DNA of 64,000 nt from Nautilus pompilius (lineage: Eukaryota; Mollusca; Cephalopoda; Nautilida; Nautilidae), in NCBI GenBank assembly GCA_018389105.1, contig JACATO010002141.1:167001-231000 (forward strand). The letters run 5' to 3'. Position 1 is the first letter of the stretch; each line of letters starts with the position of its first letter. The notes under the pieces were generated by a model that saw nothing but the letters and a program-made list of their open reading frames with translations, had not been told where the DNA came from and did not search any database. A program made the translations under genes and the position numbers. This document shows positions 1 to 64,000 of the stretch, piece after piece.

Positions 1-621
1 CAGGGTTCCAATTCCGATGTAAGCATAGGCACTGCTGATGGGCCATTTGCTGCATTCAATTATTTTCTAAGGCAGGTCATAAGTTGGAGACACCTGAAGT
101 TTGTTAATAATTAGCATCATTTTGCTTCGATTACCTGTATCTTTAAACTCAAAATATAAACTTTTGGTAGTGTATAAATACATGTGGTTTATACCATAAC
201 CCTCTGTTTAAGAAGGCCAGAAATGACATCATGAGCATCACAGTTGTGGAAGATGGTGGGCATATTGATTCTGACATCAAAAGTCTAAAAACACAAATTG
301 ATGGTTTCCTCCAACAAATCTGTTAGGGAACATTTAGCTTTTTAAACTTTTTTTTTTTTTTTGTTTTTTACATGAACTTGACAATTTGTGATTGTTAATT
401 GGTAAATAGGTAGAGACTTTCTGCAATAGGCATGTGGCTAACCTTCACATTGTTTAGTTCTGGTGGGTGGATGCTTTATGTACCAAAAGAAGAAGAGTTA
501 GTATGTAGATAGTGGTGAAATGTGTCAGAATTATAAGGTTGTCAGTGTTTCTTCAAGTTGTTATTTGGTAAGCAATAGTCTTAGTGAAGAATGTCTGTCT
601 AATTGCATGTTCTGTTCTTAG
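1..621 (+). other. Intron upstream of the first visible PRKD exon
   Basis: AT-rich non-coding sequence. I see no glycine-loop exon here. The exon at 622 starts with two bases of a split Gly codon, so its partner exon lies left of the window. Confidence 0.6.
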
Positions 622-3600
622 GAAAACACAAAAAGACCAGTCAGTTGGTTGCAATAAAAGTGATTGATAAAATGAGATTTCCCACCAAACAAGAGGCAAG
701 ACTTAAAAATGAAGTTTCTATACTACAGGTAAGTTGGAAATGGCAGTATTTTAACTCTTTCTACTACCTCTTGGTGACTGATCCTCTTCCCACAATGTTA
801 AACCTTTAACCAGTTCTTTATCATAGCCCTCAACAGTTGTATATTTTAAATAACAGTGCAATTTTAGAATTTCATTTTACATATAAATGGCATTCAGATA
901 GGTGATCAAAGAAATTTCTTTTTAAAGATTGAGTTTCATATTCTTCTGAGAAAACACTAGGCTGATATCTATCAGCAACTTGTTTTTTTTTTTTTTTTAA
1001 TTAGCTTAATTCATCATTCAAAAACAAACTTATATTTCTTATATGACTGGCTCGGAATCTAAAGAAGATATTTTCTATTAGCTTTCTTTTTTTTTTTAAA
1101 AGTTAATCATCTTTTTTTTTTCATTTACTCACATTGATGTGTAAAATATGTGGCTTTATTATTGCAGAGCTTGCACCACCCTGGTGTGGTTGATTTGGAG
1201 CAGATGTTTGAAACACCAGAAAGGGTGAGTTTATGCTTTCAGTTTAATTAGTGGTTGCTGAAACTCAAGCTGAATCTGTGTACCAAATTCACAAAATTGC
1301 TGACTTGACTGTTGTTTCTTTGAATGCCCCTAGTATAAGATGCAAACTTTAAAAAAAATAAAAACTAATTAAAATTAAAGCATGATGATAATTTCTTAAA
1401 TGCCCCTCTAATACTTCATTATTGCTTAGTCTTAGAATTCATAAATTCCTAGCTGCAGTATCTGTAGTATTTGCCTGTAAGACTATAAACAGAAATTAGA
1501 GGCAAATGTTACTTACAGAAGGACATTTTCTAATTTTATTTATTTACATTTTTTTTTCCATATCCACAGTAGGTATTAACATTACATCTGAAAAACATAT
1601 GGGGGTTCTTCTGCAAAATAAAAAAACTGTAAAAATAGGTGAAGGTGCGTGTGTGATTCTAACATTATTGCAAATATTTATCTACAATAAATCAAGAGTT
1701 TCTCTTGAAGTATCCAAAATATAGGAATACAAAGTTTGCTTGGACCTTTGGACAGGTAAGCATTATTACAGGTAAATTTCACTGCTAAATAAAATCTCAA
1801 GTAGCAGATTATTGAACAAAGCAAATAAAAGGAGTTGATAAGCAACTTCTTGTTTACTCAGATCTCTTACTTTCTTTTTGAGAAATTAGCTTTATTCAAG
1901 TACAATAACATCTGGCTTGTACTTTTTTTTGTTTGTATACAGTTCCCATTTTACTTCTCACTATCAAAGTGGGAATAAACATGTTTGTTCAGTTGGGATT
2001 TTTTTTTTTTTGTTATGAAGACAGCCAGACCTTGTTAAGCTCGAAGACTGTCTCAGGGTTAATTTTGTGAAGCTGCCTGATAACTGACATTATTGTATAC
2101 TTTGTCATTTGTACTTAACTTTAGTCATGGAGAAGCACACTGATAATGTTCCATGGAGAAAATCTCAGCCGGTCTGTACAATTCTGAGTATTCATGAATT
2201 TTACTCACTCCTTAGTGTAGTCTCAGCTTGTTCGTAATATTTATGTAAAGTCTGTCTGGCGTTTTTTTTTTTCAGATATTTGTCGTAATGGAGAAGCTAA
2301 AAGGTGATATGTTGGAAATGATTCTGTCCAGCCCTAAAGGACGATTAAGAGAAAGAGTCACCAAGTTTTTGATTTCACAGGTTTCAATTGTTTCTCTCTT
2401 CTTACTCTTCCTCCTTAAAATCCTTTGTTCAAAAATTCGTTGTCCACAGATTTTTAAAGTGTAAACATGATTTAGTATAAAGCAGCTTTTTTGCTGTTAT
2501 CATTGACTTTTTTGCATGTTTTTCTGGCTAACAAGTTCAGATAGCAAGTCACAACAGTTCATTGTTATTACATTTCTTTCATCCCACCAAGAACATCAAA
2601 TTCACAACATTTTTGTAAGCAAGATCACTAAAAAGTAAGGGCACAGAATTTTGGCCTCATGGAAGTGAATTCACTTTATGACTTCTATTGAGTTCAAAGC
2701 AGTTACTGGATTTTTAATTCCCCTCTTTTTTTTTTTTAAAAAAAAAGGAACCTCAAATAATGAATTGATTTGTGAAGAAAAAGAATATTTTATTATTTAT
2801 TTAAAAGAATTAAAAGTATGATATAACTACAGATCAGTTGTATTTAACCCCAGCCAGCTTTATTGATCAAAGCACACCTGGATGTAATTGTTGCTTTTTG
2901 TCATTTTAAATGACACTTCTAGATCTCTCGGTACATTTATTATTTGCACCAATTTTTTAAAAATATATCTGTGGTATCTTTTATTTTAGCTTGCTCTTGT
3001 AAAACTTGGTATGACAGTTTTTAATTTTATATAAGTATTTCTTTTCGATAAGAATGTAAAGAAATTGGTGCTGTGTTACTTGCAGAAGTAAAAAGGTTAG
3101 CTTTGGCATTTTCCTATTAACTCATTAGTACTGATAAACCTGACTAATGGATCTAAATTTTGTAAATCTTTTTTCTGATACCTTCATCAGGATTTAGTAT
3201 CGAGCAGGACTGTTTTTGGTGTGTCACGGGCCAAAGCATTGGTCAGTTCATCACATCCACTAGGTCATGTGTTCAGCACCAGCTGAAGCTACTTGACCAT
3301 TTAAAAAATTGGAAAAGCTCCCTTAGCAGCCCAAAACAGCACTCTGAACTAAACTCTGATGATGGTGGCAGGGAACACACATTGAAATGGTGGTCCTTTT
3401 ACTAGTTGTAGCATACTAATAAGGTGACTGGAAAAGCACAAAATAGGTTCCTGCCATCTATGAATAACACATCACAAATGATTTTTTCTTTAGATATTTG
3501 AACTTTTCCAAATTGGATTAAAATAAAATTTTAAAGTAAAGAACCAGTTATTTATGCTGCCTTTGTGTTTTGTTTTGTATTTTTTATGACTGTATAACTG

Positions 3601-6311
3601 AACAAGTATTGTTTCATTTGTTTTTATTTCTTGTTTTCTAGATTTTAGTGGCCTTAAAACACCTACATTTTAAAAATATCGTTCACTGTGATTTGAAACC
3701 TGAAAATGTGCTGTTATCAACTGAAATGGCCTTTCCCCAGGTAAAGAGACTGTAGAGTTGAATTAACAAGACAAGATGGCTGAAGTTGTAGTGTCCAGAA
3801 TCTGTAGCATCCAGCTGAGTTCTTCTAGAGTTGAGCAGCATGTTAGCCTCTGTAGCATTGCATTGTGGGAAGATTTTCTTGAGTTATCAGGAACTTGTTT
3901 CAGATCATTTGGCCATCTGCTACACTGTTTTAACAAGATTTCATAAAGAAACATTGAAGAATGATTTGTGCATTTATCTTTTAGCAAGACAGGCCATGAA
4001 GATTATAAACAAATGTTGGCAATGTGCTGTATAATATAGACACCTTTTTTCTGAAGCTCCTCTTTTTTTTTTTTTTTTTTTACTCAGGATGGGGGTTAAT
4101 ACTTCGTAAATGAAGCTACTGTACAGGGGAAGGGGTGGTGGTATTTAGGCTTTGTGGTGGACTCATGGTCGTACTACCAGACACTCAGGTCAAGGGTCCC
4201 TCCCTGCCACTGGTTCCAACTGGCTCTTTAGCCAGCCATGTGGGTTTCGACCACATCTAAAAATGAAGACTACTTTGGGATTTTTTGGTAGGTTTGTTTC
4301 TGGTTTCTTCCTAGTCTATCTTGGATCTTGGTTGTCAAAGTAACTCTGCAAGTTCATCGAATATGCAAAAACACTCAGCAAGAATTTTCTCTTTAACTGT
4401 TCATCTGAGACGAGCAGTTTAATTTTTGGGCTTCCTTTTAATTTAAAAATAGTGCTTACTTGAAAGCATTTAGGGATTTTGAGATATATTTTTCATTATC
4501 TGCATCTAATTTGTTAATTTAATTTTGCAAATCCCAAAATGAAATTTTTTTTGTTTTTTTTTTTTTTTGTGTGAAGGTGAAACTTTGTGACTTTGGTTTT
4601 GCCAGAATTATTGGTGAAAAGTCTTTCCGAAGATCAGTTGTGGGCACTCCAGCATACTTAGGTAAGATGGTGAGCTAATACACAATAAAAAATAAGATTA
4701 TGAGCATCATTTAACTAAACACTTATTGTTTATTACTTTGGTACACACCATATTTAACATTCAAAGATATGTTATCCTGTTCCTTTCATACTGCTTCTTA
4801 CCACTATTCCGAATAATTGTTAGCTTATGCTATGCTTTAGTATAAATGTTAATGGGCTTCATTGTTCGTGACTGCTTTGGTTTATTTGGTAGATCAAAAT
4901 CGCACCTAAAGATGAAATCCACATAAAGCAACCATTTATAGAAATGAAGTCAATTGCCTCAGTTTAAAGGGCCAAGGAAGAAAGAAAAAATATCATGGAA
5001 AGCAAAGATAGCTGGTTTAAAAGTCTACAGCCAATTCTTGACAGGTGGCTGATTAACTGCTGACCTGAATTTCTCTGCACAAGTCATCATCTGAACCTCT
5101 GTCACCAAAAGAAGGTTAATGGAAGTTGGATTAATTGGCCAGCTAGCAGCTAGAAAGCTTTTTCTCAGATGTGGTAACAAGAAAAATCAATTTGACTGGG
5201 CTAAACAGCATAGAATTCTCAAAGTGGTGCATATTGTGGTCAGATGCGAGTGGGTTTGAAATATTTGCTTCTAACAGACAACATTATGTTAGAAGAATGG
5301 CCAAAGAAAAGTATTAGGAGAACTGTAGCTTTATTTGCTCTACAGTTTAGCACATTGGTGGAACTACAAAAAAAGATTAGGTGGTTTTGCTGTTGGCTTG
5401 TTAAAAGTTGATGGGATTCGCAAGAACAAAAGATATCAGTATTTTGTAATGCTTTGCAATTTCATTACAGCAGCATTTGTTAGGCTGTGGGTTTATACTG
5501 CAACAAGATAATGATCTGAAGGACACTGCAAAAGTCAATACAATATCTTGCTAGAAAAGAGTTGGAACAACTTTTTAAACCATTCAGTTTCCAGATCTGA
5601 ACTCCATTAAACTTGTGTGGGATGAACTAAATCAGAGTTATAGGGAAAAGGTCCAACCAGTTTCAGTCAGTCATTCAGCCAGCTATAGAACTACTTACAA
5701 AAGGAATTGGTGGGGTATTACTAACAGGAAATCTGAACAGGACATCCAAAATGTGTGAAAGATGGCTATTTTAATGAAAAGGGGTTGAAGTGATAACAAC
5801 AGCACATTTAATATTTTATATAGTCTGATAAATTATTTATCTGATTTTTCATGGTTTTTTTGTTGGGATAATAAAAGAAAGACAGCATTTTCTTTTGCAC
5901 AACTTATGATTTTGACTAATTTTGTGTGTGTGTATTAAATTGTACTTTTGCTTTTCTTAGTTTAGATTTCACTTCACAAACAGTTTGTGCTTTTTTTTAA
6001 TTTACAAAGCTAAATAGTTATGCATGTATTTCACAAATGTTAGCTTGTATGTCTGCTTGTTTTTAAGCCCCAGAAGTTTTAAAAAGCAAGGGTTATAACA
6101 GATCTCTTGACATGTGGTCAGTTGGCGTTATCATCTATGTCAGGTAAGCTCGATGCACCAATGATATTTTTTTGTTTGCTTATTTTTAAAATATTTTTCT
6201 TTTATTTCAAAGAACTGGGTTAGACAATTAGTGAATTTTACTTGTGAAGCTTTAGAAAGAAAAAAGTGTGTGTGTGTGTGTGTGTGTGTGTTGTGTGTGT
6301 GTGTGTGTGTG

Positions 6312-6348
<37 letters not shown>

Positions 6349-9300
6349 AGGGAGGGAGAGAGAGAGAGAGATCATGCATTATATAGCTAACAGGATACTA
6401 CAACTAATATTTCAGGAATAACAATTTTTTTCAAATTAATGGACAAAAGATAATTCAATAAATTGTCTAAATTGATGGCACGATCACATTTGCTATTTCA
6501 AAAGATTTTGTATGACTAATAAAACCAGACAAAGGAGAAGTATCTTTATTTTATGTTGTCATCATTGTAATCTGTAGGTTTAAGAGAAGTGTTTGACAGC
6601 AGCATCTTCATGTTTTGAATGGAGACTGTTCTGACTAATTTTGCACAGAAATGGACCCTATTTGAATTTTGGGAAATTTAAGAAGAAATTTCACTTAATG
6701 CTGTGGCTGGCCACAGCTGTTTTGCTAACCTAAAACTGTTTAACATCACAATTTTGCATTTATTCTAAAAACTTTTCATACTCCCCATGATTCCATGCTG
6801 TAACCCTAGCTGTAGCCAAGTAATTCTTCGACAGTTTTGTTTATTATGTCATGTTATGTGACTAATAAGTGATGTTGGGTTGAGTTAAATTTATTCCACT
6901 AAAGTAATGAAGATTGTTTTAGACTTCCTTCATTTGCTACTGTTGCAGTGGTTAACCATCTCATGCTCTATACATAGATTGTATCTGTGAAAACTATAAT
7001 ATGGTGGCAGTATTTGAATGAGCTGACATTACAAGCTTATTTAATTCAGCATTGAAATACATTTTTATAACCAGCTCTGTTTTTGGTAATTTGACCATTA
7101 GCTTCTGAAAAATCTTCCTTACCTATTTTTCAATGCTACATCCTTCTGCATTTCATGTCACAAAATTTTCTCTTAAACGTTGCCTTGTAGCCTTAGTGGT
7201 ACTTTCCCCTTCAATGAGGATGAAGAGATCAGTGACCAAATCCAGAATGCATCTTTTATGTATCCACCCAATCCTTGGAAAGAGATCTCTCAGGAAGGTG
7301 TGTGACATTTTTATATACCTATAGCTGGACAAACCATTGCCATTGGTGACAAAAACAGTGATTCAGACCGTTGTAACTCGTGAATTTATTTTTAAAGATC
7401 TAGATCTGTACAGTTATTTACACAGATCACAACTTTTGATGTTTAGTTTCAGAACTTTAATAATTAAGATAAATTGAAAACTAAAGAACTGCCTTCTGTT
7501 CAGAATACGGTTTAACTGTGTGATTTTTTAATTCTGTGTAATGCCAGAAAATACTGGCTGACATATTGGACCAGCATCAGTTTACCGGCTCTTAAAACAG
7601 AAACTGGCAAATTCACATCATTGCACTTTTTTCCTTGCAGCCATTGATCTCATCAGCAACCTACTTCAAGTGAAAATGAGGAAACGCTTCACTGTTGACA
7701 AATCATTGGCACATGTTTGGTTACAGGTAGGAGTTGTGTGTGTTTGTACAAGCATAGAATTTTTAGCATATGTTCAAGCTTGGTGATAAAGGGAGATAAC
7801 TTTGGGTTTTTTTTCAAACAACATTTGTATCTTTTCAATTTTTATATACAGCAGGGACTCTCCCAACAGCAACTCCCACCACCCTCATTCACAAAAAAAT
7901 TTAAGAACTCTCTTTGAGACGATTATTAAAATTTCAAACAAATTTCTAGTATGATCTAGGTAAAATGTGTGTGTATTGAAGCCAGAATTTGAATCAGCTC
8001 TGCTTAAAACACCTTGGTTATTAATTAGTGTATCTATTCTGCTGGTCAGACTCCATTGGTGAATGACTCGACTTTTTTAGTTGATTCTAATTAACTAAAT
8101 TTATTACACATTTTATGGTAAAATTTCTCAACTTTTTCAAAGCTTATCAGCACCATTAAGCTTGCAGTGAAAGTTGTATTATGCATTACAGATTGACTGG
8201 TCTTAACTTCTAATCATTTGGAATAGGATATAATGTATAATCCTAAAATCACTTGACCCCTAATTTAAAAGAGGTACTTACAGTCCTCCTAAAGATTTTT
8301 GTTATGTTCTGAATCTTGTATTAATTTTAATTGTGAGATTTAGCACCATAAACATTGTAGCACCACCTGAGTTGGTGGTAGATTGCTAAGGTTGACGGCC
8401 CAAGTTTGATTTGCAAGGGACTAGCTTGGTTTGGCATTTCTTCTCACTCCTCTCCTGCAACTGTATGGCTTTCCTTCAGCTTCTTTCCATATCTAAAAAT
8501 GAGGAATTCTAGCAGGAATTTCTTTGCCAAAGTCAGAAGTGCTGGGACCCGATTGGCAGGGATTCCTTGCAGACAACTGTGGTGGTACTACACTCCATCA
8601 CCAGTGTTGTCTCCCTTCTAAGTATTGGTCTATGAAAAGTAGCTCCCTCATCCATAGTATTCATAAATCAATCAGTCAAAATTATGCTGGTACTTAGTCA
8701 AATCTTTTGGATCCAGCACTAATTAACAGTTTTAGATGGTGCAGATAGATGTCAGTACTGGCACAGCAAAGTACGGATCTAATGAATAAACTTGCAAAAG
8801 AGCAGAGAGCCATTGGGGAATTTGGTGAACTCTCTATGGTATGGTTTCTTCCTGCTCTCCATCAGTCCATCAGCATGGATTTTCTTTGGACACTGATTTT
8901 CTCCCACAAGTAAACAGTAAAACTTTAGTAGGGATTTTAATATATGTACCAATGGGGGTACTTCAGCTCATGAAATCATAGACTTGGAGCTTTACAGATG
9001 TAAAAAAATTGAAATTTTTCTTTCTTTGTCATTTTACTTTTTTTAATGTAATTATTTACTTTTCTCTAATTTGCTTATTTTTTTTAAATAGAAAAATATT
9101 ATGCTAAGCTAGTTTATTGAATATATTTTCAAAATAATAAAAATGCATTTTTTTTTAAACTGACATTTAGGCACCATGTGTAATTTATAATGAAAAATAA
9201 TGCCTTCATTACTGTCTGCAGCATCTTTGTTAATCTTAGTTTCTCTTCACTATTTTAAATTTGATTTGTACATTTGTTTTTAATCCAAAACAGGATTACC

Positions 9301-9494
9301 AGACATGGTGTGATCTGCGAATTCTAGAATCCCAGGTGGGGCAGCGATACCTGACTCATGAATCGGACGATGAGAGATGGGAGCAAACAAGGAAAGAGAA
9401 AAACTACAAACCATGGCAAGAAATTGGTCAGAAGGGTGTTGACATGACATACCAGCTGGTGAAATCTCGTGAGAGAACCAATGACACTTCGTGA
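622..9494 (+). CDS. PRKD: Protein kinase D orthologue, 3' part (nine exons)
   Basis: Serine/threonine kinase of the PKD family (CAMK group), which acts downstream of diacylglycerol and PKC at the Golgi and plasma membrane. Coding exons: 622-728, 1168-1224, 2276-2380, 3642-3740, 4577-4661, 6068-6143, 7191-7297, 7641-7726, 9294-9494 (TGA). All have AG/GT borders and the phases join into 306 complete codons. Visible motifs: [17 protein letters not shown] with the ATP-anchoring Lys; HCDLKPEN (HCD rather than HRD, as in PKDs) at 3684-3707; DFGFAR from 4589; activation loop [18 protein letters not shown], with both regulatory serines (codons at 4622 and 4634); [20 protein letters not shown] near the C terminus. 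The glycine loop, PH and C1 domains must lie upstream of the window. The usual HPWLQ reads HVWLQ, and the tail ends RTNDTS without the VSIL-type PDZ ligand of vertebrate PRKD1. Which vertebrate paralogue is closest cannot be told. Confidence 0.96.
4136..4300 (+). repeat. SINE copy 1 (partial), in a PRKD intron
   Basis: Shares with copies near 8.4, 13.3 and 37.0 kb a head resembling a tRNA and a central block around 'cacatctaaaaatgaag'. It is diverged and lies in the intron between the exons ending at 3740 and starting at 4577. Boundaries are approximate. Confidence 0.55.
5020..5830 (+). mobile_element. Degenerate Tc1/mariner-like transposon in a PRKD intron
   Basis: With frameshifts and stops tolerated, the plus strand shows transposase fragments: [10 protein letters not shown] near 5190; a catalytic stretch near 5490, [15 protein letters not shown], matching the family's LQQDN.P.HTAK; then [10 protein letters not shown] and a relic of the family's PDLNPIE.LWDEL block near 5600-5630. 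There is no intact frame and I could not define terminal repeats. It is a dead copy inside the intron between exons 4577-4661 and 6068-6143. Confidence 0.8.
6266..6371. repeat. (TG)n/(GA)n compound microsatellite
   Basis: About 80 bp of TG dinucleotides, interrupted by TTG steps, runs into a GA tract. It starts about 120 bp after the splice donor at 6144. The His-Thr frame on the reverse strand is only a translation of this repeat. Confidence 0.95.
8343..8640 (+). repeat. SINE copy 2 (nearly full length), in the last PRKD intron
   Basis: The tRNA-like head includes 'gttggtggtagattgctaag' and an 'aagtttgattt' B-box-like stretch. Next come the 'atatctaaaaatgaggaatt' central block, 'gtgctgggacccgattggca' and 'caccagtgttgtctcccttc'. 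The same order of blocks occurs in the copy at 36.9-37.1 kb. Confidence 0.7.
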
Positions 9495-10040
9495 TTGAGC
9501 AATGCATCAACCTTGTTTTAACTGGTCACGATGCACATAACCTGCAGTGAAGTTAACCAAAACGTGCAAAAATGAAAAAAAAAACAAAACAAAACTGATC
9601 CGCGTTCACAGCCATATGATGGAGATGCTCTGACTGTTGACTTCATTTTAAATGATCCAGATCTGCCAGACATTTGGTTGGTGTTAGCTATTGATGCATC
9701 TATGAAGAAGGTAGACTGTTGAGAACTATGCCATAAATGTGGTTTTGAAGAATTCTATCAGTTCTCAGCAGCTGCCTAAAAATCTGTTATTTGTCAACAA
9801 GTGAGTGGAATTTAAAGCAAAATGTGGTGGAAAGGGAGGTTTCACGATGTGTACTGGATGACTATTAAGCATTAATTTTTCTGACTAAAAACAAAATTTT
9901 TAAGTTGGCTAAGCTCACAACTAAACGTTAAATAGTGACATTCTTTATCTATAGCAGAGATTGCATAATGGTTCGTCGTTTTGATTTATACTGCATGTAC
10001 GCACTGAAGGTTTAAAATAAAACCAAAAACCAACTTTATA
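9495..10040 (+). other. PRKD 3' UTR with a candidate poly(A) signal
   Basis: Non-coding sequence follows the TGA directly. The first clear AATAAA on the plus strand is at 10016-10021, giving a minimal 3' UTR of about 0.54 kb. Longer forms are possible; another AATAAA is at 17815-17820. Confidence 0.5.
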
Positions 10041-13000
10041 GGCAGCTTTCAGACAGTAGTAGTAGGACACAATGTAAACAGTCTTTATTATTAGCTACTG
10101 TGCAGATTTTTTAAAAAACAAATTTATTTGTCATGTTGCCATTATTTATACACATTTGTGAAAAAGACTTCTGAAAATCAAGAAGTCTTTGAAGAAGGAA
10201 ATTAAAAGAATCTAGTTTTCTGAAGATTTATTTTGATTAACTATTATTCTCAAAACTTTGTTCATTTTAAGGGTTACACCAAGGCCCTCAGGTCTGGCAG
10301 AAAGTTCAGCATGATGATAATCCACCTGATAATTTCTGCCAACCAGCTCCAGGTTCAGATTCTTAGTTTCATGGTTTGCAACTGTAGCAAGAACCAGTTT
10401 ACTCAGCTTTTGGTGTGACAAAGTTCCTACTGTAGGGTCTACCTAAAGTTCCATACAGGGAGAAAGTGGGTAAATGTTTTCTGTATAGATTTTGTATCTT
10501 ATAAAATTCTATTCTATTATTTTAGCTTCTGCCATTTTACGGATCTTTTCTTGTTTTTCTCTCTGACTTCCAGATTTTAAGCCGGAGTTGTGATAAAAGA
10601 GGTGGGCGCACACAGTTCTCGATTTTACAGCCTGTAAGCTGTTCAGACGTTTGTTAACAGATAACATTTAAGAGAGTCAGGGTTAGTCTGGGCTGCTGCT
10701 GTTGGAGCCCTGTGCTCAGGGATGGCAAGTGGAAGTGTTCTGACCACATCTCAGGGTAAAAATTTGTTGTGATGGTTTAAAAGATGTTAATACTAATCTA
10801 CATGCACACAGGCTAGCATTACATTTTTATAGAAACAAGTAATGGAGGGGCCTAGAATTATTATACTGTCTTTGCTGTTAGAGAAGAATCTTGTTACCCA
10901 ACGTCTTATTTTTAAGGATGTAGTGAAAATGTAAATGTTTATAATGGGGTGAAACCCGGTAAAGATTTTAATTACTGGCTGGGCTGCTGTTCATTATAGT
11001 TTATCAGAGCAAAAGAAAAACCTAAAAGAAGATAATAATATGTAAACTGTAACCTGTTGGGATATAAGTCCAAGGGCTAACTTATCTTGGGTTTTAAAAT
11101 GGTTAGGTTGTTAACAAATATAATATTTTAAATAACATTTTTGATAAGCAAAACAAAAATCATAAATAATCTCAAGGGACTGAATGCATGTTACCAAGTG
11201 TAATAAATAATGCAAAAGAGTGTACTAAACTTAGAAAAAATCTTTTAAACATTTTTTGGAGAAATAGAAGCTTACCACAATACAACTCTACTTTTAAAGA
11301 GAGTTTAAAATTTAGAAACATCTACCATCTTCTCTCCAACAGATTTTTGCCTCTAACCAAATTACTAAGGCTTCTTATTTGATACTTTATATCATTTGTT
11401 TGTTTTTTTAATACTATAAGATGGATATCTAATTTTTTCTACTAGACTTTGGTTTTATAGCATTATTTCATTTCCTTCCACCAGCCACGTTGCATATATC
11501 TTCATCTTAGAATTGACAAGAAATGATGAATAATTAGTTATACCTACACATCAGAATCCTCATAATTTTCTTGAATACCGCAGAAAGGAAGCAGCATTAC
11601 ACTCACTAGAATACTAGTTATTGCTAACTTACTGTTAGGTGGTGGTGGTTTGTTTTTTGGTTAATCTTACTTGGTTTGTGCAGTTGAGGTGAACACAATA
11701 GTTTAAATGTCTGCTGGTATCTGAATCCACAACTACTAAGTGGTAAATAAATATGGGCATTATCAACAGTTTATGTCTGGGTAAAAAACAGCTAGCTTGC
11801 TCGCTCTCTGTCACACCAAAGCTGAGATATGTTGTCATATCTGATTTGATTTTGAATTTGCTTGTTTGTGTATTTCAAAATATATCTGAGATAGACTGGA
11901 TTATATAATTAATAATGCTGTCTTCAAGTCTGAAAGTTTGCCTTTACATAACAAAATGGTCAGTTTTCTCATGAGCCTTGTAACTTTTCGCCCTGGTTTT
12001 TGTAAATGAGAAATGAACATTTGGGACTTTCACAAAATGTACTAAATGTTTGTTTGTTTGTTGTTTTTAATTGGTGAAATTTTTACAATTATGTTGGCAC
12101 TGTAAAGCAACAGCCATATTTTTATTTTGTATTTTTACACTTTTACTCCAAGTATAACTGGAAAATCTTCTTTTCTGCTTCAACATTCAATTTCTTGACA
12201 TTTTTTTGCCCTTTCTTTCTCTTTTTTTAAACTCTTGTAAAATATCCTGAAGGAGGAAGGAATAAGGAAGTTTGGAGGTTAAGGATTACTTAAACAATGA
12301 TGTTTACCATATTGGGCTCTGTTAACCCTTATGATGCTGAAAGTGAATATGTCTTTGACATTTATAACCATTTGATGCTGGAAGTAGATTTATCCTATGT
12401 TTTCAAAAATACTACTATCTATTTTGATAAGTGGGAATACCCTAATTTTTTATTGAAAGCCTTGCAACTTCTCCAATCAAATTCCTAATTAAATTTTTTG
12501 GTGGATAATTGAAACTTTCCAGCCCAAAATTTAATTAAGCACTGAAAGGGTCAAGAGGAGGTTATTTTATTGCCACAGCTTTTGTTGTTTTTTCCTAATG
12601 CCAGCCTAAAAAGATAAGATGTGCATAATTCAAGGCATTGACAAGTAGACACAATTACAAATGCAGTATAAATCGTTTTGTTTGTATTTTTATAATCAGT
12701 GATGCACTATCTGAAGCACAGTAATCAAAAACCTAGTGTCACCTGTTATGGATGATACTGCAACACAAATGATATCAGTTTAGAATGAAAATTGAAATGA
12801 AGCTGAAAGAAAGAAGACTTCAGGGAAAAGAATATTACTTGTAGTTTCACAAATATAAAGCAAAATGTTCAGGAAAGTAATGCAAATTGTTTTTAAATTC
12901 ATGCACTGTTTAAATAATTATTGTTTAAACTCTCTCATTTTACTCTAGAAGAATAGATGATGGTGGTTTGTTTCTGTTGAGGGATTTCTGGTTTATCCAC

Positions 13001-15700
13001 TTCTATAGGTGTGATCAAACTAATGACAGCTATTCAATTGCATACAGAAAAGAATTTCACATACCTGACTGGTGCATCAGAAAATGTAGTTATGTGAGAG
13101 CTGCTGCAGACAGTCTACAAGATCATATTTGGATCTGAGAAGTATAGGGTTAAAAATTTCCTTACAAGGTCCATGATTGGTAGCTTCATTATCATGGCAT
13201 TCAGTTTTCAAGTTTCATTCTGACATCCTATTTTGGTGTTTAAAAGTAGAAGAGGCAGCCAGCCAGTGGTTAAGGGCAAGATTCAAATCCTGCAGTTTGG
13301 TTTCTCTCTTTCCTTCCCCAGCTGGTCACATTTGGGTTTCTTCCCACATTTAAAATGAAGAGTTTTAATAGGGTTATCCAGGTACTGTGGATAACTGGTC
13401 ACTAAGGCTAATGCTCTCCCCTCCCCCCCCCCCCAAACAGGCCTTTCCACTTATAGCTCATTGCTATTGGATGTTCTTAGACCTCAGAAGTCAGGACAGG
13501 GGTTCACCAAGAAGTGTACGAGCAGGATCATGTCACTAAAGAATGAGAAACTCTTGCTGGGCTGGGAGCTTGGAAAAAAGTCAACTGATAATGTTGATGA
13601 TAAATCTGTATCACTGCATCTAACCACTGACATTGAAATTATCCAAGGGAAAATGAATAACTTGTATATTTTAAAAAAAGCCTACCTGCATGACATTCAT
13701 TTTCATGTTTTGTAAATACTTTTTTTTTAAAGATGAATATTAAATGTGTAATTCTTTTATCATGAAAAAAATTGTCTGGGTAATGGGGCAATAATATATA
13801 TATATGTAACTTATCTATTAATTTACAGAAATTATAAATAAGTGGTTAGAAGTTTCATTTTAATTTAAACTGAATGGCGCTATATTTCTTTAGCTTTTAA
13901 AAGTGTAGTGAGATTACTTCACAGAGTTATCTCCCATCTTTTCAGAACATTTCCATGTGTACTTTACATGATACACATCTTAAAACAAAATATGCATATT
14001 AGGGAATAATTTCTAGAAGAAAAATGTAACAAAACTCAGATAATCTGATTTGGACATGTTAGCTAATTTATTTTTATACTTTATACATTTTCTTTTTAAA
14101 TAATAGCTTGAAACTGGAAGATCATTTAGTTGGACATCATAGATTTTTTTGCATAATTTAAAGTTACATATGAGTTTTGATGTTTTTATAATATAACAGT
14201 TTAGCAGCGTTTACACTTGATTAACATATATATGCAGAGAAGGCAGCAGACCAATTTCTCACTGCAAACAAATTTTTAAAAAAATCTAAGCTGCTGAACT
14301 TCTTCCAATTGATTCTATGAAAATGTAATTAGTTTGTTTTTGATTCTTTGGTAGCTCATTAATTCTTTTGTTAGGGAAATTGCACCCAGTGTGAATTATG
14401 TAACTTGGTGTTGAATGAAATTCGAGAGATTTTCCTGTGGTGCCTGTTGCTATGTGTAGAAAACTTTCCCCTCATTTGAGGATAAGACTGGTCTCACCTC
14501 TCTACTTTTTTCTTTCTTTCTGTTTGCATGACACTTGATACTAGAAAGTAATTTATCTGTTGTTACCTATTTAAAAAAAATATTAGGGGCTCGAAGTCCC
14601 TACATTATCCGTTTCCAATCTTTTTGGCAATGTACCCCTATTTAGCACTGACATTTCTGCAAGCCTCCCAACTTCCATTACCTTCAGGGAATAATGCATC
14701 TGGTGCAGATTATACCATGGGAAATGGTATATTAAAAAAGCAGCTGCCAAAAATATCACTGAAAACATCATTGGAAGAAAAAACTGACAATTATTGAACA
14801 GTTGATGGGAGATAATTCTGAAAAGAACCATGTAACTAACAAGATTTCATGCATTACACTTCGGTAATAGTTAAAGTTATGCTTAGAAACATTGTAATGT
14901 TTATTTCAAATGTAAATGCCCTTCCTCTCTCCCTGGTGTATGTTTTATGAAATTGGGAGTATTAATACTTATTATCTCCTAGATGGGATAGACTAATTTT
15001 CTTATTTCCTTCTAGAAAATCACATGATTAAAGAAAGGGAATTTGCTTGTTTTTTGTACATATGCATATGCATGCTAATTTTCTTGCCAGGAGAATGGAA
15101 AAGGGGAGAATTTTACTGCTACATTATATATATATATATATATATTTTAATTAAAGGAGATGGTTTGAAAAGTGAATCTTCCAGATTTTCTAGTTTGCTA
15201 TCCAACCAAACATTGCTTTGTATAATTTTCCTTTTTTTAAAAATCCATTATTGTTTTTTATTTGTTTGGAAGCCGGTCTACAATTTGTGTATGATGAATT
15301 GGTTGTAAGGGCCAGCTTTTATTAAGTGTTTGGGGTTTAAAAGCTGCTTTTTCATCATCCTATTCTGTCTGCTTTAGCTTAAGAACTTATTGCTGTTGTG
15401 TTCTGTTAAAAAAAAAGTATGTAAGAGTCCACAACAGCCAGTGAATTCTTGTGCTCTCAGGTGGCTGGTAACAGATCTTGTAAATAACTTTAAATTTACT
15501 CAAGTTCCAAGCAAGAAAGGAATACTGGAAAACAAATGATTAACTGACATGATATATCAGCCATTATGCCTTCCTGTTTGTTTTTTTTTTTTTTAATATT
15601 TGCTCAATATAATATACTGTGCCAACTTTTGCATAAAAATTGTTATATTTGAACATAATTTCATCGTTGTTGTCGTTATTGTAAATTTGTCTGCTGTTAT
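10041..15700. other. AT-rich intergenic or long 3' UTR sequence
   Basis: No recognisable gene. It holds one SINE (13250-13530), a (TA)n tract near 13.8 kb and another near 15.13 kb. One short plus-strand open stretch at about 10725-10757 begins with ATG (MASGSVLTTSQ) and ends at a possible donor (GGTAAAA), which is too little to call an exon. Confidence 0.4.
13250..13530 (+). repeat. SINE copy 3
   Basis: Contains 'cagccagtggttaagggcaa' (A-box-like), 'gattcaaatcctgca' (B-box-like), 'cccacatttaaaatgaagag' and the tail 'gttcttagacctcagaagtc', followed by 'ggttcaccaagaag'. The tail also occurs in the copy near 28.9 kb. Confidence 0.7.
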
Positions 15701-15746
15701 TTCCCCTTGGTTGATTTTTTTTTTTTTTTATTGCTGAAAACTACCA

Positions 15747-16928
15747 GTCTGCCCATTCTGCCATTGGTGTAGGTCAGGAACCAGGGTTTAGTATGCGTCC
15801 CAGGTATCTTGTCCAAACTTTGGATCATTTCAAATTTACTGGACCAAGCCCTGACTGCTCAGGCAGAGTGTCTTGTTTACAAAGGAAAATCAAGCAGCTT
15901 TAAAAATTGGTTCTGTAGTGTGATTCTGGTATCACAGAAGAAAAACCTGGGCCGATCCTTTATAGTGTGAAAGCTTTTTTTCCCCGTTCTTTGTTTCATA
16001 AGACCAGCAGAAAATTTAAAAAATTCATTTTAGCAAAATGTCTTCACTCATAAACAGATTTCTTTGGATTCTTTTCGGTGTCGATGCCAAACCTGATCAT
16101 CTTGAAGACGTTTCTGGAGATGGCCAGTCTTCACTTGTTGATTTACACGCAGTTACCAAGGTATTTTTCCCGCATGAAGACGTATGTCACAATCAGCACA
16201 AATAGAATCATCTACCTGTCAGTAGGCAGTGTAGCGATGTCATGTGTGGAATTGTGTGTCCCACGATGCTAAGCATTTTTTTCTTTTTTAAAAAAATAAC
16301 TAATCTTTAAAATTATGCAAATCCAATTTTTGAAATTATCAGTGGTTTTCCACTCACTCGTTTTTAATATTTCCTATAAGCCTGCGTTACCGGTGCACTT
16401 CTGTTAAACACTGGATAAACTAGTGTCTTCTAATATTTTATAAAAACAACATAAATTAGTAGTAATAAGGTATTACTGATCAGAATTTAGTTTTCATGCA
16501 ATTAATTTTTCCCCATAGGAAAGTTTCCCCAAGATATTTTCATATTTCGTCCAAGTAATTTAAAAGAACATCTGGAAATGAAGGTTTCTAGTAGAGATTC
16601 TGCTGTAGGTTCAAAGAAGAACTAAAAGAAACATTACATTTATATCATTTCTTTGTTAATATTATGATACTTCAGTATATAATTTTTTTTTAAATTATTG
16701 TCGCTTTTTCACTCAATGAATTTACAATCAAACACAAAAGCGCTTGCCTAGTTATGGAAATTTATAGAAAACTGTTAACCTTTCATCAACTGTTCCAGTC
16801 AGTAACCAGTCACCACTGATGTACATAGCACTAACAGCAAAATTTTCGGATTTTTCAAAAAAAAAGAGAGAGAAAATTCTCCAACATCTGGGTGCCTCGT
16901 CTTTGTGGTCATTCTCTGCCACTAGTCC

Positions 16929-16971
<43 letters not shown>

Positions 16972-18141
16972 CTTCGTTAAGAACACGTGATAGTTCTGAT
17001 TTTCTTGTTGTGAAGAAAAAAAGAATTGGGCTGCCGTTTTATTTTCACTAGATGCAAAAACAGGGACCAATATATTTGAGAAAAAAATTGTGTGTATCAT
17101 CTCGGCCGACGTGTGTGTTTGTGGATGTTCAGAATTTTTTTTAAAGTGGCAGCAGCTGATGTAAGAACAAGTAACTTACAAATAACTGGCCACTTTGCAT
17201 TTTGCGTGCACCTATTTTTTGTACACGTGGTATACACTAAAACACTGCTGTCACCTGTGCTCTGAACCCAGCAGGTTTTGATGCGTATTTTCATGTATCA
17301 GTTTTACTCGAAATACAGAATCTTATTAAAAAAGTTGTTTCACTTTTATATGAGCCACCGTTGGTAGTTCCAATTCTGGAAGCTAATTAATAGATTTCAG
17401 AAACAACAACACGTAAAGTTGCGTGTAACCATTGAAAACTCATGAGATCAGCGTGAAATAATATTTGAAAATAGACGTGCAGAGGAATGTGGTTTTTAAA
17501 GAAAGAAAGTGACTGACTAAAGTTAATACTGAGTGCTATTAGTGATGAATTTTAGCCCTGTTATGGTTATGTCAGTTCAGCCAATACCAGAAAGGATTCT
17601 TAAAAAGCAGGAGTGTGTGGAATCTGATGTAAACAAAGGTAACGTCATTCTGAAATCCACAGTGGGAAACTAAGAATAGTAACTAGTTGTATATTAACAA
17701 AAGTTAAATATTGCAAAGCATTTTTCACAGCTGAGTGAAGTCATGCTATGATTGTGGTTTGTACTCTCACAGGCCTTGTATGTTTGACATTTGTTGATCA
17801 CTCATGCATGAGAAAATAAAGTATATCGCATTATACCTGCTATGCGGTATAAATTTTGGGTACTATGTATCTAAGACTGCCATTGTGTACAAACAGCATA
17901 GAAAAACCACTGAAGCTAATTGATGGCAAGTAACTGAAAAGAATTCTAGGCTTTCTTACAGAGACTTAGAATAAACTGTGGACAACAATATTATCATGTA
18001 GTGGACATCCCTGTAAAACCAGATGTGGCAGTTATTCGTGAAATGTGCCAATGGGCGAGGATAGACTGGTCAGATGAAAGTTCTCCTGCACCATTTGATG
18101 AGTTTGCAGAACAAAAGTTGTGTAAAATGCAATGTAAATAG
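15747..18141 (+). CDS. Unrecognised candidate exons (three, phase-compatible)
   Basis: I do not recognise this product. Three open stretches have plausible splice borders and matching phases: 15747-15803 (includes GVGQEPGFSMRP, then donor gtatct), 16058-16160 (after 'aaacag'; includes GVDAKPDHLEDVSGDGQSSL; then donor gtattt) and 17962-18141 (after 'ttcttacag'; includes VVDIPVKPDVAVIREMCQWA and RIDWSDESSPAPFDEFAEQK, then TAG). Base and codon use look coding compared with the AT-rich surroundings. Oddly, the TAG is followed at once by a strong donor (gtaagt). It may be the 3' end of a small plus-strand gene, a decayed gene, or chance. No start was found. Confidence 0.3.
16929..16972. repeat. 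(GT)n(GA)n microsatellite
   Basis: A run of GT followed by a run of GA, the same compound structure as the tract at 6.3 kb. Confidence 0.9.
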
Positions 18142-21100
18142 GTAAGTGGTTTTTGTTTTATTGAAATACTCTTTTAATTGTCCATTATTCTGCAAGTTCT
18201 AAAAGTATTGTTTTAAAATTACATCTGTGATAAATACTGCGTATTTGTAATGGAGAGGTTTATCTAAAAAACCTGCTTTTATCATTTTAGAGTTACAATC
18301 ATGGATATTAAAATACTGTGCATTGTGTTCATAGTGAAAAAGAACATACTTAGGTACATTTGTAAATCTGCTGATCTACTTTTAAGTTTGGGTAAGATAA
18401 GCCACCGGAAGTAATGCAATGTTAGATTCAGCATTTGCTGCTTGTCTTACAGACAAATTAGATATTTTAGACCATTAAGAACTTATCACCAGTTCTATAA
18501 AATTGGTTTTTGCTACAGAATAGGCTTGAGAAAAAACCTCAGTGGGGCCTTTCCCACAAAAATGCAAACTGGCCCTCAACTTCAGGCACTAGTAGACTAA
18601 CTAGCAGATGCTGTGTTATTAGAAAGAGTTCAGCATGAATTTACTAGTATTTTTCTAGCTTTAAAAACACCAGTACAGCTGACAATGCATATTCATCATC
18701 TAAAAAAAGAAGCGCACAACTAATGTTCAAACAAAATAGTGGACATAATCCGACCCAGATTGATGTTTTCCAATGACATTTAGAGAAGAATTCATCCTAC
18801 TGCCGTTGCTATTGGAGTGCATCACACAGTTGGCCAACAGCAGACATACTATATGTAGTCTTTAAGCTGCACATTCATGGAAAATTTCTGCTTAAAATAT
18901 CACACCTTCCACTGCAATTATGCTGTTGTTTCAGCCATGTTGGATGGCAAATTTGATAGTTACTTGATAATGCTTTAGCAAGCAAAAAGCAGATTAAGTG
19001 AATCTAAAAAGGTGGGGCTAATTTAAACTTAATGCTGCGTGCTGAATTAAAATTACTAGGTTTATTGTACTTCTGTGGTGGAATGTGAAAATGCACTGGA
19101 ATAGGATTCCAAATAAATTGAACTTAAGGTAGTATTTCCAAAGATGAGATCCAAAAGTGGCTTATCAAACATTGTTTTAAAATTTTGTAAAGATGTTTAA
19201 ATTTCACTGTGTACAAGTGCATTCATCATTCTTTTGTTAGACTTCGTTTAACCCAGAATTATACAAAAGTATCAACAAGTCAAGGGAGATAACTAACTTA
19301 AAATCATCTCTCTAGCCTAGGACAATGATATAAATTTAAAATAATTACACACTGTTGGTGTTCATATATAAGTACTTTGAAAATAGACTATTGCACATAC
19401 TGTTACTATACTTAACTACTACATTGACCATCTTTTTCTCTGATGATATTAGCAGAACAAACATGATATAATCATGGCATACTTCCGAAACGGCAAGAAT
19501 GTATTCTTGTAGTAGTTCCATAATAACAAACTGAAGTTTCCTCCAAACTCATACATTTTCTTTTTTCTTCTTAATGTTATCAATTATCTGAAAATAACTT
19601 ACCACAGAACTTCCATAATGCATCTTTGCTTTCAGTTACACTGACAGCATAAGCACTGATATATAAAATGAAGAGTTATAAATAGAAAGAGTGAGGAATA
19701 AATTTTTATTGGGTAGAAATTCATCCAACACTTAATCATTTACGGCAACATGTTTACAAACAAGATAACTGTGCTATCACAGTCTGGACTTCACTGATAC
19801 AACAGAGCTAACAGCTCCACATTTATACACCCTGGTACCAACATCTGCGTTTCAACTTAACCATAATTTCAGTATATGTAAAAAATAATTATTTTAAAAA
19901 AAACTTGTAACCTGACTTTCAAAAAAAAAACAAACAAAGTTTCATTACTTCTGTACACAGAAAAAACCCTGAGAAGATATACAGTATACATAAACTCCTT
20001 TTTATTTAGAAGTATGAATTTGTATTAAATAATTTGTACATATAAAATTTGAATAATGACAACTCTTCTAAACCTGCCTCTCTTGTAACTTGCTTTTTAT
20101 CTAAAAACATTGATAGGATTTTAATTTTTAATTCTGCATAGGGTTGGGTTAGCTATGCTGTAGCTAAATTGCTATGATGTGATGTTGCAGACCTGCATAA
20201 TTTAACAAATTGCAGAGAATACCCTGAACAGCAACAGAGTCTTGGGAAAAAAGAATTTTCTTTTTAACATACAGCTTGGCTCACAAAAGCTGTCAGCTTA
20301 AAATTTTTCAGATCCTAATTCTTAGAATGGGGAGTTTGACAATATTTAGTTGGTATATAATGCTTTTAAATCTCTAATCTGATTCAGAAAGTATTAAATA
20401 TTTTCATGTTAATCTGCTCCTATCCTCATCTCTCTTTCTAAGATGAGGAAAATCAACAAGCCAGAAGATATACAAATTTCTTTACAATACAGCAGATCTA
20501 ATTACTGTTATTTTAAAGTGTTGATGCCGCACATAAGAAAAAAGAATATTTAAAAAATTGAAGATGTCTCCTGAGTTTCTACAATCTGCAAACATCCAAC
20601 ACACGTGAACTATATCAGAAGCATTTTGTAAAGAAGTTATACACTTACATAATTTCATGTAATAGTTCTGAAGAAAAAACGAACATTTATTTAGAGAAAT
20701 GGTTGAACTTTGTTAACAATCAGCAAAGAACTTTAAACAAGTTTGACAAATTCTCTTTCTCCCTGAAAGCAATGCATTCTAATTTAAATAAAATTTTTAA
20801 TGACTGGAAAGATAAACTTAGGATTAATAATATTTATAATTCTATAATTAGTAGTTAATTGTAGTAGTAATGGGGTTAAAAATATGTAGATAATTTAGTA
20901 CAATCAGTAAATATACTTTGGATACAATTGGACTCTGGGGGTAATCATGTAATTACTTAGTATAATTTAAAGCTTTTGATGAAAATAATTAGATTTCTAA
21001 TACTGAAGTTATAGTTGATGTTTTATCACATTCTTTACATTTTATCTTATTATGCTGGAAATAAATTAACAGATGGAAATGAAAGCACAAAGGTTCATTC

Positions 21101-24100
21101 AGTAACAAGTTCAAATAACATTTCCTTCTTAAGAGACCTGGATTTTTAGATAGAATTGTTGGTGCAAAATTATAAGCATTTAACAATACAGTAAAAATTA
21201 AAGATTGGGCATTTTCTAAAGCACAAAGAGTTATGAATTTTATGTATTAAAAAAATTAATTATGGTAATGATACTGCATACTTAATGATGGATTAACCTT
21301 TTGGAAAAAAAAAGATGATAAATATTGAAAACCAAACTTGTAATAAAAAGACATTTTTTTCTCATACCACTAAATTTTTAATCATCTATCTGAAACATTC
21401 TACTAGTAAATCTTATATGGGTGATAAACAATTGTTTCATGAGTAATATGAATTTTGGTTGAATAACTAAATTAGGTGCTCTGACAAACAGTGATGATGC
21501 AATAACAGTTTAACAAATGTTAGAAAAGATTCACCAGGTAGTATAAATCTAAACAATAAAACAATACGTTTAAGTGCACCTACTTCTGAATCAGATGATG
21601 CAAATGAAGCACATTAATAGTTTTCTTGATCAACTAGCTGGAGATACAAGATATTTAAAGCTCAATGGTTATTTTGGTACGACAGGTAACAAAGAAGAAC
21701 CAAAAATATATCACAGATATAAAAACTCCATCTAGTGATAGAAATCATTGTGTAGCAAATTAAAATTTGTTGACAGTTTAAAATTAAAAGATGTAATATG
21801 TAAAACCGTTTAAACCAAGTTTGCAAAAATTACTAGCAGTTACAATGTCTTGAAATAACTCTAGTATGACTTAATCTACCATACTTTAATAAACAGGTAA
21901 AAAGCCAAGACAAACTACTCAGCTTACATATTTTAATCGTATCTCTTCAGTTTTCTCTAGCAAATCTTCCCAGTTTCAAATACAAAATCTCAAATATGAA
22001 AAGTTAGTATCCACATCCACTATGTATTTAACTTTTAATAATTCATATTAATCAATGTACATCTGCCTCTATTCAACAGCAATATTACCTTTACAGGTTA
22101 CCTTAAGTCATTTTTAAACCATTTTGCAGCGGAAATACGAAACTGAAAATGGCAGTGAATTGTAAACAAATTAGAAGACGAGAAAGCCTTACTACCAACA
22201 GCTGATGACTCTCTTTTTTAAGCACAGATTTGTTTCCTTCTTAAAGTGAAAATTAGTTATTTTCACTATTTAAATATGAACAGAAACATGCAGCAGTAGT
22301 AATGTTCTGTAGAAGAAAAAAATAAATATTAGGACAGTCCAAAGCAAGAGAATAAAAAAAAAAAACAACAACCTAAAACAAGTTCTCAGCTGTTTTGGAA
22401 TAACTGACTGAAACTATGACAAAAACAGAAAAAAATTATTTGCGATCTTTTCTCTTTCTTCCCCAACCCAGTTTAATTTTGTACACTGTATTTATGACAT
22501 TCTAGTAAAATTCCTGTCATGTTGCAATGCCATGTCATTCACTACAGTTATCCCTCAGCAAGCTGCCAGTTTATCCCATAAGCCAGACATGCTATTGCCT
22601 TCATATCCTAAGTTTGCTGAATGAACATTTCCAAACTAACAGTCACTAAAACAAGTCTTGTTGCACAACAAATTTTTTAGTGTTGACAAAGTGAATACAA
22701 ATCCAATTAAAATATATCAACCTGAATATAGTCCTCCTCAAAGTGATAAACAATAAAGCAGTTATGTCTATTAAAAAACCAACCAAATGTGGTTAGTGGG
22801 TTATGCAATGGCTTAGTTCTAAGTTTGGAAATATCAAGCATTAACCAAATGTGCTGTTCAGGTATGAACATTTCACAATGCTTAAATTCCCTCAGCACCA
22901 GACTAATAATTTTTTAAAAAATTTTAAATAAATAAAAGGAGTTAACAAAACTAAAATACTTTAATTAGAAATTCAGTCAGATCAGATAGGCCAAGATTCT
23001 TTTTCAACGTAAGTCTTAAGTGTTTGTTTTTTTGAGTGTGTCATACTTTGCAGTTTCAAGCAAGACAAAGAATCATTCAAAAAAAAGGCTCAACTTTCTC
23101 ATATGTATATAATAATGCGCCTGCTCAGTATTCTCTCTGTTGCACCGTTATTTTTTCCCCAGGAATATAACAGAAAAGTAACTTACCATCATCTTAACTG
23201 GTATTTCAGTTTTGTACAAAACTAAAATTTGCAATAATTTTACTTTCATTTTAATTCCTGATAAACAGTTAAAGAAATAAAAAATATAAAAAGTACTGTG
23301 TTGTTCAAGTAAACTAGTCTTTTCAGTTTAGTAAATAGTTCATATTTGAGTGTTGTTCTACAAAATGTATTAAAATGAGTTTGTTTGCATTTACCAACAT
23401 CTCTGACTTTAAGATTCCCAATTTTCTTCAGGTAAAATTCTATCCTGAAAGTAGTGTTCATGTTTTAAATATCTATTATTATTTGTACTCTATTTTCATT
23501 GATAACCCCTGACTTATGTTTCTGCAGTGTAATACAAATCTACTTAATATCTTTTACTAGGTGATCTGTAATCAATTTCTGACAAAATGTAACATAATAG
23601 CTGTGGAACCTTTTATTTGTGGAAAATATTTGAGTCTGCACTTTACTAACCTTTAGTGCTCTAGTTTTATGTTACTAATCTGATTAATGGTTACATGTTA
23701 ATCCAAAAATTTTCTATGAAACTTACTTGGTTTTACTAATACATACATATTAGCATTTTTGTTTTTCTACTGAAAATAAAAATTTTTTATTCCTCTAGAC
23801 AAACGTATTATTTATTCAACTAGATGACAGAGCAAAGCTGCCTTACAACTACAGTAATACATTATATAAGGTTGTATTCCTTTCTATAGAAAAACAAAAC
23901 AAAACAGTATTGTTAATGAGTTAGGAATACATCAGTCCAAGATGGAGTTTATTCATGTCCTGTTTCTCCTTTCTAAAATCTCATTAGTAAAGGTGCATTA
24001 CATTAGATCTATTGGTAACATGGCAACCAAAATGTTTTCACATATACTTTACCAAAATAAACTAGTCTATAATAGATTGTTCAAGATTTCTGAGTTTTGG

Positions 24101-25091
24101 ATAAACTCTATCTCAACAGTAATAATTTAAATGTTACACCAGTCTTCCCCGCTCTTTTAGATTAATGTGTAGTGAAACTGGAAGAATGCAAGAAAAAGAC
24201 TAAAACTATGTTCATCTGCCAGTGTTTTTAACTTGATCAGTACTCGTTATATTAACTGTTCACAAAGATGACAGAGAGAGTATGATGATAAAAAAAAAAC
24301 ACTTTTAATGTCACCAATCAGGTATTTTACCTGCACAGAATAGGTTAACCAAAAAAATATATAACATGTAACAGTGCATGTCCTTCATACCATGAAGAGA
24401 AATAAAAAAAAAACAAAAGTAATACTGCCGAATTCCTTCATCCTTAATATGGATATTCATTAAAATTTTTGCTTTTTTAAAAAAAGATAATTTTAAAAAT
24501 TTATTTTTTCTGTGCTTAAAAGGCCTCAACTAAAACAAAATCTGGAAAATAATGTACTAATATACCAAAACATTAGAACAGCAATTCTGAATTAAAATCT
24601 GAAGAATATATGTTTAATAAACTTTGAAAACTAAAAGGTGGAGGTCACCAAAAACATGACTGCAGACACCTGGCTGCTGCTCCAATAACAAACAAAGAAA
24701 TCACAGTAATCTACCATCTACTGACACATTTGCTATATTAAAAAAGTAAGCCTAGATAACTTTGAAATGTTAAACTGGAATCAATTTCTAAATCATTCTT
24801 CATAACGTCTGAAAAGAACCTGCTAAGGATAATGAGCCTGCACATTTTCTTTTTCTAGTTTAAAAAGTCATTAAAACTTGAACAACTATAATTTTTAATT
24901 ATTAAAGCATTATCAAAATTGAAATTTCAATAAGGATTCCTTCTTTAATCAAAATAATAATTATTATAAAGAGGCAAAAATTAAGGAAAACACCTATTGA
25001 AATTTTAAAAATAACTTGTTTCTTTTACTAAAATAAGATTTTAAGAGAGAGAGAGACACTTCTGTTTTTGGCTGCAGTAAGTTTGTGGTCG
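18142..25091 (-). other. AT-rich non-coding block; possible long SGPP 3' UTR
   Basis: No coding exon is recognised. From about 19.7 to 25.09 kb the sequence is uniform and AT-rich, with no recognisable transposon, directly downstream of the SGPP stop. Minus-strand AATAAA signals are present at 24500-24505 (proximal) and 19705-19710 (distal). Use of the distal one would give a 3' UTR of about 5.4 kb. Inference only. Confidence 0.35.
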
Positions 25092-27520
25092 CTAATTTAC
25101 TGGCACAAAACAGAGCTCAGTGTAAAAGGTTGAGCGTGCTAACCCCAGATATTTAAAAATCAATGGCACTATATATGTTACAGCCAATGCAACAAAAAAA
25201 TAAGTGCAGAATTTATTGGGCAATTCGACTGCCTTTTTTTCTTTAACCTTTGGATTGTTTTTGTCTAGCCCAAGAATTCTGCAGACAACTGTCATTGATA
25301 ATTCTCGCATGCTCTTACGTATGAAAACCAAAACCATCACACCTACGCATAGCCTCAAAAAGCTCATGATGACAATAGTGGCAGAAGGGAAGGGGATCGT
25401 CTTGCCCAGTTGAAGTGAGGGTAAAGCCATTCCTTGTTGGTAGTTCAACCAGGAGCCACATGAAATACCAGCACCAATTGCTACTATAAGGGTGGTGTCT
25501 CCACGAGTTGTGCTCCATCTCTCCAACTTTGGATAACACAGACTCAGGATGAGCGGCACACCAATTGTAACAACTGGAGCTAATGGGTGAGTCACCTGGA
25601 ACTCATCAAACCTATTCACCATGGGAAACAGCAATGGCAGCAACACAAGTGTTAGAAAGACACCAGCAATGACATCCTGAAAAATAAAAGCTAATTGGAA
25701 TCAAATGTTGCATTACCACTTCAAGAGAGAGACAGTAGTAGTGTTGTTTGTTGCATTAATTTTTTTTTTTTTATTTGTGGGGCTGGTTGAATGTAATGTA
25801 AGAAACAGACAACAGCAGAAGGAAAATCTAGCTGGATATCCTGGGTTTGCAGTGACATTATGATATAATAGCATTGTTGAAAAAGAAAGGGAGAGAAATC
25901 TTTATTTCAGGAATTAGTTGAGAGATTGTAGTGCTTCAGTTGCTAGGTAAATGCACTATAATGAAAACACATTGCAAAAGAAAAAAATTTTCTACAAAAC
26001 ATTTAGGCATACCTAATTTTTCAAATAACTTGGGATTAAAAAGCTACCGACTTACCAAGACTGAATGCATTCCAAGGTAGATACGACTGAGACCAACCAG
26101 TATAGTCCAGCTCACTGCAATTGTTAGTCCAATCATGAAAGGATACTGAAGTAGAAAGTCTTTCTTAGAATTTTTAGTAGATAATTAAATGGAGCTAAAC
26201 TGAAATATACAGATATGACAACACTTTTTTTTTTTTCTTTAAGAAAACAGCATTTGCATTTCTCACTACTAAACGTCAAAAGAATTAAGGTCATTAACCA
26301 AAACCTAGGGGAGGAGGGAGACAGCAATCTCAAACTTTGGCTCTAAAGTAAACTGAGCTTAACATCACACTGAAGTTATGCACCTATCTGGATTTTGAAC
26401 CTAGGTGTAAACGAGATAAGATAGCAAGAAAGCGAGCTGGTATATAGGTCATTAATATACCATCTGCGTTTGCATCAAAATTAATATTTTCTTTTTAAAT
26501 ATACGCTTATTTAATTATTTATTAAATGTGAAATATTTAAAACAGATTGCAGGTAAGTTTTTGTTTTTTCCACTTTTTCCATCCAATTTGTTGTTTCTCG
26601 CAGGACTAATAAGTTCGCAATACAAGTTTTCCAAAAATCCAAGATACATCAGCAAAAATTCGCTAAACAAATGTCAAGGCAGAACATAATGAATTGTATG
26701 GAATGATTAATCTGGTGTGACCCGGTAACAGAGACAAAAGTACAAAAGAAATAGAATGAAGTCGAAACCACATTCCGTTTCCTCTGACGGTGGGTGAGCC
26801 ATACACACTGTGTCGGTTAGCGAAGCGAGAGAGAGAGAGAGAAAGAAAGAAGAACCCAACAAACGAAAATTCGGCGCTGATACAAACCTGATATCTTCCG
26901 TAAGTCAATATCAGCAACGAAAAAGGTAAGCATGTCCCGACCATGGCGTGAGTTGACGGCATCCCATACTCGAGGGCGTACCGCTTCTCCAGCTTAACAA
27001 CCGGAGGAGAAGGAGGCCGAGGTCGCTTGATGAGATCTTTAGACACTTGGCCAATGTACATTATAATCCACCAGACAAGACAGACCCGGCGAGCCACAAA
27101 ACTATCCATATTCCATATGAAAAAGGGGAAGAAGGTGATATAGAATATATCGTTTCCCAACGCAGCCCCAAAGTTGAACAAGTAATACAGGGCTTTGTTC
27201 TCTATTCTGTAATCGAGATGAGGCCTGGCGTCCTCCTTGTTACCGTTGGGCAGTAAATCTCCGTTCTGAGCCACCTTCTCCATACCGTTCGACTTGCTCG
27301 AGATCCGAATTGACGACCGACTCCTACCAGCGTCTATACCAGCAGCGCCATTTTGTTTGCAGTAATGACTTCCTCCGTCTCCATGGATCACTGACCTTTG
27401 GTTTGTCAGAAGACGGCTCTCGTCCTGACGATCCTCCCGAATTATGCCGCAAGCCCGCTGGAACCGTACCACCAAGTACGGGTCGTCTAGATAATCTAAA
27501 CAATTCATCAAGACGTCCAT
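25092..27520 (-). CDS. SGPP: Sphingosine-1-phosphate phosphatase
   Basis: An ER-membrane lipid phosphatase of the PAP2 superfamily that dephosphorylates sphingosine 1-phosphate. Coding exons (minus): 27520-26888, 26145-26056 and 25676-25092 (stop), phase 0 throughout, giving 435 residues; human SGPP1 is about 440 and SGPP2 about 400. All three PAP2 phosphatase motifs are present: C1 KDLIKRPRP (residues ~161-169), C2 MPSTHAM (187-193, catalytic-type His191) and C3 SRIYLGMHSVLD (231-242, His238 and Asp242). The last spans exons 2 and 3. Hydrophobic segments surround these motifs, as expected for a multi-pass protein. The first ~100 residues are polar, as in SGPP1. Two downstream ATGs exist, but the ATG at 27520 follows a GC-rich leader and gives the family length. 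Convergent with PRKD. Paralogue 1 or 2 cannot be assigned. Confidence 0.95.
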
Positions 27521-27618
27521 GCTCCGAGTTTACGCCAGCCCTCGGCTGAGAAGGGGGCTCCGGCCGTGCTTAGCTCCTCGTCCCTCTGCCGCGCTGCTTC
27601 TGCCGCTCCCCGACGATT
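27521..27618 (-). other. SGPP 5' UTR part of the first coding exon
   Basis: Immediately upstream of the ATG on the minus strand, a strong acceptor ('tttttctaccacag') ends at 27619. This suggests the coding exon begins at 27618 and is preceded by a non-coding exon. An inverted CCAAT ('gattggtcag') near 27768 leaves room for a second, local promoter. Confidence 0.5.
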
Positions 27619-28834
27619 CTGTGGTAGAAAAATATCGTATGGCGTAAGTTTGGAATTTTCCTGCACCAAAACCACTCTTTCTCTCTCCTTCTTAGCTAGC
27701 TTCGGCTACATTACGAAACTAAAATGTTTCATTCACAAGACACCGGTCGGAAGTTTGCTCCGTCCTGATTGGTCAGTCAGGACGGTGTTCGACGTGAATC
27801 ACCACCGCGTCGATGGTTACTTCCGTTTGTTGTCAAGTGTTCTTTAATTTTTTGGCTTAAGACACTCAACTTCTACCACCACCCCCCCCCCCACTGTCTG
27901 CAGCCACGCGTCTAATTTTCTAAACCCTGCAGACCCGTTAATGCATAGTCAATAAGCCGTGTATTTAATTGTAGGAAATGTTAAAATATGTTACGTAAAA
28001 ACTTTCTAATGAATGGAAACACTTTTTCCTAGAGTAACAAAAAACATCACATTTTCTACGGTTCTATGGTTATTTATTATTGTTATTGTTATTAACGATT
28101 CTCATAATGTAGCAAACGTTATTATTTAAAAGTTTACAGAAGATTCTAAAATACACCCAATTGTTAATTTTTTAAAGGATAGTGCTACTTTAACGGCAGA
28201 TTTTTAATAAAATGATGAGAATAGTCAGATAAGTTTTGAAAGTTGAATTTAACACTTTTAAAAAAATGTAAGATTATTCAAACAGGCAACAGAAATAATT
28301 ATAATTATTATTATACGGTTCACACCTAACTGAGAAATACAGTTTCAGTAAACGGAACGGTCCATGGGTAATTGTTAACCAAAATTTTAAATGTAAAGTG
28401 AAGCGCCTTCCAGCTGCAAACCAAACAAATAGAAAGTTCGGAGTAATTAACCCAGGTTTCCAACACTGAGGCAAAGATACGTTAGTACCTTGGTTCGTCT
28501 ATGTCCTGAATAAGCTATGCAGACTTATTTCAGAAAGAATATCGATTTATTAGAGAATTCAGCGTGGAGTTACTGGAATGTTTGTAGGTCTTATGATTAT
28601 AATATTACCTTTGAATTTTAGACTTTAAGAAATCACATAAAGGTTTTTTTAATTAATTAGAGAATTTGAGTGAGTGGACAGAAATGATTAATACCAAGAA
28701 CGGGATGGTTACAAATTAGCTAAGATTGCGGCATGGTTTTTAAATTTTTTTTTTTTTTTTTAGTAATAGAATTGTTCATTTGTAATGATAAATGCAGGTG
28801 ATAGTATTAATCAATTTAACAATTGTATTTCGGG

Positions 28835-28990
28835 TACGAGGTAGAGGTTCCGTGGGTATCGCTTGACCACGGCCCAAGTATCTCCAACTTTACCTAGGTA
28901 ACTCGCTGGGTCATCAAGGGATACCTTAGCTCCCTGCTGTGATGGGATGTCCTTAGACCTCAACAGTCAGGGTTCGCCAAGAAGAATCGC
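28835..28990 (+). repeat. SINE copy 4 (3' part)
   Basis: Carries 'gctccctgctgtgatgggat', 'gtccttagacctcaacagtc' and 'agggttcgccaagaag', matching the 3' tail of the copy at 13.25-13.53 kb. Confidence 0.6.
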
Positions 28991-30690
28991 ATTAATGGCC
29001 TCGCGCGAGCTCTGGCGGCCTCTTGATCTTTGCGCTAAACTAACAAATATTAAATGTTTATAGGCCAGTAACCGACATCAGGAGCGAGGTCAGATAATAC
29101 CAGAGGCAGAACCCCGCGATCAAACACCGCTTGCATCTTGGTATTTACAGTCGTAAGCTAATAAATGGCATCAAGTTATCGATTTTCTCTGCATAAAGTG
29201 CCACATCAGAGTCTAGTTAGGATAGATCCCTCGTTAAACTACAACAAAGATAACAAAACGTTTATTGTTGAAGGGAAACAGTAAACATAAATGCATGGAA
29301 AATTCTGGTTCTCCTAAACACTGATTCATAGAAAGAGATATCTTTGTCGTTACTACGAGAACTCCATTAGTGCCATGATACTTACATTGGTGGCTATGCT
29401 AAAAAAATTTTTAAATAGTACATGGTATCATATATAATGGTAGTTACCAAAGTGAATTCTTTATTATCATGATACTTACCGTCGTTACCACTAATTAACT
29501 AACTATACTTTTTTCTTCTTCTTCTTTAATATAAAGGGAAGGCATACTCAGTTGTAAATTGGCTTAAAGACTATAGTGAATTTTTAAATTTATTTTTAAA
29601 ATCCACATTTAACCTTTCCTTCTTTGTAAATAATTCTCACTTTCTTACATACGGATGCAGGCATAGTTCACTTTCATTTTAAAATATTTAACAGATTTCT
29701 CTTATAAACAGCAATACATGTGCCGAACTCCCAATAACTTCAAAGATGGTTGCAAAAAAAAAGTAGTCAGAGTTTACGTCTCGCAAACATCCCAAGATAC
29801 TGATCTAAGGTTGGATAGTTGCAGCAGCTGGATTAACGTAGGTTAAGGCCAGATCTGTAGGTGATATCGGTGATGGTGGAGCGAGTTGAGATCGTGGGGT
29901 TAGCACGATCAGAACCCCAGAAAGTGCAGCTAGGCGAATTAATTGAGGGACTTATAAATCTGTGCAATGCATAACGCAAGCTTAGAATCTCGATAAGTTC
30001 CATTTTAGGGCGGAAAGCTCCAACGAATTTCGATTTTCTCTAGTTCATCCTCGCTCTGCGATGATGGCACCAAGCTTCGCTTCTCCACCTTCCCTCACGA
30101 AGCTTGATTTCAGCTCTACGTGGTGCATTTCCCACTGTGACTGACGCGCGTCTCTCTAAGTGTTTCCAATTAGGCTTGCTTTCTGTTCACTTCCTCCTGG
30201 GCGTCGTCGGAGCCTTTTCCCCTAACCATAATTGTTCAGCCCGGAAACTGCCATAATGCCTCAGATCCGTCCAACCAATTAAAACTCTGGGTGTCCCTTT
30301 TTTACTGGCACCCTCAACATGTGTGATAATGCTGACCATCTGACTGGCAGAACGTATCCCTGTTTGTCTGCCCCCCCCCCGCGATGACATAATTCCCCTT
30401 TAAGTCGTCCGGAAAACAAACGATTATCCGTTGCTTTTAATATGTTTGGTAATTTACGATCCGTTTTCCTATTTATCTACCCTCCCTCTCTCTCTCTTAT
30501 AAATGTCGCGTTTCGCTTTATCATTCTAATGAGGAAAAATGACACCAGGTGGCCATCAGGTCGCGTTCACGATTATGACATTTGTTTGCTTTTAAAAAAA
30601 AACAATAACAATAAAAGAACAATTTTTTAAAAGCCCCCCAAATTTAGTTCAGTCCATGAAAGGACTTCCCCATACCCACACCTCTCCCCA
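28991..30690. other. Non-coding sequence between SGPP and the CpG-rich block
   Basis: No supported gene. A small hairpin (gatcgtg...cacgatc) lies near 29.89 kb and a poly-C run near 30.37 kb. If the upstream SGPP exon proposed at 30.94 kb is real, all of this is intron 1 of SGPP. Confidence 0.4.
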
Positions 30691-30699
30691 ACTACCGAT

Positions 30700-31070
30700 G
30701 GTTCCTAAACATTATACAGTAACTGCTCCTTAACGGACCCAGTCTCGCGGGTTCCCGGCAGTGTGAACGTGTGACGTAGCGGGTGGTTGGGGAACCAATC
30801 GGCGACAGCTTAACTATCTCCCTGTTGTCATTGGCGTTCAGCAGTCGCGTCCGGTCTTCCCTCCTGCATTCAGTTATCTGAGACCGTAACCGTCCTGCAC
30901 AGTAAAATAAAACTATAAAGCTGGAGATCCGTTGGTACTTACGTGTAGCCTCGCCTTTCTCCGTCTCTCTCGGTAGGGGCGTGTCTATGGCGTTCGCGAG
31001 CACCGCTGTAAAATGGCGGGTTCGGCCGCCATGTACGGGTGCTGTGAGTGAGTTATGCCTGGTTTTCTGT
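30700..31070. promoter_or_regulatory. CpG-rich promoter-like block with YY1-like motif
   Basis: Markedly richer in GC and CpG than its surroundings. It contains 'aaaatggcgg' near 31010, a match to the YY1 core that is often found at start sites, and an inverted CCAAT ('gattgg' on the minus strand) near 30796. No TATA box is seen. On the minus strand a splice donor lies inside it (see next entry). It may be bidirectional. Confidence 0.5.
30943..31060 (-). other. Candidate non-coding first exon of SGPP
   Basis: On the minus strand the GC-rich leader ends '...gaggctacac' with the strong donor gtaagt at 30942. The ATG in it (from the YY1-like motif) meets a stop after 15 codons, so the exon would be 5' UTR. 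It pairs naturally with the orphan acceptor ahead of the SGPP coding exon at 27618. The 5' end is a guess. Confidence 0.4.
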
Positions 31071-31175
31071 TGCTTTAGTCTCCTAAAACCCCCAAAACTG
31101 CATCGCTTAGTGTTTTTCTTTGTTTTTTACTCGCTTTGACTCTAGACCTGAATATGAAAAAAAAAAAAAAAAAAA

Positions 31176-31424
31176 GTAATTTTACACCTTGTCCTCCGTC
31201 AACTGATCCTGACAGTAAGAACCCCCAGGGGGCGTGCGCGTCACCACGAAAAAAAAACGTAATTTTACACCTGCCCCTTCTCATCAACTGATTGATCCTG
31301 ACAGTAAGAACCCCCAGGGGGCGTGCGCGTCACCACGAAAAAAAAACGTAATTTTACACCTGCCCCTTCTCATCAACTGATTGATCCTGACAGTAAGAAC
31401 CCCCCCCCAGGGGGCGTGCGCGTG
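31176..31424. repeat. GC-rich tandem repeat, three units of ~83-89 bp
   Basis: Units begin 'gtaattttacacc' at 31176, 31259 and 31348. Each has 'gatcctgacagtaagaaccc', a C-run/G-run palindrome (cccccaggggg, lengthened in unit 3) and 'gcgtgcgcgt'. They are separated by A-tracts. Units 2 and 3 are almost identical; unit 1 is shorter and diverged. Confidence 0.92.
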
Positions 31425-31429
31425 TGACG

Positions 31430-34400
31430 AGACAGCACTTGTTACGCAAAAGAACCATACTAAAAATACATCGTCACTCAGCACCATTTGGGAGCTTGGC
31501 TCCAAACGAATGTTTGTTAAACACTCTTGTGATGTGTGATCAGTTAACGGGGTCGGGATGGAGTATGTGAGGGTGCGTGAGAAAGTTTCAGTTTTTGGAA
31601 AAAAAAAAAAAAAAACAGACAAAAAGGGATAAATGGTTTTTTTGTGGGAATGATAGAAAAGTTTGTCGTAAGGAGGAAGTTAAGGCTATCTGTTGGTAGT
31701 GACCAAAGAACGGACAAATAGTGCTCGTCCATTGCTCTTCAAGACAGTTAATAGAATCTAGATTTGCAATCCTTAAGTGTCTAGCTTTCGTTTTTAGTTG
31801 AAATTCAAATTTTTCTTAGAATTCTTTGTTTAGGGATTGTAAAAAAAATTTTTACAAATTTTTTTTTTTTTTTTTTTTGTTATGGGTATGTGAACTTCCT
31901 TTCCAAGTAAACACTAAAAAAAAAAAAGAAATAATCTGCGCCAATTTCAAACACTGAACCAAAACAAACTTTGTACTTCTACAAACTGTACTTAAAGTAC
32001 TTTTGTTTCTGAAGCAAGCTGTTGACCATCCTCACAAGAGACAGTACTTTAGCTTAGTTTCAAAACTGTTTTAATGGGTTAGAAAGAGATAAAAGAAAAT
32101 CAAACGAATAAAAATTGGTATTATGTGTAGTTATGTAGCTGGGACATTTTAAAAACATGCGTGCACTCAAAGGCTTGGAAAAAATACCAAAGATAACTTC
32201 TCATGCCATTTAATGATAAATATAGCCTTTAAAGTTATTTACTGATACATCATAGATGTGATAGTTTGTCCAGTGAAGGAAATATTCACCAACATATTCT
32301 GGAGTAAAATCAGTTGCTATGTAGCATGCATGGTACCTAGAAGGGTCACTCTTGTGCAGGAAAACTGAAGATGAAATATATACAAATCCAGCATTCTATG
32401 GGAAGGCTGCTGTGTCAACATGCATGCACATAAAAAATAAGAAAAAATGTAGATATCAGTGGCAGTCCTGTTAATCTTAACCCACAAACCTGCTTCTATC
32501 ATAAAATTATCACTAAGGTAAACACCAGCAAATATGGAGGTATGATCACGATTGTAAGCACCTTTGAAACAAATGGTAAATGATAGCGAGAACATTTGTC
32601 AGTTTTCAGCTGCATGGTTTGACAGTGACAAATTTAGAAATGATCGTCTATTATCAGTGCTTGTTGACCTATTGCAATTTGCAACCTTTTGGCTTAAAAA
32701 ATATTATTATTTTCATCAAAAATAAGCAAAACAAATGCTATATCTGATTCATAACTCAGCTTGCATGTCAGGTCTGAGAGAATATTAAAAAAAAAAAAAT
32801 TCTCAGTAAGGGTTTTGAACAAGCAGACAAAGATAAATCTTTGTCTACCTGTGGTTTCTAATATTAGAGGACATAATTACGAATAAGCTATGATTCCATC
32901 CCAGATATCAGAAAATAGTTTAGTAGTAAAACTGTTAATAAGTAATGAATTACTGATGACTGTAGTTGAAAGTGATGGTGCTGATGACCATTCATCTTTT
33001 CTGGAGACGATGTCATGATGACTACCCGGCTCCTTGTAAACATTAAACTAATATTCTAGGATCTTTCAGAAAATTATTATATGGGCCACATTAAAAAAAA
33101 GGAGGGGTCATACTATCATTTAGCTGAGAATGGATGGTTAAGGCAAATGTCATCTCCACAAATTGCAGAAACGTTCTTTCCATATAACAACCATCATAAT
33201 AAAAACAAGACAAAACTGATATGAAGATGGAGCAAAATACTTATGGAGATTGATGAATTTTTCTTTTTTAAACAAGGTGGTGGCATTTATCATTCAGTTT
33301 TGTGAAACAAAAGTCAGGAGAATGACTAGGTCTGCTGTGACTCCATCCAGACAGGCAAACTGTCTTAGTTCCTTTGGTTAGCTTATATCATTAACAAATA
33401 ACAAGTAAATCTACTGTTAGCCATGACCTTGATTATAACCCTCCCAACATTTAAAGTCAGCATAAACCATCATTAGAGATAATGGGCTTTTGATTAAAGT
33501 CCAGTGCCTAGTTATTGGGCACCAGTTGAATTTGACTATCTGGGCTGCGTCAGGAGCAGAGTCAGGCATCAGCTGGCAAATTAATTCATTCTCCCCTTAA
33601 TCTCCAAAGAGTCTCCCCACCTTCTATCCCTGATCAAACATAGACTACAGTCATCTGATATTAGTTCAATTATAAGATGGCAATGTAATTTTTGCAACAA
33701 GCTGTTAGATATAAATTAATGAATTTATCAATTATTACAGAAATTTTTCCAGGGACTTGGAGCAGATATTTTTTGAGTTGCAATCTCAACAAACAAAGCA
33801 AAACAAACAAAATTTGCTGGGACAGGGTTGAATAGCCAATAATTTTAATTTGTCTGACTGATGGTCATGATAAAAACTTATGGATGAGAAAATATAATCT
33901 AGACAGACATCCCAAGCAAAGATATGTATATTAGGCTCATCAAAAATATTAAAAAAGGATAGGTTATTTCATTATGAAAATGTAAAAATCCACCAGGAAA
34001 CTAACGTTTACTGTATTGTTTTCTACCTTTGAAGGTGGTAATCATTTGAAAGGGCGTTACAGTTGGATGTTAGTAGTTAATTTTTTTGTCCTGTTAAATT
34101 ATAGAAATTTTATTGTTTCCAAGATAAGATGATTTATAAACTATATACATTTTTTTAATTAAAAAAGAGAGGATTTATTAAAATAAATTATCTAGTTTGT
34201 CTATGTTTAAATTCTCTGCAGAGCAAATTTATTGAGAAACAACATTTCCATAGCGTGTGGACTTTTGCATACAGATTATTCTGCATATACTCTTAAAATT
34301 ATATGCCTAGTTTGTACTTACATTTAAAGGGAAACTACTACTATAACAAAATTATACTCAGGACCAACCAAAAGTATCAGGACCAGACATGGTATCATAA

Positions 34401-35080
34401 TTAAGCTGCCCACTTAGCTACCAGTTAGTGAACAAAGAGAGCCACACAAACCCAACAATTCAAACTTAATTAGTTCTTTTCTTTGGAGAATGTTTTAATT
34501 TTTCTGGGCTTCTTCAAAAGTTATCCCCTTTTCTTATATCTGTTACCACAAAGCATCTTTTTAAATATCTAAATACTTTGACAATTAAAGAGAAAAAAAA
34601 AACCTGCAAAATTTGAAATTTTCCTCCTTCAGATTGTAGGGAAGTATAGTTAAAACTTAATTCTGCTTAAAATGTTAACATACCTGTTCTGGTTCCTCGT
34701 ACCAAAATGTTGTGTAATACAGCTTTAAAAAGAATCCAAATTCTGTTGTGTTATATATATATATGTGTGTGCGTGTGTGTGTGTATAACTATACTATCAG
34801 GTGATGTGCTATAGTTAGCTGAACATAGATATCGTGCTATACATAGCATTCCAGTTTATTCAAATATCATGTGGCATACATTGTGAACCTACAAATCTCT
34901 CTCAGGTGAACTAGGTGTTTTGTGGCATGCCTAAACTGCAAATACTACTTTATTCTCCAACCTCCCTCTGTAACCAATAAAGAAGTCAATAGTTACTGAA
35001 CAAGCTTTCAGTAGAACTTTAAAGATGTTTTTCCTCTCAAAATCCTTTTTAAAGATATATATACTGGCTGGCCTTTATTA
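31430..35080. other. AT-rich sequence without a recognised gene
   Basis: Poly-A/T tracts near 31.6, 31.86 and 31.92 kb, and a (TA)n/(TG)n tract near 34.76-34.79 kb. I see no exon I can support on either strand. Confidence 0.5.
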
Positions 35081-35084
35081 GGAT

Positions 35085-35471
35085 CTAACAAGTTGGGCCA
35101 CCTTATGTCTAAATAACAAATACAACTTGACATAGCATGGAATACAAATGATGCTAGGTGTTCTGAGGTATAGTTCCATATTCATTTATTGAAATTGCCT
35201 ACTTTTCTCCATACATTGCATATAAAGAATTGTGGTAAATATATCTTTCAAATTCATCCCACAGATGCTTGAGTGGATTAAGATCTGAGAATTGTGATGA
35301 TCAGAGGCACAGTGGATAGAATCATTATAATCCTGCAATAAGCTATCCACCATCATGGTACACATGAAGCATCACAGGATACACTTGATTAAAAGTAATG
35401 CTGTGGTAAGCTTTGGAATTTATTATCTTCTAAAAAAAACTAGAATATGCCAGTAAAACATGCCCCAAACC

Positions 35472-35504
<33 letters not shown>

Positions 35505-36300
35505 GAGGCCTGGACAGTTGGCACCACACAAAAGGGGTCAAGTGATTCATGTGGCTTTATCCAAATCTATCTTTTCCCATCTGTGTAAAAAAATGGTTAA
35601 AGCATAAATCATCAGACTATATCATCTTTCACCAGTCCTTCTTAGTCCAATGTCTGTGCTCCTTACACCACACATAAGGGTTATCTTTTCATGTTAGAAA
35701 CTGTGATCAGTGGTTTACAGAATAGTCTCCCACTGCCTTAGTCCATTTGTTGTAACATTCTCTTCACAAGGTACAGCTGGAGATAGATGTGGATTATTCT
35801 TCATTAAATATCTCTGACGGTTTGTCTGTTTTTTCATGATAGTTAGACTTTACTGTGCTGGTCTAGCCACCTATTTCTTTTACTGTGTTTTCAGCCAGAA
35901 ATTCCCCTCATTTCACCTTTTCCCATTGCTGTGCTGATATATTTGACAAACCGATGTCTTGCAGCAGCCTACCAACAAAACTGTCCTGGCCACTTTGGCA
36001 CCTTCTAAAAGTATACCCATTATCATTCCTTTTCCCATATCTGTTGGACAAGTACATTCATAGTCAATCTAAGACTCTAAGTCATATATGTTGCAGGGAT
36101 CACCTGTCCCATCCTGTGGTCAATTTAATTTGCACCTGCAGCTTAAGCCCAAATTTGAAATAGTGGTTATTTTGAAACCATAGATAACACCAGTTGTTTT
36201 ACTGATGCTAATAATTTGTGCTGCTCCTCATTGCCTTATGCAAAGAGCAGCCCACTGATGTAATGTAAGGACAAAAATAGCAGTCTTGGTTTTGTGGAAC
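35085..36300 (-). mobile_element. Degenerate Tc1-like transposon
   Basis: On the minus strand near 35.25-35.32 kb an open stretch reads SQFSDLNPLKHLWDEFE, the relic of the PDLNPIE.LWD block at the end of Tc1-like DDE domains. The rest is badly decayed and interrupted by a (CT)n tract. Ends are approximate; 'ggcctttattaggatc' at 35081 may be near one terminus. Confidence 0.6.
35466..35502. repeat. (CT)n microsatellite
   Basis: Uninterrupted CT dinucleotides for about 36 bp inside the Tc1-like remnant. Confidence 0.95.
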
Positions 36301-36919
36301 TGTAATCTATTTCTGGGTAGTGAGTATACTGAAACATTTTGATAGTAATTGGTCAAGAATAGCCTACACATACTTAACAGAGTGTGGCCTGGACATGGCT
36401 AAGTTTCAATGGTTTAATTCTCTTTTCACCATTGCACTGCATAAGTGGTGTGAAGTGGATGCCATCTTCCACTCAGATATTTTCCTTTTTGGACATATGA
36501 CCACAGGTGTAAATCTCTCTCTCAGATTTAGTAGTTTGTAGACCATCAGCTGTGATCTCAAATTGTTTCTTTTTAACTAGATTCTCACTCTTACCATTCA
36601 ACAGCAGAATATTCAGTGTCTTTGAGATTCTTGCCGGCCTCCACCAGTGTCCCATTGTACCATGAATGTTTGTGAACCTGCTATTTTGTGGCATGGTCAT
36701 CTGTAGACTATACGGTTTGTAGTCACAGATTATGCTAGGCACATACCAACTGAGATTCAGGTGTGCATATCTATTAACTTATGTCAAATGTAGGTATGTA
36801 CACATGGTTTAAGAGCAGCAATCTCATAAGGAATGCACATAACTTGGTACTTTATGACCATACTGTACCATGCATGAGATAAACTTTCTATCATAATTCC
36901 AATGAATTGTTCTGAACCA

Positions 36920-37125
36920 GGACAGCATGATGGTTAAGCTACTGGACCACTAAAGTTGAGGGTCAGAGTTTGATTCTCCACAGGGAAAAGAACCAGTTTG
37001 GCTTACCTCCCACATCTAAAAAAAAAAAGTATAGTTGTAGTGTTTCTCTCTGAAGTGCCAGGACCTCATGTAGCACAGAATTGGCAAGCCTTGCTCACCA
37101 GGGTTGTCTCCCTTGAAGATATCAA
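36920..37125 (+). repeat. SINE copy 5 (best-preserved head)
   Basis: The head 'gatggttaagctactggacc' resembles a tRNA A box, and 'ggtcagagtttgattctcc' a B box. Next come 'cccacatctaaaaa', 'tgtttctctctgaagtgcca' and 'caccagggttgtctcccttg'. This is the clearest copy for building a consensus. Confidence 0.75.
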
Positions 37126-37129
37126 CGTA

Positions 37130-38900
37130 CAAAGTTTTTTTTTATAAATTAAAAAACAAACCATACATAATAGCAAAATGAGTAGGTTTAATACTGGCAA
37201 ATGGATTGCCATATGCAAGATTACCTCAAAAACAGGGAAGGAAGTTAAATACCAAACAGATATTCAACCGGATCAATGCCAAAGTTATCTCACACAGGTT
37301 TGATCAAAAAGCTAATTTCCACTTATAGAGAATTATCTAATGCCAAAAGCTCTATAAAATTTGTATTTCAGAAATGTTATATACAAAATCTGCTCTGAGG
37401 TAACCGGATGGCAGGGATTTATACCTGACTTTCCCCAAGTGCGCATGGTCATGCAATCATGGCAGACATTACACAATTAAAACAGATCTGTTTAGCCAAG
37501 AACATTTTTCTTCAATATATTGAAAGAACTGATCAGCCAGCTACATGCATACAAAAATACAAAGTTTATTTATCCAATTTTTAGAAATCAAAACTTTACT
37601 GCCAATGTCAGAAGTGTCAGGCAGCTCATGGTGCAAGACTGGGTTATCACCAGTTATTTCTGCCTAGACTTCCAGTCTTAGTATTTTGAGCTCTGCCAAA
37701 GGAAACTATATTAAATTCCATGCATTTTGAAATATCTTAATTACAGCTATTAAGAATGTATGTCAAATGAAATATTCAACTAAAGCCAGGTCACTTTACA
37801 TGAATATTTCAATAAAGGTGTAACTGCTGGCACTACCTAAAATAATTTGGGCAGATGATGAATACAGATAATTTCCCCTAAATTCAAGCTACTTGTTCTG
37901 TATTGTGTTAGTATTTAGGTTTAGATTGCTGCTGTTCATCTGTAGTACATTGTATTAAAAGTCCCTTTTATAGTTTGTTTTATTCGAGGTACCTGACTAT
38001 CATCATATTTTATCATTTATCTGTTCATACTGATTTTTTAACAATAACATTACCTGTGACATGTTTCCATGGAAATACAGTCAATTTTAATTTCTTTATT
38101 AACATATAGAAGACTTCTCTGTATTATGGCCTATTTTTATATTTCAAAATATTTTATAATATTCTCTGGCCATAATTTTAAAATTATATCTATTAAGACT
38201 GATCTTGAGGTATAAATCTTATTTTATTTCTTGTTCTCTTTAAATGACTAATCTTGACTGACATGGATTAGATAGACTTTCCATTGTGTTTATCTCATTA
38301 GTGTTGGTGAGTAGTCTGAAATGATTCTTATCCAAAAACTTAACCAATCTTTAAATCTTTACTAACAAATCACATTTATGCTGAACTCACTTTGTTTGGT
38401 ATAATTTAGCTTTCTGGATTTAGTAGTAAAATATTATAAACTATCAACCACTAGATTCCTAGTTGGGTTTTTGCAAGATGATAAGTAATTGTACAGAAAA
38501 TACTGCAGGCTTACTTTAGGAACAAATTCTATTTTTCAGGCAATTCCATTTTTTTAAATAAAAAGGTTTTTATTCTTCTTTCCTTAGTGTTAGTTTTAAT
38601 CTAAATCTAGGTATAATATGTGAATGAGATCCATGCTGGTTATCGTGTTATTCCTTCAATCAACCTCTGTTACTAATTTTCACTCGACAGCAGTTATGTT
38701 TTTATCTCCTGTAAAAAATAAAAGAATACATTTCTATGGAAGATTCAAACAGGAAACTCTTTTTGCTTGATTTTTCTCTTTTATTTCTTTCAGAATGATT
38801 ATTCCTGATTTAATGGATGGCCGTATTTTCTTGGTTCTAGCCAGATGTTCAGCCAGTGCTGGGCCACAGTTGGTCTAGAGATGAGATAACAACAGAACAT
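37130..38900. other. Non-coding sequence left of gene A
   Basis: No gene is supported. From about 38.8 kb rightward it becomes alignable with 47.79-48.0 kb, the 3' flank of gene B (shared 'gccagatgttcagccagt'), marking the left end of the gene duplication. Confidence 0.5.
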
Positions 38901-38948
38901 TTTAAGCAATTAAATTAATAACAGAGAAAGTTTTGATGCAAGATAATG

Positions 38949-38954
38949 TTTATT
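38949..38954 (-). terminator. Poly(A) signal of gene A
   Basis: Minus-strand AATAAA about 140 bp past the gene A terminal exon. The matching site of gene B is at 47936-47941, in the same surrounding sequence (gatgcaa...), so it has survived the duplication. Confidence 0.6.
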
Positions 38955-39054
38955 TCTCAATATTAGGAATTTGACTCTAATAAATAGAAATATGAGACAA
39001 AGAACATTAGCAGAAACAGAAGAGATTCCAAAACTTGAAATCTTCATGATCCAT

Positions 39055-39257
39055 ATAGAAAATCAACTAATTATTGGCATGACACCAGTCAGTTGCTACT
39101 GATTCCGTCTGGTTCCTGGTAAGCAAATCTTTATACACATTGTTCCTACATTATTGCACTGGATGATTTTGCTGCAGTCTAGAGGATGTAGACCATACTT
39201 AAATTTCCCACAGATGTAGCCAGCCGATGGATGTTTGAAGCATTGATTATTTTTTAT
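39055..39257 (-). pseudogene. Gene A terminal CBM14 exon, out of frame and prematurely stopped
   Basis: From the acceptor at 39258 the exon encodes a peritrophin-A-like stretch: GLHPLDCSKIIQCNN and KICLPGTRRNQ, then TAG at 39098-39096. The gene B exon continues in line with YLLTCVF; here the aligned codons go on past the stop, with Cys changed to Gly, to TGA near 39055. There are 12 bases between the acceptor and the first Cys-adjacent codon, against 14 in gene B. The phase-1 splice from the upstream mini-exon therefore reads about three codons and stops. The chitin-binding domain looks lost, unless an unseen exon restores phase. Confidence 0.65.
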
Positions 39258-41040
39258 CTGAAATATACAGAGATACAGATTAGGTAAAAAAACCGTTCCA
39301 CTGCAGTCATTTGATAAAACAAACAAATCATGGATTTGGCGTGCAATATTTAAATATTTCTGAATTGAAATTCTCAGTTATATACATGATAATGTACAAC
39401 GAACCTTGCAAATATGGGAGTTCTATTAGGAATTTCCATTTGTTCACAATTATTGTCATAGATAGTGCACGGTAATTTTGTGTATGTGTATGTATGTCAA
39501 TGTTTCCAATTTGTCCATCTCGCTATTGTTCTGTTCCTGGCCTGACCTGAACAGTGAAATTAAATTTCGGAGCAAGCAACAAGAGATACAGAATATTCTG
39601 ATGATCGAAATTTTTGTATCTCTTTAACTTTTTGTTTTGGAATTTAGAAAACCTGACTTATCAACTGTCAGCAATATTGAGATAGCTTTAGAAAAGAATT
39701 TCAAGTCATCGAAATATTTGTCAGAAAAAGGGAAACATCTTATTTCTGGAAAAATTTTAAGGTTCAATATCAGTGATAGAATCTTCTGATGGCATCATCA
39801 TTAATTTGTCAGACCAAGTTTCTTTAAAAATATCAGAGTTGGTTTTATTGGCTGCATAGTTTTTATTCGTATATTTATGTAGAAACGCAGATGTACTAAG
39901 CGTTTAACACCTACAAAAACCAGACATTCCAGACTACCCAAAACCATTCAAGACACGCATAGGAAATTAATATTTTGGGTAAGTTCCCAATTATAGCACA
40001 AAGGGACAATGCACATTTTAGATATCGCTTAGAAAGAATTAGGACTGTATCAGTGCATAAACTTTCTGGGTTTTGAATTTTGACTTCAAGAATACAACTG
40101 ATCTGTTCTGTTGCTCAAAGTGTGAATTTGAAGGATCACCTAGCCAATATGTGGACAACATTTTCATTCCTATTTCTAAGGTTTCAGGAATGGTTGAACC
40201 AACAGCATGTTAATTTCCACTTGACAATAAACTTCTTTTTTTCAAAACTTTCTGTCATAGGGTTGAAGTAAACATGAATATTAATCTACAGAAAAACTGT
40301 TTATTTGACCGATGATTTAGGGTCGTTGATGTCCTTTTTGTTTTTGGCCACACATTAAGAAAGTGTCCTATGAAGTATTCAAATATTTATTTATTTTTGA
40401 CAATTTTATGATCAAAAAGATTAAACTATCTAATAAATGGATTTCATTTTTCATCATAATGTATCGACTGTTTGTTAATCATTATACTATTCCAATTTAA
40501 TATCAAAGTCTTCATTCACAGGTTTTTTAAATGAATATATGTTCAGTGTTATCTGGTATTCTGACCATTGTTTTGAAGTTTTGCTCTGCAAATTTTGTAG
40601 CTCATCATCGACCTACAACCTTTGGTTCTCTTAATTTCATAAAAATGGTTTGTCCATAGAAATAGAACCAAGCACCAACAATGTAATCGTTGTGTCTGAT
40701 AAGAAGGTAACAGATAGAAAGAAGTCAGTGTCTCTGTATCTGGGTACACATTGAAATCAACAATGGATATAAAGGCAGGATGAAGAGTTTGCAGGTTCTT
40801 TTATATTCATATTAACTATGCTTAGTCATACATGTAGATGTTATCTGAGTAAAAATGTACACACGCCTACATTTACTGTGAATTAATTCCTTTTCATGAA
40901 GTTACAATGATTGATGCAAGTATATTTGATGTTAATTTTAAATGTTTTGTGAATATAGATGAATGGTATGACATATAGGTTTAAAGCTCCTGCATGAATA
41001 ACATATATGATTGGTGTGAACAGTAAAAATATACACTTAC

Positions 41041-43857
41041 GATAATAGCATCTGCCATAATAATAATGATAACCCGGTGGACACCTGTAATCAGACATAA
41101 AACGTTTGTATAACTTATTCTGAGTATAATGTATTGTATTCAATGTATAATAAAGAATACGAGAGAGTAAAAAATGTTCTCCAAAATCTGGAGTTTCTAT
41201 AGGCACAACATTAAGTACATTTATATATTAAGGATTAAGTCAGAAACCTAGAAATAATTGTCATCATAAATTTTTCCCTTTTATAGAAATATTATAAACT
41301 GTCCTATAAAGCATTATATATATATATGCTGATTAGGTTCATCTTCCCACTAGTTTGTATCATTTTGATTTTTCATTCTAAAAAGTCTACTGAGCATCAA
41401 AACATTTATGAAAGAAACTTCAAATGCTATTTGTAGAATAGTGTTCAATACAATGGATGTCCGACCAGTAACTTACAGTTAACTCGTTTCTACAAGATTG
41501 GAATATATAGTTAACTTCACTTTTTAAAGTTTAATTTAGCTTTCTGGATCTAAAGCAAGAGATTACTTAGATAATGTAATTTGTGCATGATGCATATTTG
41601 TTTGAAGTTTCCAAAGAGGACACGGCAAGTATTTTACTGAAAGTCGATATCTGCCATTCTGTTATTATTGATTTTATTATAACAAGAGGGAAATATTTAG
41701 TTAGTACTGGTGATTTGATGGTCATTAACATCCAGGTGAGGTAGTGGTAGTGAACTGAAAAATAAATGCATATGAGAATGGTAAACATTTGAAGCAGTTT
41801 ACTGTCTATTTAGCCATTCTGGCCATTTGACACATTTAATAAGCAATAAGGAGAAGAAAACATTGTAAATCTAAACCTTTTCTTCTGCTTGAAGGTTGTT
41901 GTCAGATCATTCATAGTTGTGGTTGGTGGAATAGCTGTCGTTGTTGGTGGAAGAGTTGTCATTGGTGGTGGAGTTTTCTTTATGTGCAGCTTATAATAAC
42001 CCAGGTTGGTTGCTGAGAAATCTACACCAATACATCAGATAGATAAATTCTTAAAAGATGCATGTATATACAAAATATAAAAAAACTGTGGTATTGATGC
42101 TGTGATAAGAGAAATAAAATGATATTGTTAATAAATGCTTTGAATTACTGTTGGAAATCCACTGAAAACATTAAACACCTAGGGTGTGCGGGGTATGGGT
42201 ACAACATGAACAAATTGTACAAGTCACCAAGTATAGAAAGAAGAAACAACCTAGAGTTCGTATATATTAGAAGTTGCTTAGTAAGGACAAGGCCTATATC
42301 CGTGCATAAACTGTCTGTGTGTTTCTTTTTTTAATGAAGAATACAAAGAGTCTGTTCTGGTAGTCAAATTGGGGATTTGGAGGATCACCTGCCTGACATG
42401 CTGATCACATTTGCATTGACAATGCTAAAGTTTCAGGAAAAGACTGAACCGACAGGATGTTAATATCAGCTTGACAGTAAATTTCTTTTGTGGGAATTTC
42501 CTATCATAGGGTTTTAAAGTAGAATATTACATTACACAAAGCATTGCATTTGTTTTAAGTGATGAAATAAGTATTTCTATTTGTTTGCATGTGCATTGAA
42601 CTAATCTATGGGCGTAGAAGCAGGCTGAACGTTCTGCAAGCCGCTTCTGCAGGTTTTGCACGTCCATAGAAAGATGTAGTCAAAGAACTATGTTTAGTAA
42701 TCTATGCATTATCATATTAGATGCCATCTGATTACAACTTAAAACACATAATTTCTCTTCATCAAATTACAATTATTGGTAGCAGAACGTGGATGTAGTT
42801 TTGAATTTTGTGCAGTCGATAGTGTAAAGAATTATATACAAGTAGGTTTCAAAACATTTAATTTGGGATGAGTCTGGAAATTGGAATGTACACTTACGTT
42901 GGCATTTTCCATGAATATATAGAAAACCTGGCGGACAGCTGTAATCAGACAAAAAGGGACTGTAAAAGATACTTTCTATATAATATCAAATTAGAATTAT
43001 CAAAAGAGTATAAAGAGTTTTCAACAAATTGCAATCATAACAGAAAGTAGACCAACTTAAAGATTATCTCTGCTGTAATGAAAGACTTTCAATTTTAGAA
43101 GGTTGGTGTTTTAAAAAATTTCTTAAAGTGTTTTTCATAGCTACATAAAAGCTCTAGAATTTTCTATTATTTCCAATATATAGACATCATCACTTTCCCA
43201 GTAAGGAAAACATCAAGCTGTAAACTGATGCTGCCGAGACACTGTTGTCATCCTAATGCTCTCTCCTGCTTATCAAAATGTATGATTAGTTGCTGTTAGT
43301 CAGTCTTTTGTCCTCTGTGAGATGGACAGCAATTTTATTTTATTTGTTCTGAAATGGAGACCAAGTTCCTCAGAAATTTCAACCCGGTTTGGCAGCAATT
43401 TATGGGGAGGGTAAAAGAGAGTCCACACTTAGTTGTGACTCCTCCACAGTCCCGTGATTGTTTGATAGCCAGTACTTAATCGAAATATCAAAGAATCTTC
43501 TGATGCCTGAAGTTTGGCTTGAGAGAGAAGAAAATTTGCCAGCTAGAGTTGGTGAGAATAAAGAAGCTTTATTTAGTTGTTTGGATTCTTCTACAGGTTT
43601 CTGTTTCTGGTGGGAGTCGTAGTCGCCTTTAAGGTTTTAAAATGACTCCCTAACCTTGTGAGACTTGAAACTATGAAACAATCTTCTTAAAAATAGACAA
43701 ACAGCACTAGTATTAATAACTACAGAATATATTCCTGTGTGGATTGAAATAATAATATTAATAATAGTACTTACTGAGGAAAGTTGTGTGATCGGTACCG
43801 GAAACCAGCCACAGCCAACTGGATACCAACCAGAAGCAGCCAAATGCTGAAAGTCAT
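41041..43857 (-). CDS. Gene A: small secreted protein with two CPPG modules and a Thr/Pro-rich linker
   Basis: Exons (minus): 43857-43775, 42938-42898, 42021-41877 and 41084-41041; all phases join. Exon 1 is a signal peptide (MTFSIWLLLVGIQLAVAG). Exon 2 is a 41-nt mini-exon, CPPGFLYIHGKCQ. Exon 3 encodes a linker with TTLPPTTTAIPPTTT, a likely O-glycosylation (mucin-like) stretch; its donor is weak (gtttag). Exon 4 is a 44-nt mini-exon, CPPGYHYYYGRCYY. Splicing on to the exon at 39257 gives only a few more codons before a stop, so the product would be a secreted protein of about 105 residues without a chitin-binding domain. Paralogue of gene B (48.07-53.07 kb). Function unknown; I know no named family with this CPPG module. 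It may be a decaying gene. Confidence 0.6.
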
Positions 43858-43928
43858 CGTGAAACCTTTCCTCCTCTTCAGCTGTGGATACCTTTCTGAA
43901 GTGGTGCAGGTAACATTGACTTTACCGT

Positions 43929-43936
43929 CTTTTATA
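43929..43936 (-). promoter_or_regulatory. TATA box of gene A
   Basis: Minus-strand TATAAAAG 72-79 bp upstream of the ATG. The gene B counterpart (53146-53153) lies at nearly the same distance in alignable sequence, which supports a short, TATA-driven 5' UTR. Confidence 0.65.
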
Positions 43937-44389
43937 GAGATGCAAAAATTGCTGGTGGCCATGAACTCTTCTCATAAGTACAATAATAATAAAAGCAATA
44001 TAAAACCTACAGCGTTTTTTAAATATACATAAAGTACTTAAATTTTATAGAGTTCTCTGAAGAGCATTTTATCAGTATTTTTATCTGTATGAACCCTTTA
44101 GATCAGTGCAATACCCTGAGAAATGACTTAACCAGGTGTTCTTGAAGATTTTTTTTCCTTTTCACTAATAACAAACAGCTTTAATGAAGCATATCCATAA
44201 CCCTTTACTCTTTTCTAATACTAAATTTCATAGTTTTGTATAATCCATATATTAATGATTGATATTCTCTCTGGTATTTTACTAATTTTACATTTGCTCT
44301 ATTAAATTTAATTTTATGCTTAAATGATTTAATTAATTAAATGTTTTTGAAAACGTATTGCTGACTCTTGCAATCATTTTAATGTTAAT

Positions 44390-44640
44390 TTTGACCACTT
44401 TTTGAACATAATTTACATACATTTTAAATAATACAGGAACAAAAACAGTCTTGCTTATCACTGGGTGAGATGTGTCTACACAGTCTTTCTTAATGTTGAA
44501 AGCGACTACACAGCTCTATTGTTGTACCCTTTTCTATAAGTCTTTCATGTAGAGTATGATGAAAAGCCTTATTAATGTCTAAATTAGCAACGAAAATAAC
44601 TGGTTTTCTAACAGTTATAGAAGATTACTTAGGAAAGAAA
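44390..44640 (-). mobile_element. Degenerate non-LTR reverse-transcriptase fragment, copy 1
   Basis: On the minus strand, with frameshifts, it reads LDINKAFHHTLHERLIEKG (compare the LD..KAFD.V.H..L..KL block of LINE RTs) and LFKMYVNYV (compare LF.IYVNDL). A diverged copy lies at the equivalent place beside gene B, so it predates the gene duplication. Confidence 0.55.
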
Positions 44641-44729
44641 TATGTGGAAACATCACTGCATTTTTTAGGAAAGTCTGGATGGTTGATATACTGAAAATGA
44701 TTTGCCAGTAATTCTACTCTTGATAAGTC

Positions 44730-45440
44730 AGTGATGAAATATGGGGTATAATTGTGTTCTGTTGGTAGAATTTCTCAAGAAAATCTTTCATGATTTCTAT
44801 GCAAATAAAGCTTGTGTGTTTCTGGAGAGTCAGTGATGATCCACATAAAAAGTGTTTTTTTTTTTTTTTTTGCTGTACATCACAAGAGATTCTGTGATCT
44901 TTCATATGACTATTTCTTTTCAGTAGCACTTTACAGGAAAGTCCATATAGGTGTAGGCAGCCATATGTAATTCTCTGGAGAGTGTGATAAACGATATACG
45001 GAAAATGGCTTGTTGGTAATATGTTCACGAAAGGTTGTATAAATATGGAGTATTGGTAGTACTTGTCAAGAGAGTTTGTGATAATCCATAGAATAATCAA
45101 CTGTGGGAAGCACTTCTCAGAAATGTTTGTTATGATTCATTTAAATATGGCCTAACATTAGTGTTTAATTAAAAAATCCTTCATCAACCATGAGATTGTG
45201 ACTTGACATTATCATTTCACAGAACAGTCCGTAATGATAGGTACATCAATGGCTTGCAATACTCGGGGAAGTCATTTTTATCCATATAAATATGGCCTGA
45301 CTGTAGTACCTTTATTGGTAGTTCTTCATAATGATCCATAAAAAGAAAATGGAAGTTATTATTCTTCGGATAGCCTGTGACGATGCAAATTAAAATGCAG
45401 TATCGGTGGTCGAGTCACGATGATCCATCTAACTACCTTT
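44730..45440. repeat. Degenerate tandem repeat, ~45-50 bp period
   Basis: Recurring core 'agtacttctcagagagtttg' followed by 'tgatgatccatataaatatg' in varied forms, for example near 44.83, 45.06, 45.11, 45.22, 45.26, 45.31 and 45.41 kb. Copies are strongly diverged and spacing is uneven. No coding potential is evident. Confidence 0.55.
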
Positions 45441-45777
45441 TGTTGTTACCAGAATTTCTCTTGATCCACTATATTATGACTAGGGCTGCCCATTGATCGC
45501 GTCAACTATTGTTTTTAATCGTTTGATCTTGCTTTGCTTATATAGGCCTAATCCTTGCACCAGCGGTAAACTTTCAAAGCATTAATCAAGCCGACTGGTG
45601 AAAATAAGAAGAAGGCAACAGAGTAAAGGTCAAACCAGCGATTATTAATGAAAATCATTGCTACAGGAAGAGGCAAGATTAATCGGCCATGCTTTTATAG
45701 CCTCAAACCGAAACTTTTTGCAAGAGATAAAATTTTATAAAAACATTTTAAACTCAAACATTTTAAAATTTGTTTTA

Positions 45778-46955
45778 TTAACTTTTAGAAAATAATAAAC
45801 AATATTTTAAAGCAAAGGAAAATATTTCTTGATCACTCTGGAAAATACATGGGGCTAATAAACATGGCCGAGAGCGAAGAATGCTGGCCCCTCCCGAGCG
45901 TTCTTGGCGGCTTGGCATGGAGGTGCTCAGCCTGTGGCACTGCTGAGGTGTTATGGAAGCCCAGGTTGCTTTCATAGCGGCCTTCAGCTCGTCTGAATTG
46001 TTGGGTCTGGTGTCTCTCATCTTTCTCTTGACAATACCGCATAGATTCTCTTTGGACTTGATAAAACACAGTGGACCAACACCAGCAGATGACATGGCAC
46101 CCCAAATCATCACTGACTGTGGAAACTTCACACTGGACTTCAAGCAACTTGGATGCTGTGCCTCTCCACTCTTTCTCCAGGCTGTTGGACCTTGATTTCC
46201 AAATGAAATGCAAAATTTGCTTTCATCTGAAAAGAGAACTTTGGAGCACTGAGGAACGTTCCAGTTCTTTTTCTCCTTAGCCCAGGTAAGACGCTGCTTC
46301 TGACGTTGTCTCTAGTTCAGGAGTGGCTTGACACTAGGAATGTGACACTTGTAGCCCATTTCCTGGACACGTCTGTGCATGGTGGCTCTTGATGCACCGA
46401 CTCCAGCCTCAATGCACTCCTTTTGAAGGTCCCCAAGTTCTTGAATCGGCTTTGCTTGACAATCCGCTCAAGGCTGCGGTCATCCCTCTTGCTTGTGCAC
46501 CTTTTCCTACCACACTTTTCCCTTCCAGTCAACTTTCCATGAATATTCTTTGATACAGCACTCTGCAAACAGCCAGCCCTTTCAGCAATGACCTTCTGTG
46601 GCTTACCCTCCTTGTGTAGGGTGTCACTGAGTGTCTTCTGGACAACTGTCATGTCAGCAGTCTTCCCCACAATTGTGGTTGTGTGCATTGAACCAGACAG
46701 AGATTCATGGTATTTATACTGCATAAATAGTGATTTACTCAAACTCAAAATGGAATATTCTAATATTTTGAGATACGTTTTTTCTATTTTTTAAAGATGT
46801 AGGCCGTAATTATCAAAATTAAAATTAAAAAATGCTTGAAACATTTTAGTTTACCTGTAATGAGTCTAGAATATATGCAATTTTCACTTTTTGAAATAAC
46901 TGACAAAAAATATTGAACTCTTCCTTGATATTCTAATTTTTTAGATGCACCTGTA
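45778..46955 (-). mobile_element. Tc1-like transposon with internal deletion
   Basis: The right end 'tgcacctgta' near 46955 is a typical Tc1-like terminus next to a TA. The minus strand encodes the N-terminal paired-like DNA-binding region at 46748-46317 (KTADMTVVQKTLSDTLHKEG, GKLTGREKCGRKRCTSKRDD). After frame changes come SVMIWGAMSSAGVGPLCFIK, then directly GIVKRKMRDTRPNNSDELKA and WASITPQQCH. The catalytic segment that normally lies between IKSK and the GIVKRKMRD region is missing. The left terminus was not found. It lies between genes A and B and is non-autonomous. Confidence 0.88.
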
Positions 46956-47935
46956 CATATATATATATATAAGTTTTAATATCAGTATTAAGATAATCTT
47001 TAATGATATAATATGGCTTTCTCTATAAGCATGCAGATGTATGCTCTACCTTTAGGCGTCTCTCTATATCTCAAAAGATCACGACTACATTTATGTATTA
47101 AACCCTAACAAATTTATAGGCTTAAATATCCTTCTATTTTGTTATCTTTATACAGAGACTGTGAACTGACATTTAATGCATCACATTTATACCTGCTGAT
47201 TACATTCTTCTTCCAACTTTTTTCTTTCACCCGTATTCCTGATGCTACAAGGGTTGCAGTGGTGCAAACTTTTCTTCATAGAAACTAAAAATGTCATTTA
47301 TCAAACGATCTACAAATTTATTCCATGTCCAGGAATTACCACGCAATCAAATGTTTGGTAGAGGATTGCATTCTGGCTGAACTCACAGCTTCCCCAGTCT
47401 AGCAGTAAGATATTGTAAAATTTCATCCTCTGGGAGATTCCAGTATTGGTTTTAATAATTTTACAAAAAATGCTGAAATTTTACTTTCACATGCGAATTC
47501 TATTTGTCAGGCAAACAATTTTTCACTCTTTATTGCCCTATCTTTGTTATTAGATTTAATCAATTCTCGGGTAAGATATTTAAAAGAATTCTACATGCAG
47601 GTTTATCAAGTTATTCTACTTTTAATCGGCCTCTGTGACTATTTCAGCTGAGAACAGAAATTTTGCACTTATTTTTCTCTAAAATATTATCATATTAAAT
47701 CTCCACGAAGCATTCACTCAGAACACATTTCACATTCTGCGCATGATTTTTGCCCTCTGATTTTCTTTTATTAACAATGATTGTTTTTTATAGCAAGAAG
47801 TTGCAATGATTTTTCTAGGTTCTTGCCAGATGTTCAGCCAGTACCAGTGTAGCACTGATCTTTATAATTGAGCTGATATGATGGTAGAACATGTTTAAAG
47901 TTAAAAAAACTGCTCAAGTTTGATGCAAAATGAGG

Positions 47936-47941
47936 TTTATT
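47936..47941 (-). terminator. Poly(A) signal of gene B
   Basis: Minus-strand AATAAA about 130 bp past the gene B stop, conserved with gene A at 38949-38954. Confidence 0.6.
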
Positions 47942-48069
47942 TGATAATTTTAGACATTTGACACTAAAAGATTGAAACACATAATAAGGAAGAATTTTTC
48001 AAATCATTAACAAAAGAAAAAAGATACTTCAATTAGAAATGGTCACTGTGCAAGTGGAAATTAAAGAGG

Positions 48070-51000
48070 TTAGTGGTATATGGGAGGACATGGACCTTTT
48101 TTCTTGAAAACACATGTCAGGAGATATTGATTCCATCTGGTTCCTGGTGCGCAGCTCCTTATATACACCGTTCCAAAGTTATCGCACTGTAGGTACTTGG
48201 TGCAGTCTTCAGGGTATGGACCATAATGAACCTTCAAGCAGATGAGGCATGCTTTTGGATATTTGTAGCACTGTTTATTTCCTGTTTCTGAAAGGTATAT
48301 AGACCCAAATTAGATCACCATCTGTTAACCATCTCAGAAAACATAAATCAGGGATTTTCATATTTTATGTACATATTTGCTAAGTTGAAAATTTCAAGTT
48401 TACAACTGATTATGTAAGAGGTATCTAGCTATTAATGGGCTTCTGATAGGGACTTAGATTAGTTCAGTCAATGTTAATTAAGTACACTTTTGAATTAGCC
48501 ATCCCTTCTTGACCTGTATTCTCACTCCACCTCTCCGGCTGGTGTTGCGGTCTCTACCTGACATGAAAGATGGAATGAAATTTGCAGAGAAACAACAACA
48601 TTTACATCATTTTATGAGGATTAATATTATTTTATTTATTTACAGTTTCTGAGTTCTAACTTTAAAATGTTAACACTTTCTCCCTCACCAGTATCTACAA
48701 TGGTTTAGAGATGGATTTACAAAAACTGCAGATGGATTTATTGATTGTTCAGTTTATTGGTCTATAGACAGAGCTGTATGTCTATTTCCTTTCTAAGGTG
48801 TTTGAAGTTTCTTTCTCAAACCTTCCCTCTTGCCCTTCCTATTATTTTCATCCATGCTATCTGTCCTCAGCAGGTGGTTATAGAAAGTTTCTCAAAGGAT
48901 TACAGACCAACATCATATTTGATTTTTCTGACATATCTCAACCATAATAAAATAGGCATAAAAGGTTATTAGAAGAAATTCTTACCTATGCAATTTTTGT
49001 TGGTGGAATCTAGGACATAGTGTTTAGGGCAGGTACACTCAACACCATTATATAGTTTTCTGCACCCATGAGAACAGTCGTAGCAGGACAGTGGTCCATG
49101 GTGTGGATCAGTCTTTGGCTTGATCTGCGGCTCGTCTTCTAAACCAATACACCAGATAGATTATTACATAATCGTTACATGCATGCAAACTATAAAAGTT
49201 GACCTTTTATTGCTTCATTGAGAAAGATATATATATATTTTCCATTAATGAGATGTGAATTAATGTAGTAAATACCGAAAAGTCCAGTTATGAGGAGTAA
49301 CCCATAACTGTACAGGACATTGGCACTACATAATCATTTATTTAAACTCTTCAATTATAGAAGGAAGTGAAAACCTGTCAGTGGTAATTATTAGTTGTCG
49401 ATTGCTAAAAACAAGACCTGTATTAACTCTCAAACTTTCTGGTTTTATGATTTTGTCACTCCGAATAATAGTAATCTATTCTGCTGGCCACATCGTGAAT
49501 TTGAAGGATCACCTTCCCAATAAACTGCCTACACTCCCTCCACGGTAAAGATAGTAAATTACAAATACTGGAGATGGATTTATTGGTTGTTCATTTTATT
49601 TGTCAAGATACAGCTGTACATATACTTCCTTAATATGGTGTTTGAAGTTTCTTTCTCAAACCTTCCCTGTTGCCCTACCTCTTATTATCATCCATGCTAT
49701 CTGTCCTCAGCAGGTGGTTATATGAAGTTGCTCAAAGGATTACAGACCAACATTATATTTGATCTTTCTGACAGGCCTCACCTGTAATGTTCACAGTTAT
49801 AACAAGTCATCAGAGGAAATTCTTACCTATGCAATTTTTTTTGGTGTAATCTAGGACATAGTGTTTAGGGCAGGTACACTCAACACCATTATATAGTTTT
49901 CTGCACCCATGAGAACAGTCGTAGCAGGACAGTGGTCCATGGTGTGGATCAGTCTTTGGCTTGATCTGCGGCTCGTCTTCTAAACCAATACACCAGATAG
50001 ATTATTACATAATCGTTACATGCATGCAAACTATAAAAGTTGACCTTTTATTGCTTCATTGAGAAAGATATATATATATTTTCCATTAATGAGATGTGAA
50101 TTAATGTAGTAAATACCGAAAAGTCCAGTTATGAGGAGTAACCCATAACTGTACAGGACATTGGCACTACATAATCATTTATTTAAACTCTTCAATTATA
50201 GAAGGAAGTGAAAACCTGTCAGTGGTAATTATTAGTTGTCGATTGCTAAAAACAAGACCTGTATTAACTCTCAAACTTTCTGGTTTTATGATTTTGTCAC
50301 TCCGAATAATAGTAATCTATTCTGCTGGCCACATCGTGAATTTGAAGGATCACCTTCCCAATAAACTGCCTACACTCCCTCCACGGTAAAGATAGTAAAT
50401 TACAAATACTGGAGATGGATTTATTGGTTGTTCATTTTATTTGTCAAGATACAGCTGTACATATACTTCCTTAATATGGTGTTTGAAGTTTCTTTCTCAA
50501 ACCTTCCCTGTTGCCCTACCTCTTATTATCATCCATGCTATCTGTCCTCAGCAGGTGGTTATATGAAGTTGCTCAAAGGATTACAGACCAACATTATATT
50601 TGATCTTTCTGACAGGCCTCACCTGTAATGTTCACAGTTATAACAAGTCATCAGAGGAAATTCTTACCTATGCAATTTTTTTTGGTGTAATCTAGGACAT
50701 AGTGTTTAGGGCAGGTACACTCAACACCATTATATAGTTTTCTGCACCCATGAGAACAGTCGTAGCAGGACAGTGGTCCATGGTGTGGATCAGTCTTTGG
50801 CTTGATCTGCGGCTCGTCTTCTAAACCAATACACCAGATAGATTATTACATAATCGTTACATGCATGCAAACTATAAAAGTTGACCTTTTATTGCTTCAT
50901 TGAGAAAGATATATATATTTTCCATTAATGAGATGTGAATTAATGTAGTAAATACCGAAAAGTCCAGTTATGAGGAGTAACCCATAACTGTACAGGACAT

Positions 51001-53071
51001 TGGCACTACACAATCATTTATTTAAACTCTTCAATTATAGAAGGAAGTGAAAACCTGTCAGTGGTAATTATTAGTTGTCGATTGCTAAAAATAAGATCTG
51101 TATTAACTCTCAAACTTTCTGTTTTTATGATTTTGTCACTCTGAATAATAGTAATCTATTCTGCTGTCCACATCGTGAATTTGAAGGATCACCTTCCCAA
51201 CAAACTGCCAACACTTCCCCCACGGTAAAGATAGTAAATTACAAATACTGGAGATGGATTTATTGGTTGTTCATTTTATTTGTCAAGAGACAGCTGTACA
51301 TCTACTTCCTTAATATGGTGTTTGAAGTTTCTTTTTCAGACCTTCCCTGTTGCCCTACCTCTTATTATCATCCATGCTATCTGTCCTCAGCAGGTGGTTA
51401 TATGAAGTTTCTCAAAGGATTACAGAACAACATTATATTTGATCTTTCTGACAGGCCTCACCTGTAATGTTCACAGTTATAACAAGTCATCAGAGGAAAT
51501 TCTTACCTATGCAATTTTTTTTGGTGTAATCTAGGACATAATATTTAGGACAGGTACACTCAACACCATAATATAGTTTTCTGCATCCATGAGAACAGTC
51601 GTAGCAGGACAGTGGTCCAGGGTGTGGATCAGTCTTTGGCTTGATCTGTGGCTTGTCTTCTAAACCAATATACCAGATAGATTATTACATAATCGTTACA
51701 TGCATGCAAACTATAAAAGTTGACCTTTTATTGCTTCATTGAGAAAGATATATATATATATATTTTCCATTAATGAGATGTGAATTATTGTAGTAAATAC
51801 CGAAAAGTCCAGTTTTGAGGTGTATCCCATAACTGTACACCCAGGGGCAGATTTGGAGCCCATAATGGCCCAGGCAAACACCTGAAATCGGCCCATTAAT
51901 GATAGACAGGAATGAATCTCACACACACACACACATTTATTATTCAAATTAATTGTTAAAATAGCCTGCAGAGGGAGTCCGAACACTTACGTTGACATTT
52001 TCCATGGATGTAGATATATCCTGGTGGACAGCTGTAATAAGACAAAAAGGGCTGATGAACGGTACTCTGTATATTATGTAGGTAGCATGTTTTATTAGAA
52101 TTATTAAATATGTACAATAAGAGAACGTTAACAGATTTTGAAATCATCATTGATTCTCCTAACATTAAATATATGTACAAATATTGGGACCTTGGTATCC
52201 CGCTGAAAAGTTTTGTACACCTACAGTTTACGTTTTTCCCTCTGTTTTAGTTTTAACAGCAAATGGACAGTCAAGAATGGCTGGATGATTGCAACAGGAT
52301 CTGGACAGTTTGTAAAATCTTGTTTGGTGTTTTGAACAAAGTCTCTCTGAATTTTTGGTGGAATGAGAGGATTCTTTATACCTTGAAATGTTGGATGTTT
52401 AAAAGATGTCAATTATGTTATTTGTCCATAACCTTTTAAAAGATAACTTATATTACGTTTTGATTTCACTTTTATTTTTGTGTGGAAACCACCATATCCT
52501 CGTATTTAATCTACAATCTTGCTCCTAATTGATGCTGCCTTTAAATCCTCTGCCTCTATTTTCTCGTTATAGCTCTCTCCTGCTGCTCCAAATGTATGAT
52601 TACTTCCTGATACACACTTCGCAAAATCCAATACTATTTTCCAGCAATTTAGGGGGTCCACTTAGTGACGACTCTACTATCAGCTGGTTTGTTTGATTGC
52701 CAGTACACAATGAAAATCCTGTATAAGGCTTCACAAGGCTGAAGTTTGTCTTGACATAAAAGATAAAATTGCTACCAGAGGTTGGAGAGAATAGTGATGC
52801 TTTCGTTTCTCCTAATGGTTTCTTTTATCTGGTTGGAGTCTTAGGCCTTTAAGGGCTTAAAGTGACTCCCAAACCTGGTGAGACTAAACACTATAAAAGT
52901 ATGTGCCTAAAGAAACAAAATACTTTTACGATTAGCTTGTTCTGATGATTGAAATAATAATAATAATAATAAATTAGAAATTTACTGCACTTACTATGGA
53001 ACTTGTGGTGGGTGGAAATACGCAGTAGCCAGCTGGAAACCAACCAAAATTAGGCAGATACTGAAACTCAT
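48070..53071 (-). CDS. Gene B: secreted EGF-like x4 / CBM14 chitin-binding protein
   Basis: Seven exons (minus): 53071-52995, 52031-51991, 51659-51507, 50820-50668, 49979-49827, 49138-48986 and 48287-48070. They total 948 nt with no stop before TAA, hence 315 residues. Order: signal peptide (MSFSICLILVGFQLATA); CPPGYIYIHGKCQ mini-exon; four EGF-like repeats of 51 residues, each a Pro-rich linker (PQIKPKTDPH) plus a six-Cys unit spaced C-x2-C-x3-C-x8-C-x-C-x12-C; then a C-terminal peritrophin-A (CBM14) domain with YPEDCTKYLQCDNFGTVYIR and CAPGTRWNQYLLTC. After the phase-2 first intron all internal introns are phase 1, so EGF exons can be added or lost without breaking the frame. Probably extracellular and chitin-binding (matrix, cuticle or mucus); the role itself is unknown. 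Confidence 0.85.
48700..51840. repeat. Tandem array of ~840-bp units, each with one EGF-like exon
   Basis: Four exon-plus-intron units; exon ends at 48986, 49827, 50668 and 51507 give periods of 841, 841 and 839 bp. Units 2 and 3 look identical through exon and intron. Unit 4 (upstream in the gene) has several substitutions (EDK for EDE, HPG for HHG, YYG for YNG, KYY for KHY), and unit 1 differs at its exon end (LDSTNKN for LDYTKKN). Similarity stops near 51840 on the right and about 48.7 kb on the left. Confidence 0.95.
51840..51990. other. Junction between the EGF array and the CPPG mini-exon
   Basis: Unique sequence beginning 'cccaggggcagatttggag', followed by an (AC)n tract at about 51921-51936 and then the mini-exon donor. 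The abrupt change at 51840 marks the right end of the array and could be an inserted short element. Confidence 0.4.
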
Positions 53072-53145
53072 CGTGAAATCTTTCTTCATCATCTTCAGCT
53101 GTGAATACCTTTCCGGAATGGCACTGGTAACACTGACAATACCTT

Positions 53146-53153
53146 CCTTTATA
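53146..53153 (-). promoter_or_regulatory. TATA box of gene B
   Basis: Minus-strand TATAAAGG 75-82 bp upstream of the ATG, aligned with the gene A TATA box. About 100 bp on either side aligns between the two genes. Confidence 0.65.
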
Positions 53154-53619
53154 AAGATTCAAATCTTGCTGGCGGCTATGAACTTTTCTTTTAAGCAGGA
53201 TGATTGTAGATAAAAACAACATAAAACTTTGTTTTTAAAATATACATAAATCAATTTTTATGTTTATGTTCTACTATGTTTTTAATGCTGCCTGAAGGGC
53301 TTTTCATCAGTTTCTTTATCACAAAAGATCTTTAATTCGGTTGGTAATATCCTGAGGAAAGTTCTAAGCAGATGTTCTTAGAAATGTATGTGATTTGACT
53401 AATAACTTCCTTAATGTTGCTTATCCCTTTACCCTTTTCTGAAATCATATTTATTAGTTTTGCATCACCATGTAATAAAGATTAAAATTCTTTGTATTGC
53501 TTTTACTTTTTGTATCATTAGCTTTCATTTTCTACTTTAATGCCTGAAATAATAAATTATCGAAATGTTTTTAAAAGGTATTGCTGACTTTTTCAGCACT
53601 AACATTTATTTCATACAAT

Positions 53620-53880
53620 TGGCAATCATTTTAATGTTAATATTGATCACCCTTTGAACATAATTTACATGCATTTTAAATAATACTGGACCCAAAAGAG
53701 AGTCTTGCTTATTACCAGGTGAGGTGTGTTGAAGATGAGATGAATCTGTTTAGTACTACATTACGTTTGTTGTCTACAGAGTCTTTCTTAATGTTGAAAG
53801 TCTCATCACAGCTCTATTGTTGTACCCTTTTCTATAAGTCTTTCAAGTAGATAATGATAAAAAGTATTAATGTATAAATT
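53620..53880 (-). mobile_element. Degenerate non-LTR reverse-transcriptase fragment, copy 2
   Basis: The minus strand shows SLLGPVLFKMHVNYVQ, resembling the SVLGPLLF.IYVNDL block of LINE reverse transcriptases, and LERLIEKG. It aligns with 44390-44640 apart from an extra stretch near 53.73-53.78 kb. It is part of the duplicated block, not an independent insertion. Confidence 0.55.
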
Positions 53881-54648
53881 AGCTAGGAGAAAATAATTGT
53901 GGTTTTATAACAGTCGTAGAAGATTACTTAGGAAAGAAATATTTAGCTGGAAACCCAAGCAGAAATCTTATTTTTAATCGAATGAATTATTTAAAAGTCA
54001 CTTTAATGAAATATTCTAAAAGTCTGCATTCTACTGAGGTTAGACTAGCGGGCAGTGATACCAGGATCGGTTTTGTCAATTTTTCTTAAAATAGGAAAAC
54101 TTATCAGTTTTCAATTTATTGCTAAGGATACCCTTCAGTGTTGATGAAACAAAATAGTTAAAAGTTTACAAATTTTCGTTTTATTTCCTTTTAGATTTAT
54201 TGTAGTGCATTGTATTTTATTGACTTGAAATCAGATTTCCTGTGATTACTATTGTATCAATGTCTTCTCTCACTTGCTGCTGCAACTTGAATGTCTACAG
54301 CTTGAAATGATGTTTTATCTTTTGTTTGTTGGTTTTATTACCTACAGACTTCACGAATTATTTATGCTTTAGATTGGTCTGCATTTTTTAATATGCTATG
54401 CTAAAGTAGCCAATATGAGGTGAAAAATATTCAATTATATATTTTACTGCATCATAGTCCTTTTCCTTTTTGCTAAGTAATATCTGCTAATGAAATAACT
54501 TTTCGTCAATCAGTAGTTTTTAATAGAAACTGCAATTACAACATTTTCTGAATTATTTGTAAAATTCTGTTAATCCTAAAAGTAGTTTCCTTTGTTGGTG
54601 TTTCAGAGCATTGAAAAATGCAACTCATGCGGATAAAAGTTCCTCCAG

Positions 54649-55300
54649 CTGAGGAAATACTCGGGACTTCACAAACTACTTGACTTCAGTTTAGCACAAA
54701 TTCAGGTAAAACATCATAGTACCTCTGTTTCCAACCCATCTAACATTTTGAAGACACATCGTGATAGACTAGAAGATTTACTGGATTGGCTTGAGTCTAC
54801 ATAATTCAATCTTTCATTGATTTTGTCTTCATCTAAGCTATGGCTTTGTTGTGCTAACCTTATGGTGGGTAGGATGAAACATTTATTTTCTTCAATTGTT
54901 ACATGTTGATTATAAATTTAATGTCGTGACAGGATTTACATATTGCACAAGAATTAATGTCATTACATGACTCATCTCGCATAAGTAAGTAGAAATATTA
55001 GTCTTTATGATATCACCTCACCTTGAAAGAGATTCGCGAGTTTTCTCTATAATGTAATTTTTTACAATTTGACAATTTTTTGTTTTCCTTAGTTTCTTTT
55101 TGTCTTTTCCTGGATGTTCGTTTGTCTGTCTTCCATTTTAATATTTCCATTACAGGGTAGAAACCATTACATTACAGAACATATCATGCTTTCATTGTTT
55201 TACAGTTATTTGGTCACTGTAAGATTTCTATTTAGGACGGTGGACATCAGAAGTGCATACGGATGGATTCGAGATAACAGAAAAATCACATTTGGAAGAG
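54649..55300 (+). CDS. Unrecognised gene fragment, three small exons
   Basis: Not recognised. Exons 54649-54705 (LRKYSGLHKLLDFSLAQIQ, donor gtaaaa), 54933-54984 (DLHIAQELMSLHDSSRI, donor gtaagt) and 55236-55300 (RWTSEVHTDGFEITEKSHLEE, donor gtaaag). Phases 0, 1 and 0 join without a stop, giving about 58 residues. All three read like soluble, partly helical protein in just one frame. The first acceptor ('cctccag') is weak; a better one at 54605 would meet a TAA in this frame, so a different upstream boundary or a frameshift is possible. I found no convincing next exon; LINE and Tc1 debris follows. It could be an internal part of a larger plus-strand gene or a pseudogene. Confidence 0.4.
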
Positions 55301-56240
55301 GTAAAGTTATTCGGAAACATTTTTACCCTTTTTATTGACAAGTGTGTTTGTTTTGATAATATGGAGCTGTGTACATAGCAGAGTACACTAGTTCAATGGA
55401 AGGTTTGTCAACACGAGAAATACAAAGACGAAACTGCAGCAGTGATCCAAGCATTTCTCATCGTCACCACAATTTTAACATCCTCGCCTCTGATTACTAT
55501 TTCCCACAGCCAACATAAGTACAAATAATTTAATATTCATTCACGAAATGAAGAAACATTATAGCTGGATTAATTATTACAAAATATGTATTACTGCTGA
55601 TTCAACTATTTCTGTTGCACACAGACATAAATAAATGTATAGGTAAAATGTACGTGTTGTTATAATCTGCGTCAGCAGTCATCACTAATTGGTGTGTCCA
55701 AGATCATACATCAGTTGTGTTTTAGTGTCAGGGTTAATGCAAGTTTTTGTTGGACCTACAGTTGAAAGTATAGTTGTTGTTCAGGTTTATTCTTTGAAAG
55801 GCCATCCATAAAGAGAGATTTGGATCTCAATAGCAATATTTGCACATCCACCTATATCCCCCATAAATTTGCTGAGAAAGTTTGGACAGTGGTTGTAGTT
55901 TTTAATTTGTATAACCTAACACATTTTTTCATATTGTTTTCAGTTTTCTTTTTTTAAAATCTTGATTTTATTTATTGGAAAAAGTCTTTAATGAAGCAAT
56001 TTTTTGTTGTGATTCTGTTTATGTTATTGTTATGAATGTAGGAGATAAAAATCACTTTTGTGAAAATACACTTTTGATAGCCATCTTTAAGAGGTTTTAC
56101 TCTCCACTAACCAGTATTTAACCTGCCAGCATGGAAAGATTGAACTGGAAGCTGCCCCGCATCTCTCTCTTTATTTTATTATTATGTGATTTGCTTAGCT
56201 TATTTATGCTACTGATCAAGGCAAATGTATAAAATTTGAG
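55301..56240. other. Non-coding sequence
   Basis: AT-rich, with no feature I can support, ending in a (GA)n tract at about 56238-56256. Confidence 0.5.
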
Positions 56241-56459
56241 AGAGAGAGAGAGAGAAAGGTCTGTGGACTGAGACCCTAGTTGCGGAATTTGCGAGTCATT
56301 TTGGGTGCTGCTTGGCCCGCTGTTTTTTGCGCGTTCTCCCTGCCAGTGTGGGTGCGGGTGTGTGGCAGAGCATTGCTTTTGTTTTAAGGGCTCCCATTGT
56401 TGGTTGAACAAGAGGGTGAATGCAAATCCAGCTTGGGGGGGGTGTTTTTTTTTCTCACA

Positions 56460-57110
56460 TACAGAATACGGCAGGGCTGCTCTCTCAGTACTTTGTTGTA
56501 TGATCCGGAGGGTAAGCGATAACTTAAAATCTAAGATAATCCAGTACTTCGACTACAGCAGGATCATCCTGCTGAGCGTGAAGAGTCTGTCATTAGATTC
56601 TGACAAGCTCAAGCTGCGCGAGGACATATCTGGTGCTCTCTCGGTGTTAGGTGGCGTTATCACTTCAGTAGCCACACAAACACCAGTTGGAGACATAGAG
56701 AGTAAGTTAAAAGGTTGGCGAGCCGGTAACCTTAACTGCATGGGTAAGGAAACTGTAATCAATAGCCTAGTTCCTCACCCATCTTTACGGTATAGGAGTA
56801 AAATCTAGGACTTCCAGACTGGGTGCGTACCACCGTTGAAGCTAGACTGGTTGGGTTCTTGTGGCAAGGGAGGGCGAAAACACCTGGTGAATAAACAGGA
56901 GATCCATCTTCTCCGGGATACAGTTGGATCAATATGGTGAGCAAATTTGGTGCTCTGCTGCTTAAAAGCATGCTAGATATCAAAGAAGATATTGTTAGTA
57001 TGATAAAATAACAGATACTTTTGTCCCACCAGGTAGCTAAAGAATTAATATGGATAACGGTACGGCGGAACACAGATCTACACACTCCCCAGCTCAGTGC
57101 AGCTTGTACC
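56460..57110 (+). mobile_element. L1/Tx1-like LINE remnant (end of reverse transcriptase)
   Basis: The plus-strand frame contains FDYSRIILLSV (in the place of the YADDT.ILL motif), GGVITSVATQTPVGDIES and KLKGWRAGNLNCMGKETVIN, matching the 'kl..W....Ls..Gr..lins' block after the RT core. After frame changes come RLVGFLWQGRAKT and MVSKFGALLLKSMLDIKE, as expected downstream. Frameshifts and stops make it a dead copy. Further decayed sequence may continue to about 57.7 kb. Confidence 0.7.
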
Positions 57111-59100
57111 TGCATATAAAATCGGTTTCTGTCTCTGAACCTAACTGTTGTGAGGTGTGAGAGAGTCTACTTGCAACCACTTTCATGAGAGGTGCTGTGG
57201 GAGAACTCCAAAACTGTCGCTAAGATGTAATATATCTCTATTGATTGGTTGTCCCTACAAGGAAAGATAAAGGCAAACAAAAATTGACAGCCTTCCCTAA
57301 ATGTTTAGTTTCTAACAGACTGGACACAAGATCATTATCTTTCTGCAGCATCAATATATTGGAGACTTTTCTATTTGTTAGTCAAGGTATTTAAAGTTGC
57401 CAGACCAGACTTAATCAGTACTGGTGGGTCTTTCGCTTCACTCCTCATATTAAAAAGAGCCATGTTTTGATATTTCTGTTTTTCTGCCCTCAGGGGATTG
57501 CTTAGAGTAACTGAAGGGCTTCAGAAGACTCAAAATCCAGACCAACTGAATAAATTTTTCAAAAATACTTGGCCGACATCTCCAGCCCGCTTGACAGGCA
57601 AATATTTTCGAAGATGTGTTTAATCAGCCAGATATTAAGCCGCCTACAGGGCAGTGAGTTAATTTTGTATCTTTAATTGATTTTTCCATTAAGATAATAA
57701 AACTTCAGTCCACCTAGGATGGGCTCCCAGCCAGCGACATTAAAAAAGACTCCAAACATTTGTCGAAAAAACACCTTTTCTGCCCTTGGGAATGAGTCAG
57801 ATGGTCAACTACACAGATGCAGCATAACACTCACTCGTAGAAACATTAAAACCTTCCTAGCTACTGTAAAGCTAGAAAGTTTCTATCTTTGATCAGACGT
57901 TAAGTGCACCAAAAATGAAGGAATGTAATCCCATTGTCTTGTTATGGTTGATCTATCAACTGCAGGTTGGGTAATATGACTTGATTTTTCCAGCAGGGAG
58001 GGGACTTGCTGAACACTTTGATGATGGATGAGAAAATGATATACGGAAAGACGACACAGATCATGTATTCTACTGGTTGAATCTATTCATTATCTGTGGA
58101 ATCTTATATTTTAAAAGAGAACATTCTAAAATTAGATTGAGCATAAGTTTTTTTATTAATATTGCTAGCTTTACCGTTATATGGAATAGGTAGATTCTGA
58201 TAGCTGTGTAATTTTACTGAACAGTTACCCCGCCTGAATTACTCCAGCCATTTAAAATTCTTCAACTGTAAATACGTTTTCTTTTTTTTTTATTTTGGAT
58301 AATTCCTTGATTGTGGAAGGCGCAGTGTAACGGTAACAGCTGATAGGTCTTCAGGTCATAATGAATTGTCTCAAAAGAAAGTTGAAAAGATAAATTAAAT
58401 CAAATTTACCAATTTGTTGCATTGTCAGTTGTATCTGACAGCAGAATCAGTTTGTTTATTTTTTTAATAGCAAAATTAGAATGTTTATCCCAGTAAATTT
58501 GTTGGTTATGAAATAGAAAGATTTTAAATAGAATGTAAATTATTTTCTGAGATTGGTTTCATTTGTCTATAGCAGCAGTTCCTAAAGTACAGTTCGCTAA
58601 TAAAAAGTGTTTGATATGACCTGAGCGAGTCCCCTTCTGCTTATGTTGGGGAGGTCATAGACTTCGTACTCTTTTTACCCTCTGGATCCAGACAAATAAC
58701 ATTCACTCCAAGATTATATATTCTGGTACAGTAATGTTATTAGTTATGTCATAAATCATAATTTCTAACTATAGGCTGACAGGTAATAAGATGCATTTGT
58801 TAAAAAAAAAAAAGCTAAGTAATTTTCAGGCAATTTTCAATGAACAGTAGACAGGTGATTAGTTGTGTGTGTTGTGTGCTTAACAGGTGAAGAAACTATA
58901 GCAGATCTTAAAGAGTTAAATGCCAGGTCTCAATATGACAAAAACCCTGCAAGTGTCCAATGGGGTTAAAGCCAAATTGCGTGATGAAAAGATGGGAACT
59001 CTGAAAGGGAATAGTCAGCCAGCAAAATATGTTCATGAAGTGTGACACAGAATATTGCTGTTGTTAAAGCAAGTTAAAGGTTAGGTAAATTGATTGCTGA
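57111..59100. other. Repeat-derived and unassigned sequence
   Basis: Probable LINE tail on the left, then AT-rich sequence. A plus-strand open stretch after 'cttaacag' at about 58888 (EETIADLKELNARSQYDKNP) runs to a TAA within about 30 codons. It is noted but not supported as an exon. Confidence 0.35.
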
Positions 59101-59109
59101 AAAGATAAA

Positions 59110-60130
59110 TCATTTTCTGATAAAGAGTTTGTTAAGGTGTAATAAGGATGGATGTTGAATGTTGAATGCGAAATTTGTCATGACTGAAAGGATGTTTATG
59201 CTTTGAGTCACTGTCGTGTCAGAAAATGAATCCTTGCCCAAAGAATTGCTTTTCTTTTGATGGATGAGAACTTGCTTGTACCTATGGCTGATATGCAACC
59301 CCGCTCTTGTATTATTGTTCCACCTGCATGCTTCACTGTAGCTGTTGTACACTAGTTGGTATACCACTTCCTAGTCTGCTTTTGATCAAACTGCCGTTGA
59401 TTATTGCCAAACAGTTCAGATTTGGATTTATCTATAAAGAGCACCTTCTTATCGTTTTGGTCATCCCACTGTCATCTTTTTCTGTTTGTTTCAATCTTGC
59501 AGTTTGGTTTTCTCTCCTCAGGAAAAGTTTTTGACGGCTACACATCCATCAAGACCCACTTTCGTGTAATGTGTAGCTTACTGTTCTTTTAGAAACGTTA
59601 GCATTCGTATTTGCAGCTATACCATTTGTAAGATCTGTGCTGACTCATCGCCTATCACATAGAGAACAAACTCTGATGGGTTTAAGTTTAATATTACTTG
59701 TGGACAGAGTGGATTTCTTCCTTGACTCTGTCTATGATCAACAGTACCAGTTTTGTGTATTCTCCTGAGAGTTTTGCATACAACTCTTTCTGGAACGTGA
59801 GTTGGGCTGCAATATACCACATGGTAAGAGCTTGTCATCTGATATTTGTCTCCCAGCTGCCATAACTTTCACCACATTGCAATGATATTACTGCCTTTTT
59901 GTTGTTGTCCTTCTGCAGGTGGGACACTTTCTGATTGGTTGTCAGGCGACCAATCACAGTGTACTATACAGCATTTCCTTTATACACAGGAGATGTAATT
60001 CTGTTACATGTTCTTTGCCTTTTACACCAGTTTTTCCTTAATTATTTACAAAACTGTATATTTAAAACTTTCTGAGTCATTAAAAGATTTCACCTTAATT
60101 GGGACAATTTAAAAAACTGTCTCCACTGAT
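59110..60130 (-). mobile_element. Degenerate Tc1-like transposon
   Basis: The minus strand reads KVLFIDKSKSELFGNN near 59.43 kb (family form VLWSDESKFELFG, here with the catalytic Asp-Glu changed to Asp-Lys), then VKHAGGTIIQERGCISAIGT near 59.31 kb (family form VKHGGGS.MVWGCFSA.G). Stops and frameshifts are present throughout. The region to about 60.1 kb holds the presumed N-terminal part and an inverted 'gattggttgtcaggcgacca' motif. Confidence 0.65.
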
Positions 60131-60199
60131 GGTGGTATAAATATGGTTAGTAAAATCACAGGACTTATTGGGCTTTTGAACGGGAAACTGAAGGGTGGA

Positions 60200-62420
60200 A
60201 GAAATTAATTCTAGAATTCCAATAGTTTCACTGTATAATTCACCAACATTCACCCTGTGTTAATTTCATTTGCAATCATCAAATTTATTATTGCCAGTTC
60301 AGAAGTATTTTGTTTCAAATGAAAGCAGATTATGGCAACATTTTGTACCATTTATTAGTGCATTGGGTCTTAAACCATTTTATCTGACTGAGAGATGAAA
60401 TAATTTTCTATGGCAGAAAAAGCAAAAACTGTGCCTGAAGTGTCTGATCTGGTCTGGGTGCCACTCGGAGGTGGACATGAGAACTTAAACAAGCTGAAGC
60501 TAGCACTGCAGGGGAAATAGCAAACTTGTCTATGATGTGTACAAGGAAGTAACATCTTTGTAGCTGAATTAAAACTTTTACAAGCAGATGCAGCTGTGGC
60601 GGTTTTACATCAGAAAACATCATCATTGGGGATTTGCCAAAACCGATTTTGGTTGCGAATCCATGTAAAAAAATTTAGATCCCATTCTTTTAATATTTTT
60701 ATAGCATAAAAGCGAGATATAAATATTTTATTTCCTAAAAGTTTATTTCAGCTCAAGAATTTAGGGTCACATGCAGCTGTCACTTTAAACTGGTCGATCA
60801 GCAAGAACCCAACAGGAATTCCAAGTGGCTCCACCATTTAAAAGATTTCACTTTCATTGATACATTGGGCTGTTTATTTCTCTGCACCTCGTACAGAAGT
60901 TGTTGGGTAAAAGATGCTTTGGCGAGGATTCAGTCAAGAAAATGATGCTGGTATCCTTGTTGAACATCAACAGGGACGACATTGAAGAGCAGGTAGCTGC
61001 TGCAATTTTTAAAAATCCCTGTCTTTACAATTCAACACAATGAATCCACAGATGTTGCTTCTCACTCTGTCTCTCTCTCTTATCTCAGGACATTCGTTCG
61101 GTACATTGAAGAAAGTTTGAAAATGGAACTCCTGTTTTGTAACTCGTGGCAGACAATAGCATAGGTCGATGATTTTTTCCACATTGTCGACAACTATTTT
61201 CGATTGCATGAAATCCAGTGGGATTGCATCACCTTTTGTACCACAGGCGTAGTGCCAGTTATGGCTGGAAAGACAAACATCATGATCGTGTTGGCAAAGA
61301 GGGTGGCTCTTGATTGCATGGTAAATCACTGCTGCCTCCACAGATAAATGTAATCTCCAATTATGTTGCTCTCTTGCCTGGAAAATCTCTTTAATGACAT
61401 CATTGTTGCAATCAACTTTATTAAATCAACAACATGTTGTCTCACCAGCTGATAGACTTTCACGTGAGCAAGAACCATAGCTTGCCACAATCTGTCTATA
61501 GCACTGACTTTTCCATATAGCTGGTCTATCGTTCCAACATTGAACACCGTCAACAGGTCTCTCTATAGTGAAACACCACCCTGTTTGCGGCCAATGATAA
61601 TCCCACATTCTCCAAAAATTGTACTTGTGATATTGACAGTCTTCCTCTAATTCCATTTGCAAAGTTCAATATGTCCTGAGAGAATTGAATTCTTTTGTAC
61701 GAGTTGCAGACAGGAATGGTGATACCCACAGATTTCTTTTCAATTTACTTCGGTTTGTTTTCTCTCAGGTCTTCACAATATATAACTTTTTGAAACATAC
61801 ACCTCACCTCACATTCTGAGTTTTGGAGTCTTCATCACCTGCAAAAGTATCCACATATTTCCAAAAACACAATTTTCTTGCTAGTGGCCTTCCTGACGAT
61901 ATGGGAGTTGAAGGCAGATTGGTGATGTCAAAACCAAAGTCAGGAATGGATTGAACATGGAATCGGATCGATCGTCTCAGCCAACCCATTAGTCTGTAAT
62001 ATTTATTAAATTGTGGTTATTTTGCAGTTCCGTGGATGACAAATACAAGATTATTAATCTGCAATAAAATTTGTATTTTTTTATTGGTTTGGTGAAAGTG
62101 GGTTATATGTCAGTTTTTTGTGAATGGTAGGGAGCCCATGCAAAAAGGTTGAAAACCATTGCTTTAGTGAATGTTGCACAGATTGACATCATGGCTTTTA
62201 AAAATCACTTTTTACCTGTATTTTACATTTGCAATCAATTAATAAATTACCTTTGAAATAACAATCTCCTTCCGAGATAATTTCATCAATTTAAATTAAC
62301 TGCGTCTTTTATCACTGGTGAACATTTGGAGTATGAAGTATTTTGATTGGTACATTACGTCCTGCAAATAAATAAATAAACTGGGGACATTTAATATTTT
62401 ACTCTTATTTTTAGAAATAT
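60200..62420. other. Unassigned sequence, possibly transposon-derived
   Basis: Broken open frames on the minus strand (61989-61009) with better than background composition suggest a decayed coding element, but I recognise no domain. 'aggttgaaaaccattgct' at about 62147 resembles hAT-type termini, and 'cagcagttcctaaagta' at 58573 could be its partner, which is weak evidence. Confidence 0.3.
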
Positions 62421-62429
62421 CGTAAACTT

Positions 62430-62657
62430 AACTTAAAAAAAAAACAAACTGTGCATGTTGTAAATGAAATTTTTCTAACACAGAATTGTGCTGTTTCTGC
62501 ATGGAATACAACAGTACAGTGTAATTGCAGCTGTATCAATTGTAACTTAAAAAAAAAACAAACTGTGCATGTTGTAAATGAAATTTTTCTAACACAGAAT
62601 TGTGCTGTTTCTGCATGGAATACAACAGTACAGTGTAATTGCAGCTGTATCAATTGT
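62430..62657. repeat. 114-bp tandem repeat, two copies
   Basis: Two near-perfect copies starting 'aacttaaaaaaaaaacaaac' at 62430 and 62544. The period is 38 codons, so both strands carry repeated open frames, which I read as by-products. A partial, diverged third copy of the end part begins near 62815. Confidence 0.93.
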
Positions 62658-63000
62658 TTGTTTGAGTTATTTCCCCTACATGCTAAAATGGTGTACCTGA
62701 AAATTGCTAGCGATGGGATTAGTATTCTTTTGGGGAAAACAAAATTCTCAGATTTCTAGCGATGGCAGATGTAGAGAGTGATGCAAAAGCAATTAATTAA
62801 TTATACTATCTCTTCATGGAATACAACAGAGTACACTGTAGTTGTAACTGTATCAATTGTTTGTTAGAGTTATTTCCCCTACATGCTAAAATGGTGTACC
62901 TGAAAATTGGTAGCGATGGGTTTATTATTATTCTTTTGGGGAAAACAAAATTCTCAGATTTCTAGCGATGGCAGATGTAGAGACAGAACGTTAACTGGAG
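62656..63000. repeat. ~200-bp direct repeat, two copies
   Basis: 'gttatttcccctacatgcta' through 'agcgatggcagatgtagag' occurs from 62666 and again from 62869, an offset of 203 bp with few differences. It overlaps the end of the 114-bp repeat. Confidence 0.92.
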
Positions 63001-63198
63001 ACCAGATACACAACATTCTCTTCCCTTTGGATCCTGTCACAAGTCCAGCTTATCAATTTTTCCTTAAAGCATTTCAGTGATGTATATTTTCTAGAAGGAG
63101 ACGATATTCAGTTTTTACCTCTGGGAAGATTAGATGGAGCAGCTGGGAGAAGAAAATGAAGAATTCGGTCTTCCTGCCACCTCCAACGAGGTCGTCTT

Positions 63199-63527
63199 TT
63201 ACCAGGGTTGACCCAATCCTTTATCTCGACCTGCTCGACCTTCACCTTGGTAGGGCTGCCATCCTGTCCAGTCGTTCGCTTCCTCGTCCTTCCCGACCAG
63301 GTGGGTAAGCGATGCTGACTTGTTGTCGGTCATTCTTCCAAAACTCGAAACGCCTCTCTCGCTCGATGGGAAACCATAAGAAGAGTAGTAACCGGTGATA
63401 AAGTCGGGCAGGGTTTGGTAATGAGAATGAACGTGGGGCGTGACATCGTGTTCGGGGTCTGGTGACTGAAGCATCTCGTGCTTCCTGATAAGAACCTGGT
63501 AACCGTCAGCCCCGGGCACTTGCTAAT
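63199..63527 (-). CDS. Open frame antisense to the MPST promoter region; doubtful
   Basis: A 107-codon open frame in a CpG-rich block (contains GYQVLIRKHEMLQSPDPEHD, GKDEEANDWTGWQPYQ and a C terminus GRDKGLGQPW), with a possible acceptor 'attag' just before it. No family is recognised. GC-rich DNA has few chance stops, so it may be a shadow of a promoter or 5' UTR. It could also be the last exon of a minus-strand gene beyond the window. Confidence 0.25.
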
Positions 63528-63578
63528 CAGCTAATTAATCAAGCACAGTCTCGTATTACTCTGATTTCTTCTACAGGT

Positions 63579-63724
63579 ATGACTCTTAGTCGACTGGGAA
63601 CTCTTGTGTCAACCAGCTGGCTTCATCACCAACTCCTCGCCACGAAGAATGCCGGATTACGAGTATTGGATTCGTCTTGGGTGCCGGAGAAATCAGTTGA
63701 TGGACACAAGGAATTTTATTTGAA
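63579..63724 (+). CDS. MPST: Rhodanese-type sulfurtransferase, first coding exon
   Basis: After an acceptor (ctacag, 63576) the ATG at 63579 opens 48 codons plus two bases, ending at the donor gtgaga (63725). The sequence has TLVSTSWLHHQLL, GLRVLDSSWVPE and HKEFYL, which match the start of the N-terminal rhodanese domain of 3-mercaptopyruvate/thiosulfate sulfurtransferases (LVS..WL...L...LR.LDASW, then EF...HIPGA). These enzymes move sulfane sulfur in cysteine catabolism, in cytosol and mitochondria. The rest, including the active-site Cys, is outside the window. MPST and TST cannot be separated from this exon. An acceptor right before the ATG implies a non-coding first exon upstream; a donor-like 'ccaggtgggtaag' is at about 63298. 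Confidence 0.75.
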
Positions 63725-64000
63725 GTGAGAATGAAAAATAAATCGCTTATTTAGTCTGAGGTAGTGATGGGGTTATCTGTTGTTATCAAAAGATTCCTAA
63801 GTCACCTGCACAGGAGGAGATAACCCGTACTACATTAATCTTTTTATGTGAATAAGTCGGTGACGTTATCTCCCCGTTTTTGTTGTATTAAAAATGTACA
63901 CCTTTCTCCAAAGAAAATGCTTCAGTGGCCACCCTCCCCGTTTACTATGAAGAGCATAAGAACACCAATCACTTTGTGAAGAATATATATTAGATTTATG
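63725..64000 (+). other. First intron of the sulfurtransferase gene
   Basis: Begins with the donor gtgaga. No further exon is seen before the window ends. Confidence 0.6.

Follow-up and report, generated by a model that had tools for sequence, protein, structure and literature searches.

The stretch of Nautilus pompilius DNA analysed here (the window; 64,000 nucleotides) contains a gene on its minus strand, gene B, in which one EGF-like exon is found four times together with its intron. The locus raises the question of how these copies arose, whether all of them add domains to a single protein, and whether their number is still changing.

Organisation of the array and of gene B

A direct-repeat search with a 300-base reference located copies beginning at 48958, 49799, 50640 and 51479, and the other three showed 98, 93 and 90% ungapped identity to the first. 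These copies belong to four tandem exon-plus-intron units on the minus strand, spaced 841, 841 and 839 bases apart. With units of approximately 840 bases and 90-100% identity, chance is no issue for the array. It is missing from the TRF output, in which the longest period listed was 500. The units are named W4 to W1 in mRNA order:

48717..51839, minus strand: array of four units, in mRNA order W4, W3, W2, W1 (from repeat spacing, splice borders and unit alignment)
51839-50995, minus strand: unit W4 (5'-most)
50994-50156, minus strand: unit W3
50155-49315, minus strand: unit W2
49314-48717, minus strand: unit W1 (3'-most)
51841..51901, no strand assigned: dispersed repeat of about 61 bases, adjoining the array at its 5' edge in the place of the absent upstream part of W4 (from assembly matches)

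A preliminary description of this DNA had reported four tandem units of about 840 bp, each with one 153-nt EGF-like exon. The units, their spacing and their exons all stand, but the units are not equal full copies. The homology of W1 to the other units ends at approximately 48702-48717, and W4 is without the upstream 227 bases (approximately) of a unit, a stretch found in front of W3, W2 and W1. At least 38 of the 40 places listed for the repeat at 51841..51901 fall outside the gene B locus and contig C2132, which is described below.

The coding parts of gene B and its possible polyadenylation signal are as follows:

52995..53092, minus strand: coding part of exon 1, with a hydrophobic N-terminus that by eye resembles a signal peptide, and the donor GTAAGT
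51991..52031, minus strand: exon 2, a short Cys exon reading CPPGYIYIHGKC, phase 2-1
51507..51659, minus strand: EGF-like exon 1 (W4), phase 1-1 (splice borders and open frame; FXa_inhibition on the full protein)
50668..50820, minus strand: EGF-like exon 2 (W3), with the same sequence as exon 3 (borders and unit alignment)
49827..49979, minus strand: EGF-like exon 3 (W2) (borders and unit alignment)
48986..49138, minus strand: EGF-like exon 4 (W1), with two residues unlike exon 3 near its 3' end (borders and unit alignment)
48070..48287, minus strand: last coding exon with the stop, encoding a CBM_14 (peritrophin-A) domain (Pfam profile)
47936..47941, minus strand: AATAAA, possible polyadenylation signal

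All four EGF exons are 153 nt long, are preceded by AG and followed by GTAAG, and encode 51 residues without a stop. The introns abutting them are in phase 1 and intron 1 is in phase 2, as read from the exon ends. Thus, each EGF exon is symmetric (phase 1-1) and a multiple of three in length, and the introns of the units are homologous too, as expected of in-frame tandem exon duplication. All seven coding exons of gene B are open and its six introns are GT-AG. The joined exons have 969 nt, or 323 codons including the stop, and encode 322 residues. The splice borders and the joined open frame bear out the earlier proposal that the phase 1-1 EGF exons are in frame with the flanking exons; the message is open as had been claimed, although its length had been given as 315 codons and has to be corrected to 322 residues and a stop.

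The predicted protein shows, in order, an apparent signal peptide, the short Cys exon, four EGF-like repeats and one CBM_14 chitin-binding domain. Against Pfam, the whole protein scored 46.9 bits with FXa_inhibition (PF14670, an EGF-like family; cut-off 33.4), and three of the four repeats passed an E-value of 0.01 when scanned alone. CBM_14 scored 30.7 bits on the whole protein (cut-off 22.1) and 35.1 bits on its exon alone. The six cysteines of all four EGF exons follow the pattern C-x2-C-x3-C...C-x-C...C, a spacing which we take to be the EGF-like order. Sequence matches in PDB were weak (19 distinct sequences up to an E-value of 0.1) and included factor X light chains (best E-value 0.0021), a protein entered as Chitin binding beak protein 3 (0.015) and the LDL receptor (0.078). 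The gene B product therefore looks like an apparently secreted, predicted chitin-binding extracellular protein. From this arrangement we infer that all four exons are translated and that the protein is secreted and binds chitin, with the EGF repeats as a spacer or adhesive stretch before the chitin anchor.

Ratios of nonsynonymous to synonymous change (dN/dS) were calculated by the Nei-Gojobori method on few changes, and all values were below 1 where defined. They were 0.24 for W4/W3 (four synonymous and four nonsynonymous changes) and 0.37 for W4/W1, and in comparison with the single EGF exon of the paralogue gC they were 0.38, 0.51 and 0.38 for W4, W3 and W1. The values for the CBM exon were 0.42, 0.42 and 0.59, and that for the signal exon between gene B and its counterpart on C2132 (B') was 0.12. 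An excess of protein-changing differences between units is not supported by such small counts.

Paralogues and the origin of the array

The assembly was searched (727,640,739 bases, 2558 contigs; the contig of the window is C2039). The EGF exon gave 12 match rows, with all 47 candidates scored, which correspond to 11 distinct places: five on C2039 (four in gene B and one at 234068-234214), two on C2132 and four on C312, one of these contigs showing a further partial match at C312:372507. Unit DNA gave 18 matches, only on these three contigs, in a search that skips very common words, and this confinement speaks against an origin of the unit from a dispersed element. The CBM exon gave 16 match rows, and those outside C2039 and C312 have 36-50% identity.

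The complete six-cysteine pattern without a stop was found in fetched DNA at eight places: four in gene B, two in the g3 region of C312, and one each in gC and C2132. The number of intact EGF exons thus ranges among the paralogues from none, in gene A, to four in gene B. The first of these lies in the window next to gene B:

39081..43872, minus strand: gene A, paralogue of gene B (exon search)

No EGF exon was found in gene A (39.1-43.9 kb), in which a remnant of the unit intron is present at 40018-40147. Its CBM exon (39081-39254, minus strand) has an in-frame TAG. Between genes A and B, a remnant of a Tc1/mariner transposase was recognised by eye (45778-46790, minus strand), with no transposase match in Pfam. 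The g3 region shows two EGF exons, both open and apparently in phase 1-1, with another short Cys exon between them; we infer that this region is one gene. In gC the frame of the EGF exon is open, its acceptor bases differ and, by reading, the old phase is seemingly not kept.

Two further genes on C312, g1 and g2, each contain the unit once, in one piece covering bases 25-837 of 839 at approximately 71% identity. The presence of a near-whole unit once in each of them suggests that a single unit is probably the ancestral state. In both g1 and g2 the one EGF exon looks decayed: a TAG interrupts its frame, a cysteine is lost and the donor reads ATAG|CTAAG instead of ATAG|GTAAG.

From these comparisons, gene B probably descends from a gene with a single EGF exon. 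This exon, within a segment of about 840 bases that included flanking intron, would then have been duplicated in tandem, and further duplication with exchange or conversion between units would have produced the identical interior units, while the array edges kept sequence that is older or has diverged on its own. Since the exon has 153 nt and is in phase 1-1, every such duplication adds 51 residues in frame, and the array most likely adds EGF domains to the protein in this way. Taken as a whole, a secreted protein with four EGF repeats and CBM_14, built by in-frame unit duplication from a single-EGF ancestor and later shaped by exchange or conversion, is to our mind a highly probable account of the locus. 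Among the observations that count against it, several paralogues have decayed EGF exons, and the exons of W1 and W2 differ by two nonsynonymous and no synonymous changes.

Differences among units and contig C2132

Over 839 compared positions, W2 and W3 are free of substitutions; a 2-base AT repeat is their only difference. In contrast, W1 has no substitution in relation to W2 over the first 308 compared positions and 43 in the following 288 (Fisher p 5e-15). Between W4 and W3, the exon shows 8 differences in 153 positions and the intron 21 in 686 (p 0.22); exon and intron differ alike, and constraint on the exon is therefore invisible at this scale. The differences were polarised with four outgroup copies (gC, g1, g2 and g3b). 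At two exon sites, W4 is the only unit to share the state of all four outgroups. These are two of eight private exon states of W4; of the other six, five occur in some of the outgroups and one in none, which does not fit a simple relic. W1 alone has the outgroup state at one exon site in all four outgroups and at a second site in three of them. In the intron just after the exon, W1 shows many states present in none of the four outgroups, so that this edge is more than retained ancestral sequence. These patterns support a reading of the edge units W4 and W1 as mosaics, and of the interior units as recently homogenised.

The second contig with units, C2132, has 15,202 bases and contains the terminal part of a gene 96% similar to gene A (A'), followed by the gene like B (B'). 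A' is without approximately 125 bases of the CBM exon. The array of B' has two full units (Ca and Cb) and a third that is cut short by the end of the contig; the unit spacings are 841 and 850. At the 5' edge of Ca, 6 of 93 positions are unlike W3; four of these are W4 states and two are specific to Ca. Beyond alignment column 100, all 744 compared positions match W3, and Ca changes from W4 type to interior type somewhere between columns 52 and 169. By these states Ca is a hybrid of the W4 edge type and the interior type. Cb has no substitutions in relation to W2 in 841 positions. Small indels are present (one base in Ca; two and seven bases in Cb), and those in the exon of Ca break its frame; they may reflect either sequencing error or real damage.

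The two contigs are closely alike from window position ~53276 down to 51877, with 93-100 matches per 100 window bases and few gaps, and in the stretch adjoining the array (51877-53176) they differ by about 2%. Upstream of about 53280, matches drop to 66-80 per 100 window bases. For bases 3300-9900 of C2132, no other match exceeded 81% identity among the best 40 of 117 candidates scored. As one control, window positions 1-6000 gave no second near-identical contig among the best 40 of 1132 candidates scored. The gene order is A' then B' on C2132 and B then A in the window. This order, together with the unmatched bases 3300-9900 and the fall in identity, disfavours C2132 as a simple allele; a paralogous locus that was homogenised with gene B is the more likely reading.

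Identical interior units, mosaic edges and the hybrid first unit of C2132 indicate that the content of the array changes by exchange or conversion. The preliminary description had proposed that domain number evolves by unequal exchange at the level of the unit. The duplication in frame of a symmetric exon (phase 1-1), paralogue counts of 0 to 4 and the mosaics all agree with part of this proposal; unequal exchange itself cannot be separated from gene conversion, since C2132 stops inside its third unit and may be an allele or a paralogue. It is plausible that individuals vary in unit count. A bolder possibility, which we hold only tentatively and consider rather improbable, is that gene B represents a still active coding VNTR in an animal matrix protein, with C2132 as the other allele or a newly converted paralogue, Ca as a crossover product of W4 and interior sequence, and a number of EGF spacers before the chitin anchor that differs per chromosome and segregates within the species.

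Alternative explanations and known systems

The explanation closest to duplication followed by exchange or conversion, and overlapping with it, is that the unit count has not changed of late and that the units are kept alike by gene conversion alone. The absence of substitutions among W2, W3, Cb and Ca beyond the first 100 columns, against about 2% in 51877-53176, is what conversion would be expected to leave; however, paralogues differ in EGF exon number, so that the number has changed over a longer scale. We give this possibility real weight, while considering it the less probable one. Much less likely is mutually exclusive or cassette splicing, with one or some of the four EGF exons in each transcript. 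Tandem exon duplication is often linked to mutually exclusive exons, according to the accessible text of PMC9013439, and any subset of the four exons would stay in frame as all are symmetric. Yet two of the four are identical, and a mutually exclusive choice between these would bring no gain in diversity; splice borders are also alike in all four copies, and EGF domains commonly occur in series.

Slightly less likely again is an assembly artefact, affecting either the array or the count of its identical interior units. W2 equals W3 except for the AT repeat, and C2132 ends inside its own array and has small indels. On the other side, W4 and W1 each have private differences, a false join would need to keep the unit register, and a separate contig also carries successive units. 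The least likely is that gene B is decaying and its protein no longer made: the damaged EGF exons of g1 and g2, the TAG in the CBM exon of gene A and the missing bases of A' suggest decay in relatives of gene B, but gene B itself retains open coding exons, GT-AG introns and dN/dS below 1 where defined. In-frame duplication with later exchange or conversion thus remains our preferred reading.

The well-studied system closest in kind to the gene B array is, by analogy, the human LPA kringle IV type-2 repeat. Its units of ~5550 bases contain two exons each, about 40 alleles exist and the exons are 98-100% identical (PMC7613587, in the part available), with 1-40 units per allele (excerpt of PMC11462820). 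As in gene B, tandem near-identical exon-plus-intron units lie within one gene, unit number sets domain number and related pseudogenes are found nearby (PMC7613587, same part). The two differ in scale, since gene B has 841-base units with one exon and is known from one assembly. Tandem exon duplication was found in about 10% of animal genes in a 2002 study cited by PMC9013439 (as quoted in its accessible text). The process is alike in gene B, where there are four copies and the introns are near-identical too, so that the last duplication events look recent. The earlier suggestion that symmetric phase-1 exons are a substrate for duplication fits gene B, whose phase 1-1 exon was duplicated with its introns.

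CBM_14 and EGF-like proteins are present in the mollusc shell matrix, and the peritrophin-A proteins Pif and BMSP have CBM_14 in an apparently secreted protein, as gene B does (PMC3374290, in the sections available). In the portions of the shell-matrix literature searched, no description of a signal with four EGF repeats and one CBM_14 was found, and a literature search of titles and abstract starts found no published description of gene B or its array. The process is textbook, and gene B is a new, clear and fairly recent example. It catches internal domain duplication early, with near-identical introns, single-unit relatives in the same genome and readable edge mosaics. If the count segregates, it would offer a natural system for the effect of EGF spacer number on a chitin-bound matrix protein.

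Elsewhere in the window, exons of a protein kinase D-like gene were named by eye on the plus strand (603-9494); in Pfam, Pkinase matched one exon weakly, below the cut-off (E-value 0.00084), and the last exon had no match. A gene on the minus strand (25092-27529) resembles, by eye, sphingosine-1-phosphate phosphatase, with PAP2 on one of the two frames scanned (E-value 4.8e-5; 23.6 bits, below the cut-off of 27.2). A dispersed repeat at 4926-5722 has at least 39 other places, mostly at 66-76% identity, among the best 40 of 1132 candidates scored. Finally, TRF reported an 89-base unit in 2.4 copies, 96% alike, at 31204-31423, and a 114-base sequence repeated exactly in tandem (2.0 copies) at 62429-62657.
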